A stretch of 64,000 nt of DNA. Origin: Niveispirillum cyanobacteriorum. Lineage in GTDB: Bacteria > Pseudomonadota > Alphaproteobacteria > Azospirillales > Azospirillaceae. The stretch is taken from contig NZ_CP025611.1 in assembly GCF_002868735.1 (NCBI RefSeq), positions 862,501 through 926,500 of the forward strand, in the 5' to 3' direction. The notes beneath the pieces are model-generated. The model was not told the DNA's origin. It made no database searches and saw nothing but the letters and a program-made list of their open reading frames with translations. Position numbers and translations under genes: made by a program. Shown one piece after another: positions 1 through 64,000 of this stretch (position 1 is its first letter; each line of letters starts with the position of its first letter).

Positions 1-281
1 AGCAGGATGGCGCCCAGCATCACCGCCTTGCGGCTGCCCAGATACCGGTCGGCGATCAGGCCGCCGATCACCGGCATCGCATAGTTCAGGGAGGCGTAGC
101 TGGCATAGATGAAGCCGGCGGTCCCGTCGCTATAGAGGAAATGCTTGACCAGATAGAGGGTCAGTAGTGCCCGCATGCCGTAGAAGGAGAAGCGTTCCCA
201 CATCTCGGCGAAGAACAGGGGCGCCAGACCACGCGGATGCCCGAAAAAACCCCGTTCGGGGTCGTTTGATATCCAAGCCAT
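1..281 (-). CDS. POT-family peptide:proton symporter, N-terminal part only
   Basis: The reading frame starts at an ATG at 281 on the minus strand and runs off the left edge, so only about 93 residues are visible. The segment EMWERFSFYGMRALL is the ExxERFxYYG signature of the proton-dependent oligopeptide transporter (POT/PTR2) family in the first transmembrane helix, and GGLIADRYLGSRK is the typical loop between helices 2 and 3. By family knowledge it would import di- and tripeptides across the inner membrane with protons. Substrate cannot be told from this fragment. Confidence 0.85.
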   Translation of the reverse strand, partial: MAWISNDPERGFFGHPRGLAPLFFAEMWERFSFYGMRALLTLYLVKHFLYSDGTAGFIYASYASLNYAMPVIGGLIADRYLGSRKAVMLGAIL

Positions 282-402
282 TGCAGCCTTGTTGTGTTTG
301 GATGCTGAGGAAGGCGCCGCTATAGCATGTTTGTCATGTCCGACATAGGGGGCAACTGTATCGGCCTGTGATGGCCATCACAGGTTATCGACACTGCTCA
401 CC

Positions 403-1440
403 TCACACGAACAGCGGCCCCGTCTCAAAGCTGCTGCGCTTGCCCAAATCCTTCTCATGCCGCGCCAACCATTCATCGGCCGCCGCCCGGCCCGTATCGC
501 GCAGGTCGGACAGGAAGCCCCAATCGGCATTCAGCTTGCTGGACACGCCCAGATGGCCCATCCGTTCCTCCGCCTCGATCCGGTGCAGATGGATGGACCG
601 CATGCCAGACGCCTCTTCCGTCATCGCCCCCTTGGCCAGCAGCCGGTTTACCAGCTCGATCGAGCGCAATTCGCGCAGGAAGATGGAATTGAAGCTGACC
701 TCATTCATGCGGTCGACAATAGCGGTGGGTGCCTTTGGCACGTCGGGCCGTTCGATGGGCGTGACCTGGATGATCAGGATATCGTTGGTCCGGCACTCCT
801 TGATGAGCGGGTCCAGGACCGGGTTACCCATATAGCCGCCGTCCCAGTAATGCTCCCCGTCGATCCGCACGGCCTGGAACAGGAAGGGCAGGCAGGCGGC
901 GGCCAGCAGGCAATCCACCGACAAATCCTTACCCTGGAACAGCCGCATGCGTCCCCGCGCCACATTGGTGGCGCTGACGAAAAGGCGCATCTCCGCCGCC
1001 TCCCGCAGCACCTTGAAATCAATCAACCCTTCCAGAACATCGGCCAGCGGGTTCAGGCCCAGCGGGTTGAACTGATAGGGCGACATCATGCGGATCATCA
1101 GGTCGAACCCGGCATAGACCGGGTGCGCCTCCACATTGGGATTGCCGGTCAACTGCGTCAGGAAGGATGGCGACAGCGGGCCAAACGCGTTGGCTTTGGC
1201 CACCCGCCGCCAGAACCGGTACAGCAGATCACGCGCCGCCTGCGGCCCGCCCGTCAGCCAGCCATAGGCCATCAGGGCGCCGTTCATGGCTCCGGCGGAC
1301 GTGCCGGAAATCGCCTCCACATCCAGCCGATCCAGTTCCAGCAACCGGTCCAGCACCCCCCAGGTAAAGGCCCCATGCGACCCGCCCCCCTGCAACGCAA
1401 GACCAATACGGGGGCGGGCGACGGTTTTTGATCGGGTCAT
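403..1440 (-). CDS. Patatin-like phospholipase with DUF3734-type C-terminus
   Basis: A 345-residue protein. The patatin serine-hydrolase signature is complete: oxyanion glycine motif GGGSHG at about residues 18-23, nucleophile serine S48 in GTSAG, and the catalytic aspartate D200 in YWDGGY. Such enzymes hydrolyse acyl esters of lipids with a Ser-Asp dyad. The start at 1440 is chosen because the longer frame (to 1503) would overlap the end of the upstream gene and gives an unlike-family leader. It lies directly downstream of a 3-hydroxybutyrate dehydrogenase gene on the same strand. That pairing is common in alphaproteobacteria and suggests a link to lipid or polyhydroxybutyrate metabolism, which is inference. 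Confidence 0.85.
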   Translation of the reverse strand: MTRSKTVARPRIGLALQGGGSHGAFTWGVLDRLLELDRLDVEAISGTSAGAMNGALMAYGWLTGGPQAARDLLYRFWRRVAKANAFGPLSPSFLTQLTGNPNVEAHPVYAGFDLMIRMMSPYQFNPLGLNPLADVLEGLIDFKVLREAAEMRLFVSATNVARGRMRLFQGKDLSVDCLLAAACLPFLFQAVRIDGEHYWDGGYMGNPVLDPLIKECRTNDILIIQVTPIERPDVPKAPTAIVDRMNEVSFNSIFLRELRSIELVNRLLAKGAMTEEASGMRSIHLHRIEAEERMGHLGVSSKLNADWGFLSDLRDTGRAAADEWLARHEKDLGKRSSFETGPLFV

Positions 1441-1480
1441 GATGCGCTTTAACTGGAGGAAGGGAATTTGGAATGGGTAA

Positions 1481-2263
1481 TTACTGCGCGGTCCAGCCGC
1501 CATCCACCGTCAAGGCAGCGCCCTTGATGTTGGCGGCGGCGGGCGATGACAGGAACACGGCCAGATCGCCCAGCTCCTCGGGCGTGGTGAACTGCTTGGA
1601 CGGCTGCTTTTCCGACAGCAGTTTCACCTTGGCTTCCGTCTCGCTGATCCCCTCGCGCGCGGCCAGGGCGTCGATCTGCTTCTGCACCAGCGGCGTCAGC
1701 ACCCAGCCAGGGCAGATGGCGTTGCAGGTGATGCCACCCTCGGCATTTTCCAGCGCCACCACCTTGGTCAGGCCGATCACGCCATGCTTGGCCGCGACAT
1801 AGGCCGCCTTGTTGACGCTGGCCACCAGCCCATGCACCGATGCGATATTGATGATGCGGCCCCAGCCCTTGGCCTGCATATGCGGCAAGGCGGACTGGAT
1901 GCCGTGGAACACCGCCGACAGATTGATGGCGATGACACTGTCCCAGCGTTCGGCGGGGAATTCCGTGACGGGCGCCGTGTGCTGAATCCCGGCATTATTG
2001 ACCAGGATATCGACAGAGCCGAATGCTGCCACCGTCTCATCCACCATGGCCTTGATCTGATCCGGCTTGGTCATGTCGGCGGCGGAATACCGGGCCTTGA
2101 CGCCGAAATCGGCCTCGATGCCGCTCCGCACCGCCTCGATCTCCGCCGCATCACCAAAGCCGTTCAGCACGATATCGGCGCCGGAAGCCGCCAGCTTGCG
2201 CGCAACACCAAGGCCGATGCCGCTGGTGGAGCCGGTGATGATGGCAACCTTACCCTTCAACAT
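1481..2263 (-). CDS. 3-hydroxybutyrate dehydrogenase (SDR family)
   Basis: A 260-residue short-chain dehydrogenase, exactly the usual length of D-3-hydroxybutyrate dehydrogenase, which oxidises D-3-hydroxybutyrate to acetoacetate with NAD in polyhydroxybutyrate breakdown. Visible are the cofactor motif TGSTSGIG (residues 10-17), NNAGI at 89-93, and the catalytic residues S142, Y155 and K159. The ATG at 2263 is preferred over an in-frame GTG at 2275 because an AGGGAG ribosome site lies 11 bases ahead of it but abuts the GTG. The gene leads a two-gene unit with the patatin-like hydrolase. Confidence 0.88.
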   Translation of the reverse strand: MLKGKVAIITGSTSGIGLGVARKLAASGADIVLNGFGDAAEIEAVRSGIEADFGVKARYSAADMTKPDQIKAMVDETVAAFGSVDILVNNAGIQHTAPVTEFPAERWDSVIAINLSAVFHGIQSALPHMQAKGWGRIINIASVHGLVASVNKAAYVAAKHGVIGLTKVVALENAEGGITCNAICPGWVLTPLVQKQIDALAAREGISETEAKVKLLSEKQPSKQFTTPEELGDLAVFLSSPAAANIKGAALTVDGGWTAQ

Positions 2264-2333
2264 GATGGCACGCACTCCCTGCTGTGCTGATGGTTCTGTC
2301 GGTTAGGACTTGAATACTCATTCGACTTCCAAA

Positions 2334-5300
2334 TCAAGGGTTCCCTTTCAACCGGTCGAGGATTCCCTGCACGGTTCCTTCCTTCTCCGGCTTCGGCGCT
2401 GGCTTCGCCTCAGGCTTGGGTGCCGCCGGGGCCGGGGCAGGGGGCTTGGGCTTCGCCGCCTCGGCCGCCTTGGCCTTGGCGGCTTCTGCGGCTTCGGCTG
2501 CGGCGGCCTGTTTGGCCAACCGATCCGCCTCCCGCTTGCCCAGCCAGCCATCGGCGGTTGCCACGTCCAGGGTGCGGACGGTGGACTGGTCCGGCCCGGT
2601 CAGGTTGATAGCCATGGGTGGTGCGTCTGCCGGGCTGGCGGGCGTGACCGTCAGGCCCAGATCCAGGGTGCGCTTGGCCCAGGACCAGCGCCCGGCCCCG
2701 GCCATCCGCCCCGCCGGCCCCGCCGCCTCAATCCCGCTCAGTGCCGCTACCTGATCGGCCAGGGTGAAGGACAGCGACAGGCTGTCGAAACCCGTCACCC
2801 CCTTGGCGCGCAGGGCGGTGCGCAGCTGCGTCGGCCCCTTCGGCCCGCCTTCAGACAGTTTCTTGCCCACCAGCGCCAGATCCAGCCCCGTGACGGACCC
2901 ATCGCGCAGGCTCACCTTGCCCTCGCCGGCCAGGGCGGACAGGATGGCGCGCGGCGTGGGGCCGGCCCCCGTGCCCGTCACCGACAGGTCGAACCGACCC
3001 CCGCCCACGCCCAGCGACGGGCCGGTCAGCCAGCCCGGTGTGACCGCATCCTTGACGGCGAGGGTGATGGAACCCGACAGTGGCACCGGCCCTGGTTCCT
3101 CATCCGTCGCTAGCCCGGAGCGCTCCGTCTGTTCCAACGCGCCGGTCAGGGTGACATCGCCGCCCTGCCAGCGGCCCGCCGCTCCCTCCACCCGGATCAG
3201 GCCATTGCCGATGGTGAGCGGCAGGGTAACATTGCCCAGCTTCTCCCCCCCCAGGGTCAGTTGCGGCACGCTCAACTCCAGCTTGCCATTCAAACGGCGG
3301 GTCCAGCCCAGATCCCAGGCGGCCCCGTCGCGCGTCAGGGCCGGGATCACCAGATCGGCATCCAGCACCGACAGTGACAGTTTGCCGTCCAGCCGCGCCG
3401 GCCCGGTCCCGTCCGCCGGGGCCGGGGTCCAGGTCAGGGCGCCGTTGGCATTATGCCCCGCGAACTGCCCCGTCACCCCGTCCAGCACCAGCGTGCCCGA
3501 CAGCGGCCCTGTGATGCCGGCATAAAGGTCCAGCGGACCCAGCGGCCCGGCGGGTCGCCAGTCCGGCATCAGCAGGCGCAACAGATTGGCGCTGTCGGGC
3601 AGGGTGCTGCGCAGCTTCACATCCAGTTGCGCATCCTGCCGGGCCGTGGGGTTGCCGATGCTGCCGCCCACCTGCGTGGTCCCGCCCAAGGCGTCGGCCC
3701 GGATATCGACCGACAGCTTGGCCGCATCACCGACCAGCCGTGCCTCCACCGCCACCGGCCCCAACCGTTCCGCCAGCACCGGATCGGGCCGGCCGAGCGC
3801 GCGCAGCAGCGGGGCCAGCGAGGTGCCAGACCCGGTCAGGGTCAGGTGCGATGCCTCCCCCTCCTTGTCCGACAGGTGCCCGCTGGCCTTCACCTTGATA
3901 CCGGCCACGCTGTCCGCCGCCGCATCGCGCAGGGTCAGCGCCCCCCCGGTCCATCCTGCATCCAGCGCCAGCCCCTCAATGGGCATGCCTGCCGCCACCA
4001 ACTGCCCCGCCTTGCCCTCCAGCGTCAGGTCGATATCGGCCAGCAGCGGTTTCAGCAGCGGCCAGAGCGGCGGCGCCTCCTTGGCGCGATAGGCATCAAG
4101 GTCCAGCCGGTCCAGCTCCAGCCGCAGGCCCAGCCCCATCCGGTCGCGCCGCGACAGCGTAACAGCGCCACTGAACCCCGTCGTATCAACGCTGCCCTTG
4201 GCATCCGTCAGGGCCATATCCTGCGGCTTGCCCGACAGCCGCCCCGTCAGCCGCGCCTGGCGCAGCCGTTCCAGGGGCACTGTCTCCATCCCCACCCCGG
4301 CCCAGGCCAGCATGTCGCGCACACTATCGGATTTCAGGTCCAGATCGGCGCCCAGCACGGGCTGTTCCCCGCTGAAATCCGCGGCCCCTTTCAGGGTCAG
4401 GACCGTGCTGCCGGGCAGGGTGGCAGATAGGTCCGCATCGCCCAGCACGCCGCCCCCCAGCCGCCCGACCAGCCGCAGGTCGCGCAATATATCCCCGCGC
4501 CACCGCCCCTGATCGGCCAGCAGATCCAAGGTCAGATTGGCGCGCAGCAGCCAGGGCGACAGGCCCGGCAGGTCGCGGCCCAACCCATCCAGGTCAAGTG
4601 CTGTAAAGGCCAGCACGACCGACCCGACGCCGTCCCCCTCACGCGGGATTTCCACACTGCCCGTGGCGCGGCTGTCACCCCATTGCAGGTCGATCCCGTC
4701 CATGCCCATGCTCTGCCGGGACAGCGACAGCCGCCCGCGCAGCGACAGGGCAGGGGCCTTGCCCGCCTCGTCGCCGGTCCCGCCCATGGCGTCGGCGGGC
4801 AGTTCCATGCCGGCCAGATGCTGCACCAGCCGCAGGACAGGCGCCGCATCCGGCCCCTGCAGCGCCACATCGCCATCCAGGCGCAGATCGCCGCCGGCGG
4901 GCGGCAGGGTGCCGGTAAAGCGCAACTCCGCTTTGGCATCGGTCAGCGCCAGCAAGGCCCGCACCGGCACGGCCCCATTGGCGGATCTGCGGGCCGCATT
5001 CAGGCTGAACCGCGCCGGCGCGCCGTCCAGGGCGCCCGTGGCCGTCACCTCGAACGGTCCCGACGGCCCGCCCGCCGTCAATTCACCCGACAGACCCGCC
5101 AGCCGGATGACATCACCACCCGCGCGTTCGATGGCCAGCGACCCTGCCGACAGGGTCACCCCTTCGACCTGCACCGCCCCGCCCAGGGATGACAGCGCGA
5201 TGGGCCAGCGTGCCGGCCCATCGGCGGGCAGGATGGCCCGCATCTCCGCGTCATCCAGCGCCAATTGCTCGATATGCACCTGTCCTTGCAGCAGGGGCCA

Positions 5301-5567
5301 GGGCCGCACCCGCATGCCCACCCGCCCGATCCGGGCCAGCGGTTCGCCCTCATCCAGCAGCCGGACATCGCCTGCCGTCAGGGTAGGCACCGGCAGCAGG
5401 GTCAGGTTCAGGTCGCCATCAATGACCACCTGCCGCCCCGTCAACCCGGCCAGCCCATCGGCCACACGGGAGCGAAACTCGTTCCACGGCACCAGGGCCG
5501 GCCCGACCAGCACCACCAGGATCAGAAGGGCCAGCGTCAGCCCCAGGGTCACCGCGATCCGCTTCAC
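2334..5567 (-). CDS. AsmA-family envelope protein
   Basis: A 1077-residue protein with an N-terminal membrane anchor (about residues 5-27, hydrophobic LTLALLILVVLVGPALV) followed by VPWNEFRSRVADGLAGLTGRQ, the usual AsmA opening, then long repeated beta-rich stretches. AsmA-like proteins are inner-membrane-anchored periplasmic bridge proteins implicated in phospholipid transport and outer-membrane biogenesis. The C-terminal 60 residues or so are an Ala/Pro/Lys low-complexity tail (PKPEAKPAPKPEKEG). Such a tail is not part of the family core. The gene stands alone on its strand and is divergent from the small DUF4169 gene. Confidence 0.82.
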   Translation of the reverse strand: MKRIAVTLGLTLALLILVVLVGPALVPWNEFRSRVADGLAGLTGRQVVIDGDLNLTLLPVPTLTAGDVRLLDEGEPLARIGRVGMRVRPWPLLQGQVHIEQLALDDAEMRAILPADGPARWPIALSSLGGAVQVEGVTLSAGSLAIERAGGDVIRLAGLSGELTAGGPSGPFEVTATGALDGAPARFSLNAARRSANGAVPVRALLALTDAKAELRFTGTLPPAGGDLRLDGDVALQGPDAAPVLRLVQHLAGMELPADAMGGTGDEAGKAPALSLRGRLSLSRQSMGMDGIDLQWGDSRATGSVEIPREGDGVGSVVLAFTALDLDGLGRDLPGLSPWLLRANLTLDLLADQGRWRGDILRDLRLVGRLGGGVLGDADLSATLPGSTVLTLKGAADFSGEQPVLGADLDLKSDSVRDMLAWAGVGMETVPLERLRQARLTGRLSGKPQDMALTDAKGSVDTTGFSGAVTLSRRDRMGLGLRLELDRLDLDAYRAKEAPPLWPLLKPLLADIDLTLEGKAGQLVAAGMPIEGLALDAGWTGGALTLRDAAADSVAGIKVKASGHLSDKEGEASHLTLTGSGTSLAPLLRALGRPDPVLAERLGPVAVEARLVGDAAKLSVDIRADALGGTTQVGGSIGNPTARQDAQLDVKLRSTLPDSANLLRLLMPDWRPAGPLGPLDLYAGITGPLSGTLVLDGVTGQFAGHNANGALTWTPAPADGTGPARLDGKLSLSVLDADLVIPALTRDGAAWDLGWTRRLNGKLELSVPQLTLGGEKLGNVTLPLTIGNGLIRVEGAAGRWQGGDVTLTGALEQTERSGLATDEEPGPVPLSGSITLAVKDAVTPGWLTGPSLGVGGGRFDLSVTGTGAGPTPRAILSALAGEGKVSLRDGSVTGLDLALVGKKLSEGGPKGPTQLRTALRAKGVTGFDSLSLSFTLADQVAALSGIEAAGPAGRMAGAGRWSWAKRTLDLGLTVTPASPADAPPMAINLTGPDQSTVRTLDVATADGWLGKREADRLAKQAAAAEAAEAAKAKAAEAAKPKPPAPAPAAPKPEAKPAPKPEKEGTVQGILDRLKGNP

Positions 5568-5647
5568 ACCCAGCCCATCCCTCTTGCCATCCCCCCATCG
5601 AACGGTCTTAACCTATAGAACCGGTGGCCGACAGGATAGGGAATGAA

Positions 5648-5821
5648 ATGGGCGAAATCGTGAATCTCAACCGCGCCCGCAAGGCCAAGGCCAAAGCCGA
5701 CCGCGAGGTCCAGGCCGTCGAAAACCGCGTGAAGTTCGGCCAGACCAAGGCGGAAAAGGAAAAACGCCGCGCCGAGGAAGAAGCAGCGCGGCGGCGGTTG
5801 GAGGGGCATCGGGTGGAGTGA
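5648..5821 (+). CDS. DUF4169 family small protein
   Basis: A 57-residue, highly charged, probably helical protein. The opening MGEIVNLNRARKAKAKADRE and the segment ENRVKFGQTKAEKEK match the DUF4169 pattern seen in alphaproteobacteria. Its function is unknown. The start at 5648 is chosen over the upstream in-frame GTG at 5624 because it gives the family-typical N-terminus and has AGGATAGGGA a short distance ahead. Divergent from the AsmA gene. Confidence 0.8.
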   Translation: MGEIVNLNRARKAKAKADREVQAVENRVKFGQTKAEKEKRRAEEEAARRRLEGHRVE

Positions 5822-5973
5822 GTGAGGGGGGGCGGTGTGGGGGGCTGAAATGGGGCTGGGAGCGTACCATTGATGATGCTTACGCATGGCCAATTGGATT
5901 GATTTTGTATTTGTGCCTAAAATACCTATACATTCTATAGAAATTAACTCAGTAAATCGCTCATTTATACGCT

Positions 5974-6711
5974 TCATATTAATTTTTTGCTATGATTTAT
6001 CTTTTTTTGAAAAACATTTGGATCTGTTGCCTCAATAACTTCTCGTATGGAGCGCTGTGAAGAAATCCTAGGTGGAATTACATTATCAATTCGGTATCTA
6101 ATGCTTGCAAAGTGCCCTACTTTCTTTTTATCATCTCTGTATTTTTTACTACCTATCTCTGCTTTAGCATTCTCATCATCAAATACATATGCCAAGAAGA
6201 GTTGAATGCTATAAGGTATAGGCTCTTTTGCATTTTTATAATCTTCAACTATTGAGTATATTTCTGCTCGATGTTCATCTTGTAAGATTTTCTTTTTTTC
6301 ATGAGATAATTTAGCAAAGCTTTCTCTATTATACTTGTCTTGATCAAAATCATAGAAATACATCTCTATCAAATTTAGTGTATCTTCGTTTAAAGATAGG
6401 CCCTTTTCTCTGCATGATCCTAACAACTTTTCAATATCATGGCCGTAATTTTTTCTAAGATATTCACTTCCTGCGCCCATAAGTGAAAGGTATGACTTTA
6501 AAGATAGCTCTAGAGCATGGCAAAGAAGAATAAATATTGGGTTTTGGTATTGGCTATCGAGGCTTTCTGCAGCACGAAGTGATTGAACGGCGAGAGCATG
6601 GTACTCCTGTGCGGTATAATCACTTTCCGTACCATCATAGCCAGATATTCCCATCTGTAATATGACAGAGTCGTCATTATTGTCATCATCAATAATCATG
6701 GCGCTTACCAT
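5974..6711 (-). CDS. HEPN-like domain protein in an AT-rich island
   Basis: A 245-residue protein. The region of about residues 33-100 (LAVQSLRAAESL, then LCHALELSLKSYLSLMG, then LRKNYGHDIEKLL) resembles helical HEPN domains. R86 and H91 give an Rx4H arrangement like the HEPN ribonuclease motif, but this similarity is by eye only. The rest is charged and unrecognised. The gene is strikingly AT-rich beside its GC-rich neighbours and uses AT-ending codons, so recent horizontal transfer is likely. Starts at 6711 or 6699 are both possible. No obvious partner such as a nucleotidyltransferase lies beside it. Confidence 0.6.
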   Translation of the reverse strand: MVSAMIIDDDNNDDSVILQMGISGYDGTESDYTAQEYHALAVQSLRAAESLDSQYQNPIFILLCHALELSLKSYLSLMGAGSEYLRKNYGHDIEKLLGSCREKGLSLNEDTLNLIEMYFYDFDQDKYNRESFAKLSHEKKKILQDEHRAEIYSIVEDYKNAKEPIPYSIQLFLAYVFDDENAKAEIGSKKYRDDKKKVGHFASIRYRIDNVIPPRISSQRSIREVIEATDPNVFQKKINHSKKLI

Positions 6712-6882
6712 TCCAAATTACAAGAGTGTTCATTGCCCCCCCCAGTCTGATGATCTGAAGTAGGCGTTGCCTCTCAATTTAAGATATTTATTGTCGAGAT
6801 TGGAAGTATTTTCTATGCGATTAAACCAAATCACATTTGGGGCGCTGTCTAAATTCCGCTTCGGCGCGCAAACCCCGACACC

Positions 6883-7284
6883 TCACCCCCACCGCTCCAT
6901 CCCCAAGCCCTCCGCCGACAGCGCCCAGGGGTGCATCCGGTCCTCATAGACCATCACAGTCGGCGGCGGGAAAGTCGGGTCGGCGAAGGCCCCCACGGCG
7001 ATGGCAAGGGAATCGGGTGCCCAGTCCATCTCCCAATAGACCGTTGAGCCGCAGGTGGGACAGAAATGGAAGGTGGCGGTGCCGCCGCTGTCGCCCTGGC
7101 GGGCCCATGTGCTGGTGCTGCCTGTGATGCTCACGCCGTCGCGCGAGAACCTTGCCTGGGTGGCGAACACGCTGCCGGTGCGTTTCTGGCATTCCAGGCA
7201 ATGGCACATGGACACCCGCCCCGGCTCCCCCTGACAGGTCAAGCGCAACTGGCCGCAACTGCATGAAGCGATCCGGGTGGTCAT
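6883..7284 (-). CDS. GFA family (CENP-V/GFA domain) protein
   Basis: A 133-residue protein with the zinc-binding cysteine pattern of the GFA fold: CSCGQLRLTC near the N-terminus, CHCLECQKRTGS in the middle and CPTCGSTVYW later. Founding members bind glutathione and spontaneously formed S-hydroxymethylglutathione, but most homologues have no proven reaction, so a formaldehyde role should not be assumed. Single gene with no clear operon partner. Confidence 0.85.
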   Translation of the reverse strand: MTTRIASCSCGQLRLTCQGEPGRVSMCHCLECQKRTGSVFATQARFSRDGVSITGSTSTWARQGDSGGTATFHFCPTCGSTVYWEMDWAPDSLAIAVGAFADPTFPPPTVMVYEDRMHPWALSAEGLGMERWG

Positions 7285-7348
7285 GGGCTTCTCCTGTCCC
7301 TGTTGTATTTGGTTTTAGCAGTCTGGCTTTGTGAACAGTCTAATACCG

Positions 7349-7561
7349 TCAATACCGATCCGCGCGATCGCGGTAGCCTTCCTTATTGGCACCCTTGGCG
7401 ATGCCGGCAAGCCGGTTGGGGTCGGGCACCGGCATCAACAGCACGCCCTTGCCCTTCGGGATGAACACGAATTCCTGCCCGGCCTGCCACTGCTGCTCCT
7501 CGCGGACGGCCTCGGGGATGGATATCTGAAACTTGCTGGACAGGGTGGCCGTGGCTGCCAT
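7349..7561 (-). CDS. AbrB/MazE/SpoVT-like DNA-binding protein (orphan antitoxin?)
   Basis: A 70-residue protein with the swapped-hairpin opening ATLSSKFQISIPEAVREE typical of AbrB/MazE antitoxins, and a C-terminal tail (GIAKGANKEGYRDRADRY) like VapB-type antitoxins. An AGAGGT lies ahead of the ATG. A VapC-type toxin would be expected directly downstream (below 7349 on this strand), but only 64 bases separate it from the GFA gene. It is therefore either a solitary antitoxin, a remnant, or a plain regulator. Confidence 0.72.
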   Translation of the reverse strand: MAATATLSSKFQISIPEAVREEQQWQAGQEFVFIPKGKGVLLMPVPDPNRLAGIAKGANKEGYRDRADRY

Positions 7562-7650
7562 GTCATACCTCTGCAGCTATCGATCATGCTTCGGTAAGAA
7601 TATGCCTGTCGGCGGTCCAGCACCAGCGAACGATGGCGCCCGTACCCCCA

Positions 7651-8052
7651 TCACCCCGGAAAATGCTCCACATGCATGTCGCCCGTCCGACCGTAATAGA
7701 CGACGCGGCGGCCCAGGAACGTGACGAGGTAGCTGGCGCAGCCTGCCTGCTTCACCTGTTCGCAGAAGGCCGGATAGGAATAATCCGGCCCGTCGGCCTG
7801 GGCCCAGCGGATCAGGCGTTCCACTGAGGTGGCGTCGAAGGTCGGGGCAATGCTGCCGGCGCTGTGGGGCAGGGGCAGGGTGACAGCATCGCCATCGGGC
7901 AGGTAATAGCTCTGCGTGCCGCAGCGATAATCCACCAGATACCCCTCAAACCCCGCCGCAAGCAGCCGACCGATGATGGCGGGGAAAGTCAGGCTGCCCG
8001 TATGGGCGGCCTCCAGGCAGTCGCGGGCAATGGCGATCCGTTCCGCATCCAT
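7651..8052 (-). CDS. DUF1398 family protein
   Basis: A 133-residue protein. The C-terminal half (WAQADGPDYSYPAFCEQV, then a segment ending GRTGDMHVEHFPG) and the YLVDYRCGTQSYY segment match the DUF1398 family, small soluble proteins found in many proteobacteria and in some prophages. No biochemical function is known. It precedes the AbrB-like gene on the same strand by about 90 bases. The next stretch upstream is a REP-like inverted repeat. Confidence 0.78.
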   Translation of the reverse strand: MDAERIAIARDCLEAAHTGSLTFPAIIGRLLAAGFEGYLVDYRCGTQSYYLPDGDAVTLPLPHSAGSIAPTFDATSVERLIRWAQADGPDYSYPAFCEQVKQAGCASYLVTFLGRRVVYYGRTGDMHVEHFPG

Positions 8053-8138
8053 GGCGGCTCTCCTTGGGAGGTAAATTAATTGACATGGAAACTATAATGG
8101 TAATGTTTCCTAGTCAACTATATTAACTCCAGATTACA

Positions 8139-8261
8139 CGTCATCCCGGCGCCAAGCCGGGACCCAGGGGCCACAAGAACAAACCTGGACGCAGCGCCGG
8201 CCTTCGCCGCTGAAAGGTCGGGCATTTGGCCCCTGGGTCCCGGCTTGGCGCCGGGATGACG
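8139..8261. repeat. Long-armed inverted repeat, REP/MITE-like family copy 1
   Basis: Arms at 8139-8173 and 8227-8261 are a perfect 35-bp inverted repeat around a 53-bp centre. The core CCGGGACCCAGG with an ATCCCGGC end recurs in two other copies in the window (near 42700 and 55240). It sits between the DUF1398 gene and the end of uvrA. Confidence 0.9.
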
Positions 8262-8316
8262 AAGGAGGAGGGGGCGGCATAGCGAGATCGCTCTGCCCTC
8301 GCCCCCCGCTCCATCC

Positions 8317-11166
8317 TCACCCCGCCTTGCGCGTCTTCGCCACCTTCAGATAAGGCGCCAGGTAATGGCCCGTATGGCTGCGCGCCACCTTGGCCACCTG
8401 TTCGGGCGTGCCGGCAGCCACGATCTCGCCGCCGCCATTGCCGCCCTCCGGCCCCATATCGATGATCCAGTCGGCGGTCTTGATGACCTCCAGATTATGC
8501 TCGATCACCAGCACGGTATTGCCCTGATCCACCAGGGCGTGCAGCACTTCCAGCAGCTTGCGCACATCCTCGAAATGCAGGCCGGTGGTGGGTTCGTCCA
8601 GGATATAGATGGTGCGCCCCGTGGACCGGCGGGACAGTTCCTTGGCCAGCTTCACGCGCTGCGCCTCACCACCCGAAAGCGTAGTGGCCGGCTGTCCGAT
8701 CTTGATATAGCCAAGGCCGACACGGTCCAGCGTTTCCAGCTTGTCGCGGATGGACGGCACGGCGCGGAAGAACTCCGCCCCTTCCTCCACCGTCATGTCC
8801 AGCACCTCGGCGATGCTCTTGCCCTTGTAATGGACCTCCAGCGTTTCGCGGTTATAGCGTTTGCCGTGGCAGACATCGCAGGTGACATAGACATCGGGCA
8901 GGAAATGCATCTCGATCTTGATGACGCCATCGCCCTGGCACGCCTCGCACCGCCCGCCCTTGACGTTGAAGCTGAACCGCCCCGGCCCATAGCCGCGCGC
9001 CTTCGCCTCCGGCAGGCCCGCGAACCAGTCACGGATGGGGGTGAAACAGCCGGTATAGGTGGCGGGGTTGGATCGCGGCGTGCGGCCGATGGGCGACTGG
9101 TCGATATCGATCACCTTGTCGATATTCTCCAGCCCATGGATGGCGTCATGCTCGCCCGGATGTTCCCGCGCCCCCATCAGCTTCTTGGCCAGCGCCTTGT
9201 ACAAGGTCTCGACCACCAGGGTGGATTTGCCGCCGCCCGACACGCCCGTGACGCAGGTGAAGGTGCCCAACGGCACCTTGGCCGACACATCGCGCAGATT
9301 GTTGGTGCGGCAGCCGGTGACCTCCAGGAACTGTCCGGGATGGCCCGGCCGGCGATGCTTGGGAATCTCGATGCGGCGGCGGCCCGACAGATATTGCGCC
9401 GTCAGGCTGTCCGGGTGGGCCATCACCTCCGCCGGCGTACCCTGCGCCACGACCGTGCCGCCATGCACACCCGCCCCCGGCCCCATATCGACCAGATAAT
9501 CGGCGATGCGGATTGCATCCTCATCATGTTCGACGACGATGACGGTATTACCGATATCGCGCAGGCGTTTCAGCGTCGCCAGCAGCCGGTCATTATCGCG
9601 CTGATGCAGGCCGATCGACGGCTCGTCCAGCACATAGAGCACGCCCGTCAGGCCGGACCCGATCTGTGATGCTAGCCGGATACGCTGGCTTTCCCCGCCT
9701 GAGAGCGTGCCCGACGCGCGGTCCAGCGCCAGATATTCCAGGCCGACATTGTTAAGGAAGCCCAAGCGCTCATTGATCTCTTTCAAGATACGCACGGCAA
9801 TGTCGCGCTGCTTCTGCGTCAGATGCGGATCAAGGGCCAGGAACCATTCGCCGGCCTGGCGGATGGACATGCGGCTGATATCGGCGATGGACAGGCCCTT
9901 GATCTTGACGGCCAAGGCCTCCGGCTTCAGACGCGCGCCGTTACAGGCCTCACAGGGCTGCGACGACTGGTACTTGGACAGTTCCTCGCGCACCAGCGCG
10001 CTTTCGGTTTCCTTCCAGCGGCGCTGAAGGTTGTTCACCACGCCTTCGAACGGCTTCTTGGTCTCATAAGACCGCAAGCCGTCATCATAGCGCATCGTAA
10101 TGGCCACCTTGCCCGACCCGAACAGGATGCAGTTGCGCACCTCTTCGGGCTGCTTCTCCCAGGGCGTGTCGATCTTGCTGCCATAATGGGCGCAGATGCT
10201 TTCCAGGGTCTGCAGATAATATTGCGAGGTGGAATTGGCCCAGGACGCGATGGCACCCTCCCGCAGGCTCAACCGCTCATCCGGGACCACCAGCATCGGG
10301 TCGAAATAATGCTTCGACCCCAGCCCGTCACAGGCCGGGCAGGCGCCAAACGGGTTGTTGAAGCTGAACAGGCGCGGCTCCACCTCCTCAATGGTGAAAC
10401 CACTGACGGGGCAGGCGAACTTGGCGGAAAACACGGTCCGTTCGCCATTGTCGGCATTCTCGGCAAAGATCAGGCCGTCGGACAGTTCCAGGCCGGTTTC
10501 GATACTGTCCGCCAGCCGGTTGCCCAGGTCGGCCTGCACCTTCAACCGGTCGACCACCACCTCGATATCATGCTTCAGCTTCTTGTCGAGGGTGGGGGCA
10601 TCCTCGATCTCATACATCTCGCCATTGATCTTCACGCGCTGAAATCCGCGCTTGCGCAGTTCCGCCAGTTCCTTCTTGAACTCCCCCTTCTTGCCGCGCG
10701 CGATGGGGGCCAGAAGGTACAGCCGCGTGCCCTCCGGCATGTTCAAGATGCGGTCCACCATCTGGCTGACCGTCTGGCTTTCAATGGGCAGGCCGGTGGC
10801 GGGGGAGTAGGGAACGCCAATGCGCGCGAACAACAAGCGCATATAGTCATAAATCTCCGTCACCGTGCCGACGGTGGAGCGGGGATTGCGGCTGGTCGTC
10901 TTCTGTTCGATGGAGATGGCGGGCGACAAGCCCTCGATGCTGTCCACATCGGGCTTCTGCATCAGCTCCAGGAACTGGCGCGCATAGGCCGACAGGCTTT
11001 CCACATAACGCCGCTGCCCCTCGGCATAGATCGTGTCGAAGGCCAGCGAGGATTTACCCGACCCCGACAGGCCGGTAATAACCACCAGGCTGTCGCGCGG
11101 CAGGTCGACATCGACATTCTTCAAATTATGTTCGCGGGCGCCACGGACGGAAATATGCTTGTTCAT
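8317..11166 (-). CDS. uvrA: Excinuclease ABC subunit UvrA
   Basis: A 949-residue protein, full length for UvrA, the damage-recognition ATPase of nucleotide excision repair. Two ABC ATPase modules are complete: first Walker [10 protein letters not shown] near residue 33, signature [12 protein letters not shown] near 490, second Walker [10 protein letters not shown] near 640, signature [14 protein letters not shown] near 830. Zinc-finger cysteine pairs are visible (CPVSG with [16 protein letters not shown] with [10 protein letters not shown]). The partner UvrB is encoded far away at 48623. I found no GTTC-N7-GTTC box in the 106 bases upstream. Confidence 0.98.
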
Positions 11167-11272
11167 CGGCTTTGATCTTCGGCTTTCTGTCCCGTGGGGC
11201 GGGCGGATGCTGCGGTGCGGTTAAGGATAGGCGATGCGGCCGGTTTGAAAAGGCCACGCGGACGCGGCCCCG

Positions 11273-11635
11273 TCATGTGGGCAAAAGGGCTGATAACCGT
11301 TTGGGCGCCACGGCGCGATAGCTTTCCAGCGTCCAGTGGCACAACCGTTCGACATCCACCTCGTCACCCGAGTGAAACTTGAACGTCACCCACCCGGCCT
11401 TGCCCAGCCCGTATCCTGTGGGGGCGGCGCCCGGCATATCCAGGGCAAAGTCGCGGGAATGGGGGAGTTTCAGGCTGACCCTGAACACGCCCTCATAATG
11501 GTGGACAAAGATAAAGATCTTGCCCCGCACCTTGATGACCCGTTCCCCCCAGGGGAAATCCTCCGCCGCCTCGGGCAGGGTCAGGGCATGATTTTTCAAG
11601 GCCTGCTCGGCATCGGCAAAGGGAAGGTCGCTCAT
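11273..11635 (-). CDS. MmcQ/YjbR family protein
   Basis: A 120-residue protein of the MmcQ/YjbR family: ALTLPEAAEDFPWGERVIKV, then the KIFIFVHHYEG strand, then AGWVTFKFHSGDEVDVERLC and a C-terminal helix. The fold resembles CyaY-like DNA-binding proteins but the role is unknown. The start at 11635 gives the family-like N-terminus; a longer frame to 11695 would run into the shared regulatory region with ssb. A LexA-type box lies 62-76 bases upstream and may serve this gene as well as ssb. Confidence 0.82.
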   Translation of the reverse strand: MSDLPFADAEQALKNHALTLPEAAEDFPWGERVIKVRGKIFIFVHHYEGVFRVSLKLPHSRDFALDMPGAAPTGYGLGKAGWVTFKFHSGDEVDVERLCHWTLESYRAVAPKRLSALLPT

Positions 11636-11696
11636 GGTCGCGTCCGGCTGATCATAGGACGGGGTGACAATGCCCTGTCCATGAGCGGAATGCAAT

Positions 11697-11711
11697 GTTC
11701 TTGTATTGTTC
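11697..11711. promoter_or_regulatory. LexA (SOS) operator, GTTC-N7-GTTC
   Basis: GTTCTTGTATTGTTC is a perfect match to the alphaproteobacterial LexA consensus GTTC-N7-GTTC. It lies 104 bases before the ssb start and between ssb and the divergent YjbR gene. ssb is a known SOS-regulated gene in several bacteria, which supports the call. Confidence 0.78.
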
Positions 11712-11814
11712 CCATTAAAAATGTAGAAAGCAGCAGGGGGCAGCGTGTAGGCTGCGAGCCATCCGGCGGTGGGCGACTTCCGCCGACGATCCCTTTTTGC
11801 GAAAGAGCGACAGC

Positions 11815-12405
11815 ATGGCGGGCAGCGTCAACAAGGTCATCCTCATCGGTAACCTGGGCAAGGAACCGGAAGTCCGGTCATTGCAGAATGGCGGCAAGGT
11901 CTGCACGCTGCGCATCGCGACGTCGGAAACCTGGAAGGACCGCGGCACGGGCGAGCGGCAGGAACGCACGCAGTGGCATAGCGTCGTGATCTTCAACGAA
12001 AATCTGGTCGGCGTGGCCGAGCGTTTCCTGAAGAAGGGCAGCAAGGTCTATATCGAGGGTCAGCTTGAGACCCGCAAGTGGCAGGATCAGCAGGGCCAGG
12101 AGCGCTACACGACGGAGGTCGTGCTGCGGCAGTTCCGGGGCGAACTGACCCTGCTGGATGGCCGTGAAGGCGGCGGTATGGGGGCCGGCGCTGGCGGCGC
12201 CAGCTATGATGACCGCGGCGGCGATTATGGCGGCGGCGGCTACGGTGGTGGCAGCAGCTACGGCGGTGGGGGCGGTGGCTCCTATGGCGGTGGCGGCGGC
12301 GATTACGGCGGCGGCAACCGTGGCGGCGGCTCACGCGGCGGCTCCGGTGGCGGCAGCAGCCGGCCCAGCCCCGCGGCCGATCTGGACGACGAAATTCCGT
12401 TCTAA
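11815..12405 (+). CDS. ssb: Single-stranded DNA-binding protein
   Basis: A 196-residue SSB. The OB-fold region (SVNKVILIGNLGKEPEVR at the start, WHSVVIFNENLVGVAERFLK, KVYIEGQLETRKWQD) is standard. A Gly-rich, Tyr-containing linker follows, and the acidic tip DLDDEIPF recruits repair and replication partners. It coats single-stranded DNA in replication, repair and recombination. The ATG at 11815 is preferred over one at 11797. No terminator follows directly: the island begins within about 130 bases, and a strong terminator that may once have been its own lies at 29923. Confidence 0.97.
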   Translation: MAGSVNKVILIGNLGKEPEVRSLQNGGKVCTLRIATSETWKDRGTGERQERTQWHSVVIFNENLVGVAERFLKKGSKVYIEGQLETRKWQDQQGQERYTTEVVLRQFRGELTLLDGREGGGMGAGAGGASYDDRGGDYGGGGYGGGSSYGGGGGGSYGGGGGDYGGGNRGGGSRGGSGGGSSRPSPAADLDDEIPF

Positions 12406-12463
12406 AATCCACTGCCGTTAGTCCTGTAAAGTTTCGACTGCGTTCTCCCGTTATTCCTTGCGA

Positions 12464-12484
12464 ATCGGGGTTGCACACCCCGAT
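12464..12484. promoter_or_regulatory. Palindrome upstream of ginA, possible operator
   Basis: A perfect 8-bp stem (ATCGGGGT/ACCCCGAT) with a 5-base loop lies 52 bases before the ginA start, inside the left end of the island. No T-run follows, so it is not a standard terminator. It could be a binding site for the small Gin protein or recombinases, or a structural part of the att site. Confidence 0.4.
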
Positions 12485-12536
12485 CGCTTAGATTAGCCTC
12501 TCCCCGTGAAATGACCACCGGGGCAGAGTGTAAAGA

Positions 12537-13796
12537 ATGCCGGGGTATCAGGTCCGAATGATCGTCATGGATCAGGGAGAGCGAATGCCTCTCATGATCG
12601 GTGAAGATGGCGTCCCGTTGTTCCGGACGACGGAGTGGATCGTGACGGCGCGGCGGGCAGCCAACCCCGCCGCCAACACCCTGCAAGCGAACTGCTACGC
12701 TCTCAAATTCCTCTATCTCTGGGCTGATGCCCAGGGCGTCGACATCGAGGCCAGGATGCACTCGGGCGACTATCTGCGCCCCAACGAGATCAGCAGCTTG
12801 GCCGCCGCCGCTCAGAAGCACCTCGATGAGCTAGACGTGGCGCCGCCCGCCAAGCCGGTCAAGCCGCCGAAGGTGGTCTCGCTGGAGCAGGTGCGGATGA
12901 AGGCGCCACGTCCTGTCCGGTCCGTTCAGAAGGACACGGCCGCCAATCGCCTTCGGACGGTCGCTGACTATCTCGCCTGGCTCGGGCAGATGGGAAATTT
13001 GGATCTCGACCTACAGACATCGGCCCTTCGCAAGGAAGCACTGGGCCAAATGATCGCCAACTTGACCACGACCATTCCGAAGACCCGGGGCAGGAACGTC
13101 GTCGGCAAGAGGGAGGCGCCGCCGCAGGACGTCATCGATCGCCTCCTGGCGGTGATCGAACCGGGGGCGCCGGAAAACCCTTGGGCGGATTTCGGCCTCC
13201 AAATCCGCAACAGGCTCCTAGTCCACATGTTCTACGGCCTTGGCATCCGGCGTGGCGAGGCGCTGGGCATCAAGATCACCGACCACATCGATTTTCGCCG
13301 CAAGAGGCTTCTGATCGCCAGAAATGCGGACGATGCGGAGGATCCACGACGCCAGCAGCCGCTGGCGAAAACCCGGGATCGGTGGCTGCCGCTGAAAGAC
13401 GGGCTGATCGACATGATCCAGGATTACATGATCCAGATCCGCCGCAAGGTGCCGAACGCGGCGAAGCATCAGTTCCTCTTCGTCTCTCATCAGTTGGGCA
13501 AGCCACTCAGCCTCAGTGGCGAGAGCCGGGTATTCGAGCAGTTGAGGCAGCGCACCGAAGTGCCCGATTACCTCACCACCCATGTCCTTCGCCACGCCTG
13601 GAACGACGCCTTCAGCCGTCTCATCGACGCCAAGGGCGTGGCGTCGGAGCGGGAGGCGCAACTGCGCTCTGAGATGATGGGATGGTCGCCGACTTCTGGG
13701 ACGGCCGCTACCTACAACCGCCGCAAAATCCGCGAGGATGCCGAGCGGTTCTTGCTGGAACATCAGAAGGTTCTTCTCCCGGGGGGCAGTGAATGA
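12537..13796 (+). CDS. ginA: Tyrosine recombinase/integrase, first gene of gin operon
   Basis: A 419-residue recombinase. An N-terminal SAM-like core-binding region spans about 30-150 and the catalytic domain about 190-415. The tyrosine recombinase residues are present: R238 in GLGIRRGEAL, H349, R352 and H353 in HVLRHAW, W383, and nucleophile Y393 in ATYNRRK. It should cleave and rejoin DNA at the island's att sites. Its stop overlaps the next start as ATGA. The ribosome site at 12537 is weak and an ATG at 12558 is possible. The symbol follows GInt nomenclature and rests on operon architecture. Confidence 0.8.
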   Translation: MPGYQVRMIVMDQGERMPLMIGEDGVPLFRTTEWIVTARRAANPAANTLQANCYALKFLYLWADAQGVDIEARMHSGDYLRPNEISSLAAAAQKHLDELDVAPPAKPVKPPKVVSLEQVRMKAPRPVRSVQKDTAANRLRTVADYLAWLGQMGNLDLDLQTSALRKEALGQMIANLTTTIPKTRGRNVVGKREAPPQDVIDRLLAVIEPGAPENPWADFGLQIRNRLLVHMFYGLGIRRGEALGIKITDHIDFRRKRLLIARNADDAEDPRRQQPLAKTRDRWLPLKDGLIDMIQDYMIQIRRKVPNAAKHQFLFVSHQLGKPLSLSGESRVFEQLRQRTEVPDYLTTHVLRHAWNDAFSRLIDAKGVASEREAQLRSEMMGWSPTSGTAATYNRRKIREDAERFLLEHQKVLLPGGSE

Positions 13797-15316
13797 ACAG
13801 CCATGTTTCAGTGAAGCCGCTCGCCGACCTGCCTTCATCCATCCGCAGCCGCGATGGCGCCGAAGTGTGCCTTGATGGTGATGTCTGGTATGTCACAGGA
13901 CCGTCTGCGGCCTATCAGTTTTCGTTTCGTCGCCTACGGGAATTTGCCTCAGATGAACTGGTAGCTTCCGCGAAAGCAGTCATCGTCCATTACATGGAAC
14001 GGCATTCTCTCGCGCACGCAAACAACATCATGGATAGGTTTGTTGCCTTCATCCGATTTGCAGGTAAGGCGGTCCCGCTCCAGAAGATCACGGCGCCAGA
14101 TGTCCTGTCCTATCGCGCAACGCTTGCCTCGAACACCGAATGGTATCTTGGAACCCTACGCGGTTTCTTCCGTAGTTGGGTGGATCTTCGTCTGGCTGGA
14201 CTGGATCCCGAGGTCATCAAGGTCCTGGACAAGGTTCGGCTCAAAGGGAACCGCAAGGGCGACGCAGTTCGAACAGCGGACCCAGAGAAGGGGCCGTTCA
14301 CCGAGATGGAGTTACAGGCCATCGTCACCGCCCTGAACGACGCCTTTGCTCATGACGAAATAGACATCGCTGATTACGTCTTGGTCCAGTTGTTCCTGGC
14401 TCTGGGCGCCCGCGCGATCCAGCTTGCGACCCTGAAGATTAGCGATTTTTCCGTCACCCAAGCGAGCAGTGGCGAGCGGGCGTACCTGATCCAGCTGCCA
14501 AGGGCAAAACAGCGAGGCAAGGAGCCGCGAGCCGAATTCAAGCCTCGTAGACTATCTGGAGACCTCGGGCGCCTAGTCGAAGCACATTGCGAAGCGACGA
14601 AGCGGGTTTGGGTAAACCTCGGCATACCGCTGGATCAGCTGCCGTTTTGGCCTAATCCAGAGAACGTCAACACCAGCGAAGGTCTTCTTCACCACAGTAC
14701 GGCTACCGATCTGAATAATCGGGTACAGTCGGTCTTTGATGTGTTGAAGGTTGTGAGCGAGCGGACTGGATTTTCTCTGATCGTCTCGACGCGGAGGTTT
14801 CGATATACCCTCGGCACCAGGGCCGCCCGTGAAGGTCTTTCCGAACTCGTCATCGCCGAAATTCTGGATCATTCCGACACCCAGAACGTGGGAGTTTATG
14901 TGGAGGCAGTGCCCGAGATCGTCGAGCGCATCGACAGGGCGATGGCGATGGAGTTGGCGCCGATGGCGCAGGCCTTTGTCGGATTGCTAATTGACGGGGA
15001 AGACCAAGCGGAACGAGCGGATGATCCTCGATCTCGGATTGTCACCCCCGGTGATCTGAAGCACCCGGTCGGTAGCTGCGGCAGCTACGGCTTCTGCGGG
15101 GCGATGGCACCTATCGCCTGCTACACCTGCCGGAACTTCCAACCCTGGTTGGATGGTCCCCATGAGCAAGTCCTGGAGCAGCTGCTCGCCGATCGACAGC
15201 GCATCATGGTGCAAACCGGCGACGCCACGATCGCCGCGATCAACGACCGTGTCATCTACGCCTGCGCCGAGGTCGTCCGCCTCTGCCAGGAGCGGATGGG
15301 AGAGGCTGCCGAATGA
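13793..15316 (+). CDS. ginB: Tyrosine recombinase/integrase with altered active site, second gin gene
   Basis: A 507-residue recombinase. R207 (ALGARAIQLATL), R337, H360 (ILDHSD) and nucleophile Y369 (VGVYVEA) fit the family. However, the usual HxxRH motif reads RRFRYT (334-339), so Arg and Tyr stand where the two histidines normally are. After the catalytic domain comes a cysteine cluster (C429, C435, C443, C446 in GSCGSYGFCGAMAPIACYTC), which looks like a metal site. It starts inside the stop of ginA (ATGA) and ends in the same way into ginC, so translation is coupled. Confidence 0.78.
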   Translation: MNSHVSVKPLADLPSSIRSRDGAEVCLDGDVWYVTGPSAAYQFSFRRLREFASDELVASAKAVIVHYMERHSLAHANNIMDRFVAFIRFAGKAVPLQKITAPDVLSYRATLASNTEWYLGTLRGFFRSWVDLRLAGLDPEVIKVLDKVRLKGNRKGDAVRTADPEKGPFTEMELQAIVTALNDAFAHDEIDIADYVLVQLFLALGARAIQLATLKISDFSVTQASSGERAYLIQLPRAKQRGKEPRAEFKPRRLSGDLGRLVEAHCEATKRVWVNLGIPLDQLPFWPNPENVNTSEGLLHHSTATDLNNRVQSVFDVLKVVSERTGFSLIVSTRRFRYTLGTRAAREGLSELVIAEILDHSDTQNVGVYVEAVPEIVERIDRAMAMELAPMAQAFVGLLIDGEDQAERADDPRSRIVTPGDLKHPVGSCGSYGFCGAMAPIACYTCRNFQPWLDGPHEQVLEQLLADRQRIMVQTGDATIAAINDRVIYACAEVVRLCQERMGEAAE

Positions 15317-17373
15317 CGACCGTCGTCCATTTCGTTCCGAATGCGCAGGCGACAGCCGAGGCCAATCTCGCCGCACTTATTAAGATCGCCAAGCCGTTGT
15401 TGAAGGCATATCCCGAGGTCTTGTCCTGGGAAGAGAACAATTGGGACCTGCGTGGGACCGTTCAAGTCAGTGGTATTGGTGATAGCAGAGTTGCCGCAGC
15501 GTTCACCTCCTTTGATTCAGCTAGAAAATCTCAAGGGCAACCTAAAGCCGTTTCAGGATGGATGTCTGAACCTTTCCGGAGCTTTGCCAAAGCCTACTTT
15601 CTGTACACCAGAGCGCTCGTCGGCAAGGTCCAACTGGCCCACCTCATGGCCTCGCTTAGGGTCCTGGAGAAGGCACTGATCGAGACCCACGGCGACTCAG
15701 CGATCCACCGAGTGACCCCGGTTATTTGCAATCGCGCTGTTGAACTGATCCGGGAGCGGTTTGAAGAAGCCACCGCGTATCGGGTTGGATGCGCCCTGGA
15801 ACGTCTTGCTGGATTCATGGTTGAGAACCGGCTCGCCAACCCGTTCAAATGGAATTGCCAGATTCGGCGCCCCCGCGAGATCCGAACCCGCGTGGGAAAG
15901 GCCGCCGATGAGGCGCGGTCGGCGTCAATGCCCTCCCAGGCCGCACTCGAAGCGTTGCCTCGCTGTTTCAACATCGCCGTCGAACCACGAGACATCATAG
16001 CGTCCTCGGTAGCCGCACTCCTTTGTACAGCACCTGATCGGATTGGCGAGGTGTTCGGCCTGCGGGCTAATTGCGAGGTCGAAGAAATACATAAGGGGAA
16101 GCCGATTTATGGGTTGCGGTGGCTCCCAGAAAAGGGCGCCGAACCGATGGTAAAATGGATCGCGCCGACCATGGTTGAAGTAGCCAAGGCCGCCATTGCA
16201 AAGCTCCGTGAAGTCAGCCGGCCGGCGCGAGAAATTGCCGCTTGGTACGAGCAGCATCCAGATCAGATTTATCTTCCACGGGGCACGGAGTACCTGCGCA
16301 CCAAGAAATATCTGCTGCTTGAGGAAGTCACTCAGATTCTTGGGTTAGCAGGTATCCAAGCGACGCGATCTTGGGTGAACGGCAACAACGTCCCGACCTA
16401 CGATCCGCCCACGGGAAAGCGGTCGAAACGGGTTCGCTTTGATGAACTCCAATCGGCAGTTCTGGCGAAGCTGCCCAAGGGCTTCCCAGTCATAGACAAG
16501 CGCACCGGGCTGAAATATTCCGAAGCACTAATTGTTGTCCGGCAGAATGAGATGCACGCCCAGCGGGGCACTATTCTGTGTTTGGTGGAGCCGGTGACCA
16601 CCGGGCACATCAACGACGCATTGGGCGGGAAAGAGGCAACTGAATCGATGTTCGACCGGTTTGGCTTCACCGAGTCTGATGGCAGCCGGATTAAGGTGCA
16701 TTCCCACCAGTTTCGCCACTGGCTCAACACATTGGCCCATCGCGGCGGCATGTCTCAGCTCGACATCGCCAAGTGGTCCGGCCGGAAGGACATTCGGCAA
16801 AACCAGGACTACAACCACATGGCGCCGGAAGAGTTTCTTGCGATGGCTCGTGACCTGACTATCGACGATAAGCACCTTTTCGGTGGCCTTGCAGAACTCG
16901 TCGCCAAGGCGCCGATCTCCCGCGACGAGTTCATGATGCTGGAATATCCGACGGCCCATGTCACCGAACTCGGGTTTTGCGTCCACGACTTTACGGCCTT
17001 GCCTTGCGAGAAGCACCGGGATTGCGTCCAGTGCAACGAGCACATCTGCGTTAAGGGCGACGGTGCTAAGACGGCCCGTATCAAGGAGCAACTGGCGCTC
17101 GCCGAGGCGCAGTTGGAACAGGCGAAGAAGGCGGCAGCCGAGGGCTATTACGGTGCCGAGCGGTGGCAGGAACACCACCAAGCCACCGTCGACCGGCTTC
17201 GTATCCTGGTTGGCATCCTCGACGATCCTGCGGTCCCGGCGGGCAGCCTGATCCGGCTAACCAACCCTAAGGAGTTCTCTCCGATCCGGCTGGCGGTCCA
17301 GGACAGGATGCTGATCGAAGGACCTGACAACGAGACTTTCAACGACTTGCAAGACCTGCTGGGAGGCGACTAA
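15313..17373 (+). CDS. ginC: Large tyrosine recombinase, third gin gene
   Basis: A 686-residue protein. A long N-terminal region (1-215) precedes the catalytic domain with R243 (TAPDRIGEVFGL), H465, R468 and H469 (HSHQFRHW), W488 and Y500 (QNQDYNHM). The C-terminal part has cysteines C556, C565, C571, C574 and C579 (CVQCNEHIC) and then a helical, Lys/Glu-rich stretch (about 585-640) that may be coiled coil. Large recombinases of this sort, with a Cys-rich extension, recall TnpB of Tn554. The gene overlaps ginB by ATGA and ginD by TAATG. Confidence 0.8.
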   Translation: MTTVVHFVPNAQATAEANLAALIKIAKPLLKAYPEVLSWEENNWDLRGTVQVSGIGDSRVAAAFTSFDSARKSQGQPKAVSGWMSEPFRSFAKAYFLYTRALVGKVQLAHLMASLRVLEKALIETHGDSAIHRVTPVICNRAVELIRERFEEATAYRVGCALERLAGFMVENRLANPFKWNCQIRRPREIRTRVGKAADEARSASMPSQAALEALPRCFNIAVEPRDIIASSVAALLCTAPDRIGEVFGLRANCEVEEIHKGKPIYGLRWLPEKGAEPMVKWIAPTMVEVAKAAIAKLREVSRPAREIAAWYEQHPDQIYLPRGTEYLRTKKYLLLEEVTQILGLAGIQATRSWVNGNNVPTYDPPTGKRSKRVRFDELQSAVLAKLPKGFPVIDKRTGLKYSEALIVVRQNEMHAQRGTILCLVEPVTTGHINDALGGKEATESMFDRFGFTESDGSRIKVHSHQFRHWLNTLAHRGGMSQLDIAKWSGRKDIRQNQDYNHMAPEEFLAMARDLTIDDKHLFGGLAELVAKAPISRDEFMMLEYPTAHVTELGFCVHDFTALPCEKHRDCVQCNEHICVKGDGAKTARIKEQLALAEAQLEQAKKAAAEGYYGAERWQEHHQATVDRLRILVGILDDPAVPAGSLIRLTNPKEFSPIRLAVQDRMLIEGPDNETFNDLQDLLGGD

Positions 17374-17834
17374 TGGCCCGGCATCTGACCGACGCAGATA
17401 TCGAAACCATCTGCGAGATGATAACCGGCTGGGATATCAAGACGCCACTGACTTGGCGGGAGATCGAATCCGCAGTCGAGGGGCGCCTCGGGCATCGATA
17501 CACGCGACAGGCTCTTGAGAAGCGCGAACGCATCAAAACGGCGTACACGACCCGCAGCAATGTTCTGAAGAACCTGCCGGAGCGGACTCAGAGGGGATCC
17601 GTCGAGCTACTTGCCGCCCAAACGCGCATAGCCAGCCTCAAGGCCGAGAATGAGCGGTTGAAGGTCGAGAATGAACGGCTGCTAGCCCAGTTTGTCCGTT
17701 GGCTCTACAACGCCACCGCTGCGGGTCTCACGAAAGAGACGTTAAACGGGGCATTATCAGGGATTGACCGCGAGAAGACGAATGGAACCGTCATCGACGA
17801 AATCCGGCGAAGCGGTCGGAAGAAGGAAGCCTAA
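17373..17834 (+). CDS. ginD: Small coiled-coil accessory protein, fourth gin gene
   Basis: A 153-residue basic protein without an enzyme motif. The N-terminal 70 residues (LTWREIESAVEGRLGHRYTR, then QALEKRERI) look like a helical DNA-binding region. Residues of about 80-106 (RIASLKAENERLKVENERL) form a clear heptad coiled coil, as in TnpC of Tn554. By the GInt model it is an essential cofactor of the three recombinases. The start overlaps the ginC stop (TAATG) and its own stop overlaps the next ATG in the same manner. Confidence 0.72.
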   Translation: MARHLTDADIETICEMITGWDIKTPLTWREIESAVEGRLGHRYTRQALEKRERIKTAYTTRSNVLKNLPERTQRGSVELLAAQTRIASLKAENERLKVENERLLAQFVRWLYNATAAGLTKETLNGALSGIDREKTNGTVIDEIRRSGRKKEA

Positions 17835-18307
17835 TGCCGCGCAAGTCTTCTGTCGAACGCTTCCTGCCCATCACCGGGGATCAGCTCTGTGGCGGGGGGC
17901 GCCCAGACCCACGACGCGCGGCAACCGCACGTGTGCTGCGGGCCGCACCTAGCGCTATGTTACCCGCAACATGCTGGTCGGTGCCAACGCCCCCGGCATG
18001 GCGGCCACCTACGACTATTACCCGGAGGGCGGCCGCGCATGGAAACAGGTCAACGGCGTCACGATGCTCTACCTGGAACTGGACGGGATCGAGTTGGGGG
18101 GCCTACGATTCCGCCTGCACCCTGAAGGAACGCACCATCCGCGCCTCGGGCACCAGCGGTGCGGTGGTAGCCATCCACAGCCCAACCGCCGGCCTGATCC
18201 GCCTGCTGCCCAACCGCCAGGGCAGCGTCATCTGGCGGAGACGACGATACTGGCACGATGGCTGGCAAAGGCTGCGTGCAATGTTGACAGTTTGCATTGA
18301 TCGCTAA
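17834..18307 (+). pseudogene. Degraded ORF coupled to the end of ginD
   Basis: The frame starts at an ATG overlapping the ginD stop (TAATG). The first 18 residues (MPRKSSVERFLPITGDQL) look natural; beyond that the frame is Arg/Pro-rich and unconvincing. A protein-like stretch continues in another frame from about 17956 (VGANAPGMAATYDYYPEGG) and seems to return to this frame near 18107 (LKERTIRASGTSGAVVAIH). I therefore read this as the remnant of one or more cargo genes with frameshifts or a deletion junction just behind the gin operon. Family not recognised. Confidence 0.4.
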
Positions 18308-18477
18308 GCGCAACATTCCAGCATTTCATTACACTCAATGCAGTCATTATGAATAATTATCTCAATCTGAGATTGATACGAGATATCGAAGCCATTAGAT
18401 CACGCGATGCCCCTTTTCGGTCTCCGGCCACTCCAGGTATGGTATGGAATTGATGATGGTGAAGTTTGAGGGCAGTC

Positions 18478-18777
18478 ATGGCTAAGCCATATGCAGCTGA
18501 GATGGCACGGCTCGCGGAGACGTTCGCTTGGGCTTGCGACGTTGAAATTGAGGCGTTGCGCCGGGCTGCGAGAACGGCTGGAGGGATGCCTCTTCGAGCA
18601 GTGGGGTCTGGTGGATCACTTACCGCAGCGCATGCGCTGGCGCAGCCGCACCAGAACGACAGCTCGCGGTATGGCACGCCCAGTATGCAAGAGTGTCCAG
18701 GGCTTGGTGGAAGGGTCGTGTGGCGTGGCGTCAAGAGACCGTCCACCCAGCTTCCTGCGCCACGAGCGGATTGGTGA
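18478..18777 (+). pseudogene. Truncated SIS-domain protein fragment
   Basis: From the ATG at 18478 (with GAGGG ahead) the first 55 residues look like the start of a sugar-isomerase (SIS) domain protein: a helical opening (YAAEMARLAETFAWACDVEI) and then the phosphosugar-binding loop GSGGSLTAAHALA. After about residue 56 the similarity stops and the remainder is compositionally unlike a SIS domain, which normally runs for 150 residues or more. It is most likely the 5' remnant of a cargo gene whose remainder was deleted. Confidence 0.5.
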
Positions 18778-18859
18778 AGCCGGGTCCTTGCTAAGGCCCT
18801 CGACGACTGGCAATTGTCTCCCACTTCGCCGGCATCATGGTTGGTCCAATGGTGACAAC

Positions 18860-18880
18860 CTGTGACACGTTTCACAGATG
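18860..18880. repeat. 21-bp direct repeat, left copy
   Basis: Identical to 22379-22399. The core CTGTGACACGTTTCACAG is an imperfect palindrome. The two copies flank the IS66-broken membrane-protein gene. Confidence 0.85.
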
Positions 18881-18905
18881 GAAGTGCTGAGGCGCTGCGG
18901 TCGCT

Positions 18906-18982
18906 TCAGCGCCTGAATATGATTGTATCCCCGCTTCGGACGTGATGAGTCCTGCCGAAAAGCAGTGAAAACAAGAAAAGTG
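18906..18982 (-). pseudogene. Severed 3' end of the membrane-protein gene
   Basis: Joining the minus-strand sequence across the IS66 target site restores the open frame: after the shared codons for LF the original protein would have continued with LFSLLFGRTHHVRSGDT and a few more residues to a TGA at 18906-18908, about 22 residues beyond the junction. The uninterrupted gene would have encoded about 230 residues. Confidence 0.8.
18975..18982. repeat. IS66 target-site duplication, left copy
   Basis: GAAAAGTG directly abuts the left inverted repeat of the IS66 element and is identical to 21647-21654. IS66 elements make 8-bp duplications. Confidence 0.95.
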
Positions 18983-19007
18983 GTAAGCGTGGCGTGATCG
19001 CACTGGA

Positions 19008-20576
19008 TCAGGTGTTGACGGTTGGCTTCCAGTTCCACGGGAGCAGGTCTTGGAGACGGTTGGCGGCATATCCGTTGACCATGCGCTCCAGGATGTCGCG
19101 GAGGTAGGCATAGGGCTCGACGCCGTTGAGTTTGCAGGTCTCGACGAGAGAGGCGATTACCGCCCATCGGTTGCCCCCGCCCTCGGAGCCCGAGAACAGG
19201 CTGTTCTTTCTGCCGATTGTCACCGGGCGGATCGTCCGTTCCACAGTGTTGGTGTCCATCTCCACCCGGCCGTCGCCCAGATAGACGCGCAGCCCGTCCC
19301 AGCGGGCGAGCGCGTATCGGATCGCCTCGGCCAGCTTGGCGCGTTGCGGCAGGCGGCGGAGTTCCTGCTCGAACCAAGCCTTGAGATCGTCGACCAGCGG
19401 CACGGCATGGGCCTGTCGGGCCTCTCGGCGTTCTGCCGCCGTCCGCCCCCGGATGCGCTCCTCAATGGCATAGAGCTGGGCGATGCGGTGCAGGGCTTCA
19501 GCCGCGATCGGCGATCCGTCCTGCGCCAGGTCGTAAAAACGGCGGCGTGCGTGGCTCCAGCAGGCCGCGAGCACGACCTGCCCACCGGTGGTCAGCCGCT
19601 CGAACCCGGCATAGCCGTCGACCTGGAGCACGCCCCGGAACCCCCGCAGATGGTCGGCAGGGCGCTCGCCTTTGCGGTCGGGGGTGTAGAAGTAGACCAC
19701 GGCCGGCGGGTCCGGCCCCTGCCAGGGGCGGTCATCCCGGGCATAGGCCCAAAACCGGCCGATCTTCACCCGCCCGGCCCCGGGGTTCAGGGTCGGCATC
19801 GGCGTGTCGTCCGCGAACAGCTTAGGGGAGGCGAACACCGCCTTCGCCAACTCGGCATGCACCGCCTCCAACCACCAGCAACCCTGGCCGGCCCAGCCGG
19901 CCAGCACCGAGCGGTCGACCGGGAACCCATTGCGGGCCAGGATCTGGGCCTGCCGGTAGAACGGCAGGTGGTCGCAGTAGCGGCTGGTGAGGATATGGGC
20001 CAGCATCGCCGGTGTGGCCATGCCCTTGGCGATCGCCTTCTCCGGAGGGGGCGCTTGGTGCAGCGATCCGCAACCGCGACAGCCGTATTTCGGCCGGCGG
20101 ATGCGCAGGACCCGGACCTGGGCGGGCACGTAGTCGATCATCTTGGAGATGGTCTCCCCGGCCGGATGCAGGGCGCCACCGCAACAGGGACAGACGGCCT
20201 CCGCGTCGATGTCCGCCGGCTCCAGGGTGATGTCGTGATGGGGCAGATGATCGGGCAGGTCCCGGCCGCGGCGCACCGGTTCGGCCTCCACCGGCTCCGG
20301 CGTGCGTGCGGCGATCTTGGTCTCGAGCTGGGCGATATCGGCCTCGAGCTCCTCCAGTCCCAACTCCAACTGGTCGCTATCGAGCCGTTCGGAGCGGCGG
20401 CCATAGAGTGTGCGCTGCATCTGCTGGAGCCGCAGGCGCAGCCGCTCCATCTCCACCAGATCGGCCTTCTGGCGCTCGACAATATCGGCGAGATCGCGCA
20501 CCAGCTGCTGGAGCAGGACGGGATCGCCGGGCAGATTGTCGAGGTCGAGGCGCATGGTCGATTCTACCCCGGACAT
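19008..20576 (-). CDS. tnpC: IS66 transposase (TnpC, DDE)
   Basis: A 522-residue DDE transposase of IS66. Visible are an N-terminal leucine-zipper-like helix, a zinc-finger-like CPCCGG with a second CRGC, the catalytic-domain segments FADDTPMPTL and VLQVDGYAGFERL, and the C-terminal EMDTNTVERTIRPV, which supplies the acidic triad. It catalyses cut-and-paste transposition. An in-frame start further up at 20612 is possible. It lies downstream of tnpB. Confidence 0.95.
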   Translation of the reverse strand: MSGVESTMRLDLDNLPGDPVLLQQLVRDLADIVERQKADLVEMERLRLRLQQMQRTLYGRRSERLDSDQLELGLEELEADIAQLETKIAARTPEPVEAEPVRRGRDLPDHLPHHDITLEPADIDAEAVCPCCGGALHPAGETISKMIDYVPAQVRVLRIRRPKYGCRGCGSLHQAPPPEKAIAKGMATPAMLAHILTSRYCDHLPFYRQAQILARNGFPVDRSVLAGWAGQGCWWLEAVHAELAKAVFASPKLFADDTPMPTLNPGAGRVKIGRFWAYARDDRPWQGPDPPAVVYFYTPDRKGERPADHLRGFRGVLQVDGYAGFERLTTGGQVVLAACWSHARRRFYDLAQDGSPIAAEALHRIAQLYAIEERIRGRTAAERREARQAHAVPLVDDLKAWFEQELRRLPQRAKLAEAIRYALARWDGLRVYLGDGRVEMDTNTVERTIRPVTIGRKNSLFSGSEGGGNRWAVIASLVETCKLNGVEPYAYLRDILERMVNGYAANRLQDLLPWNWKPTVNT

Positions 20577-20624
20577 CGTCCATATTCCAGCCAAACCCCT
20601 GGCTTCCCTCATTTTTTCGGCCCG

Positions 20625-20978
20625 TTACCCGGCAACCGACGGGCCCCGCGCAGGCAAGGTCTGCCGCCATTCCAGCCCTTCGAGCAGCAGCGACAATTCC
20701 GCCGGCGTCAGCACCACACTGCCGCCCGGCGTGCGGGTCATTGGCCAAACGAACCGCCCCCGCTCCAGCCGCTTGGCAAACAGGCACATGCCGTTCTGGT
20801 CAGCGTAGAGGATTTTCAATCTTCCAGCACCTTTGCCTCGGAATATGTAGAGATGCCCGGCGAACGGGTCCTTGCCCAGGCTCTGCTGCACCATCAGCGC
20901 CAGCCCGTCGAACCCCCGGCGCATGTCGCAGGGCTCCAAGGCGAGATAGATCCGCACTCCGGCCGGAAGGGAGATCAT
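20625..20978 (-). CDS. tnpB: IS66 accessory protein TnpB
   Basis: A 117-residue protein with the family sequence (VRIYLALEPCDMRRGFDGLA, then LYIFRGKGAGRLKILYADQN, then CLFAKRLERGRFVWP). IS66 Orf2/TnpB is required for efficient transposition although its biochemical role is unclear. The ATG overlaps the tnpA stop (ATGA), so the two are coupled. It is unrelated to the RNA-guided nuclease also called TnpB. Confidence 0.95.
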   Translation of the reverse strand: MISLPAGVRIYLALEPCDMRRGFDGLALMVQQSLGKDPFAGHLYIFRGKGAGRLKILYADQNGMCLFAKRLERGRFVWPMTRTPGGSVVLTPAELSLLLEGLEWRQTLPARGPSVAG

Positions 20979-21565
20979 CGCGGCCCCTCCAGAACCCCCA
21001 GCACCCCCAGCACCCGGCGCAGCGCGTCGGCGTCGACGTGCTGGTCAACCCGGAGCCGGAGCCCGCCGGCCAACTCGATCTCGATCAGCCCACCCCCTGT
21101 TGGCACCGGAGTCACCGCCGGGGGCGGGGTCGGCTCCCCGCGGGCCACCTCCACCGGTGCAAAGACGGGCAGCGGATCGGCCGGGCCGACCAGGCGGCGG
21201 CGCCAGCGGAACAGCAGACTGGGATCGACACCGCGCCGTCGGGCCACCAGCGATACGCTCATGCCCGGCTCGAAGGTCTCGGCGACGAGCCGCTGTTTCT
21301 CGGGTTCCGACCAGCGGCGCCGGTGGGGCGACGCCGTCAGCACCTCCATCACCATCGGAGCGCTCGCCGTCATAGGGACAGCACCAGGACCATCCCTATG
21401 ACCCGGAGCGCTCTCCCCATCCGAAGCCGCCAGCCGGCGCGACCAGCGCCCCAGCGCCCACCGGCCGATCCCGTGCGCCGCGGCATAGTCAGCCAACGAC
21501 GTTCCGCTTTGCCGCCACGCCGCGACGTGCGGCCGCCAAAAAGCCTCGCGATCCGATCTCGCCAC
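20975..21565 (-). CDS. tnpA: IS66 accessory protein TnpA
   Basis: A 196-residue helix-turn-helix protein. The central segment (RWSEPEKQRLVAETFEPGMS, then VSLVARRRGVDPSLLFRWRR) is the transposase-type HTH of IS66 Orf1. The extra N-terminal portion contains a second similar motif (TSLADYAAAHGIGRWALGRW), as in longer members. It probably binds the element ends or regulates expression. First gene of the element; its end overlaps tnpB. Confidence 0.92.
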   Translation of the reverse strand: MARSDREAFWRPHVAAWRQSGTSLADYAAAHGIGRWALGRWSRRLAASDGESAPGHRDGPGAVPMTASAPMVMEVLTASPHRRRWSEPEKQRLVAETFEPGMSVSLVARRRGVDPSLLFRWRRRLVGPADPLPVFAPVEVARGEPTPPPAVTPVPTGGGLIEIELAGGLRLRVDQHVDADALRRVLGVLGVLEGPR

Positions 21566-21631
21566 CGCAAACCTCCGCTGATCATTGACCAGCGGAATAT
21601 TTCATGAACCCGCGACCAGCAGTACGTGTCG

Positions 21632-22270
21632 TCAGAACCCGCTTACGAAAAGTGCCAGTATCAACAAGGTGATCGCCACAACGAGTGACACGATGAGTAC
21701 CGTGACCGTCGTGATCAGCGGTGCCATCAACAACGATGCGGTTGCTGCCAAGGTGGCGTAGGCAAGACCGGAGATCATGCCAGACCGGGCTATCCCTGAC
21801 ACGAGATGGCATAGGGTTGTCGCAGTAAGGAAGAGAATGGCGACCAGTGGGCCCAGGTGTGTCGCGCCGAAATACGATAGTACCGTGCCTGGGATACTAA
21901 TCACTGCCGCGCCGAAGAATACGAGGCGGCCCATATCCCAGGCACCGTTCCCATCCTCGCGCAGTATGATCCTGGCGGAACCGTAAGCAACCATCATGCC
22001 GACCAAAGCCAGAGCCGTGGCGTAGCCGAGCGTCCACCAGAAGCCTATAGTGTCTGTAGCCTGGACAATATAGGCCCGGACGCCGTCCACCCAGGTGCCG
22101 AAGTTAGCGTAACCGCTTGCAATGGCCCGCCCAATCGGCGCGAGTAGCCAATATGCACCGCCCAGCATCCAAGATGCGGCATCGCCAAGAAACCCGCTCA
22201 CCGATTCATGAATCTCTACCGCGGTACTCTGCGTGCCTGACTGTTGAGACGAATTCGACATGTTACCCAT
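21632..22270 (-). CDS. Multi-pass membrane protein, C-terminus replaced by IS66 insertion
   Basis: A 212-residue protein with hydrophobic stretches at about residues 35-55, 75-100, 115-150 and 165-208, so about four to five membrane passes. Family not recognised. The last four residues (VSGF) and the stop come from the IS66 end; before insertion the protein ended about 18 residues further on (see 18906-18982). The loss is small and the truncated product could still be made. It is on the same strand as, and downstream of, the giant STAND gene, with a 400-base gap. Confidence 0.6.
   Translation of the reverse strand: MGNMSNSSQQSGTQSTAVEIHESVSGFLGDAASWMLGGAYWLLAPIGRAIASGYANFGTWVDGVRAYIVQATDTIGFWWTLGYATALALVGMMVAYGSARIILREDGNGAWDMGRLVFFGAAVISIPGTVLSYFGATHLGPLVAILFLTATTLCHLVSGIARSGMISGLAYATLAATASLLMAPLITTVTVLIVSLVVAITLLILALFVSGF
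21647..21654. repeat. IS66 target-site duplication, right copy
   Basis: GAAAAGTG, identical to 18975-18982, directly outside the right inverted repeat of the IS66 element. Confidence 0.95.
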
Positions 22271-22670
22271 ATTTCTCCTGTACTCAGGTCCGGCACACTG
22301 TGGCTATCGTACGGTGACACGGTGTGACAGGTTTCTACAACTCGAGCATCGTGCGAGATCAGCCCGACCGGTCGCCAGCTGTGACACGTTTCACAGATGC
22401 TGCTACTGTGGCCGAGAGAGGCCACGTGCTATGGTGATAGCTCGCGTCGACCGCAAAGCGCCCCAGTATGGTTATTCCCATGGATAGCAGGGCGTATAAA
22501 GGGAGACCTTGTCGAATATGTCCAAAATCCGTCATCTTCTAACATTTTCTTCCACCTCGTGTGCCGGAACAGAATGAGCAATCATATGTGAAACACAACC
22601 GATTTTGGCGCTCCGTATTGCGCGGCGCGGGGAGCGAAGCGAGTAGAGCCCGGCCAGCGGAGCCGGTGCG
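22271..22670. other. Intergenic region between membrane-protein gene and STAND gene
   Basis: 400 bases without a convincing gene. It holds the right copy of the 21-bp repeat (22379-22399), a related half-site (GTGACACGGTGTGACAGG near 22313), and a purine-rich GC segment near 22620-22670 just after the STAND gene stop. Small frames here have no protein-like character. Confidence 0.6.
22379..22399. repeat. 21-bp direct repeat, right copy
   Basis: Identical to 18860-18880, in the same orientation. It lies about 110 bases upstream of the membrane-protein gene start, a position that would suit an operator, but the other copy lies just past the original end of that gene. Confidence 0.85.
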
Positions 22671-25600
22671 CTACTGACGCTTCTTTCCGCGTGATCGCGC
22701 ATTGCGCGTTGGTTTCTTATCCTGCGACAGCTCTTTGATGGCTCGAAGCCGTCTGGCGAAATTGTGTACGTCGTACTGACTGAGTTTCAACACGGCGTCT
22801 GCTTGCGCCGGCGTCGGCTCGATTGCGCGAACGTTGAGTTTTTTGTCTAAAACAGCAACAGTGAATGAGTGGGTAAATTTTCCTTCTTCGCCCGCTTCGT
22901 CGCTGTATCGTTTCTTCTCTTGATAGCGTTCGAGTTTGACCAGAACGATAAGGTCACGATCCAGATCCGTCAGAAGCTTCGATAGGAACGCGCGGTCGCA
23001 ATAGAGTGCATGGCCGGTACGCCGCTTTGCGCTTTCGCCGTCGCCTTGCCAGCCGCCCCACGCATTGTATCGAAACGCTGTCGAACCACTCTTCTGTTGC
23101 CATGCATGCGACCAAGGCTCGGTCGCAGCAAGTTGGAAGTGTGCGATGACGGATGCTGCGGGCCGATAGATGGACAGCGCCGACGGAGCACCAAACGGAT
23201 CGCGTTCATCCAAATTCTCCGACCGCTGGAGATGCGTAATCCATGGCTCACAAGGTTGCATCTCATCGCGACGGAAACGCGGATCTTCCTCGTCATGCGG
23301 CTCATGAAAGGGCAACCACATGTGAGACCCAGGTGATGTTGCAACGGCGAGGGCCGTCAACTCTGCTTGCTTAGGATCGACTAGGCTGGACATGATACTG
23401 CACTCCACCCCATCCGGCGAGTTCCACCGTGCTTGAACGGCAATGTCCTCTGGCAACTGTAGCCCTATGCCTGCAAGAGACAGCAGCAACGTATTGTCGG
23501 CAATTGGCAGATCTCGTTCCGCTTCATCCCCTACGCCCGTTCTCAGATCATTCGACGCAACCAGGGGATAGCGCCCGGTGCCATCAGATATCCAGTAACC
23601 GTCCTTGCGCGTGATGCGGTACTCTGACAGCCAATCCTGCCAGGGATTGTCATAATAGCTCTCATCCGTAACGGGACGCTCCAAAAGCAGGCGTCCTCCA
23701 ACTAACGCCAGCGCATGCCAAGCAAGATAAGTGCCGTGCGATTGATACGCTTCCTCAGTTGGCCGATAATAGCCGCGCTGACTGTATGGTTTGTTCCTGC
23801 CGGAAAAGTCGTTCATCGATGTAACGCTGGGCGCCCATGCTCTAATCCATTCATGGCATAGGTCGTTGATCCGCCACTTCGGAAGCCCGAACACTCTGGC
23901 CAATTTGTCGATCTGGTATTTCTCGAAGTCATAGTCGAAGAAGAAGCGCGGCTCAGACTCTGGAACATCTTTTGGCCGCTCCCACGGAAAATCCCGGACG
24001 GCCTTGTTGCGCGTCTTGGCACGGGGAAACGGCGAAACGTTCACCTTACCGATCCGTGCCCGAAGCTTCATCGCGCTCGCATCACGTCGGCCCACGAGAC
24101 AATGCCGCAAGGCCCCACATGCTGCCTCTCGAAGTCCGACATGCGGGAAGGTATCATCGAAGGCCACAGCTTCCAGGTCGGATTGAAAACGCAAGACTTC
24201 GGACGGACTATCTAGCGCGATGCGGGCTATAGCCAACAAAAACCATAGCTGTGCGTTCAGTTTGAAGAACGGGAGCGACCGGTCCTGAAACGCCCCGGCA
24301 TCGGCAGCGCCGAACAGTGTGAACATCCGCGCGATGACGGACCAATGCCCATGCCTGGCCATCGCTTGAACTGCATGCGCTGCCCGCCAGCGTTCCTTGG
24401 CAACCGGTGACCCGAGTCCGAACCATAGCAACCCGGCGGCAACTTGGTCCGGGTCCGTTCCGGCATTCAGCTCTTCGCGCCAAGGTCCGTCGCCGATGTC
24501 GTCCGCAAGTCTTGCTGCACCACTGTCGAGTAGACGGGCAAGTGCATTACGTGGCGCGGCCTCATCGGCGCGTTTTGAGAGGATTGTGGCAGTGCTTAGC
24601 CATGTCATCGCCGCGGCATCGAGTTCTCTGGTCGTCGCTGCCTCGACCAGTGCGATGGCGAGTTCGTCAATCGGTGTGCCCGTCACCTCCGACAGTTTGT
24701 GGATGTCGGAAGCAAAGCCCCATTTCTTTCCAAGCAGGTCTTCGGCATGTTCGCGAACAAGTCGAAGACCGAAACCGGTCAGAGACGCCAGTTGCGTCGG
24801 CGAGTCTTTTGTCCACTCGTCCTTGACAGCTTGCATCAAGTCATTCTTTTCGGAGATCTTCAAATTTCGAGCCGATACGATAGCTTCCAAGTGCTTGGCC
24901 CGATCCGCATAGGCAACGCGATCACGTAGCGACTTATAAACTTGGGATTTGTTGACCTGCCAACCGGGCACAGCTTCCAATTTTTCCACAAAGCGCTCGA
25001 ACGACGCAGCATCGGCTGGATCGGTAGCGGCCAATGCCTCTTTCAGCATGACTTGCCGGGCCGCCTCTTCTTTCTTACGACTAATATCCAGGCCGATGTG
25101 ACTCGGCACGGATGGGCGGCTTTCGGTATCGGCTTTTCGCGGTAACGTGCTGCGCCGTTCGAAAGATTCAAGACGCTCGACAAACCTAGCAGCAATCTTC
25201 GGATCGGAATCGAAGGCTCTACGGAGTTCGTAAAGATAGTGGCTGGATAAGCGACCGGGGAATGAGCGCTCGTATTGATTGAGTGCTTCATGCAGAATCG
25301 CGTCAGTAGCACCTCGCTTTAGCAAGGCCTTGACGAGATCGTCCCAGCCCCAATGCCACACAGGCTGCGGATCAACCAGCCAAAGAAGTGACACGACCGA
25401 CGACGGGCTCAATGCGCCGTCGTTCAGTAGATGTGTGAGTGCAGACGGCAATGTCAGGCTCAGATCAACTTTGTCGCGATCATGCCAGCGGGCAATCTGT
25501 GCAAGGTAGGCAGCACCCATGACCCGCGAAAAAGCCCTCGCCGTCAACGGCCAATGCCATCTATGCGAGTCATAGACATTGATCTCGCAAATCTTGGCAA

Positions 25601-28600
25601 GGCGAAGCGCCAGCGGCGGTGGCAAACCAGCGCCGCGCACGGTGGCCGCAAATTCCAAGAGTTCGTAGGTGAATTCGTAGTCGCCCGAGCCTATGGCGTC
25701 GAGTTCCTTCAATCCGCGTTTGAAGACCGATGCGGCTTCCGCGCGATTGGCGGGCAGAAGCGCGCGTGACAGTCGGGCGAACAATTGGCTGCGATATTGT
25801 ACTTCGTCTTCGCGCTCAATTAATCGGACAGCCAACACGGCCAGACTCCCAGCAAGACTGTGACAGTCGCGCTGCTCCGCGAGCCGTTTGACAAATCCGA
25901 TCACAATTTCGGGCGCCAGGATTTCGCATGCCTCCAAACAATCAGCCAATTTCTGGGCGGTGACCGCCGTGAGCAGATCGAGCGCTGTGAAGAGCTCGAG
26001 CGCGCATCGCATGTAGAGGGCATTTGCAAATCGCACCTGATCACGCGGTACATGCAAACCGCGTTCGCTGGTATTCGTCTGCTGCGTTCTCCATGCGTCA
26101 AGGAATGCAGAGCTCGCGACCTTCCTTTCACCGGGTTTTACAGCCGCGATCATGGTCGTAAGCTGTCTCACCAATGCAAGGAGAGGCACGATACCGCGAG
26201 AAATCCTTTCTGATACGTAATACCGCTCCGATGACGACAGTGTGCTTTTCTTCCGTCGTTCTTCGATTTCCGCCGTTGTGTTGTCCTTGGTCGTTTCCAG
26301 TTCCTTGAGGCGCTGATCCAACAATTCCCGCTGCGCCTTGTCCGTCGAAGGCCGTGGGGCGTCCTCGACCAACACCCAAAGTTCCTGTGGCAGACAGTCG
26401 AAGAAGTCGGCTACGCGCGTCTCGGTGACGCAACGGGCGGCGAGGCCAAGCGCGAACGGTACGAGCTGCTCGACATGCCACGCTTCACGCAGCAACCATA
26501 TGCGATAACGTTCGGTTGCAGCGACCAGCAATGTCCCATTCAGTTCCCTCGCCATGCCGAGATTCGCCATTCGGATGGCGCACCGCATCAATGCCTTGCG
26601 GTATGTGTCGTCGTGCTGCCTGCTACTGAATTCCTCAGGGAGATCCTTGGCGGTACCCAGCTTTGCCGCCACCTTCTTCATCAACGACCGTGCTTGTGGC
26701 CTGGAAGCAAAGCTGGGAAAGTTCGCGAACGATGCGACAATCAATGCCGGAGGCACCTGAGCCAAGGAAACAACTCTAACCAGCGTCTTCGCAAGGTCAG
26801 GCAGGTTGCCGAATGCTTCGGTCGCCGCGCAATGTTCAAACAAGCGGTTTGCAATCAGGAACCCGTAGAAGGGCTTCCAGCGGGAGATGTACCTCGCAAG
26901 CTCCTGCGCTTTGCCCTTGGCGAACAGATAGAAGGCAATCGAGGCAAAATCGCTGTATTCGGGACCACCTGTCCGGCGTGTCTCCTCATCTTGTTGTTGG
27001 AGCCATCGGTGCCAGTCATCCGCCCTGACGGCATGCCCATATGCCTCCGGAGCATCGCCATCGGCGATATAGGCCGTCGCCAATCGAGCGTGACGTGTTC
27101 CGGGCCAGCCGGTGCGTGCTTCGAACAGACGCCGCAGCGCCTCGGGGTCGCCGAGACCGACCACGAGGTCAGGCTGTTCGAGCAGATAATCCTCTCCGCG
27201 CTCGTCAACGATCACGAGTGCGGCTAGCTCGACCAGGAGATCGACGGTGGCGCTGAAATCCTTATCCTTGGCGGCCGCTCCCACAGCCGTCCGCAGCCTA
27301 TTGAGCCGAATAGCACGTTTTGCCAGATCGCTGTCGAGTTCAGCCGGGAATCGCGTGTCGAATGCTAGAGCACGCAGTTGATCGGTCCGTCCCATCGCAA
27401 AGAGCAGCGCAGGAAGAGACCGGGCCGCATAAACCGATGATCCCTGTGAGCTGGTCAAACGTGTCGCGACGTCTTCCAGCAGCGAGAGTTGTTGCCCGTA
27501 GGATTGCCGTACCAATGTTTCCGTCGGCTCGTCGCGGAAGATGAGCCCGTGGCGTGTACGCTCCAGAAGTGGCGAGAGGTCTGCTGCGAAGCTTTCCACT
27601 TCGGAACCAGCAATTCCGAAGGCTGCCGCTATTTCGTCGACCGGGACCGGAGGGGGAAGTACCGAAAGGGCGCAAAGAAACGCTGCAACTTCCTGGCGCG
27701 TGCTGCCCTTGTCGTCGGCCAGGCGTATCGCCTTCTCGATACGTTGGCGGATGAGATCGTTCAGATCAATAGCAGCGGCTCCGGTATCGACTTCGGCCAG
27801 GGATCGATCCGGTTCAATCAGATTGGCCATCACCCGGGGATTGCCGTTCGAACGGCGGTGAATGGCTTCGATCTGGGAGGTCGTGGCCTCTGGACGCCGC
27901 TTCTTGATAAAGGTCTGGCTTTCGGAGATCGAGAATGCGCTGAGCGCGAAATCCTTGCACTGGCTCCGGCCTATCGCCAGCGCACGGCGCTCGGGCCGCG
28001 CTGTCGCGATACACACGAGACCATCGACGGAGAGCGAAGGGTAAGACAAACTCTCAAGCAACATCTTCGGAAATGAGACCTCCCCCCGGTCGTGGGCCTC
28101 CATTGCGGCGTTGTCGGCGGCGTCGATGATGACAATCAGACGCGCCGCAGCGCGGATACGCCGCAGGGCCTCAATCGACTGTGAGAAACGCTTGAGACTC
28201 AGACGGACCACCTCTGTCGGATCGGTAGCGCCAGGAAGGATGGGATCGCACAGGCCACGACATGCGAGTTCATTGACGATGTGCATCAATCCCTGCTGTG
28301 GGCGATGCCGCACATCAAGCGGGGAACGGTAAGCGCCACCGCCAAAGCAATCGAATATGACCACTTCGTCGGTTTCGGCCAATCGAGTTGCAGCGCTCTG
28401 CAGGAAGACGGTTTTACCGACGCCGCCGGCGGCATGAACAATCCATAGGCTTGAGCTGGCCAGTCCATCGAGGAATTGGTGCAGTTGTTCGCGTTCGACG
28501 ACCGGACCTGATTCAGCAAAAGCCTGCGGAGTGGGGAGGAGGTCGCGCTCGTGGGCAATCCCGAGTTCTGCCAGCACGTCGATCTTGGTGATGATGTTGT

Positions 28601-29309
28601 TGTGCTGACCGGCATAACCGGCCTTGTTGCGCACCAACTGCCGAAGCTCACCCAGCCTAGCGCGTGCAATGGCGTCACTCGAAGCCGACCAGTCGGCAAT
28701 GATTCGCGCATTGCCCTTTTCGACTATACGCAGATCGCCACCTTGACCAAAGAGAGACAGCTTGGCCGCAAACACCTTGCGTTGTTCGCCACTCAAAGGA
28801 ATCGTAGCTAAAAGATCGTCGTACTGTGCGCGGATCTTTTTATTCGACGGTACGGTCCCTTCTGCCAGAGAAGAGACGGCACAGATTAGTTCAGGACTGA
28901 TGGGTCGATTAGTGTAGATCGTGTAAGAGACCTTACCTGCCACGTTCGACCGGTCAGGTCTTGATAAGAAGGACGCTTCTGATTTTGCAAATTTTTCAAG
29001 CGTCTTGGCAGCATCTGAGGCGAGAAAGTTGGTTGTCCTTTTTGCAATCGAGTATTTAAATTGTGCTATTTCAATGCGCGTCGCATCTCGGAAATTTGGC
29101 ACCGAACCATAGTAAAAGGTAGCATCCGCGATTTCGATAGTCGCCTGACTGGCACTCATCTGGTCTTCAACAGACAGACCTTCCACAGCAATCCCGCATA
29201 GCTCGTCGCGCGGTAACAGCAACGCCAATGCGCGCCTCGCCAACCAAGCTTCGTGGTATTGGTGCCCATCCCGTGAGGCGCGTACTTTGTCGATAGCGCT
29301 ATCTGTCAT
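22671..29309 (-). CDS. Giant STAND NTPase with N-terminal nuclease-like domain; candidate antiphage protein
   Basis: A 2212-residue protein. The N-terminal region (about 1-150) has a restriction-endonuclease-like pattern: E43, D62 in IEIADATFYYG, and Q83-x-K85 in IAQFKYS, resembling the D-QxK of Cap4/DUF4297-type nucleases. Residues of about 270-500 form a P-loop NTPase: Walker A AAGGVGKT (293-300), Walker B LIVIIDAADN (391-400), and a TARPERR sensor-like segment near 436-442. The remaining 1700 residues are helical and repeat-like, as expected for a target-sensing array. This order (nuclease, NTPase, long sensor) is that of Avs-like STAND defence proteins, which detect a phage protein and then cut DNA. 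AAGGAG lies 6 bases before the ATG. The defence role is inference; no experimental family name is assigned. Confidence 0.72.
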   Translation of the reverse strand: MTDSAIDKVRASRDGHQYHEAWLARRALALLLPRDELCGIAVEGLSVEDQMSASQATIEIADATFYYGSVPNFRDATRIEIAQFKYSIAKRTTNFLASDAAKTLEKFAKSEASFLSRPDRSNVAGKVSYTIYTNRPISPELICAVSSLAEGTVPSNKKIRAQYDDLLATIPLSGEQRKVFAAKLSLFGQGGDLRIVEKGNARIIADWSASSDAIARARLGELRQLVRNKAGYAGQHNNIITKIDVLAELGIAHERDLLPTPQAFAESGPVVEREQLHQFLDGLASSSLWIVHAAGGVGKTVFLQSAATRLAETDEVVIFDCFGGGAYRSPLDVRHRPQQGLMHIVNELACRGLCDPILPGATDPTEVVRLSLKRFSQSIEALRRIRAAARLIVIIDAADNAAMEAHDRGEVSFPKMLLESLSYPSLSVDGLVCIATARPERRALAIGRSQCKDFALSAFSISESQTFIKKRRPEATTSQIEAIHRRSNGNPRVMANLIEPDRSLAEVDTGAAAIDLNDLIRQRIEKAIRLADDKGSTRQEVAAFLCALSVLPPPVPVDEIAAAFGIAGSEVESFAADLSPLLERTRHGLIFRDEPTETLVRQSYGQQLSLLEDVATRLTSSQGSSVYAARSLPALLFAMGRTDQLRALAFDTRFPAELDSDLAKRAIRLNRLRTAVGAAAKDKDFSATVDLLVELAALVIVDERGEDYLLEQPDLVVGLGDPEALRRLFEARTGWPGTRHARLATAYIADGDAPEAYGHAVRADDWHRWLQQQDEETRRTGGPEYSDFASIAFYLFAKGKAQELARYISRWKPFYGFLIANRLFEHCAATEAFGNLPDLAKTLVRVVSLAQVPPALIVASFANFPSFASRPQARSLMKKVAAKLGTAKDLPEEFSSRQHDDTYRKALMRCAIRMANLGMARELNGTLLVAATERYRIWLLREAWHVEQLVPFALGLAARCVTETRVADFFDCLPQELWVLVEDAPRPSTDKAQRELLDQRLKELETTKDNTTAEIEERRKKSTLSSSERYYVSERISRGIVPLLALVRQLTTMIAAVKPGERKVASSAFLDAWRTQQTNTSERGLHVPRDQVRFANALYMRCALELFTALDLLTAVTAQKLADCLEACEILAPEIVIGFVKRLAEQRDCHSLAGSLAVLAVRLIEREDEVQYRSQLFARLSRALLPANRAEAASVFKRGLKELDAIGSGDYEFTYELLEFAATVRGAGLPPPLALRLAKICEINVYDSHRWHWPLTARAFSRVMGAAYLAQIARWHDRDKVDLSLTLPSALTHLLNDGALSPSSVVSLLWLVDPQPVWHWGWDDLVKALLKRGATDAILHEALNQYERSFPGRLSSHYLYELRRAFDSDPKIAARFVERLESFERRSTLPRKADTESRPSVPSHIGLDISRKKEEAARQVMLKEALAATDPADAASFERFVEKLEAVPGWQVNKSQVYKSLRDRVAYADRAKHLEAIVSARNLKISEKNDLMQAVKDEWTKDSPTQLASLTGFGLRLVREHAEDLLGKKWGFASDIHKLSEVTGTPIDELAIALVEAATTRELDAAAMTWLSTATILSKRADEAAPRNALARLLDSGAARLADDIGDGPWREELNAGTDPDQVAAGLLWFGLGSPVAKERWRAAHAVQAMARHGHWSVIARMFTLFGAADAGAFQDRSLPFFKLNAQLWFLLAIARIALDSPSEVLRFQSDLEAVAFDDTFPHVGLREAACGALRHCLVGRRDASAMKLRARIGKVNVSPFPRAKTRNKAVRDFPWERPKDVPESEPRFFFDYDFEKYQIDKLARVFGLPKWRINDLCHEWIRAWAPSVTSMNDFSGRNKPYSQRGYYRPTEEAYQSHGTYLAWHALALVGGRLLLERPVTDESYYDNPWQDWLSEYRITRKDGYWISDGTGRYPLVASNDLRTGVGDEAERDLPIADNTLLLSLAGIGLQLPEDIAVQARWNSPDGVECSIMSSLVDPKQAELTALAVATSPGSHMWLPFHEPHDEEDPRFRRDEMQPCEPWITHLQRSENLDERDPFGAPSALSIYRPAASVIAHFQLAATEPWSHAWQQKSGSTAFRYNAWGGWQGDGESAKRRTGHALYCDRAFLSKLLTDLDRDLIVLVKLERYQEKKRYSDEAGEEGKFTHSFTVAVLDKKLNVRAIEPTPAQADAVLKLSQYDVHNFARRLRAIKELSQDKKPTRNARSRGKKRQ

Positions 29310-29758
29310 AGCTCTCCTTGTCCGTCCTCTTTCCGAGATCTAGGGCGAGGGCTGATCCGAAATCGCAAAACGTGTTTGGTCAATCAAGTAATAGCTGAAG
29401 TTGCGTATGGCTAGTGGTGCAAGCCAGTGGATGTCTGCTTTGAGATCGGGAATCAAATTGCAGATTTCTACCATCTACACGCATAAGCGGACTGTCCGCA
29501 ACCGGTCCCACCTCAGTTGTACGGCGACGGCCAGCAGGGTATTCCACATATTGGCCAATAGACGGGGCTTATGCTGATGGGCCGACAAGGCCGGCCTACT
29601 GGTATCATGAGAACTCATCGAGCCGTATCAGCGGCTACCAGACGCCCGTCGAATTGTTAGAACGCTTGCTTTCGTCTTCGACGAAACGAGGGTGTGCCCT
29701 CGTGCTCCCCTTACGCCTTGCCAGCCACGAATTAAAATTCGAGTCTGACAAGGCGTCC

Positions 29759-29871
29759 AGTGTAAACATTTTGGACCAAAATTTGAGTTTTATTTACATT
29801 TTTATAGAATCAAACAGAGAAGAAATTATAATAATATATGGATATCAATGACTTGTGATATTGTTTACACT
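29759..29871. repeat. Inverted repeat in the AT-rich island end
   Basis: AGTGTAAACA (29759-29768) and its exact inverse TGTTTACACT (29862-29871) bracket the AT-rich tail. A related 9-mer GAGTGTAAA occurs at 12526-12534 just before ginA, inverted relative to TTTACACTC at 29864-29872. These may be recombinase-binding arms of the att region. Confidence 0.55.
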
Positions 29872-29922
29872 CATGTGGTGCACATAACCCTTTTGATCCA
29901 GGTCCTCGGTTGAATCAGATAA

Positions 29923-29950
29923 GGCGGCCCTTTCTCGGGGCCGCCTTTTT
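29923..29950 (+). terminator. Rho-independent terminator at the right flank
   Basis: Stem GGCGGCCC/GGGCCGCC with a short TTTCTC-containing loop and then TTTTT on the plus strand. No plus-strand gene precedes it here except the distant ssb beyond the island, so it may be the displaced ssb terminator. It could also partly stop the convergent DUF4331 transcript, though the T-run on that side is poor. Confidence 0.8.
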
Positions 29951-29958
29951 CATTTGTG

Positions 29959-31143
29959 TCAGGGAGGGGCCAGGAAGGGAAAGTCTGTGTCAGACGGTGG
30001 CTTTTCATCCCCATCGACCCCATCATCGATGCCGGTTTCCAGACCGGTGGACAGCAGCGAGCGGTAGATATCGACGGCATCCTGCCCCGGACTGCGCCCA
30101 CCGCAATCCCCCGCCCGGTCCGTCCGTCCCGCCAGTGCGGCCAGTTCGACGGCAGCGAAATGGCGGCATTGGCCAGATGCTGAATTGATCCAAAGCCGGT
30201 CATCGGCCAGAAGAGCGGCCAGCCGGTCATAGCGCCGACCGGCCGATGCCGTGTCGCCGGTCAGCAGCGCATTGCCGCAGGTCCCGTCAAAGCCATCATA
30301 AAGGCCCAGATTGCGGGCAATCTCCGGGGCGAAGTCGGGCCAGTGTGCGGGAGCGACGGCATTATACGCCTCCTTCATGACATTGGCCTGATCCACCGGC
30401 TCCAGGGTGCCCAGAAGGGCATTGCCGGTCAGGGGCCGGCCCATGCGGTCAATCTGCCGATCTGCCCCCTTCGTCGCGGCCCAGACCGACAGGACCGGCC
30501 CGCCGGCATTGAGGACGGCCACATCGATGGACAGCACGATACTGGCCGGGGTCCAGCCTTTCAGGAAGTTCGTGGCGGGCCCGCCATCCACCTGCCGCCA
30601 GCGCTCCCTGATCGACGCTACCGTGGCCGCATCAAAGGCCGGGCAGCGATCCTTATCCGGGGTGGCGCCGACCCCCAATGCCGCCTGCGCCACGCGATAG
30701 GCATCGCGCGTCCCGCGTACATTGTTGAAGAACGGATCGTCACGCAGGCCGGCGAACATCCGGAACCGGCCATGGCGCGACACAATACCCGCCGCATCCC
30801 CGATCTGGCCCTGCGCCCGATCATCCCCGCCCAGGCGGCAGGCGCCCTCGTCCGGTTTGGGAAAACGGCAATAGACGCTGATCGATCGGGTAACCTCCCC
30901 AAACCGCATACCGCTGCCGATATGGAATTCATAGCCGATGTCCGGCGCGAATCCAAGGCCAACAATAGTTAGGGCGAGATTGAGCCGCCTGGTGTCCGCC
31001 GACATCCAGGCATAGAGATCGCCGATATCGCCACGCGGGTCGGCAATGACGGTCGGGCTGTCCAGATGGTCCGCGGCCCAGGCGCCCGATATCAGGGGCA
31101 GACACGATAACAAGGCGGCCAGGATCGATCGGTAACGCAGCAT
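29959..31143 (-). CDS. DUF4331 family secreted protein
   Basis: A 394-residue protein with a signal peptide (cleavage likely after SGAWA) and then DHLDSPTVIADPRGDIGDLY, the standard DUF4331 opening. The remainder carries family-like segments (NNVRGTRDAYRVAQAA, FLKGWTPASIVLSIDV, GRPLTGNALLGTLEPVDQAN). It is presumably periplasmic or exported; biochemical function is unknown. It lies 11 bases downstream of the DUF4198 gene on the same strand, so the two are probably co-transcribed. Confidence 0.82.
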   Translation of the reverse strand: MLRYRSILAALLSCLPLISGAWAADHLDSPTVIADPRGDIGDLYAWMSADTRRLNLALTIVGLGFAPDIGYEFHIGSGMRFGEVTRSISVYCRFPKPDEGACRLGGDDRAQGQIGDAAGIVSRHGRFRMFAGLRDDPFFNNVRGTRDAYRVAQAALGVGATPDKDRCPAFDAATVASIRERWRQVDGGPATNFLKGWTPASIVLSIDVAVLNAGGPVLSVWAATKGADRQIDRMGRPLTGNALLGTLEPVDQANVMKEAYNAVAPAHWPDFAPEIARNLGLYDGFDGTCGNALLTGDTASAGRRYDRLAALLADDRLWINSASGQCRHFAAVELAALAGRTDRAGDCGGRSPGQDAVDIYRSLLSTGLETGIDDGVDGDEKPPSDTDFPFLAPP

Positions 31144-31154
31144 TTCTCTGATCC

Positions 31155-32006
31155 TTATTTGCCCGTCGCAAAGGACAGGCTGGCAAAACGGGTTTCAAAA
31201 TCCGCGACAATCCCGTCGGGAATGGGCTTGGTCCACACCACCGACAGGAGCCAGCGCCCCTGACGCGAAATGGCGAAGCGGGCACGGCCCTGATGGTCCG
31301 TCACCTGCTGGTCAAGGGGCCTGCCATCTGCTGTCAGGTCGCTGAGCCGGACCTGGGCCCCGGCCAGGGCGACCCCATCGAACAGCACGCGCACGGGCAA
31401 GGCCTGCCCTTGTTTCAGCAGACCTGGATGGACCTCTGGCACGATTTCCAGGTTCAGGCCGGTTGCCTGCGTCACGATCCCGGCACTGCCGGGATGAAGC
31501 GGTCCCACCTGCAGGATGACCTTGGCCCGCCGGCAATAAATCTCCCTTCCTGGCCGGCCTTCCTGCCCCCGTTCACGGCGCCAGGCGATGGCTGGTGTCA
31601 GCCCCTCCTGTTGAAGGTAGGTGTTGAACCGGTCAGCGGGCAGGGCGATGGCGGCATGGTCGGTCTCCAGGGTCAGCAAATGCGTGCCCCGCTCCGTCAG
31701 TAACAAATGCATATCCGCAGCAACCCCGCCCAGCTCCAGGCCCGGCAATTGATCGCGGACACCACCGGGTCCCACGCTGCGCAGGGCCACGATGCGCCGT
31801 GCCTGAATGGGGGAGCGCTCCCGCGCCCCGTGATCGCCGACCCAGATCATGGCTGGTACCGTCTGCCCCGGCTCCGTCTGGAAAAGCGGCGGCTCAACCC
31901 AGAAATCATGTGCCTTTGCCGGCATCGACAGCACCAGGACCGCCAACAGCCATCCTGGCCATCCTTTGCGGCATGCAATCGGCAAAGCGCCGCCGTTCCC
32001 CGCCAT
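31155..32006 (-). CDS. DUF4198 family periplasmic protein
   Basis: A 283-residue protein. After an N-terminal hydrophobic segment (WPGWLLAVLVLSMPAKA) comes AHDFWVEPPLFQTEPGQTV, the typical start of mature DUF4198 proteins, some of which occur next to nickel or cobalt uptake genes. The C-terminal part (QALPVRVLFDGVALAGAQVR) resembles an Ig-like, carrier-type domain. Role not established; metal handling is only suggested by family context. Probable operon with the DUF4331 gene downstream. Confidence 0.78.
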   Translation of the reverse strand: MAGNGGALPIACRKGWPGWLLAVLVLSMPAKAHDFWVEPPLFQTEPGQTVPAMIWVGDHGARERSPIQARRIVALRSVGPGGVRDQLPGLELGGVAADMHLLLTERGTHLLTLETDHAAIALPADRFNTYLQQEGLTPAIAWRRERGQEGRPGREIYCRRAKVILQVGPLHPGSAGIVTQATGLNLEIVPEVHPGLLKQGQALPVRVLFDGVALAGAQVRLSDLTADGRPLDQQVTDHQGRARFAISRQGRWLLSVVWTKPIPDGIVADFETRFASLSFATGK

Positions 32007-32126
32007 GGCGTGGTTTCTCTTCTTCTTGAATTGTCAGGTTTGAGAAGGGAGGGCGGCAGGAACCGCGCTCGCCGGCCTGTCCTTCAGGCGATGTCAGAGC
32101 GTATTTCGGCTGACCAGCGAAATGCT

Positions 32127-32276
32127 CTAATCACCCTGGGCGGAGGCATGGGCCTCCTTCAGCTTGATCGCGCACTCGTCACAGCAGACTTCAACAATCC
32201 GCCCGCCCACCGTCACCTGGATCGGCTGTTCGTCCAGGTCACAGTCACAGGCGGCACAGGTCCTCTGGTTCATCAT
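32127..32276 (-). CDS. Cys-rich metal-binding mini-protein
   Basis: A 49-residue protein starting at one of two adjacent ATGs (32276 or 32273) right after a strong GGGAGGGA ribosome site. It has CAACDCD near the N-terminus and VCCDECAIKLKEA later, a two-half cysteine arrangement like TRASH/YHS-type metal-binding mini-domains. It may bind a heavy metal or zinc. It sits between the DUF4198 gene and an AraC regulator on the same strand. Confidence 0.7.
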   Translation of the reverse strand: MMNQRTCAACDCDLDEQPIQVTVGGRIVEVCCDECAIKLKEAHASAQGD

Positions 32277-32340
32277 TCCCTCCCACGTCTCTGGTAAGGG
32301 GGATGAAGCCAGTTCCCGTAAACCGGCGCTGTCGAAATCT

Positions 32341-33258
32341 TTAGCGTTTAAGAACCGATTGCCGAAATTCCGTGGGCGACCGTCCATAGGCCTGACGGAA
32401 GGCCGCTGTGAAATGGCTGTGGCTGGAGAAACCCAGCTCCAGGCCCAGTGCCGTCAGGTCGTCATAGTCCGCCATCAGGTCCAGCGCCCGGGCCAAGCGC
32501 AGCCGCGTCTGGTAACGGTAGAGCGGCACCCCCTCCACCTCTCGGAACATCTGGGTCAGGTAGACGGGTGAACCGCCCGTCTCTGCCGCGATCTCGGCCA
32601 GGGTCCAGCGGCGGGAAAGGTCGGTCGATAGAACCAGTTTGACCCGGTCCACCAGCTTTTGCTGGCCCAGCCGCCCCTCAGCCAGATGGGCCGTACGCGG
32701 CCCCAGCGCGCGTTGCGCCAGGGTCAGGGCCAGGCTTTCCGCTTCCAACGGTTCGGCGATCCCTTGGATCAGGGAATAGCGCAGCATGGCGGTCAGCGCC
32801 TGGGCCCGCGGATCAATGCGCAGCCGGTGGCGCGTGAACCGCACCACCTCCCCCTGTTGCAACAGTCCCGGCGGTGGCAGTTCGCGCAGGACCGAGGGGT
32901 CGATGGTCAGATGAAGACTGGCATGCCCACCCGGCACCGGGTGGCTGAACCGTACCGGTACACCGGCATTCAGCAGCAGAACCTGATTGGGCTCCGCTAC
33001 CACCCGTTCATCCCCGACATGGCATTCGAACAGCCCACGATAAGGCAGGACCAGCGTCGCCGCCGCCATCTCCTGGGCAACATCATGCCCGTGTCCGTCA
33101 TGCACGGAGTCGATGACCTCAACCAGGGTGGTGGTCAGCAAGCGGGTAACCTGGAACAAGGGGCTGGCATCCGTTGGGAAGACAGGGGGGAGCTTACCCC
33201 TACGCTGCCAATGCCGCCATCCCCGGCATTCTGGGGCGGGTCCGGAGGCCCGGGCCAT
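32341..33258 (-). CDS. AraC-family transcriptional regulator
   Basis: A frame of 305 residues. The C-terminal 100 residues are the double helix-turn-helix DNA-binding domain (RRWTLAEIAAETGGSPVYLT and the second signature GFSSHSHFTAAFRQAYGRSP). The N-terminal part, with LPYRGLFECHVGDERVVAE and LLLNAGVPVRFSHPVPGG, looks like a cupin-type effector domain. The exact start is uncertain because the first 25 residues are Arg/Trp-rich and unlike the family. It probably regulates the small metal-like cluster downstream, which is inference. Confidence 0.85.
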   Translation of the reverse strand: MARASGPAPECRGWRHWQRRGKLPPVFPTDASPLFQVTRLLTTTLVEVIDSVHDGHGHDVAQEMAAATLVLPYRGLFECHVGDERVVAEPNQVLLLNAGVPVRFSHPVPGGHASLHLTIDPSVLRELPPPGLLQQGEVVRFTRHRLRIDPRAQALTAMLRYSLIQGIAEPLEAESLALTLAQRALGPRTAHLAEGRLGQQKLVDRVKLVLSTDLSRRWTLAEIAAETGGSPVYLTQMFREVEGVPLYRYQTRLRLARALDLMADYDDLTALGLELGFSSHSHFTAAFRQAYGRSPTEFRQSVLKR

Positions 33259-33398
33259 GCCGCCTGCACCGCGTCACCGGTATGCCAGCAATGACCAGGG
33301 CGGAATGGTTCTGTGGGCATCGTCACAGCCCCTGATCCTGCACTGCGTCATAACTCTTCCATGCCAAGGGGGCGACAAGCCCCATGCCAGTGCATGCG

Positions 33399-33791
33399 AT
33401 GAGACCTATGATGAAGACCGTTCTGCCCATCGGCGCCCTTTTGCTGGCCGCCGTCCTGTCTGCCCCTGTCCATGCTGCGCCCGCCGATGATCTGGGCCTG
33501 CGTCTGGACCGCGTCTGCGTGTCCGTGCCGGCGCCCGGTCTTGATGGCAAGCCGGTGGAACAGCAGGCCCGGGCCATTGACGCCTATGCGACCGCCGTCG
33601 CGGACTATCAGGATTGCCTGCACCAGGAACTGCGCGCCTCGCGCGCCAGCCTGACCCAATCCGAACAGGCCATGATTGCGGGCCGGTTGAGCCGCAGCGC
33701 CTATGATCTGACATCTGTTCGCCTGGACTATGCCAGCGCCGTTCGCGCTGCGCGCGCGTCATCTGTCCAGGTGGCCGAACGCGCACCGTAA
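33399..33791 (+). CDS. Exported hypothetical protein
   Basis: About 130 residues with a clear signal peptide (MMKTVLPIGALLLAAVLSAP, cleavage near VHA-AP). The mature part is helical with two cysteines (RVCVSVP and YQDCLHQ) that could form a disulfide. Family not recognised. Starts at 33384, 33399 or 33408 are possible. A strong terminator follows 38 bases after its stop. Confidence 0.65.
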   Translation: MRPMMKTVLPIGALLLAAVLSAPVHAAPADDLGLRLDRVCVSVPAPGLDGKPVEQQARAIDAYATAVADYQDCLHQELRASRASLTQSEQAMIAGRLSRSAYDLTSVRLDYASAVRAARASSVQVAERAP

Positions 33792-33829
33792 TTCAGCTTT
33801 CCCACGCCTCTCCACAGGGGGCCATGGAA

Positions 33830-33869
33830 AAGGCCGGGTCCCGCGACAGGACCCGGCCTTCTTTCTTTC
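33830..33869. terminator. Bidirectional rho-independent terminator
   Basis: A perfect 12-bp stem AAGGCCGGGTCC/GGACCCGGCCTT followed by CTTTCTTTC on the plus strand, with GGAAAA before it serving the opposite direction. It lies between the convergent exported-protein gene and ald. Confidence 0.88.
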
Positions 33870-33913
33870 GGGGGCAGGGCGGTTCCGATGACCCGGAACC
33901 GCCCAGACTGACC

Positions 33914-35023
33914 TCAGCCCAGAACGCTGTCGGCGCTGACCACCGCGCCCAGATGGGCGATGCCGGGATACGTGAGCTGGCCTTTCGCGACGTTCAGGCC
34001 GTTGCGCAGATGCACGTCGTCCTTCAGGGCCTTGACCCAGCCCTTGTCGGCCAGGGCCAGCACGAATGGGGCCGTGGCATTGTTCAGGGCGAAGGTGGAG
34101 GTGCGGGCGACCGCACCCGGCATGTTGGCCACGCAGTAATGGATCACGCCATCAACCACATAGGTCGGGTCGGCATGGGTGGTGGCGTGGCTGGTTTCAA
34201 AGCAGCCGCCCTGATCAATGGCAACGTCAACCAGAACCGCACCCTTCTTCATGCGGGCAACCAGCTCGCGGCTGACAACCTTCGGGGCCTCGGCACCCGG
34301 CACCAGAACGGCGCCGATGACCAGATCGGCTTCCAGAACCGCCTGCTCAATGGTTTCGACATTGGCATAGACGGTGTTCAGGCGGCGGCCGAACTGCTGA
34401 TCCAGCTGACGCAGCCGGTCCAGCGACTTATCCAGGACGGTGACATGGGCTTCCAGGCCCATGGCCATGCGGGCGGCATTGGTGCCGACCACACCGCCGC
34501 CGATGATGGCGACCTTGGCCGGGGGCGTGCCCGGCACGCCGCCCAGCAGGATGCCGATGCCGCCATAGGACTTTTCCAGGCAGTGCGCGCCGGCCTGGAT
34601 GGACATGCGCCCGGCCACTTCCGACATCGGGGCCAGCAGGGGCAGGCCGCCATTGCGGTCGGTGACGGTTTCATAGGCGATGCAGATGGCGCCGCTTTCC
34701 TGAAGCAGCTTGGTCTGCTCCGGATCGGGTGCCAGATGCAGATAGGTGAACAGGACCTGGCCGGGGCGCAGCATCTTGCATTCGACCGGCTGCGGCTCCT
34801 TGACCTTCACGATCATGTCGGCGCGGGCGAAGATTTCTTCGGCGCTGTCGACGATGGTGGCGCCGGCGGCGACATACAGATCATCGGTCAGGCCGATGGC
34901 GGTGCCGGCGTCCTTCTGGACGATCACCTGATGGCCGTGGACCACCAGCTGACGCACATTGCCGGGGATCAGACCGACGCGATATTCGTGATTCTTGATC
35001 TCTTTCGGAACGCCGATGAGCAT
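33914..35023 (-). CDS. ald: Alanine dehydrogenase
   Basis: A 369-residue enzyme, the usual length, oxidising L-alanine to pyruvate and ammonia with NAD. The opening [18 protein letters not shown] is diagnostic. Catalytic residues K75 (KVKEPQP) and H96 (LFTYLHLA) are present, as is the NAD-binding loop ([16 protein letters not shown]). AGGGAGA precedes the ATG. It is divergent from an Lrp-type regulator, a standard arrangement in which the regulator activates ald in response to alanine. Confidence 0.95.
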
Positions 35024-35118
35024 GTTTTTTCTCCCTGTTCGGATGTGAGGAGAGAATACGCCCGAACCCCACCGAATGTCCTTGCAAAGACCGGGTTCGG
35101 CATGGCCCTATTTCGACG

Positions 35119-35132
35119 TTTCGTGCACGAAA
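35119..35132. promoter_or_regulatory. 14-bp perfect palindrome in the ald/lrp intergenic region
   Basis: TTTCGTGCACGAAA lies 95 bases upstream of ald and 20 bases before the divergent regulator start, a suitable position for autoregulation and ald control by the Lrp-type protein. Confidence 0.6.
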
Positions 35133-35152
35133 TTCGGCATATGTGGTGGATT

Positions 35153-35623
35153 ATGCGGCCAATCGACCTTGACGCCATTGATCGTAAGATTCTGATAAAG
35201 GTCCAGGCGGATGGCCGCATCTCGGTGGCCGACCTTGCCGACCATGTCGGGCTGTCGCCATCCGCCTGCCACCGCCGCCTGAAACGGCTGGAGGATGAAG
35301 GCGTGATCGAAGGCTATGTGGCGCTGGTCAGCCCAACCGCCCTGGGTCGCGGAACCTCCGTCTTCGTGCAGATCACGCTGGACCGGCAGCAGGATCAGGA
35401 CCTGCGCGCGTTTGAGGCGAAGGTGATGGAATGCCCGGAGGTGATGGAATGCTATCTGATGGCTGGCGATGCCGATTTCATGCTGCGCGTCGTGGTCGCC
35501 GATGGCAGCGATTATGAACGCCTGCACACCCAGACCCTGACCCGCCTGCCCGGCGTGGCACGGGTGCGGTCCAGCTTCACATTGCGCACGGTGGCCAAAC
35601 GCACCAGCGTACCGATGCGGTAG
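35153..35623 (+). CDS. Lrp/AsnC-family transcriptional regulator
   Basis: A 156-residue regulator: N-terminal winged helix-turn-helix (LDAIDRKILIKVQADGRISV, then LADHVGLSPSACHRRLKRLE) and C-terminal RAM/AsnC ligand domain (ECYLMAGDADFMLRVVV). Although the open frame extends much farther upstream, the family-typical start is the ATG at 35153 (an ATG at 35141 is possible). Divergent from ald and presumably its alanine-responsive regulator. The Nudix gene follows 11 bases later. Confidence 0.92.
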   Translation: MRPIDLDAIDRKILIKVQADGRISVADLADHVGLSPSACHRRLKRLEDEGVIEGYVALVSPTALGRGTSVFVQITLDRQQDQDLRAFEAKVMECPEVMECYLMAGDADFMLRVVVADGSDYERLHTQTLTRLPGVARVRSSFTLRTVAKRTSVPMR

Positions 35624-35634
35624 AGGATAATCTC

Positions 35635-36033
35635 ATGACCATCATCCGTGTCGGCTGCGGCGCCTTCATCACCGACGATCAGGGCCACCTGCTGCTAGTC
35701 AAACGCCGCCGCAATCCGGAGGCGGACCATTGGGGCTTGCCCGGCGGCAAGGTTGATTTCCTGGAACCCGTGCCCGACACGATCCGCCGTGAAATCGCGG
35801 AGGAGTTGGGGGTGACCATCGAACTGACGGGGCTGCTCTGCGTCGTGGATCAGATCGATCCCGCCGGACCCAGCCATTGGGTCAACCCCGTCCACCGCGC
35901 CCGCATCGTGTCGGGGGAGCCCAGGGTGATGGAGCCGGACGCCATGTCGGACTGGGGCTGGTTCCCGCTCGACGCGCTGCCCTCACCGCTAACGATCTCT
36001 ACCCGCACAGCCGTGGCGGCGGCGGGTGGGTAA
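35635..36033 (+). CDS. Nudix hydrolase
   Basis: A 132-residue protein with a full Nudix box: GG at KVDFLEPVPDTIRREIAEEL followed by G, fitting GX5EX7REUXEEXGU. It hydrolyses a nucleoside diphosphate linked to another group; the substrate cannot be told from sequence. GAGGATAA precedes the ATG. It may be co-transcribed with the Lrp-type gene. Confidence 0.9.
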   Translation: MTIIRVGCGAFITDDQGHLLLVKRRRNPEADHWGLPGGKVDFLEPVPDTIRREIAEELGVTIELTGLLCVVDQIDPAGPSHWVNPVHRARIVSGEPRVMEPDAMSDWGWFPLDALPSPLTISTRTAVAAAGG

Positions 36034-36035
36034 GG

Positions 36036-37100
36036 TCACACATTTTCATCAATGATACGGAAGGTGCTGCCGGGCGTGCCGAAGATGCTGACGCTGCATT
36101 CGCCCCAACTGGCGGGGATGGTCCAGGTCACATCCGGTTCGGCCTTGGCGCTGAAGGTGCGGGCGTCACAGCGCGCCTCAACCCGATCCAACTGACCTTT
36201 GACATCCGTCAGCGAGATCGTGCGCCGGACAGGGCGATAACGCCATGATGGCTGCTCCGTGGAACAGATTTCCGGGCGGCATTCTGACGGGATGCGGCCA
36301 TCGACACCGATCGGTGTTTCGTCCTCCACCGCCTTGCGCATGCGCTCCAGCGCCGATGTCAGAACCTTGTCTGCATCCTTATCCCCGAGATCCTTGATCG
36401 TCTCGGCGGCGTCGACCGCGTCACGATAGAGGTCCTGCGACAGGGCTAACCGCAAGGTCAGTCGCCGAACCCAGCCCTGTTCGCGGGGACCGAGGAACGT
36501 ATCGCTGTATCGCACCTGCTGAAGATACAGGATGGCCAGATCGACCTTGCCGGCAATGGCCATCGCCTGTGCCCGGCGGCCCATGATGTGGACCATCTCA
36601 TACAGGAACCGGCTATCTTTGCTGGCTTTGTCCAGTTCCGCCATGGCCTCGTCCGCCTTGCCTTGGTCCAGCAAGGTGTCAACGGCACGCAGCCGCCGGA
36701 TGATCTCCGGGCCAGCGCCAGGATTGGCGGATTCAAGTCGAAAATAGAAGCGCTGGGACTGGTTGCGCGCTTCCACAGGCATACCATCGCGGCTTGCCGG
36801 CTCGAACTGGCACCCCTCCAGCCATTTGGCGGTATGCTTGGCAAAATCGCCACGACCCATCTGATAATCGACGGTCACATTCTGGGCCTTGCCATCGGCG
36901 GTCACATCGAACCGCAGATCGACCCACCCTTCGGTCCAGTTATCGCGCTCCTTCAACGGGTAAGCCGGAAGGTCGCGCCCGCATTCGCTGCGTTTCGGGG
37001 GAGTATAGGTTCCCTGCTTTACTGCGGGCTGTGCCTGGACGGAAACACCGGCAATGACAGTACAGATCGACGCAATGCCGCCAAGACGCCGCAAGCCCAT
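36036..37100 (-). CDS. Exported protein with TonB-C-terminal-like domain
   Basis: A 354-residue protein with a signal peptide (MGLRRLGGIASICTVIAGVS, cleaved near VQAQP). Residues of about 40-115 (WTEGWVDLRFDVTADGKAQN, then VTVDYQ, then FEPASRDGMPVEARNQSQRF) match the TonB C-terminal fold seen in many stand-alone periplasmic proteins. The central part is helical and TPR-like. There is no N-terminal anchor with a Pro-rich stalk, so it is not a classical energy transducer. The start at 37100 has GGGGGGGAG just upstream. Partner unknown. Confidence 0.65.
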   Translation of the reverse strand: MGLRRLGGIASICTVIAGVSVQAQPAVKQGTYTPPKRSECGRDLPAYPLKERDNWTEGWVDLRFDVTADGKAQNVTVDYQMGRGDFAKHTAKWLEGCQFEPASRDGMPVEARNQSQRFYFRLESANPGAGPEIIRRLRAVDTLLDQGKADEAMAELDKASKDSRFLYEMVHIMGRRAQAMAIAGKVDLAILYLQQVRYSDTFLGPREQGWVRRLTLRLALSQDLYRDAVDAAETIKDLGDKDADKVLTSALERMRKAVEDETPIGVDGRIPSECRPEICSTEQPSWRYRPVRRTISLTDVKGQLDRVEARCDARTFSAKAEPDVTWTIPASWGECSVSIFGTPGSTFRIIDENV

Positions 37101-37234
37101 GCTCCCCCCCGTGTTTCGTCGGGATATTGGCATCCCGACCGCGCACCAGAACCGTGGAAACTAGGTATATCAGCCAGCGGTGAATTGCCAGACACTGCGT
37201 GTTTTCTACTTAGAATAAGGATCGGGCAGCTTGG

Positions 37235-38032
37235 TTACACCGCCGCCGCATCCTTCGCCGCCCGTGCCTTCTCAATACGCCGCGCCATGAACACCGACAC
37301 TTCGTACAAAAGCAGCAGCGGGATAGCCAAGCCAACCTGGCTGATCACGTCAGGCGGGGTCAGGATGGCGGCGGCCACAAAGATGATGACAATGGCATAG
37401 CGCCGCTTGGCCGCCAGCCCGTCCGCCGTCACCAGCCCGACGCGCGCCAACAGGGTCAGCAGCACCGGCAACTGAAACGCCAGACCAAAGGCGAAGATCA
37501 GCGCCATGATCAGCGACAGGTAATCTGCCACACGCGTTTCCGCCTGCACAGCCAGCGTCGTGGCCGTCGCTTCTGCCTCAAAGCTGAAGAAGAATTTCAA
37601 CGCCATGGGCATGATGAAGAAATAGACCAGCGACGCGCCCAGCGTGAACAGCACCGGTGTGGCCACCAGGAACGGCACGAAGGCCTTGCGCTCATGCTTG
37701 TAAAGGCCCGGCGCCACGAACTTATAGATTTGCGTGGCGATGATGGGGAAGGCGACCATGGCACCGGCCCAGAAGGCCACCTTCACCTGCGTCAGGAAGA
37801 ATTCCTGCGGGGCGGTGAAGATCATCCGCCGTTCCGCGGCCTTGGCGCCCAGCGCCTGCACCAGCGGGTGCATCAGGAACTGATAGATATGGTCGGCGAC
37901 CGCAAAGCAGGCCAGAAACGCCACGATCAGCGCCCCCCCGCTCCACATCAACCGGTTGCGCAGCTCGATCAGATGGTCAAGCAGCGGCATCTTGCCGGCG
38001 TCCAGCTCATCCTGTTCGATCGGTTCGCTCAA
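37235..38032 (-). CDS. tatC: Sec-independent protein translocase TatC
   Basis: A 265-residue, six-helix inner-membrane protein. The N-terminal cytoplasmic part (DELDAGKMPLLDHLIELRNR) is the conserved twin-arginine signal recognition site; later segments (FFLTQVKVAFWAGAMVAFPI and a mid-protein FEAEA) fit the family. TatC binds RR signal peptides of folded cargo. Its start overlaps the tatB stop (ATGA). Last gene of tatABC. Confidence 0.97.
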   Translation of the reverse strand: MSEPIEQDELDAGKMPLLDHLIELRNRLMWSGGALIVAFLACFAVADHIYQFLMHPLVQALGAKAAERRMIFTAPQEFFLTQVKVAFWAGAMVAFPIIATQIYKFVAPGLYKHERKAFVPFLVATPVLFTLGASLVYFFIMPMALKFFFSFEAEATATTLAVQAETRVADYLSLIMALIFAFGLAFQLPVLLTLLARVGLVTADGLAAKRRYAIVIIFVAAAILTPPDVISQVGLAIPLLLLYEVSVFMARRIEKARAAKDAAAV

Positions 38033-38541
38033 GGCGTCTTATCCTTGGTGGGTTCCACGGGGACCGCCGTTGCGGCCGCAGCGGCGCTGACGGCATCGGG
38101 GGCGGCGGTGCCGGTCTGTGCTGGCACAGGGGCCGGGACAGGTACCGGCGGGATGGCTGCACTGGCCATGTCGGCCACGTCTTCTCCGCTGGCATCGGCC
38201 TTGTGGGCAGCGGGCTTGTCATCCGTCTTGGCGGTCTGGGCCGGGCTGGTAAAATCCTCGACAGCCAGCGTTTTGCGCACACCGCCATCGGGATCAATGC
38301 TCTTTTCCAGCTCGTCCGTCAGGTTGAACTCGCGGGCCTTCTGGACCTGCTGGCGCAATTCGTCCAGTTCGGCCTGACGCACCATGTCATCGACATTGTT
38401 CTGGAACTCCCGCGCCATGGCGCGGGCACGGGCCATCCATTTACCCATCGTGCTCAACGCCTTGGGTAAATCCTTCGGACCGATGACGATCAACGCCACC
38501 ACCCCGATCACAAGCAGTTCGGACCAGCCGATATCAAACAT
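38029..38541 (-). CDS. tatB: Sec-independent protein translocase TatB
   Basis: A 170-residue protein beginning MFDIGWSELLVIGVVALIVI, then GPKDLPKALSTMGKW, the TatB membrane helix, hinge and amphipathic helix. A long acidic, Ala/Pro-rich C-terminal tail follows, as in alphaproteobacterial TatB. It forms the receptor complex with TatC. It lies 4 bases after tatA and overlaps tatC. Confidence 0.96.
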   Translation of the reverse strand: MFDIGWSELLVIGVVALIVIGPKDLPKALSTMGKWMARARAMAREFQNNVDDMVRQAELDELRQQVQKAREFNLTDELEKSIDPDGGVRKTLAVEDFTSPAQTAKTDDKPAAHKADASGEDVADMASAAIPPVPVPAPVPAQTGTAAPDAVSAAAAATAVPVEPTKDKTP

Positions 38542-38545
38542 GGTG

Positions 38546-38767
38546 TCAGGCCTTGGGCGTTTCGTCGGGCTTGGCGGGCGGAACGGCGGGGGGAACCGGA
38601 TCGGTCTTCACCTCGTCCTCGGCCTTGGCACCATCAGACAGGTTGGATTTGAAGTTGCGGATCCCCTGACCCAGGTCGCCCATCACCTTCGGCAGCTTAC
38701 CCGCCCCGAAAATGACCATGACGATCACCAGGATAATCAGGATCTCCCAAACGCCCAAACCACCCAT
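38546..38767 (-). CDS. tatA: Sec-independent protein translocase TatA
   Basis: A 73-residue protein with MGGLGVWEILIILVIVMVIF, the hinge GAGKLP and an amphipathic helix (KVMGDLGQGIRNFKSNL). TatA multimers form the translocation pore. First gene of the tatABC operon. Confidence 0.96.
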   Translation of the reverse strand: MGGLGVWEILIILVIVMVIFGAGKLPKVMGDLGQGIRNFKSNLSDGAKAEDEVKTDPVPPAVPPAKPDETPKA

Positions 38768-38863
38768 GTCTCAACTCCGCCTGCAAAGGGGCCGCCGCCC
38801 CGTACCATCGGAAAGGCGCGGGATCATGGCAGAAAGGCCCCGTGGCCGCAATCGCGCCACCAC

Positions 38864-39958
38864 TCACATCTTTTCAAATACAAAGGCCTGGCGGGGTTCC
38901 AGCGTTACGCTGACATGGCTGCCATCCTCGGGCAGGAAATGGCCGGGGGCGCGGGCATGCAGGTGGTGCGGCCGACCGTCGCGGTCGCTGACGCAAAGAT
39001 GCACCAGACTGGTGCGGCCCAGCAGGCGTGACGCCTCCACCCGTGCCAGATTGGGCACGCCCACGCCATCGCCGTCGGCCGCCATGGTCAGGCGCAGCGC
39101 TTCGGGCCGGATCAGCACATCGACCGCCACACCCTCATCCAGATGCGGCACCGTCAGGCACCCGACCGGCGTATCGACCCGCCCCTGGCGCACAATGCCC
39201 GTCAACTGGTTGACCTCGCCAAAGAAGCTGGCGGCAAAGGCATCCACCGGCTTGGTATAGAGTGCGGTCGGCGACCCCACCTGCACCAGCCTGCCGTCCC
39301 GCAGCAGGGCGATGCGGTCAGCCAGGAACATGGCTTCCTCAGGGTCATGGGTGACGATCATGGTCGCCGCCCCGCTGCGCTTCAGCACATGCAGCGTCTC
39401 GTCACGCACACTCTCCCGCAGCCTTGTATCCAGGCCGGAAAACGGCTCATCCAGCAACAGTACCGCCGGGCGCGGGGCCATGGCACGGGCCAGCGCCACC
39501 CGCTGCTGCTGCCCGCCGGACAGGGCGTGCGGGAAGGCTTTGATGAACCCCTCCATGCCCACCTGTTCCAGGGCTGACATGGCCCGCTCATCCCGCTCGC
39601 CGGCGGGCAGACGGTTGAGGCCGAAACGCACATTGTCCAGAACGTTCAAGTGCGGGAACAGGGCATAATCCTGGAACACCAGCCCGATGCCGCGACGTTC
39701 GGGTGGCAGGGACGATCCCGGCTGCGCAATGGTCTGCCCTGCAATGGCGACGCTGCCCTCCTGGATGGTCTCCAACCCGGCGGCCAGCCGCAGCAGGGTG
39801 GACTTGCCACACCCGGACGGCCCCACCAGACAGACGATTTCTCCGGGAGAGATCGACAGCGACACATCGCTCAACGCCTGCTTGGCGCCGTAACGGTGGC
39901 TGACCTTGTCCAGCGAGAGCGAAGGCAGGGGCAGGGGGGCATGACGGGGGGCGGCCAT
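38864..39958 (-). CDS. ABC transporter ATP-binding protein (FbpC/PotA-like)
   Basis: About 364 residues. Walker A GPSGCGKST, signature LSGGQQQRVALARAMA, Walker B VLLLDEPFSGLD, and a C-terminal TOBE-like region (VLIRPEALRLT, then HVSVTLEP) place it with iron, spermidine and sulfate-type importer ATPases. The frame is open up to 40087, but the residues before MAAPRHAPLPLP do not look like protein, so the start at 39958 is preferred; 40036 is an alternative. No permease or binding-protein gene adjoins it, so its substrate is unknown. Confidence 0.85.
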   Translation of the reverse strand: MAAPRHAPLPLPSLSLDKVSHRYGAKQALSDVSLSISPGEIVCLVGPSGCGKSTLLRLAAGLETIQEGSVAIAGQTIAQPGSSLPPERRGIGLVFQDYALFPHLNVLDNVRFGLNRLPAGERDERAMSALEQVGMEGFIKAFPHALSGGQQQRVALARAMAPRPAVLLLDEPFSGLDTRLRESVRDETLHVLKRSGAATMIVTHDPEEAMFLADRIALLRDGRLVQVGSPTALYTKPVDAFAASFFGEVNQLTGIVRQGRVDTPVGCLTVPHLDEGVAVDVLIRPEALRLTMAADGDGVGVPNLARVEASRLLGRTSLVHLCVSDRDGRPHHLHARAPGHFLPEDGSHVSVTLEPRQAFVFEKM

Positions 39959-40129
39959 GTCCAGCGGCGGGCAACCTGCCTTCTGGTTCCGCCCGGCCGC
40001 ATCCCGGATCATCACATCATTGATCGTCGTATCCATTCGGGGGCCGACGCCTTCCACCTTGTCCCACGACCCGGCAGGGTCACGCATCTTTCATACTTAG
40101 GATGCCGGACATTCCTTTGCAAACCGTTA

Positions 40130-40522
40130 TTAGTTGCGTGTCGGACATGCGACCAAACGTACCGGCCCGTCATTGTCCTGGCCCAGCCATTGGCGAAGCG
40201 GCGCGCACCGTCCCGGAATGCAGATCGCATGATCCCCGCCGAAGTGACTGCCGGCCAGCACCAGTTCGGGTAGGGGGGCTATCGTTGGGCGACTGACCCA
40301 CCAGCCATCGACCAATCTGGCATCCGGCCCCGGCTCCATGCCCACCCCGCTGCCCTTGACGCGCGACGTCTCAAGGATCAGGCCCCGATCACTGACCCGA
40401 TATTCCTCCCGCCACTCCACCTTCTCAATGGAATGGGTCCAGGACAGGGTGAAGTGATCGGCGGGCACCGTCACGGGCGGCTGCATCCCGGCGATCAGGC
40501 ACAGGGCCAGCAGCCCCGCCAT
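40130..40522 (-). CDS. DUF1850 protein linked to TAXI-TRAP transporter
   Basis: A 130-residue protein with a short N-terminal signal-like segment. FTLSWTHSIEKVEWREEYRV and ILETSRVKGSGVGMEP are typical of DUF1850, which is almost always found next to fused TRAP permeases of the TAXI type. Probably periplasmic or membrane-attached; role unknown. The start overlaps the permease stop (TGATG), so translation is coupled. Confidence 0.85.
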   Translation of the reverse strand: MAGLLALCLIAGMQPPVTVPADHFTLSWTHSIEKVEWREEYRVSDRGLILETSRVKGSGVGMEPGPDARLVDGWWVSRPTIAPLPELVLAGSHFGGDHAICIPGRCAPLRQWLGQDNDGPVRLVACPTRN

Positions 40523-42615
40523 CAGGCGGCAGCCCCCGCCATCTGCCGGCCACGCCAGACCTGCCGCCCCAGGAACAGGGCTGCCAGCGCGAACCCCGCC
40601 TCATCCGTCATCGGCATGGCCAGGACCAGCAGAACCGCCGCCGCAAAGGCCCAGACCATCTCCCAAACGCGCAGCTTGGTCTTGTAATGCCCGACCGTGA
40701 CGATGCCCAGCAGACCGATGCCCAGCAGCGCCTTCACCACCATATAGGCCGTGTCCAGCCCGTCACCCGATTGCAGCATCAGGGCCGGGTCGAACACGGC
40801 CATGAACGGCACCAGATATCCGGCGATGCCTATACGGGTGGCCAGCCAGGCAATCTCCATATGCCCGGCCCGCGCGATGGGTGACGCGGCCAGTGCTGCC
40901 AGCGCCACGGGCGGCGTCAGATCGGCCATGATCCCGAAATAAAAGCAGAACATGTGGCTGACGATCAGCGGCACACCGAGCTGCTGCAACGCCGGCGCCG
41001 CGATGGAGGCGGTGATGATATAATTGGCCGTGGTCGGCAGCCCGGTGCCCAGGATGATGCAGGCGACCATGGTCAGGAACAGGGCCAGCAGCAGATTGCC
41101 GCCCGACAGTTCCACAATGATCCCGGCCAGCCCGGACGCCAGCCCCGTCAGCGTCAGCATGCCGATGAGAATGCCAACCAGGGCGCAGGCAATACCCACC
41201 GCCACCGCCGCCCGCGCCCCATCGGCCAGCGCCTCCATCAGTGCCGTCAGCAATCCGCGTCCCGACTTGAACAGAAAACAGGGCAGGGCCAGCAGGCCGA
41301 TGACCACCATGGCCATCTGTTCGGTCCGCAACCCCACCTGCGTCAGGCCCCAGGCCCCCAGGCCAAGCCCCACCCAGAACGCCATGCGCAGCGCCACCGG
41401 GCCCATCTGCGCCACCAGAGCCAAGCCCATCATCAGCACGACCGTGCCTGCAATCCCCACCACCCCGGCAAATAGCGGCGTCCGCCCGGACAGCAGCAGG
41501 GTGACCAGCGCCACCAGCGGCAACAACAAATGCCAGCCCCGGCGCAGCGACGGCCACAGCTTCGGGCATTCCGCCTCCGGCAGCCCGCGCAGGCCGGCAC
41601 GCGCCGCCTCCAGATGCGCCATCCAATAGGCGGAGACGAAATAGAGGATGGCCGGGATGGCCGCCGCCTTGCACACTTCCAGATAGGACACACCCAACGT
41701 CTCAGCCATGATGAAGGCGGCGGCCCCCATCACCGGCGGCATGATCTGCCCGCCCATGCTGGCCGTGGCTTCCAGGGCGCCCGCGAATTTCGCGGAATAG
41801 CCGAAGCGCTTCATCATGGGGATGGTGAACTGCCCCGTGGTCAAGACATTGGCCACGCCCGACCCGTTCACCATGCCCATGAAGCCCGACGACACCACCG
41901 CCACCTTGGCCGCCCCGCCCAGCCGCCGCCCGACCAGCGCCATGGACAGGTCATTGAACAGGCCGATAACCCCGGCCTTCTCCAGAAACGCCCCGAACAG
42001 GATGAACAGGAAGATGAAGGTTGAGGAAACGAAGGTCGGCGTGCCGTAAATCCCCTCGGTGGAGAAGTGCAGCTGCTCGATCACCTGCTCCATCTCGTAC
42101 CCGCGATGGGCCAGGATATCGGGCATGTACGGGCCCAACATGGCATAGGGCACGAAGATCAGGCAGAGCGCCGGCAGGCCCCAACCCATGATCCGCCGCG
42201 CAGCCTCTGCCACCAGCAGCGTATCTAAGGCTCCCACCCACAGGTCCAGATTGGTGGGCGTGCCCGACCGCAGGATCAAATCATGCTCGAACACCCAGTG
42301 GTAAAGCCCCAGCAGGAAGGCCAACCCGCCCAGCAGCCAGTCATAGGCCGGTACCTTCTCCCGCCGCATCCCGTCCCGCGCACCGATCAGCAAGAACGCC
42401 ATCAGCAGCAGAAACCCCACATGCACCGACCGCACGACCAGGCTGGACAAGGGATTGAAGGTCGCGGTCCAGAGCTGGAACAGCGCAAACGCCACGCCGA
42501 TGACAAAGATAACCTTGCGGTCCCCCCGGCTCAGCCGCGCGATGGCCGATGTCGGATCATCCTTCTCCACCGCCCGGCGGATAGCCTCTTCATCAATGTC
42601 GGGGGTGTGGGGCAT
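40522..42615 (-). CDS. TRAP transporter fused permease (TAXI type)
   Basis: A 697-residue, highly hydrophobic protein with an N-terminal 4-helix part joined to a large 12-helix part, the 4TM/12TM fusion architecture used with TAXI solute receptors. Family segments include GSGVANVLTTGQFTIPMMKR and GTGLPTTANYIITASIAAPA. It couples solute uptake to an ion gradient. The gene lies between DUF1850 (overlapping) and, across a REP-like repeat, the TAXI receptor gene. Confidence 0.93.
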   Translation of the reverse strand: MPHTPDIDEEAIRRAVEKDDPTSAIARLSRGDRKVIFVIGVAFALFQLWTATFNPLSSLVVRSVHVGFLLLMAFLLIGARDGMRREKVPAYDWLLGGLAFLLGLYHWVFEHDLILRSGTPTNLDLWVGALDTLLVAEAARRIMGWGLPALCLIFVPYAMLGPYMPDILAHRGYEMEQVIEQLHFSTEGIYGTPTFVSSTFIFLFILFGAFLEKAGVIGLFNDLSMALVGRRLGGAAKVAVVSSGFMGMVNGSGVANVLTTGQFTIPMMKRFGYSAKFAGALEATASMGGQIMPPVMGAAAFIMAETLGVSYLEVCKAAAIPAILYFVSAYWMAHLEAARAGLRGLPEAECPKLWPSLRRGWHLLLPLVALVTLLLSGRTPLFAGVVGIAGTVVLMMGLALVAQMGPVALRMAFWVGLGLGAWGLTQVGLRTEQMAMVVIGLLALPCFLFKSGRGLLTALMEALADGARAAVAVGIACALVGILIGMLTLTGLASGLAGIIVELSGGNLLLALFLTMVACIILGTGLPTTANYIITASIAAPALQQLGVPLIVSHMFCFYFGIMADLTPPVALAALAASPIARAGHMEIAWLATRIGIAGYLVPFMAVFDPALMLQSGDGLDTAYMVVKALLGIGLLGIVTVGHYKTKLRVWEMVWAFAAAVLLVLAMPMTDEAGFALAALFLGRQVWRGRQMAGAAA

Positions 42616-42654
42616 GCGGAGGGCCTGTATAGTTTGATGTGAGGAACACTTCCC

Positions 42655-42771
42655 CTTCGTCCTCCCGGCGAAAGCCGGGACCCAGCGTAAGCAGCGATAG
42701 CTGCGACATGACTCATGTCGGCGCTAACCGCGCCTTGACACTGGGTCCCGGCTTTCGCCGGGATGACGAAG
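42655..42771. repeat. Long-armed inverted repeat, REP/MITE-like family copy 2
   Basis: Arms 42655-42685 and 42741-42771 match inversely over 31 bp with one mismatch. Same core as copies at 8139 and 55179. It lies in the gap between the TAXI receptor gene and the permease gene. Confidence 0.88.
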
Positions 42772-42811
42772 GTGGGAGGCGTAACAGGATCGAAAACCGT
42801 TACCGCCCCCC

Positions 42812-43783
42812 TCACAACAACCCCTTCTCCTGATAAAACCGCTTCGCCCCCGGATGCAGGGGGGCAAACTCCGCCGCCGCGTCCTTGGACAGGGCGATCT
42901 GCTTGGCCGCCGCATGGGCTGATTTCATCGCCTCCAAATTCTCGAACATCAGCTTGGTCATCTGGTACGCCGCCTCGTCCGGCAGGCCGGCATGGGTGGC
43001 CAGGGCATTGCCCGTCACCACCGTCGGCACATCCGCTGTCTGGCCGTTATAGGTGTTGGCGGGGATAACGGCGGAGCGGTAGACCGCCTCGCCAATCTTC
43101 GCCACCGTTTCCGCCGGCACCGGCACGACCGTGATCTCAATGGCGCTGGCCAGATCGCGCAGTGACGCCACGCCCAGACCGGCGGACTGTAAGGTGGCGT
43201 CAATCTGCTGGTTCTTCATCAGATCAACGCTTTCTGCGAACGGCAGATACTCAACCTTGGCAAAATCGGCATAGGACAGCCCCGCCGCCTTCACCACAGC
43301 ACGCGCGTTGATCTCCGTTCCCGATTTCGGCGCCCCCACCGAAATGCGTTTGCCCTTCAGGTCGGCCAGGGTCTTGATGCCCGACGCCTTCGACGCCACG
43401 ATCTGGATATAGTTGGGATAGATCACGGCCAGGCTGCGCAGCTTGTCCAGCGGCTTTGCAAACCCCACCTCGGCATCGCCGCGCACGGCCTGGACCAGCG
43501 TATCGGTCTGGGTAAAGGCAATCTCGCCGCGCCCGGCCTGCAACAGGTTCAGGTTCTCCGCCGATGCCTTGGTGGCCTGGACCGTGAATTTCGTGTCCGG
43601 CATGGCCTTGCCATAGATCTGCGACAGGGCCACGCCCAGCGGGTAATAAACCCCGCTGGTCCCGCCGGTCAGGATGGTGACAAAGCGCGGGGCCTGCGCC
43701 CATGCCGGAAGGGCGCCCCCCACCGCAGCCGTGATGCCGCCCAGTCCCAGAATGCCGAATTGCCGCCGGTTCAACCCGTTCAT
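42812..43783 (-). CDS. TAXI-family TRAP transporter solute-binding protein
   Basis: A 323-residue periplasmic receptor. The mature start (RFVTILTGGTSGVYYPLGVA) is diagnostic of TAXI proteins, and KGKRISVGAPKSGTEI is also typical. The signal MNGLNRRQFGILGLGG carries a twin-arginine pair, so export by Tat is plausible, although the last position of the consensus differs. GGGAGGAT ahead of the ATG at 43783 decides the start. Substrate unknown; family members bind glutamate and related acids. Confidence 0.92.
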   Translation of the reverse strand: MNGLNRRQFGILGLGGITAAVGGALPAWAQAPRFVTILTGGTSGVYYPLGVALSQIYGKAMPDTKFTVQATKASAENLNLLQAGRGEIAFTQTDTLVQAVRGDAEVGFAKPLDKLRSLAVIYPNYIQIVASKASGIKTLADLKGKRISVGAPKSGTEINARAVVKAAGLSYADFAKVEYLPFAESVDLMKNQQIDATLQSAGLGVASLRDLASAIEITVVPVPAETVAKIGEAVYRSAVIPANTYNGQTADVPTVVTGNALATHAGLPDEAAYQMTKLMFENLEAMKSAHAAAKQIALSKDAAAEFAPLHPGAKRFYQEKGLL

Positions 43784-43976
43784 GAACCATCCTCCCATTG
43801 TTTGTTGCTGCTGACCGTTCGCCGGTGCGCCAGGGCCTGTCCACGGCCCTTTTCTTGATTATTGATCTTTCAGAAAATTCCGGTCACACGCAATGCGCTT
43901 CATGCCGGATTTTCCTTTCGGCCCCGCTTTGTGGCAGGCTGCGGCGCCCTGGTTTGAATTTTGTGGGAACAACCCG

Positions 43977-44426
43977 ATGGATATGGAAGGCGAATACGCC
44001 ATCCCGGCCCCGCGCGCCCTCGTCTGGGACGCATTGAACGATACAGAAACCCTGCGCCGCTGCATTCCGGGGTGCGAGGAACTGCTGCGCGATGATGACA
44101 CGACCCTGTCGGCCAAGCTGAAGCTGAAAATCGGCCCGGTCAGCGCCAAATTCGCGGGCCGTGTCACCCTGTCGGATATTGACGCCCCCAATGGCTACCG
44201 CATCACGGGCGAAGGGCAGGGCGGGGCCGCCGGCTTTGGCAAGGGCGGGGCGGTGGTCAGCCTGACCGATGGTCCCGACGGCACCACCATCCTGCGCTAC
44301 AAGGCCGAGGCCACCGTTGGCGGCAAGCTGGCGCAACTGGGCGCCCGCCTGATCCAGGGCACCGCTGCCAAACTGGCTGACGAATTTTTCGCCGCCTTTG
44401 CCGCCGCCCTGACCCCGGCCGACTGA
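43977..44426 (+). CDS. coxG: CoxG-like protein (SRPBCC fold)
   Basis: A 149-residue protein. MDMEGEYAIPAPRALVWDAL and TLRRCIPGCEELLRDD are the hallmark of CoxG, a membrane-recruiting accessory of CO dehydrogenase-type molybdenum hydroxylases. A long alternative frame begins at 43893, but the start at 43977 (GGGAA ahead) gives the family N-terminus. It is the first of four genes for maturation of such enzymes. Confidence 0.88.
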   Translation: MDMEGEYAIPAPRALVWDALNDTETLRRCIPGCEELLRDDDTTLSAKLKLKIGPVSAKFAGRVTLSDIDAPNGYRITGEGQGGAAGFGKGGAVVSLTDGPDGTTILRYKAEATVGGKLAQLGARLIQGTAAKLADEFFAAFAAALTPAD

Positions 44427-44476
44427 TAATCGCCGCCGGCATCCCCATATCCGGCTGATCCCAACTGGAACGTTCC

Positions 44477-44803
44477 ATGATCCGTGACGATAACGAAGCC
44501 ATCTTGAACCAGGCCGCCCTGTGGCGTGATGCCGGGCAATCCGTGGCCCTGGCCCATGTCATCGCCACCTGGGGTTCCGCCCCACGCCCCGTGGGCAGTC
44601 TGATGGCCGTCTCTGCCAGCGGCGCCATGGCGGGGTCCGTCTCTGGCGGCTGTGTCGAAGGGGCTGTGGTGATGGAGGCGGGCAAGGTCCTGGCCGATGG
44701 CGAACCGCGTTTCCTGTCCTTCGGGATCAGCAATGAAATGGCCTGGGAAGTGGGTCTGGCCTGCGGCGGCAAGCTGGAAGTGTATGTGGAGCCGATCCAA
44801 TGA
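44477..44803 (+). CDS. XdhC/CoxI N-terminal domain protein
   Basis: A 108-residue protein corresponding to the first domain of XdhC (GQSVALAHVIATWGSAPRPV, then GSVSGGCVEGAVV, a Cys-containing loop). XdhC proteins insert sulfurated molybdenum cofactor into hydroxylases. Here the two domains are encoded separately, and the next gene holds the Rossmann part with an ATGA overlap, so the pair is expected to act together. Confidence 0.88.
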   Translation: MIRDDNEAILNQAALWRDAGQSVALAHVIATWGSAPRPVGSLMAVSASGAMAGSVSGGCVEGAVVMEAGKVLADGEPRFLSFGISNEMAWEVGLACGGKLEVYVEPIQ

Positions 44804-45507
44804 AGGCCCGGATTTTTGACGCGCTGCGCGCCGCCCTGGCCGATCGCTGCGCCGTGGCCCTGGTCACCGATCTCGGGTCGGGCCTGCAGACGCTGGTCGA
44901 TGCGGACGGGCGGCAGAGGGGCGATGTGGCGCTGGAGGATGAATTCCTGCCGCAGGTGCTGGACGCCATCCGAGAAAGCCGCAGCGGCACCGTGGAATTC
45001 TATGATGGCCGCTTCTTCATCAATGTCCACCCGCCCGCCAACCGCCTGCTGATCGTGGGGGCCGTGCATCTGGCCCAGGCTTTGGCGCCCGCCGCCCGTC
45101 TGGCCGGGCTGGATGTCACCGTGATCGACCCGCGCGCCGCCTTCGCGACGCCCGACCGGTTCCCCGATACCACCCTCGTCACCGACTGGCCGGATGAGGC
45201 TTTGGCAACCCTGCGCCCCGATGCCCGTACCGCCATTGTCGCCCTGACCCATGACCCGAAATTCGATGATCCGGCCCTGATCGCGGCCCTGGGCAGTGAT
45301 GCCTTCTATGTCGGTGTGCTGGGCGGCAGGAAGAACCAGGCGGCCCGTCTGGAAAGGCTGCGCGGGCAGGGGGTGACGGAGGCACAGCTTGCCCGCATCC
45401 ATGGCCCTGTCGGTCTGGATATCGGGGCCGTCACGCCCGCCGAGATCGCGGTCTCTATCCTGGCCGATATCATCCTGGCCCTGCGCGGCCAAAAGTGGAA
45501 GGCATAG
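44800..45507 (+). CDS. XdhC Rossmann-domain protein
   Basis: A 235-residue protein with the XdhC C-terminal Rossmann region: LLIVGAVHLAQALAPAARLA, VTVIDPRAAFATPDRFPD, ALTHDPKFDDPAL and YVGVLGGRKNQAARL, ending in GLDIGAVTPAEIAVSILADI. It is the partner of the small upstream XdhC domain for delivering molybdenum cofactor. Four bases separate it from the next gene. Confidence 0.9.
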   Translation: MKARIFDALRAALADRCAVALVTDLGSGLQTLVDADGRQRGDVALEDEFLPQVLDAIRESRSGTVEFYDGRFFINVHPPANRLLIVGAVHLAQALAPAARLAGLDVTVIDPRAAFATPDRFPDTTLVTDWPDEALATLRPDARTAIVALTHDPKFDDPALIAALGSDAFYVGVLGGRKNQAARLERLRGQGVTEAQLARIHGPVGLDIGAVTPAEIAVSILADIILALRGQKWKA

Positions 45508-45511
45508 GCTG

Positions 45512-47137
45512 ATGCGTTTCGGTCCCGTACCGGTCGCCGCGTCTGTGGGGGCCATCCTGGCCCATGGCGTCCACCACACCCATGGCCGCTTCGCCAAGGG
45601 CCGTGTGATCAGCGGCGATGATGCGACCCTGCTGGCTCAGTCCGGTATCGAAACAATCACCGTGGCCCAATTGGAACCGGGTGATGTTGGCGAAGATGCG
45701 GCCGCCACGCGCATCGCCGCCCGTCTGGCCGGCCCCAACCTGACCGTCAGTGCCGCCTATACCGGTCGCGTCAACCTGTTTGCCGCCGCTGACGGGCTTG
45801 CTACCATCGACGCGGCCACCATCCATGCCCTGAACCGCGTGGATGAGGCGGTGACCATTGCCACCGTCCCGCCCTTCACGCCCTTGTTGAAGGGTCAGAT
45901 GCTGGCCACCATCAAGATCATCCCCTTCGCCGTGCCCGACGGTATCATTACGAAACTGGAATGGATGCTGGCCGGCACTGGCCCCGTGTCCCTGTTACCC
46001 TGGATCGGCCTTTCCGCTGGTCTGATCCAGACGACCCTGCCCGGTACCAAGCCAACAGTGCTGGATAAAAGCGTCACCGTCACCGCCGACCGCCTGTCCG
46101 GCATCGGCGCTGACCTCAGTGCAGATGTTCGGTGTCCGCACGAAGTGAACGCACTTGCCGCGGCCCTGCGGTATATGGAGGGTGATATCCTGCTGGTCAT
46201 CGGAGCCTCGGCCATCACCGACCGCCGCGATGTCATCCCGGCGGCGATTGAGGCGGCGGGCGGTCGCGTGCTGCATCTGGGCATGCCGGTGGACCCCGGC
46301 AATCTGCTGCTGCTGGGCGATCTGGATGGAAGGCCGGTGCTGGGCCTGCCCGGCTGTGCCCGCTCCCCCCGCCTGAACGGCGTGGACTGGGTGTTGCAGC
46401 GGTTGGGGGCGGGCCTGCCCGTTGATGCCGCTGCCATCATGTCCATGGGCGTGGGCGGTCTGCTGGCCGAAATTCCGGGCCGGCCCCTGCCGCGCGCGCT
46501 CGCCACCGCCCTGCCACGCGCGCCCCGCATCCATGGTCTGGTCCTGGCCGGCGGCTTTGGCCTGCGCATGGGCGGGGCTAACAAGCTGCTGTGTGAATGG
46601 CAGGGCAAGGCCCTGGTCCGCCATGTTGTGGACACGGCCCTGTCGGCGCAACTGGCCGGCGTCACGGTGGCCACCGGCCATCAGGCTGATGCCGTCCGCG
46701 CGGCCCTGTCCGACCTGCCCCTGGATTTCGTCCATGCCCCCGACCATGGCGACGGCATGTCCGCCACCCTGAAGGCCGGCCTGTCATCCCTGCCCGATGA
46801 TATTGACGGCGTTCTGGTCCTGCTGGGTGACATGCCGCGCCTCACAGCGGCAACCATGAACCGTCTGATCGCCGCCTACAGCCCCGATGATGGCCGCGCC
46901 ATTGTGCTGCCCACCTGCGGCGGTCAACGCGGCAACCCTGTCCTCTGGGATGCCGCCTTCATCCCTGAAATGCTGACCCTGACAGGTGACAAGGGCGCCC
47001 GCGCCCTGATCGCGGCGCACGCGCCCGTCGTCTGCGAGGTCGCGGTGGAGGATATGGGCACCCTGCTGGATGTTGACACGCCTGACGCCCTGGCTGCTCT
47101 CAACAGTAGGTCAGGTCGAACCGAAGGTGAGGCCTGA
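45512..47137 (+). CDS. Molybdopterin-binding / MocA-like nucleotidyltransferase fusion
   Basis: A 541-residue two-domain protein. The first 330 residues resemble the MoeA/MogA molybdopterin-binding fold (RFAKGRVISGDDATLLAQSG, then VIGASAITDRRDVIPAAI). From about residue 345 a MobA-like NTP transferase domain follows (VLAGGFGLRMGGANKLLCEW, then VLLGDMPRLTAATM). By family it converts molybdopterin to its cytosine-dinucleotide form for xanthine- or CO-dehydrogenase-like enzymes. The start at 45512 comes four bases after the XdhC stop. Confidence 0.88.
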   Translation: MRFGPVPVAASVGAILAHGVHHTHGRFAKGRVISGDDATLLAQSGIETITVAQLEPGDVGEDAAATRIAARLAGPNLTVSAAYTGRVNLFAAADGLATIDAATIHALNRVDEAVTIATVPPFTPLLKGQMLATIKIIPFAVPDGIITKLEWMLAGTGPVSLLPWIGLSAGLIQTTLPGTKPTVLDKSVTVTADRLSGIGADLSADVRCPHEVNALAAALRYMEGDILLVIGASAITDRRDVIPAAIEAAGGRVLHLGMPVDPGNLLLLGDLDGRPVLGLPGCARSPRLNGVDWVLQRLGAGLPVDAAAIMSMGVGGLLAEIPGRPLPRALATALPRAPRIHGLVLAGGFGLRMGGANKLLCEWQGKALVRHVVDTALSAQLAGVTVATGHQADAVRAALSDLPLDFVHAPDHGDGMSATLKAGLSSLPDDIDGVLVLLGDMPRLTAATMNRLIAAYSPDDGRAIVLPTCGGQRGNPVLWDAAFIPEMLTLTGDKGARALIAAHAPVVCEVAVEDMGTLLDVDTPDALAALNSRSGRTEGEA

Positions 47138-47250
47138 CAGAAAAGGCTTTCAATCCATGTTGAAGGCCGGCGACTGCCGGCCCGGCGCTTGTGCGCCGTG
47201 AGCCAAGGGCGCGGATGCGCCCGCCCGGCGACTGAGGGAACAGGTATAAG

Positions 47251-47706
47251 TTACAGATACTGGCCCAGCACCTTCAAATAGGGCCGTGCGTCCTGCACGA
47301 ATTGCAGAATCTCATACATGAAGTCGGGCAGGGTGACATGGCCGTCCACGCGGGCCTGACCCAGCACCATGATCATCTGCTTGTTATCGACCACGAACCG
47401 GGCGTTTTGCAGGTGGCCGGCGGCGCGCAGCACCTTGGACAGGCGCATGCGCTTTTCGGGCGATTCGATGGTGAAGGGCATGTACCCCACCTCGGCCCAG
47501 ATCTGCAGCAAGGTACCTTCATCATCCGGCGTCAGGCTGACATGGAACATCAGCCCGTCCAGGAAGAAATGATGACGCGAGGCCGTGGTAGGGCTGGTAA
47601 CGCTGAAATCGCCGGCTTCGTCCATGCGCACCGCACCCGGACCAATGGGCAATCCCTTTTCCGCTGCGCGCGCCAACTGGGCAACTGTTTGAAGCGCCTG
47701 AGACAC
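47251..47706 (-). CDS. Conserved hypothetical protein
   Basis: A 151-residue protein if the GTG at 47706 is used, which has GGGGAGAG about 8 bases ahead; the open frame reaches 47760. It is a mix of strands and helices (HHFFLDGLMFHVSLTPDDEG, then LLQIWAEVGYMPFTIESPEK) with no recognised motif or membrane segment. The fold might be like small secretion chaperones, but this is a guess. Divergent from the small gene at 47894. Confidence 0.65.
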   Translation of the reverse strand: MSQALQTVAQLARAAEKGLPIGPGAVRMDEAGDFSVTSPTTASRHHFFLDGLMFHVSLTPDDEGTLLQIWAEVGYMPFTIESPEKRMRLSKVLRAAGHLQNARFVVDNKQMIMVLGQARVDGHVTLPDFMYEILQFVQDARPYLKVLGQYL

Positions 47707-47893
47707 GGGCGTCACTCTCCCCAAACCAGACCGGCCCCCTGCCAGCCATACACCACCCAATCGTTATAGGCGGGATGGGCAGCAGGTCCAGTGAATTTAC
47801 ATGGACCTATCTGTATGAACAGGCAACTTCTTAACAATTTCGGTCGCATAGTGGCTTCACGCCGCCCCGTACCCTGCGCCCCTTATCCGCCCC

Positions 47894-48157
47894 ATGCTGC
47901 CCTATCCCGATCTGCACAACCTGCCTGATGACTTGGCCGCCGCCCTGGTGCGGCTGGTGCGCTTGATCAATCAACTGCGTGTACGCCGTCCCGACCTGGA
48001 CCGTATGGCCCTGTCGCTGGAGGCGGAGGTGGATTTGCATGCTGCTCGCTTGCTGATCGACCATCTGGATAAGGTGGGCGATGATTTCCACCTGATGCTC
48101 AGCCCTTGGGATGGGCGGCAATTACTGGAATCCCCCGGTTTCAGACCACCCGCGTAA
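47894..48157 (+). CDS. Hypothetical protein
   Basis: An 87-residue helical, Leu/Arg/Asp-rich protein (LPDDLAAALVRLVRLINQLR). No family recognised. Its 3' end overlaps the stop region of the convergent membrane-protein gene by 17 bases. Confidence 0.5.
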   Translation: MLPYPDLHNLPDDLAAALVRLVRLINQLRVRRPDLDRMALSLEAEVDLHAARLLIDHLDKVGDDFHLMLSPWDGRQLLESPGFRPPA

Positions 48158-48488
48158 GCCGCCAAGCGATGGCGTAGCCGGCGATCAGGGCCATCGCGGC
48201 TGCGGGCGCGAACCAGACCGGATGCTCGATCATGGTCAGGTTCATGATCGTACCCGCTGCCAGCACAGTGACAATGATGCCGGGCAGCCACCAATGCCGT
48301 ACCCCTGCCACCTTGATGGCCGTGAAACCGCCCAGCGTCGCAGCCATCAGATAGGCGACAACTGGACCGGCGAACACGGCCTCGCCGCTGAACAGCGCGT
48401 GCCCCGCCTTCTCAACCGCCATGATGATGACCATGCATAGAATGATGCCGGCCACAATACCAGCCACCTGCCGTCCAACCGCCGCCAT
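48141..48488 (-). CDS. Small membrane protein
   Basis: A 115-residue protein with four hydrophobic segments (about 8-26, 38-60, 65-85 and 90-110). No family recognised. Divergent from uvrB and convergent with the small gene at 47894. Confidence 0.65.
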   Translation of the reverse strand: MAAVGRQVAGIVAGIILCMVIIMAVEKAGHALFSGEAVFAGPVVAYLMAATLGGFTAIKVAGVRHWWLPGIIVTVLAAGTIMNLTMIEHPVWFAPAAAMALIAGYAIAWRLTRVV

Positions 48489-48564
48489 CCTGACCTCCCG
48501 CCCTTGTCATTGGATCAGTTAACCATGTTCTAGGGCTCGCCACCATGGCGCAACTGCGTAAAGG

Positions 48565-48579
48565 GAACAAAAACGGATC
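48565..48579. promoter_or_regulatory. Imperfect LexA box upstream of uvrB
   Basis: GAACAAAAACGGATC reads GAAC-N7-GATC, one mismatch from the alphaproteobacterial box read on the other strand. It lies 44 bases before the uvrB start. uvrB is a standard SOS gene, which raises the odds. Confidence 0.4.
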
Positions 48580-48622
48580 AAACCCCTTTTCGCCGGCCCC
48601 GGACAGGCATAGATTACCGGCC

Positions 48623-50863
48623 ATGAGCCAGACCGCCGATCCCGCCGCCGCCCTCGTCCCCGAAGCTACCATGCCCTGGCGCATCAAGGTGGAGGAGAGG
48701 CCCTTCATCGAACCGCTGACTGTCGTGTCGGAATACACACCGGCGGGCGATCAGCCGCGCGCGATTGCCGAACTGACCGAGGGTCTGGTGCGGGGGGAGA
48801 AGGATCAGGTTCTGCTGGGCGTCACCGGCTCGGGCAAGACCTTCACCATGGCCCATGTGATCCAGAAGGTGCAGCGCCCGACCCTGATCCTGGCACCGAA
48901 CAAGACGCTGGCGGCGCAGCTCTATGGAGAGATGAAAAGTTTCTTTCCAAACAACGCCGTAGAGTATTTTGTTTCCTATTACGATTATTATCAGCCCGAG
49001 GCCTATGTGCCCCGGACCGACACCTATATCGAGAAGGAAAGCTCGATTAACGAACAGATCGATCGCATGCGCCACGCCGCCACCCGCGCCCTGCTGGAGC
49101 GGCAAGACTGCATCATCGTGGCCTCGGTCTCCTGCATCTACGGTATCGGCTCTGTCGAAACCTATTCGGAAATGACGATCCCCCTGCAGGTCGGGCAGAT
49201 GCTGCACCGGCAGGGTTTTCTTCAGAGATTGGTTGAGCTTCAGTACCGCCGCAACGATGCCGGCTTTGGCCGTGGCTCCTTCCGCGTGCGTGGCGACACG
49301 ATCGAACTGTTCCCCGCCCACCTGGAGGATCGTGCCTGGCGTTTGTCCCTGTTCGGGGATGAGTTGGAGGCGATTAATGAGATCGATCCCCTGACCGGCG
49401 AAAAGCTGGCCTCCATGAAGGAGGTGCGCATCTACGCCAACAGCCACTATGTCACGCCGAAGCCGACCCTGTTCCAGGCCGTGGAGCAGATCAAGCGTGA
49501 CTTGAAGCTGCGGCTGGATGAGCTTGTTCCACAAGGAAAATTGCTGGAAGCACAGCGCCTGGAACAGCGCACCACCTTCGATATCGAAATGATGGTGGCC
49601 ACCGGCTCCTGTGCGGGTATCGAAAACTATTCCCGCTATCTCTCGGGCCGCAATCCGGGCGAACCGCCGCCCACCCTGTTCGAATATCTGCCCGAGGATG
49701 CGCTGCTGATCGTCGATGAAAGCCACGTGATGGTGCCACAGGTGGGCGGCATGTACCGGGGCGACTTCATGCGTAAATCGACCCTGGCTGATTATGGATT
49801 CCGCCTTCCATCCTGCGCCGATAACCGCCCGCTGAAGTTTGAGGAATGGGACGCCATGCGTCCGCAGACCGTCTTTGTCTCCGCCACGCCGGGTGATTGG
49901 GAACTGGAGCGAACGGGCGGCGTCTTCACCGAACAGGTGGTGCGCCCCACGGGTCTGGTCGATCCGCAGGTCATCATCCGCCCCACCGACACCCAGGTCG
50001 ATGACGTGATGGCGGAGGTGCGGGAGGTGACGGCCAAGGGCCTGCGCGTCCTGGTCACCACCCTGACCAAGAAGATGGCGGAGGCGCTGACGGAGTACAT
50101 GATGGAGGCGGGGATCAAGGTCCGCTACATTCACTCCGACGTCGAAACCCTTGAACGCATTGAGATTATCCGCGATCTGCGTTTGGGCGTGTTCGATGTG
50201 CTGATCGGCATCAACCTGCTGCGCGAAGGGTTGGACATCCCCGAATGCGGCCTCGTCGCCATCCTGGACGCTGACAAGGAAGGCTATCTGCGCAGCCGCA
50301 CCAGCCTGATCCAGACCATCGGCCGTGCGGCCCGTAACGTTGAAGGCCGCGCCATCCTCTATGCCGACCGCGAAACCAACTCCATGAAGGCAGCACTGGA
50401 GGAAACGGCGCGGCGCCGTGCCAAGCAGTTGGAATATAACGCCGCCCACGGCATCACCCCGGAATCGGTGAAGAAGAATATCTCCGACATCCTGGGCAGT
50501 GTCTATGAGCGCGGCGACCGGGTGGAGGTGGATACGGGGGCAGCCGAAGGCATCGGTCTGGCCGGCAAGGACATCAAGACCATCATCGCCGAGCTGGAAA
50601 AGAAGATGCGTGCCGCCGCCGCGGATCTGGAATTCGAGGAGGCGGGTCGCATCCGCGACGAAATCCGCCGCCTGGAAGCCATCGACCTGGGCCTGGCCCC
50701 CGGCGCCAGCCCCATCCGTGCGTCAGCTCAAGGGGAAAAGCCGCGCAGCAATGCCAAGCCGGAAAGGGGCGGTCGCACCAAGGGGGCCGCCAAGACCAAG
50801 GATGGCGGCCTAAATGTCGGCGGTATCGAGTTTGGGGGCAAGAACACCAAGAAGCGGCGTTAA
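48623..50863 (+). CDS. uvrB: Excinuclease ABC subunit UvrB
   Basis: A 746-residue protein, the damage-verification helicase of nucleotide excision repair. Walker A GVTGSGKT near residue 70, the beta-hairpin region [20 protein letters not shown], the DEAD-like DESHVMV, helicase motif [12 protein letters not shown], and the C-terminal UVR domain ([20 protein letters not shown]) are all present. A Lys/Arg/Gly-rich tail of about 45 residues extends beyond the UVR domain. The start at 48623 gives the family-like N-terminus; the frame is open from 48545. Confidence 0.98.
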
Positions 50864-50954
50864 ACCCTCTAAAATATTCAGGTGCCCCGCTGCCGCCCGT
50901 CACAAACCGGTGTTACGCTCGTATCGTCCAAATTTTCCCAATGGAGACGCAGCG

Positions 50955-51386
50955 ATGGCCCAGATCAAGCGTACCGCCAATGCCGTCTGGCATGGCACCG
51001 GCAAGGATGGCAGCGGCACCCTGTCCACGCAGAGTGCAACGCTAGCCAATGTGCCCTACAGCTTCGTGGCGCGCTTTGGCGATGGCAAGGGGACGAACCC
51101 GGAGGAACTGATCGCCGCCGCCCATGCCGGCTGTTTCTCCATGCAGCTCTCCTTTTTGCTGACCGCTGCCGGCTTCCCGCCGGATGAGCTGAAGACGGGT
51201 GCCGTCCTGATCATGGAAAGCGATGGCGGCGGCTGGAAGATCGCCACCGTCGAACTGACCCTGACCGCCAAGATCCCCGGCATCAGCGCCGACAAGTTCC
51301 AAGAAGTGGCCGCCCAGGCCAAGGCGATGTGCCCGGTCTCCAAGGTCCTGAATGCCGAGGTCAAGCTGGCTGCCACGCTGGCATAA
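50955..51386 (+). CDS. OsmC-family peroxiredoxin
   Basis: A 143-residue protein of the OsmC family (PEELIAAAHAGCFSMQLSFL with peroxidatic Cys, then AKAMCPVSKVLNAEVKL with the resolving Cys). It reduces organic hydroperoxides. The start at 50955 comes after GGAGACGC. A strong terminator follows. Confidence 0.94.
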   Translation: MAQIKRTANAVWHGTGKDGSGTLSTQSATLANVPYSFVARFGDGKGTNPEELIAAAHAGCFSMQLSFLLTAAGFPPDELKTGAVLIMESDGGGWKIATVELTLTAKIPGISADKFQEVAAQAKAMCPVSKVLNAEVKLAATLA

Positions 51387-51404
51387 GGACCCACGCCCCA
51401 AACA

Positions 51405-51442
51405 AAAACCCCCGGCGGCCAATCGGCTGCCGGGGGTTTTTC
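51405..51442. terminator. Rho-independent terminator between osmC-like gene and accC
   Basis: A stem of CCCCCGGC paired with GCCGGGGG, with inner GGC/GCT bases, and TTTTT on the plus strand; AAAAA on the other side would serve the convergent accC transcript. Confidence 0.88.
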
Positions 51443-51464
51443 ATCTCAACACTGAACCGAAACC

Positions 51465-52835
51465 TCAGCCCTGCTGACGCTTCATCCAGGCTTCCATCCA
51501 CTTGATGTCGTAATCGCCGTTGATGAAATCCGGCTCCGCGATGATCTTCTGATGCAGCGGGATGGAGGTATCGACACCGGAGATGACGAACTCCTCCAAC
51601 GCCCGGCGCAGGCGCATCAGGCACTCATTGCGCGTGTTGCCATGGACGATCAGCTTGGCGATCATGCTGTCATAATGCGGCGGCACGCGGTAGCCATCAT
51701 ACAGCGCACTGTCGACGCGCACGCCCAGGCCGCCCGGCGCATGATACTGCTTGATCTGGCCCGGCGACGGCATGAAGGTCTCGGGATGTTCGGCATTGAT
51801 GCGGCATTCGATGGAATGGCCGTGGAACCGAATATCCTGCTGCGTATAGCCCAGCGGCGCACCCGTGGCGACGCGGATCTGTTCGCGCACCAGATCGACG
51901 CCCGTCACCATTTCGGTGATCGTGTGTTCGATCTGCAGACGGGTGTTCATTTCAATGAAATAGAACTGCCCGTTCTCGTACAGGAACTCCATGGTCCCCA
52001 CACCGCGATAGCCCAGAAGCTTGGCAGTGCGGGCGGCCAGCGTGCCGACCTTCTCCCGCTCCTCGGCATTCAGCGCGGGCGAGGGGGCTTCTTCCACCAC
52101 CTTCTGGTGGCGGCGCTGGACGGAGCAGTCGCGTTCGCCGAAATGCACCACGTTGCCATGGTGATCGCCCAGCAGCTGCACCTCGATGTGGCGCGGATTG
52201 GCGAGGTACTTTTCAAGGTACACTTCGTCATTGCCAAAGGCGGCGCGCGCTTCGCCGCGGGCCAGCGAATAGGCTTCCTTCAGCTCATCTCGGCTGAAGG
52301 CGACCTTCATACCCTTGCCACCGCCGCCGGCAGCGGCCTTGATCAGGACCGGGTAGCCGATCTGGTCGGCCACGTTGGCCGCCGTTTCGAAACTGTCCAC
52401 GGGGCCGTCAGAGCCGGGAACGCAGGGAAGACCGCGCGCAATCACCGTCTTCTTGGCGGTGACCTTGTCGCCCATGACGCGGATATGCTCCGGCGTCGGC
52501 CCGATCCAGGCAAAGCCATGCTCGATCACCATGTCGGCGAACTGGGCATTCTCGGCCATGAACCCGATGCCGGGATGAATGGCGTCGGCGCCCGTGATGG
52601 TCGCCGCCGACAGGATCGCCGGGATGTTCAGATAGCTGTCCTTGGCGGCCGGCGGGCCGATACAGACGCTTTCGTCGGCCAGACGCACATGCATGGCATC
52701 GGCATCGGCCGTGGAATGCACGGCCACTGTCTTGATCCCCATCTCGCGGCAGGCGCGGTGGATACGCAGCGCGATTTCGCCGCGATTGGCGATCAAGACT
52801 TTTTCGAACAGCCCGTCCTGGGATTTCGCCGTCAT
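51465..52835 (-). CDS. accC: Acetyl-CoA carboxylase, biotin carboxylase subunit
   Basis: A 456-residue biotin carboxylase: start region EKVLIANRGEIALRIHRACR, ATP-grasp loop KAAAGGGGKGMKVA, and the catalytic region FIEMNTRLQIEHTITEMVTG. It carboxylates biotin on AccB for malonyl-CoA synthesis in fatty-acid biosynthesis. The start at 52835 is an ATG; the frame also allows a TTG at 52850 that would overlap accB. Downstream of accB. Confidence 0.97.
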   Translation of the reverse strand: MTAKSQDGLFEKVLIANRGEIALRIHRACREMGIKTVAVHSTADADAMHVRLADESVCIGPPAAKDSYLNIPAILSAATITGADAIHPGIGFMAENAQFADMVIEHGFAWIGPTPEHIRVMGDKVTAKKTVIARGLPCVPGSDGPVDSFETAANVADQIGYPVLIKAAAGGGGKGMKVAFSRDELKEAYSLARGEARAAFGNDEVYLEKYLANPRHIEVQLLGDHHGNVVHFGERDCSVQRRHQKVVEEAPSPALNAEEREKVGTLAARTAKLLGYRGVGTMEFLYENGQFYFIEMNTRLQIEHTITEMVTGVDLVREQIRVATGAPLGYTQQDIRFHGHSIECRINAEHPETFMPSPGQIKQYHAPGGLGVRVDSALYDGYRVPPHYDSMIAKLIVHGNTRNECLMRLRRALEEFVISGVDTSIPLHQKIIAEPDFINGDYDIKWMEAWMKRQQG

Positions 52836-52842
52836 GGGTCGA

Positions 52843-53313
52843 TCACTCAATGATCAGCAGGGGCTGGCCGAACTCGACCGGCTGGGCATTGGCGACCAGG
52901 ATCTGGGTCACGGTCCCGCCCTTGGCGGCCTTGATCGGGTTCATGACCTTCATGGCCTCAATGATCAGAATGGTCTGACCGGCCTTGACGGTGTCGCCTT
53001 CCTTCACGAAGGGCGGGGAGTTGGGGTCGGCAGCCATATAGGCGGTGCCCACCATCGGGGACTTCACGGCACCGGGATGCTGGGCCGGGGCCACGGCGGC
53101 AGGCGCCGCAGCGGCTGGGGCGGCGGCGGGGGCCGCAGCGGCGACCGGGGCCGGCGCATAGGCCGGGGCATAGCCCATCGGGGCCGGCGGGGCCGCGCGG
53201 CTCAGCCGGATGCGGCGCTCGCCTTCCGAATATTCCATTTCCGTCAGGCCCGACTCCTCCAGGAGTTTGGCCATGGTGCGCACGAACTTGGCATCCAGAT
53301 CGAAGCTCGACAT
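52843..53313 (-). CDS. accB: Acetyl-CoA carboxylase biotin carboxyl carrier protein
   Basis: A 156-residue carrier with a C-terminal biotinyl domain: the biotinylated Lys is in EAMKVMNPIKA. An Ala/Pro-rich linker joins it to an N-terminal helical part (AKLLEESGLTEMEYSEGERR). It carries CO2 between AccC and the AccAD transferase. It lies between aroQ and accC on the same strand. Confidence 0.97.
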   Translation of the reverse strand: MSSFDLDAKFVRTMAKLLEESGLTEMEYSEGERRIRLSRAAPPAPMGYAPAYAPAPVAAAAPAAAPAAAAPAAVAPAQHPGAVKSPMVGTAYMAADPNSPPFVKEGDTVKAGQTILIIEAMKVMNPIKAAKGGTVTQILVANAQPVEFGQPLLIIE

Positions 53314-53347
53314 GGTGTTCTCAACCTTATGAAAGGGACCGGTGGTT

Positions 53348-53806
53348 TCAGGGCTTGGCCGTGGCACGGATCAGGCGGTCAGCTGCCTGCAGTGCCAGGA
53401 CATAGCCATGGGAACCCAGGCCACAAATGACCCCCCGCGCGGCCATCGAGACATACGAATGATGCCTGAACGGTTCGCGGCGGAAGATGTTGCTTAGATG
53501 CACCTCGATAACCGGCAGTTCAACCGCCGTCAACGCATCCAGGATGGCGACCGAGGTGTGGGTATAGGCTCCGGCGTTCAACAGGATGGCGGAACGGGTT
53601 CCGCGAGCCTGCTGGATCCAGGTGACAAGCTCGCCCTCATGGTTCGACTGGCGGAAATCGATCTCCAGGTCCAGGCGCGCGCCCTCGGCACGGCACAGGG
53701 CCTCGACATCGGCCAGCGTCTCCGACCCATAGATCTGGGGTTCACGGGTGCCGAGCATGTTCAGGTTCGGCCCGTTCAGAATAAGGATCGAAGGCTGTTG
53801 GGCCAA
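53348..53806 (-). CDS. aroQ: 3-dehydroquinate dehydratase, type II
   Basis: A 152-residue enzyme ([20 protein letters not shown] carrying the catalytic Tyr, then [14 protein letters not shown], then VEVHLSNIF-like [20 protein letters not shown] with the catalytic His). It dehydrates 3-dehydroquinate in the shikimate pathway. No ATG gives a family-length product; a TTG at 53806 behind AAGGGA fits best. The aroQ-accB-accC order is common in alphaproteobacteria. Confidence 0.93.
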
Positions 53807-53903
53807 CTTGGGCCGTCCCTTGTGATGTTCGCCGAAAGCCGGGCGGTTATAGCATGGCTGGCCGCATCGGCAATGGAGATCGACATTACGTAACGGAAGG
53901 TGG

Positions 53904-55049
53904 TCAACCACCCCCCTGTATGATGGGATCGCCCTTGGCCTCTTTAAAGACGCTGGCAACAAAGGGCTGGCGCCAATATTGGTCGAAGATGCGGGACCGG
54001 AAGGCATCACCGCCGCTGAACATCTGCGCCTGCGCCGAAAGATCGATCTGTTTTTGAACATCGTCCAATGAAAGCCCCTGCGCCACCAACGGCGCCACCT
54101 TGGCGCGCGTCTCGGCGATCAGTAAGGACAGTCGGTCCAGATATGTCGCGTCCTTCATCACCGTGCCATGACCGGGCACCAGCATCTTGAAATCAAAGGC
54201 TTTCAGTGCGGCCAGCGTGGCCTCCCAATCCTTGGGATAGGACCCGAAACCATAGGGGATGGGGGAGACCACGATGTCACCGCTCATCACGATCTTTTGT
54301 TTGGGCAGCCAGGCGACGGCATCCCCATCCGTATTGGCGCGCCCCAGGAAACGCAGCTCGACGGGGCGCTGCGGATCATCGATCAGCAGCCTGTCATCGA
54401 ACCCTTCGGCGGGCACCAGCATAGCCCCGCCCAGCAGTTCCTGACCGTAATGTTGCAGCTCTCGGGCCGCCTGGGCATTGCCCGCGCGCACCGCCTCGGG
54501 CAGGTCGCTGCGGGCCGCTTGACTGCGCAGATGGCCCACCGCCCCCTCCAGATTGCGACGAATCGCATCATCGGAAGCGGTATCCCCTGTGGGCATGAAA
54601 CGCGCGACCTTGGGGTCGGTCAGGGTGCGGCGGGTGGCATTGGTGGCGATGGTCCGCACCTTCGGCCAGCGTTGCTGGATGGTGCGCAACCCGTTGATAT
54701 GATCGCCATGCCAATGGCTGACAACAACCGCCTTCACTGGCTTTGGCGATAGGGCAGCCAGCATGTCCAGGATGCGGGCCGCCCCGGCCGGTGTGCCGCC
54801 ACTGTCGAACAGCACGAACCCGTCCGCCTGCTCCACGGCGATGACATTGCCATAGGGCTGAACATGAAACGGTTCGGGCGACGCGAACAGCCAGACCCCG
54901 TCGGCCAGTTTCGACGCCTCATACAGATACCCATCTGCCGCTGTCACCGTCGTGCCCGGCGGATAGGGCAGGTTAGGCACCTCATGCGCCCCGGCGGGTA
55001 GGACCAGTGCTGTCAGGACCAGGGCGGTGCGGCAGGCATTCTTCCACAT
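53904..55049 (-). CDS. Exported metallo-beta-lactamase-fold hydrolase
   Basis: A 381-residue protein with a signal peptide ([17 protein letters not shown]). The metal motif HWHGDH (residues 112-117) and the later segments MSGDIVVSP and [11 protein letters not shown] fit the metallo-hydrolase fold. The substrate is unknown; periplasmic members include lactonases, quinoprotein relay-like proteins and beta-lactamases, and I see nothing that decides. A separate unit from the aroQ gene, 97 bases away. Confidence 0.85.
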
Positions 55050-55178
55050 AGGGGCGGCTCCGGGCGGTTGATCGTCCGATCATACCGCCGGAAGGGGGCA
55101 CCGCTGCGGACCGCTCTGCGCCTTAGTGGTGGGGCCTGTTTGCGGGATGATCCGCACCGCTGTTTTCAACTGGCCCCC

Positions 55179-55304
55179 ATCGTCATCCCGGCGAAAGCCG
55201 GGACCCAGGGGCCAATTGCCAGACGATTGTGCCGTTACGAATGGAGCCGGCGGTCGGGTTTTAGCCTGCTGCCCCTGGGTCCCGGCTTCCGCCGGGATGA
55301 CGAT
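55179..55304. repeat. Long-armed inverted repeat, REP/MITE-like family copy 3
   Basis: Arms 55179-55213 and 55271-55304 match inversely over about 34 bp with one mismatch (TTTC against TTCC). Same core as copies at 8139 and 42655. It lies between the metallo-hydrolase and DsbA-like genes. Confidence 0.88.
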
Positions 55305-55344
55305 CAGAAGCATTTTGAAGCAGTCCTTATGACCCGGCCCAGCC

Positions 55345-56109
55345 TCAGCCACCCGCCTTCTTGGCCGCACGCGTCGCGTTGAACAGGGCGATGAACTGTT
55401 CGGTCTCAATGGCGCCCGGCACCACGGTATCGCCGATGACAAAGCCCGGCGTGCCACGGATGCCCAGCTTCTGGGCCAATTCCATATTGGCCTTGATCTC
55501 CGCCTCTATGGCCGGATCGCCCATATCCTGTTCCAGCTTTTTCAGGTCCAGGCCGACATCCTTGGCCGTCGCGCGGATGGCGTCGCTGTCCAGGCGGCCC
55601 TCATGGGTCATCAGGGCGGTATGGAACGCCTCATACTTGCCCTGGCGGTTTGCGGCCAGGGCGGCCTTGGCGGCTTCCTTGGAGGACGGCGCCAGGATGG
55701 GGAATTCCTTATAGACGACGCGGACCTTGCCATCGCCCTTCACGGCGGCGCTGCGCTCCGGATGGGTGCGCTTGCAATAGCCGCAATTGTAATCGAAGAA
55801 CTCCACCAGGGTCACGTCACCCTTGGCGTTGCCGCCCACCGGCGACATGGCATTCTGTTCCAGCGCCTTCCGATTCGATTTCAAGGCCTCGGCAACGGCC
55901 TTGTCGCCTTCGGCCTGCTGCTTCTTCTCCAGCGCTTCCATGGCCTCCAGCAATATCTCCGGATGGGTCAGAAGATAGTCGCGGACAATCTGTTCAACCG
56001 CCGCCTTGTCCAGCGGCTTGTCGGCGGCGAACACGGGCAGGGCGGTTGTACAGGACAGGGCCAAGCTCAGCGCCAGAACCGGACCCGAAAGGCGAAGACG
56101 AGAGAACAT
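55345..56109 (-). CDS. DsbA-family thioredoxin-fold protein
   Basis: A 254-residue protein with a signal peptide (LSLALSCTTALPVFAADK). After a helical N-terminal part comes a DsbA-type active site, FFDYNCGYCKRTHPE with C109 and C112, and the cis-proline region LGIRGTPGFVIGDTVVPGAI. It resembles the Com1-like DsbA group, which oxidises or isomerises disulfides in the periplasm. Confidence 0.9.
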   Translation of the reverse strand: MFSRLRLSGPVLALSLALSCTTALPVFAADKPLDKAAVEQIVRDYLLTHPEILLEAMEALEKKQQAEGDKAVAEALKSNRKALEQNAMSPVGGNAKGDVTLVEFFDYNCGYCKRTHPERSAAVKGDGKVRVVYKEFPILAPSSKEAAKAALAANRQGKYEAFHTALMTHEGRLDSDAIRATAKDVGLDLKKLEQDMGDPAIEAEIKANMELAQKLGIRGTPGFVIGDTVVPGAIETEQFIALFNATRAAKKAGG

Positions 56110-56345
56110 TGATCACACATCCATGAAGTGGTTGCCCGCACCATGGACCGGTCAGACCACGCACGCAACCGCGACGCGGAATGAAACCCCTGTTTTCAAG
56201 GGGCTTGCCTCTGGGCACGAGCTATGCCGTGATACGTAAGTGTGCATTGGTATTGCCAATGGCAATGTGCGACCGTGATCATGGTTGATACGTCCGGCAA
56301 AAGGACGGGGTTACGGACGATGACAGGGAGCGGCGTACGGTTGTG

Positions 56346-57920
56346 ATGGTGGGCGACGACGACGAATTCCTCTTCAAGGAGGAGGGGCCGGAACTTCCGA
56401 CCGCCGTTGACGTGTCCGCTGCTTCTGTCCGTCCCTGGCTGATTCTGATCGTCGATGACGATCCCGAAGTGCATGCCATGACCCGTCTGGTCATGAAGAA
56501 ATTCGCCTATCGAAACCGCCCGGTTCAGTTCCTGTCTGCCTATTCGGCGGAAGAGGCGCTGGGCATCCTGCGCAATGATCCCGGCATCGCCATGGTCCTG
56601 CTGGACGTAGTGATGGAAACGGACGATGCCGGCCTGCGTCTGGTGCCGCGAATTCGCGACGAACTGGGCAATAGCCAGGTTCGTATCATTCTGCGCACCG
56701 GACAGCCGGGGCAGGCGCCGGAAGATGACGTCATCCACGGCTATGACATCAATGATTACAAGGCCAAGACGGAACTTACGGCGCAGAAGCTGGGAACTGC
56801 CACCGTCGCGGCCCTGCGTTCGTATGAGCATATCACCGAACTGATGCGCTCCCGCCAGGGCATGGAACGCATCATCGACGCTTCCAGCAACCTGTTCACC
56901 CTGCGCGCCATCGACCGCTTTGCAGACGCGGTGCTGCGTGAACTGGCCCGCGTGCTGGATGTAGCGCCCGACGGCTTGGTCTGCGTGCCGCGCGGCAGTG
57001 CCCGGGCCGACGCGCAGATTCTGGCCGCCCAGGGCAGGCACGCCGACAGTGTGGGCCTGCCGCTGGGCCACAGCGTCGATCCGGCCCTGGCGGCCAAGGT
57101 GATGGAGGTGCTTCGCGCCCGTCAGCATCATTTTGATGACAACGATGCCATCCTCTGGCTGCGCACCGCCGATGGCCGTGATGCTGCCGCCTGCCTGCAT
57201 GTCGGTCGTTCCCTGGACGGGCTGGAACGCAAGCTGGCAGAGGTGATGGGCGCCAAGATCGCCATCGGCTTTGACAATCTGCACCTCTATGATCAGGTAA
57301 AGCGCTCGCACAAGGCTGCCGTCATCGCGCTGGCGGGCCTGGCGGAATATAAGGACCCGGATGGCGGTGGCGACCATGGGCTGCGCCTTTCGCGGCTGGT
57401 TACCGAAATCGCTTTCGCCCTGCGTCAGCAGGAGGGCTGGGACAGGATCATCGATGATGAGTTCCTGGAACAGATCACCATGGGTGCCATGCTGTACGAT
57501 ATCGGCATGGTCGGCGTCCCCGACAGCGTGATCCGCAAGGAAAACATTCTGGATGCCGATGAACGCCACCAGATGGAAATGCACTGCGAGCGCGGCGCCG
57601 CCATCCTGGAAAAGGCCTCGCGTCTGGTGGAAGGCAGCAATTACCTGTCCTTCGGCGCTGCCATCGCGCGGGCCCATCACGAACGCTGGGACGGCAGCGG
57701 CTATCCGCACGGCCTTTCGGGCACGGACATTCCACCCGCCGCCCGCATCATCGCGGTGGCCGATGTCTATGATGCACTGACCCACCGCCGCTCCTGGCGT
57801 GAAGCGGTGCCCTTGGCCGATGCGTTGAAGTCGATTGAGGAAGGGGCCGGTACCCTGTTCGACCCGTCCGTCGTCGCTGCCTTCTTCCAGGTGCGGCAGG
57901 CGCGGGGCCGAACGCGGTAA
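56346..57920 (+). CDS. Response regulator with DUF3369 and degenerate HD-GYP domain
   Basis: About 524 residues. An N-terminal receiver domain (LILIVDDDPEVH; phosphoacceptor near D87 in VLLDVVM) is followed by a DUF3369 sensor-like region (about 160-315) and an HD-GYP-type domain (about 325-520). The GYP part (AHHERWDGSGYPHGLSG) and the D-x-x-D pair (VADVYDALT) are intact. But the HD dyad, normally HDIGK, reads YDIGM, so the metal-binding His is missing. Cyclic-di-GMP hydrolysis may therefore be lost and the domain could act as a binder or protein-interaction module. A GTG at 56343 is an alternative start. Confidence 0.9.
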   Translation: MVGDDDEFLFKEEGPELPTAVDVSAASVRPWLILIVDDDPEVHAMTRLVMKKFAYRNRPVQFLSAYSAEEALGILRNDPGIAMVLLDVVMETDDAGLRLVPRIRDELGNSQVRIILRTGQPGQAPEDDVIHGYDINDYKAKTELTAQKLGTATVAALRSYEHITELMRSRQGMERIIDASSNLFTLRAIDRFADAVLRELARVLDVAPDGLVCVPRGSARADAQILAAQGRHADSVGLPLGHSVDPALAAKVMEVLRARQHHFDDNDAILWLRTADGRDAAACLHVGRSLDGLERKLAEVMGAKIAIGFDNLHLYDQVKRSHKAAVIALAGLAEYKDPDGGGDHGLRLSRLVTEIAFALRQQEGWDRIIDDEFLEQITMGAMLYDIGMVGVPDSVIRKENILDADERHQMEMHCERGAAILEKASRLVEGSNYLSFGAAIARAHHERWDGSGYPHGLSGTDIPPAARIIAVADVYDALTHRRSWREAVPLADALKSIEEGAGTLFDPSVVAAFFQVRQARGRTR

Positions 57921-57953
57921 TCAGACCCGCATCCCCAACCCCGCGACAAACCC

Positions 57954-59333
57954 TTAATTATATTCCCGCACCCCCGGATGGCTTTCGACCATCACGCGGA
58001 TGTCCTGCGCCCGGATCCATTCCGGGGACCCGGCGGGCAGCATGCGTTCGGCCCGGTCGGCATGGTACTTGGCGGCCCGGATGTCACCGCGCGCCAGCGC
58101 TTCCTCTGCGCGGGCATAGGCCAATTGCGGCTGCTGATCAGCGCGGCTATAGGCCGATGACAGCAACCGCCAGGTCAGCGCCGAATTATGTTCCAGCCGG
58201 GCCGCCGCCGTCAGGTGCGTGATGGCCTCATTCAGGAACCGGTCATTGCCGACCTCCAGCAGCGCATGGCCCAGCGCATTGCGCAGCAGACCCGATTCCG
58301 GGTCAAGGCGCACGGACTCGCGATAGGGGATGACGGCTTCGGCGGCCTTGCCATCCTCAAACAGGATTTGCCCTTTCAATTCATGGAAATAGGCGTTGTC
58401 CTTCTCCTGCGCGATCAGGCTGTCGGTGATGGTCAGCGCCTCGCGCACATTGCCGCGCTGATACAGCGCGATGGCGCGGGCATAACGCGCGGGGATGGCA
58501 TTATCGGTCGGCGAATAATGGCGCAGCGCCACGTCCGGCCGCATGAAGCCCATCAACTTGGCCACCATGCGTTCATGCATCGCATAAAAATTGTCCGGCA
58601 ACCGCTTGCCATTATTCTGTGATTTCGTTTCCACGAAATTGCGGATGGCCTCGATACGGTTGCGGGTCAGGGGGTGGGTGCGCACAAACTCCACCTGCCG
58701 GCTTTCGGGCAGAAGTTCCTGTCCCGCCAGCCGCTGCATCATCTTCATCAGGCCTTCGGACGACCAGCCCAGCTTTTCCAGATACTGCATGGCTGCCTCA
58801 TCCGCCGACCCTTCCTGGCCGCGCGTAAAGGCGAAGAAGGTGCGCATGGCCGCTTCCTGGCCACCGCCCATCAGGCCGATGCCCACATCGGTGCGCCCGG
58901 CCCCGATGGCCGCCGCCATGCCCAGCAGGGTGAAGATGCTGGCAATGGTGGCGGCATTCGACATGGCATCGCCGGCCCGGGCCAGATGGCCGCCGGCAAT
59001 GTGCCCCGTCTCGTGCGCCGTCACGCCGACCAGTTCCTCCACCGTCGTGTCCATCAGGAAGCCGGTATGGAAGAACATGTTCTGCCCGCCGGCCACAAAG
59101 GCGTTCAGGCTGTCATCATTGACCATGGCGATGGTCACCGATTCCGGCACGACACCTGCCACCTGCAAGATGGGGGTGGAATAGACGCGCAGGATATGTT
59201 CGATTTCGGTGTCGCGAATGAAACTGATCGACCGCTGGGCAATGGCGGGCTGCACGGCCAGCGTTGCTGACATCAACAACGCCACAGCCGCACTGGCAAT
59301 CCGCTTTGGAACCGCAAACATGTCTTTATCCAT
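57954..59333 (-). CDS. M48-family periplasmic metalloprotease with TPR-like C-terminus
   Basis: A 459-residue protein. Signal peptide (ASAAVALLMSATLAVQPAIA), then the M48 zinc motif HETGH (107-111) with GHLARAG, and later QEGSADEAAMQYLEKLG with the third ligand. The C-terminal 170 residues are helical repeats. This is the architecture of BepA-like proteases that check outer-membrane protein assembly. The start at 59333 has GAGGGG ahead. Divergent from the aminotransferase gene. Confidence 0.9.
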   Translation of the reverse strand: MDKDMFAVPKRIASAAVALLMSATLAVQPAIAQRSISFIRDTEIEHILRVYSTPILQVAGVVPESVTIAMVNDDSLNAFVAGGQNMFFHTGFLMDTTVEELVGVTAHETGHIAGGHLARAGDAMSNAATIASIFTLLGMAAAIGAGRTDVGIGLMGGGQEAAMRTFFAFTRGQEGSADEAAMQYLEKLGWSSEGLMKMMQRLAGQELLPESRQVEFVRTHPLTRNRIEAIRNFVETKSQNNGKRLPDNFYAMHERMVAKLMGFMRPDVALRHYSPTDNAIPARYARAIALYQRGNVREALTITDSLIAQEKDNAYFHELKGQILFEDGKAAEAVIPYRESVRLDPESGLLRNALGHALLEVGNDRFLNEAITHLTAAARLEHNSALTWRLLSSAYSRADQQPQLAYARAEEALARGDIRAAKYHADRAERMLPAGSPEWIRAQDIRVMVESHPGVREYN

Positions 59334-60564
59334 CGGCAAGGCCCCTCGGCCCGACACTAGCCACGAAAAACATGGCGAGGGAAGGGCGAGTTTAAAGGCC
59401 GTCACCGGAGATGCAATCTGGGCGCCCTCTCAACGGGGTGCGGTTTCGCCCTTCATCGTGATGGAGGTGATGCGGGCGGCCAATGAACGCGCCGCCGCCG
59501 GGGGCGATGTCCTGCATCTGGAAATCGGGCAGCCGGGCACACCGGCCCCGCGCGGCGTCATCGCGGCGGCCCATGCCGCTCTGGATAATGACCGCATCGC
59601 CTATACCGACGCGTTCGGCATCCCGCCATTGAGGGAGGCCATCGCCCGCTGGTATCGCGACCATTACGGTGTATCGGTGGGGGCGGAGCGGATCGCCATC
59701 ACAACGGGTTCCTCTGCCGGCTTCCTGCTGGGCTTCCTGGCCGCGTTTGAACCGGGCGACCGCGTGGCCCTGGCCGCCCCCGGCTATCCCGCCTACCGCA
59801 ACATCCTGCGCGCGCTCGGTCTGGAACCGGTCGAAATCCCGACCGGCCCCGAAACGCGGTTCCAACCGACCCCGGCCCTGCTGGCGGCATTGGATAAACC
59901 CGTGAAGGGCCTGATCGTGGCCAGCCCCTCCAATCCCGCCGGCACCATGCTGTCGCCTGAGGCGTTGCGCGAGTTGGCCTTGTGGTGTGAAGCCAACGGC
60001 GTCCGCCTGATCTCTGACGAGATCTACCACGGCATTGAGTTCACACCCGTGAAGGGCCAGACGGCCCTGGCCTTCAGCGACCGCGCCATCATCATCAACA
60101 GCTTTTCCAAATATTTCAGCATGACGGGCTGGCGTCTGGGCTGGATGGTGGTGCCGCCGGAACTGGTGCGCTCCGCCGAATGTCTGGCCCAGAACCTGTA
60201 TATCTCTGCCCCCACCCTGTCACAGCGCGCGGCCATCGCCGCCTTCGACTGTACGGAGGAGGCGGACAGCCATGTTGCGCGCTACCGACGCAGCCGCGAC
60301 CTGCTGCTGAATGAGCTGCCACGCGCCGGCTTCGACAATCTGGCCCCCGCCGACGGCGCCTTCTATGTCTATGCCGATGTCAGCGGCCTGACCGACGATA
60401 GCGAGGCCTTCTGCAAGCGCATCCTGGCCGAAACCGGCGTCGCCATCACGCCGGGCCTGGATTTCGACACGGCTCGCGGCCACCGCTATCTGCGCATCAG
60501 CTTCGCAGCGGCCGAGGCAGAGGTGGCCGAAGCCGCCCGCCGTCTGGTGGCCTGGCGGCGCTGA
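59320..60564 (+). CDS. Aminotransferase class I/II
   Basis: About 414 residues by the ATG at 59320. Fold type I PLP enzyme: SQRGAVSPFIVMEVM start, IAYTDAFGIPPLREAIARWY, NPAGTM, and the PLP lysine in INSFSKYFSMTGWRLGW. Substrate unknown. The start is uncertain: 59320 overlaps the divergent protease start by 14 bases, while the next in-frame ATG (59461) would cut off a conserved helix. No good ribosome site explains either. It is convergent with and abuts the ilvE-like gene. Confidence 0.85.
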   Translation: MSLSIGKAPRPDTSHEKHGEGRASLKAVTGDAIWAPSQRGAVSPFIVMEVMRAANERAAAGGDVLHLEIGQPGTPAPRGVIAAAHAALDNDRIAYTDAFGIPPLREAIARWYRDHYGVSVGAERIAITTGSSAGFLLGFLAAFEPGDRVALAAPGYPAYRNILRALGLEPVEIPTGPETRFQPTPALLAALDKPVKGLIVASPSNPAGTMLSPEALRELALWCEANGVRLISDEIYHGIEFTPVKGQTALAFSDRAIIINSFSKYFSMTGWRLGWMVVPPELVRSAECLAQNLYISAPTLSQRAAIAAFDCTEEADSHVARYRRSRDLLLNELPRAGFDNLAPADGAFYVYADVSGLTDDSEAFCKRILAETGVAITPGLDFDTARGHRYLRISFAAAEAEVAEAARRLVAWRR

Positions 60565-61461
60565 TCATTCCGCCGCCACCGCCGCCATGCGCCCATTCAC
60601 CAGATCGCTGTAATCCCCGATCATGGCGCGGCACACCGCACCGGGGATGAATGTCCAATCGCCGATGCGGCGTACGGGTGTCACCTCTGCCGCCGATCCG
60701 GTCAGGAACACCTCGTCGGCTCCCTGCACCTCGTCCAGCGTGAAATGCCGTTCCAGAACGGTCAGGCCCCGGCGGCGCGCCAGATCGATGATGGTCTGGC
60801 GTGTAATCCCGTTCAGGAAGCAATCCGGGATCGGCGTATGCACCACGCCGTCCTTGACCATAAAGAAATTGGCCCCCGTCGCTTCGGCCACAAAGCCCCG
60901 GTAATCCAACATCAGCGCATCCTGACGCCCATTCTGCTCCGCCTCATGCTTGGAGATGGTGCAGATCATGTACAGCCCCGCCGCCTTGGATTCCGTGGGT
61001 GCGGTATCCGGGGCGGGCCGGCGCCAGCGGGCGATTTCCAAATCGATGCCCTGCATCCGCGCTTCCGCGCTGAAATAGCTGGGCCATTCCCAGCAGGCGA
61101 CGGCCAGATGGATGCGGTTCTTCTGTGCTGCCACCCCCATCATCTCACTGCCGCGCCAGGCGACGGGCCGCAGATAGCCATTGGTCAGGCCCGCTGCCCG
61201 ACAGACCTCCACCTTGGCCGCCTCGATCTCCGCCACGCTGTACGGGATGTCAAAACCCAGCAACTCTGCTGACCGGCGCAGGCGGACCGCATGTTCATGC
61301 GACTTGAAGATCACGCCGTTGTAAATGCGCTCCCCCTCGAATACACAGCTTGCATAGTGCAACCCGTGCGTCAGCACATGGACCTGCGCTTCCCGCCAGG
61401 GCACCATCGCCCCGTCGAACCAGATATGGCCATCACGGTCATGGAAGGGGATGACGGACAT
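60565..61461 (-). CDS. ilvE: Branched-chain amino acid aminotransferase
   Basis: A 298-residue fold type IV PLP enzyme. It has DGHIWFDGAMVPWREAQVHV at the start, LHYASCVFEGERIY, and K159 in ESKAAGLYMICTISKHEA as the PLP lysine, the same number as in E. coli IlvE. It interconverts Leu, Ile and Val with their keto acids. The start at 61461 gives the family N-terminus. Divergent from a MarR regulator, which may control it. Confidence 0.92.
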   Translation of the reverse strand: MSVIPFHDRDGHIWFDGAMVPWREAQVHVLTHGLHYASCVFEGERIYNGVIFKSHEHAVRLRRSAELLGFDIPYSVAEIEAAKVEVCRAAGLTNGYLRPVAWRGSEMMGVAAQKNRIHLAVACWEWPSYFSAEARMQGIDLEIARWRRPAPDTAPTESKAAGLYMICTISKHEAEQNGRQDALMLDYRGFVAEATGANFFMVKDGVVHTPIPDCFLNGITRQTIIDLARRRGLTVLERHFTLDEVQGADEVFLTGSAAEVTPVRRIGDWTFIPGAVCRAMIGDYSDLVNGRMAAVAAE

Positions 61462-61474
61462 TTTGGGGCTTCCT

Positions 61475-61498
61475 TGTTGTTTTATGTCGTGTACAACA
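61475..61498. promoter_or_regulatory. Inverted repeat in the ilvE/marR intergenic region
   Basis: TGTTGT (61475-61480) and ACAACA (61493-61498) face each other in the 72-base divergent promoter region, with GTAC-containing centre. It is a candidate operator for the MarR-type protein. Confidence 0.4.
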
Positions 61499-61533
61499 GC
61501 ATCCACGATACGGAATTGCGGAAATAAGTCAAC

Positions 61534-62025
61534 ATGGCTGACATAAAATCGGGACCGAACCCGCTTTTCCTGCGCGAGGAGGACCTTCGCCAGGGCATTG
61601 AGCTGCTGTTTTACGCCTATCGTGACTTCACGGCGGAACCCGACGCCATGCTGGCCAAGATCGGGCTGGGCCGCGCGCATCACCGCGTCGTCTATTTCGT
61701 GGGCCGCTATCCCGGCATCACCGTGACCGAACTACTGGGCATCCTGCAGATCACCAAACAGAGCCTGAGCCGTGTCCTGTCCGATCTGGTCGATCAGGAA
61801 TATATCGCCCAGCGTCCGGGCACGAAGGACCGGCGCCAGCGCCTGCTGACCCTCACCGACAAGGGCGTGGACCTGGAACGCAGCCTGTCGGACGCCCAGC
61901 GCGCCCGCATCGCCAGCGCCTATCGTGCCGCAGGTGCTGCGGCGGTGGAGGGGTTCCGCACCGTCATGCTGGGCATCATCGACGCCGAGGACCGCGCCAA
62001 ATTTCCGCCCCCTGGCAAGCGGTGA
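61534..62025 (+). CDS. MarR-family transcriptional regulator
   Basis: A 163-residue winged-helix regulator (VYFVGRYPGITVTELLGILQ, then ITKQSLSRVLSDLVDQEYIA, with the wing PGTKDRRQRLLTLTDKG). It is divergent from ilvE and precedes the two-component pair by 32 bases. Its ligand is unknown. Confidence 0.92.
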   Translation: MADIKSGPNPLFLREEDLRQGIELLFYAYRDFTAEPDAMLAKIGLGRAHHRVVYFVGRYPGITVTELLGILQITKQSLSRVLSDLVDQEYIAQRPGTKDRRQRLLTLTDKGVDLERSLSDAQRARIASAYRAAGAAAVEGFRTVMLGIIDAEDRAKFPPPGKR

Positions 62026-62057
62026 CCATCGCCCCCTTCCATGCTATGTGAAGGGCC

Positions 62058-62768
62058 ATGATGAGTGACGATCCCGCCGAACAGCCCCACATCCTGGTCG
62101 TGGATGATGACACGCGCCTGCGTGAGGCGCTGCGCCGGTACCTGGGCCAGAACGGCTTTCTGGTCACCGGGGCGGCCGATGCCGCCGATGCGCGGGCCAA
62201 GCTGGCGGGCCTAGCCTTCGATCTGGTGGTGCTGGATGTGATGATGCCGGGGGAAAACGGCCTGTCGCTCTGTCGTCACCTGTCGGCCAATGGCGGCCCG
62301 CCCGTCCTGCTGCTCACCGCGCGGGTGGAGGCGGGGGACCGGATCGACGGGCTGGAGGCGGGGGCCGATGATTATCTGCCCAAACCGTTTGAACCGCGCG
62401 AACTGGTTTTGCGCTTGAACGCCATCCTGCGCCGTACGCTGCGCCCGCGTGGCCGTACCGCCAGCACCGCTGTCCCCATCCGTCTGGGCCGCTACCTGTT
62501 CGATGCAGAGCGGGAGGAATTGCGGGCAGGGGACGAGGTCATTCGCCTGACCGCCATGGAATCCGGCTTGTTGCGTGTGCTGGCCGCTGAACCCGGCGTG
62601 GTGTTCAGCCGCGAGGCGTTGGTGGAAAAGGCTGGCGTTGACGCCGCCAATGAACGCACCATCGACGTACAGGTCACCCGCCTGCGCCGCAAATTGGAAG
62701 ATGATCCGCGTGAACCGCGTTATCTTCATACGGTACGCGGTGAAGGTTATGTGTTGAGGCCCGATTGA
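62058..62768 (+). CDS. OmpR-family response regulator
   Basis: A 236-residue regulator with receiver domain (HILVVDDDTR; phosphoacceptor D60 in LVVLDVMMPGENG; DDYLPKPFEPREL) and a C-terminal winged-helix DNA-binding domain (VTRLRRKLEDDPREP, then RYLHTVRGEGYVLRPD). It is translationally coupled to the following histidine kinase: the kinase TTG overlaps its TGA. Confidence 0.96.
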   Translation: MMSDDPAEQPHILVVDDDTRLREALRRYLGQNGFLVTGAADAADARAKLAGLAFDLVVLDVMMPGENGLSLCRHLSANGGPPVLLLTARVEAGDRIDGLEAGADDYLPKPFEPRELVLRLNAILRRTLRPRGRTASTAVPIRLGRYLFDAEREELRAGDEVIRLTAMESGLLRVLAAEPGVVFSREALVEKAGVDAANERTIDVQVTRLRRKLEDDPREPRYLHTVRGEGYVLRPD

Positions 62769-64000
62769 CCGGCTGGTTGCAGTCCTTGTGGAAACGCCGT
62801 CCCCGGCCCCTGCGCGGGCTGAAACGGATGGTGCCGGCCACCCTGTTCGCGCGCTCCATGCTGATCATGATGACGCCCGTGGTGCTGGCCCAGGCTATCG
62901 CCACCTTCGTCTTCTATGACCGGCACTGGGACACGATGACCAATCGGTTGGCCAATTCGGTGGCCGGCGAAATCGCCCTGGTGATTGAACAGATGTCGCG
63001 CGACGGGGATGAGAAGGCGCGCGAAGAAACCCTTTCCATGGCCGCGCGCCATACCGACATCCTGTTCACCTGGACAGCGGGGGAGGTGCTGGACGACCCG
63101 CCCGCCCGGCTCTATAGCGGGCTGGAAGAAACCTTGGGCCAGGCCCTGGATGACCGCGTCCGCCGGCCCTGGCGCATCAATTCCAACGTCGCCCATAAAT
63201 GGATCGAGATCCGGGTACAGATGCCGGATGGGGTGCTGTCGGTCCTGTCGCCGGAACGACGGCTCTACAGTTTCACCTCCTACCTGTTCATCATCTGGAT
63301 GTTGGGCAGTTCGCTGGTCCTGTTCTCCATCGCCACCCTGTTCATGCGCAACCAGATCCGGCCCATCCGCCGTCTGGCCGTCGCCGCCGACGCCTTCGGC
63401 AAGGGCAGGGACATCAGCGATTTCCGCCCGGAAGGGGCGTTGGAGGTGCGGCAGGCCGCCCATGCCTTCCTCCTGATGCGCGACCGTATCCGCCGTCAGA
63501 TCGCGCAGCGCACGGAAATGCTGGCGGGCGTCAGCCACGATCTGCGCACGCCCCTGACCCGCATGAAGCTGCAGCTTGCCATGATGCCCGACATGGCAGA
63601 GGTGGAGGAGATCAAGGCCGATGTGGCCGAAATGCAGGTGATGATCGACGGCTACCTTTCCTTTGCGCGCGGTGACGGGGAGGAGGAGGAGCGGCAGGTT
63701 GATCTTTCCCTGCTGCTGGCGGAAATCGCCGGCAATGCCAGACGGGAAGGGGCCCGCCTGACCCTGGACCCGATGGTCACCCAGGGCGACGCCGTCATCC
63801 TGCCCCTGCGCCTCTTGTCGCTGCGCCGCTGCCTGACCAACCTGATCGGCAATGCCGCGCGTTATGGTCGCCATGTCTGGCTCAGCCTGGAACGGCGCGG
63901 CAATTTTGTGGAAATCCTGATCGATGATGATGGGCCGGGCATCCCGGAGGATCAGCGCGAAGCCGTCTTCCGCCCCTTCCACCGCCTGGAACCATCGCGC
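62765..64000 (+). CDS. Sensor histidine kinase (EnvZ-like), partial
   Basis: The frame runs off the right edge after about 412 residues. It has two transmembrane segments (LFARSMLIMMTPVVLAQAIA near 25-48 and FIIWMLGSSLVLFSIATLFM near 178-198) around a periplasmic domain, a HAMP linker, the H-box MLAGVSHDLRTPLTRMK, the N-box NLIGNAARYG and the G1 box DDDGPGIPEDQ. The start is a TTG at 62765 overlapping the regulator stop (TTGA); an ATG at 62830 is possible. Together with the regulator it forms an EnvZ/OmpR-type system; the signal is unknown. Confidence 0.94.
   Translation, partial: MTGWLQSLWKRRPRPLRGLKRMVPATLFARSMLIMMTPVVLAQAIATFVFYDRHWDTMTNRLANSVAGEIALVIEQMSRDGDEKAREETLSMAARHTDILFTWTAGEVLDDPPARLYSGLEETLGQALDDRVRRPWRINSNVAHKWIEIRVQMPDGVLSVLSPERRLYSFTSYLFIIWMLGSSLVLFSIATLFMRNQIRPIRRLAVAADAFGKGRDISDFRPEGALEVRQAAHAFLLMRDRIRRQIAQRTEMLAGVSHDLRTPLTRMKLQLAMMPDMAEVEEIKADVAEMQVMIDGYLSFARGDGEEEERQVDLSLLLAEIAGNARREGARLTLDPMVTQGDAVILPLRLLSLRRCLTNLIGNAARYGRHVWLSLERRGNFVEILIDDDGPGIPEDQREAVFRPFHRLEPSR

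Follow-up and report, generated by a model that had tools for sequence, protein, structure and literature searches.

Locus organization

The window analysed here, a stretch of 64,000 nucleotides from Niveispirillum cyanobacteriorum (contig NZ_CP025611.1, positions 862,501 to 926,500), carries a GInt-like island of ~17.5 kb inserted at the ssb 3' end, with an Avs3-type nuclease-STAND-sensor gene as cargo. The following features were delineated:

12393..12405, plus strand: approximate position of the left attachment site, which overlaps the ssb end (end of the ssb reading frame; comparison with the related locus L016)
12537..13796, plus strand: ginA-like tyrosine recombinase (Pfam PF00589, E 1.3e-16)
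13793..15316, plus strand: ginB-like tyrosine recombinase (PF00589, E 5.1e-7)
15313..17373, plus strand: ginC-like tyrosine recombinase, by position and a weak PF00589 match (14.3 bits; cut-off 27.1)
17373..17834, plus strand: ginD-like small protein of 153 aa, by position and size; its weak coiled-coil-like Pfam matches fall below cut-off and point to no clear family
19008..21565, minus strand: IS66 element with three genes (Pfam IS66 families), within the island
21632..22270, minus strand: ORF of 212 aa after the Avs3-type gene, membrane-like by eye, with no PADLOC or Pfam family
22671..29309, minus strand: Avs3-type gene encoding 2212 aa, stop codon included
29740..29887, no strand assigned: AT-rich right end of the island, read from the sequence
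29888..29900, plus strand: approximate position of the right attachment site; the displaced ssb trailer and terminator come next (comparison with L016)

Three recombinase genes followed by a small fourth, in the order and of the families of ginABCD, insertion at the ssb end with imperfect flanking repeats, and a short AT-rich 3' end are shared with published GInt islands, whose excision as a circle needs all four gin genes in Pseudomonas (PMC5385486). The likeness is one of gene order and families, as distinct from a direct comparison with the published gin genes, and the cargo, an Avs3 gene plus IS66, is different. The ginB-like gene has a relative in 135 plasmid records, the best (61%) in Azospirillum sp. 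TSH58. A tblastn search for gin genes beside the other Avs3 homologues gave no match at E 1e-3, the loci L001, L015 and L027 (own genome) being left out.

A pattern search for the right end of the island returned only ssb itself and a site with three mismatches at 60742, for which the chance expectation was 0.76, and the end was then located through L016, an empty-site relative in which the 63 bases after ssb match window positions 29888-29950 (86%, E 3e-16). This trailer, which includes a terminator-like stem at 29921-29947, is kept in one of nine congeneric loci, and the GC content of positions 29001-30000 is 49.7%, compared with 55-68% in the adjacent kilobases. The gin-like genes and the empty-site comparison bear out the placement of the gene on a mobile island in the initial annotation. 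Here a GInt-like island inserted at ssb carries an Avs3 gene as its cargo; excerpts of PMC10121019 already report GInts as defence carriers in E. coli.

The frame at 22671-29309 is unbroken over 2212 codons, as initially annotated, and lies on the minus strand, which that annotation did not give; AAGGAGAG stands directly ahead of its ATG, as read from the sequence. Compared with the homologue L002 (76% identical), dN/dS is ~0.08, a rough value because dS, at ~2, is saturated. As judged from this codon comparison, the gene is under purifying selection. No other defence gene was recognised among the few window proteins scanned.

The protein is a divergent Avs3

The PADLOC Avs3a model matches the 2212-aa protein at E 3.4e-212, and the only other PADLOC match is one weak, unrelated model, which argues against the other Avs types. 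The NCBIfam Avs3a equivalog NF041816 matches with 801.9 bits, well short of its curated cut-off of 2800. With phmmer, the solved SeAvs3 (PDB 8dgc, Avs3 bound to the PhiV-1 terminase) is matched in two stretches (E 3e-141), and a profile-profile comparison of the window clade (nine rows) with the SeAvs3 group (seven rows) extends over 2030 columns (E 4e-194). When a predicted model of residues 1-597 was submitted to Foldseek, the top match was again 8dgc (E 3.4e-33). The kinship with Avs3a therefore runs the whole length of the protein (PADLOC, the two 8dgc stretches and the 2030-column alignment), and at profile level the protein is homologous to SeAvs3 end to end, as far as sequence comparison can establish. 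The protein, which the initial annotation did not assign to a named type on account of its length and sensor, can be assigned to Avs3.

The same Foldseek list contains Avs4 (8dgf, bound to the PhiV-1 portal), Cap4 and LmuA entries. Avs4 appears similar in fold to the predicted N-terminal half, but its match is much weaker (E 7e-6), and no Avs4 model is among the PADLOC matches. Cap4 (CBASS), LmuA (Lamassu) and DUF4297 (HerA-DUF4297) share the PD-(D/E)xK nuclease domain, whereas their systems sense through different modules and lack a STAND-TPR body this large; the likeness of DUF4297, SeAvs3 and Cap4 to one another is drawn in parts of PMC11291478. The parts of the protein, all encoded on the minus strand, are as follows:

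28860..29309, minus strand: residues 1-150, PD-(D/E)xK (Cap4/DUF4297-like) nuclease region with E43, D62, Q83 and K85, kept in 23 of 25 rows, own row included; model and Foldseek match to 8dgc
27750..28499, minus strand: residues 271-520, STAND NTPase core with Walker A G296-G298-K299 and Walker B D396/D399; K299, D396 and D399 present in all 25 rows, own row included; weak Pfam NACHT/AAA matches below cut-off
26832..27749, minus strand: residues 521-826, post-NTPase region within the first 8dgc stretch; 26% identical to L007; dN/dS 0.04, the lowest in the protein
25857..26831, minus strand: residues 827-1151, sensor part with no recognisable identity to SeAvs3; 9-10% identical to L007; outside both 8dgc phmmer stretches; dN/dS 0.10-0.13
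22899..25856, minus strand: residues 1152-2137, C-terminal sensor aligning with SeAvs3 in the second phmmer stretch (180.5 bits); low-confidence model
22674..22898, minus strand: residues 2138-2212, poorly conserved C-terminal tail; 6% identical to L007 and 63% to L002

The nuclease-STAND-sensor layout of Avs proteins, proposed initially, holds in both domain order and residues. The nuclease signature E43, D62, Q83-x-K85 and the complete P-loop NTPase, with Walker A GGVGKT (K299) and Walker B IIDAADN (D396, D399), lie where they had been placed, and none of the seven residues varies across the 10 aligned rows, own row included. The description of ~1700 helical residues holds in part, since strands appear in roughly the last 255 residues of the low-confidence model. 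That sensor model (pLDDT 55, TM 0.13 to 8dgc) falls short of the quality needed to locate a binding face.

SeAvs3 thus has the same domain order, the same nuclease and Walker residues and an end-to-end profile alignment with the window protein, but it is 2092 aa long and its near-copy L007 is only 24% identical to the window protein. Residues 1152-2137 align with 8dgc, whereas residues 827-1151 do not, and target recognition may have changed because the latter are only 9-10% identical to the SeAvs3-like L007.

Proposed mechanism and alternative readings

Avs proteins reportedly sense phage proteins, a finding attributed to Gao et al. 2022. We consider it probable (roughly 0.8) that the window gene encodes a divergent member of Avs3, an antiviral STAND NTPase with a PD-(D/E)xK nuclease at its N-terminus, most likely triggered by terminase and carried as cargo of the GInt-like island. 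By analogy with SeAvs3, the protein would rest inactive in the cell until a phage infected it and the C-terminal sensor was bound by a conserved protein of that phage, the large terminase subunit being the likeliest candidate; the STAND ATPase would then drive oligomerization and bring the nuclease domains into pairs, and the paired nucleases would cut phage and host DNA and so stop the infection. Phage protection by the window protein is expected on the same analogy. For SeAvs3 itself, activation by the phage large terminase, oligomerization and DNA cutting are described in passages of PMC12198126 and PMC11291478; these papers and PMC12931631 also serve as the source for how Avs1-4 work. On this reading, a formerly unnamed giant protein becomes a testable Avs3.

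An Avs3-type defence with the same nuclease output might instead sense another phage protein (the portal, or another packaging or early protein), and residues 827-1151, unlike SeAvs3 and faster evolving, would suit such a change, as would the range of triggers that excerpts of PMC12931631 give for Avs as a group (terminase, portal, Ksap1 or JADA). We regard this as a possibility, but an unlikely one, given that residues 1152-2137 still align with SeAvs3 and the profile alignment spans the protein. A housekeeping or mobile-element function for this STAND nuclease, such as protecting the island from other elements or eliminating cells from which it is lost, is improbable: the gene does lie on a mobile island, and its phage trigger is suggested by analogy, but the protein is close kin of SeAvs3, and further defence genes lie at several of the homologue loci (PADLOC neighbour scan of a hand-picked set). 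These neighbours also answer the initial annotation, which had held that a lack of them in homologues would speak against a defence role. That the island carries a decaying gene that no longer functions is very improbable, since the 2212-codon frame is intact, the catalytic residues are kept and selection is purifying, even though a frame break disrupts one homologue (L009), insertion sequences split another (L052) and an IS66 element shares the island.

A branch of Avs3 without a detected Avs3b

AVAST type 3 as annotated is a pair in which avs3b directly follows avs3a, whereas no such partner was found for the window gene. The ORF at 21632-22270 was considered as a candidate and rejected, as it had no match to the Avs3b profile. 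This profile, built from four seed members and extended to 12, found no Avs3b at the window or the other clade loci, nor elsewhere in the whole genome of the window strain. Fusion of Avs3b into the long protein was also rejected (E 0.48 in the clade alignment, and nothing in the Avs3 frames). The whole-genome search, which for L003 to L006 covered the plasmid record, matched two records, W05 and W06; both are rows of the query and therefore provide no independent control. The name 'Avs3b' was not found in the literature searched. The initial proposal of a single-gene system fits these results because no Avs3b lies beside the gene or elsewhere in its genome.

In the tree, the window protein falls in a clade of eight rows with support of 100/100. 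The rows are stop-to-stop frames, several of them untrimmed before the true start, and the tree omits L009, whose frame is broken in two, L052, split as noted above, L053 (partial) and L045 (same protein as L051). Deep branching is unsure because of long rows (L044, L042 and L006) and uneven composition. What the gene encodes is a divergent form within a defence family already known, on a branch lacking a detected partner, and not a new kind of system. We tentatively suggest, as an unlikely idea, that the eight-row clade is a one-protein Avs3 that dropped Avs3b, rebuilt the sensor at residues 827-1151 and senses different packaging proteins without a helper (other terminases, perhaps belonging to gene transfer agents or to prophages that are defective). 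As a well-supported Avs3 branch in which no Avs3b was found, the clade offers a natural comparison for the role of Avs3b.

Three genome matches were left out, namely G627 (a 558-aa frame), G569 (38 model positions) and G221 (94 aa). Viral contigs scanned with the single protein as query gave no kin; scans for kin yielded one locus in the genome contigs and, with the alignment as query, three in the viral contigs.

An Avs3 protein outside the annotated core

The protein encoded at 22671-29309 on the minus strand is a divergent, partner-less form of Avs3, carried by an island of an already known type. Its frame is uninterrupted over 2212 codons, at exactly the coordinates of the initial annotation, which had left the strand unstated. 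That annotation had proposed a nuclease-STAND protein forming a candidate single-gene antiphage system, and this overall interpretation was correct; its view that no named type could be assigned has to be replaced, as the type is Avs3. PADLOC labelled the protein Avs3a (E 3.4e-212; one other model was listed, weak and unrelated), and the solved Avs3, SeAvs3 (PDB 8dgc), was the only strong match among solved structures (E 3e-141); the match comprises two stretches, 8-826 and 1152-2137. At 801.9 bits, the NCBIfam Avs3a score falls far short of the curated cut-off of 2800 and indicates Avs3 kin well outside the annotated core; the Pfam NACHT and AAA matches were weak and below cut-off. In the one literature collection searched (Avs3 and AVAST type III terms), no paper about such a variant appeared in the portions available, and the term Avs3b was absent.

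Residues E43, D62, Q83, K85, K299, D396 and D399 were invariant in 10 of 10 aligned rows, and K299, D396 and D399 were kept in 25 of 25, the window's own row being included in both sets. The four nuclease residues were kept in 23 of the 25 (own row included), the exceptions being L040 and L050, whose N-termini differ. The initial annotation had picked out precisely these four nuclease residues and K299 from the raw sequence. Structure prediction of the N-terminal part, proposed earlier as a check, was run on residues 1-597 from five aligned sequences (mean pLDDT 72.9), and the first Foldseek match was 8dgc ('Avs3 bound to phage PhiV-1 terminase'; E 3.4e-33, query TM 0.64). Lower ranks held 6j6i (a plant resistosome), Avs4 8dgf, Cap4 7yia and LmuA entries, at E 5e-6 or worse, interspersed with many AAA-type entries. 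The model of residues 1014-2212, built from four sequences, was poor (mean pLDDT 55.4), with paired helices over most of its length and strands in roughly the final 255; 8dgc again ranked first (E 5.3e-19) but with a TM of 0.13, which supports the kinship and not the shape.

L040 (genome G719) and L050 (Shewanella baltica plasmid pSBAL17502) are Avs3 homologues with Avs3b, and their N-termini, without the nuclease residues, look unrelated, which suggests that the effector domain may have been exchanged on an Avs3 body.

Divergence from SeAvs3 and probable mode of action

A Klebsiella plasmid protein (L007) that matches 8dgc over its full length (4396 bits) served as its proxy. Identity to it was 33, 27, 35 and 26% in consecutive segments of residues 1-826, 18, 15, 30 and 23% by segment from after 1151 up to 2137, and 6% in the tail beyond. 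Residues 827-1151 had an identity to the proxy of 9 and 10% in two segments. A profile-profile alignment of the clade (9 rows) with the SeAvs3 group (7 rows) covered 2030 columns (E 4e-194), so that kinship at profile level runs end to end. Against the 76% identical gene of locus L002, dN/dS was 0.078 overall, lowest in residues 521-826 (0.04) and highest in 827-1012 (0.13), 1013-1151 (0.10), 1401-1560 (0.12) and the tail (0.13), all rough values because dS, near 2, is saturated.

For SeAvs3 it is reported that a viral protein on the sensor causes tetramers to form, in which the nuclease domains are paired and DNA cutting is turned on (PMC11291478, PMC12198126). Avs1 to Avs4 are reported to cut phage and host DNA once they sense a large terminase, a portal or some other phage protein (PMC12931631). 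Because the catalytic residues are kept, kinship runs end to end and selection is purifying, we give a probability of roughly four in five that the window protein follows the same chain: a viral protein would bind the C-terminal sensor, binding would trigger tetramers with paired nuclease domains, and the paired domains would be switched on to cut DNA. We are less sure that the large terminase would be the trigger, because the sensor is only partly conserved.

The host genome encodes the ATPase domain of a large terminase at G000:C2:57367-57885 (L057; PF03354, 93.9 bits), so it may harbour a prophage or a comparable element, and Avs3 would need to tolerate the terminase of that element.

Absence of Avs3b

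In annotated AVAST type 3, Avs3a is followed by a second gene, named avs3b by NCBI at loci such as L007 and L008. Built from four avs3b genes and then extended, a profile detected Avs3b at 12 of the 27 loci examined (26 distinct, L045 being L051), always directly after the Avs3 gene, and did not find it in the window. A tree of 23 proteins placed the window protein in an eight-row clade (support 100/100) with L002, L003, L004, L005, L006, L038 and L043, and the profile found no Avs3b beside the Avs3 gene at any of these eight loci; at L038 the space available for it is just 295 bases. An eight-row Avs3b alignment also found none in the genomes of the window (G000), L043 (G779), L038 (G734) and L002 (G821), or in the plasmid records, four in all, that carry L003 to L006; both records that it matched were rows of the query itself. 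A viral-contig locus (L054, 34% identity) had no Avs3b among ORFs of at least 100 aa, and L055 had one. Mapping presence and absence onto the tree takes a minimum of three changes; the simplest reading, which depends on where the root lies, is that Avs3b was lost in the clade. Absence is not unique to the clade, since L042, L044, L046 and L051 also lack Avs3b.

The island carrying the gene

The gene is cargo of a GInt-like element at the 3' end of ssb:

11797-12405, ssb; just after it begins a set of four genes, three for recombinases and a small one in fourth place
22671-29309, minus strand, Avs3 gene; the final gene ahead of the island's right end

The third recombinase gene had only an integrase-family match below cut-off, and the fourth, ginD-like gene has no clear family. 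Avs3 is separated from these genes by an IS66 element and a membrane-like ORF. GInts are defined by an operon of this kind, by their cargo, and by a 3' end that is short and AT-rich and has imperfect repeats at the flanks; Bardaji et al. place 6 of 11 further GInts examined at ssb, with attL over the gene end (PMC5385486). In a congeneric genome with no island there (L016), 63 bases 3' of ssb match window positions 29888-29950 (86%, E 3e-16), including a terminator-like stem, and AT-rich DNA immediately precedes this match in the window, which places the island at about 12406 to about 29890 (17.5 kb). The trailer was present in this one of nine congeneric loci; at the other eight, nothing matched at the junction. 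GC at third codon positions was 0.61 in the Avs3 gene and in L002, versus 0.82 in the window's uvrA, which fits a newcomer gene. E. coli GInts are reported to carry defence systems (PMC10121019).

A direct repeat of 43 bases (18851-18893 and 22370-22412, 77% identical) surrounds a near-palindrome, CTGTGACACGTTTCACAG, recognized by eye; one copy lies upstream of the membrane-like ORF and is possibly an operator. The start of ORF 18466-18777, which we take to resemble a SIS-domain protein, runs into unrelated residues, and the ORF is possibly a remnant of another cargo gene. The gene at 5974-6711 (245 aa; weak Pfam match below cut-off) lies in a kilobase of 41% GC within surroundings of 60-70% and looks like recent DNA beside uvrA. 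Apart from Avs3, PADLOC was run on three window proteins, this one, the membrane-like ORF and the ginD-like protein, and matched none of them.

Neighbours and distribution

Ten neighbouring proteins from six homologue loci were scanned with PADLOC; the set was hand-picked, so the counts are not a rate. Eight matched strongly: pAgo_II (L002), LmuB and PifA (L004), PDC-M62A (L005), OloA (L006), PDC-M01A and PDC-M01B (L048) and AbiH (L050). One match was weak and one protein had none. In a separate scan of neighbours, the genes that follow at L004 and L005 gave weak or no matches, and the one that follows at L006 none.

At E 0.001, with the own genome included in every genome count, the single protein had matches in 1 of 59 relatives and 4 of 385 genomes of the class, and alignment A1 in 3 of 82 genomes of the family and 8 of 398 of the phylum. 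Matches occurred in 18 of 72,556 plasmid records and in none of 50,697 phages, and the alignment search matched three loci in IMG/VR. Broken homologues, split by a frame break on a Halomonas plasmid (L009) and by IS481 and IS3 family elements on a Rhizobium leguminosarum plasmid (L052), indicate that the Avs3 gene is also lost.
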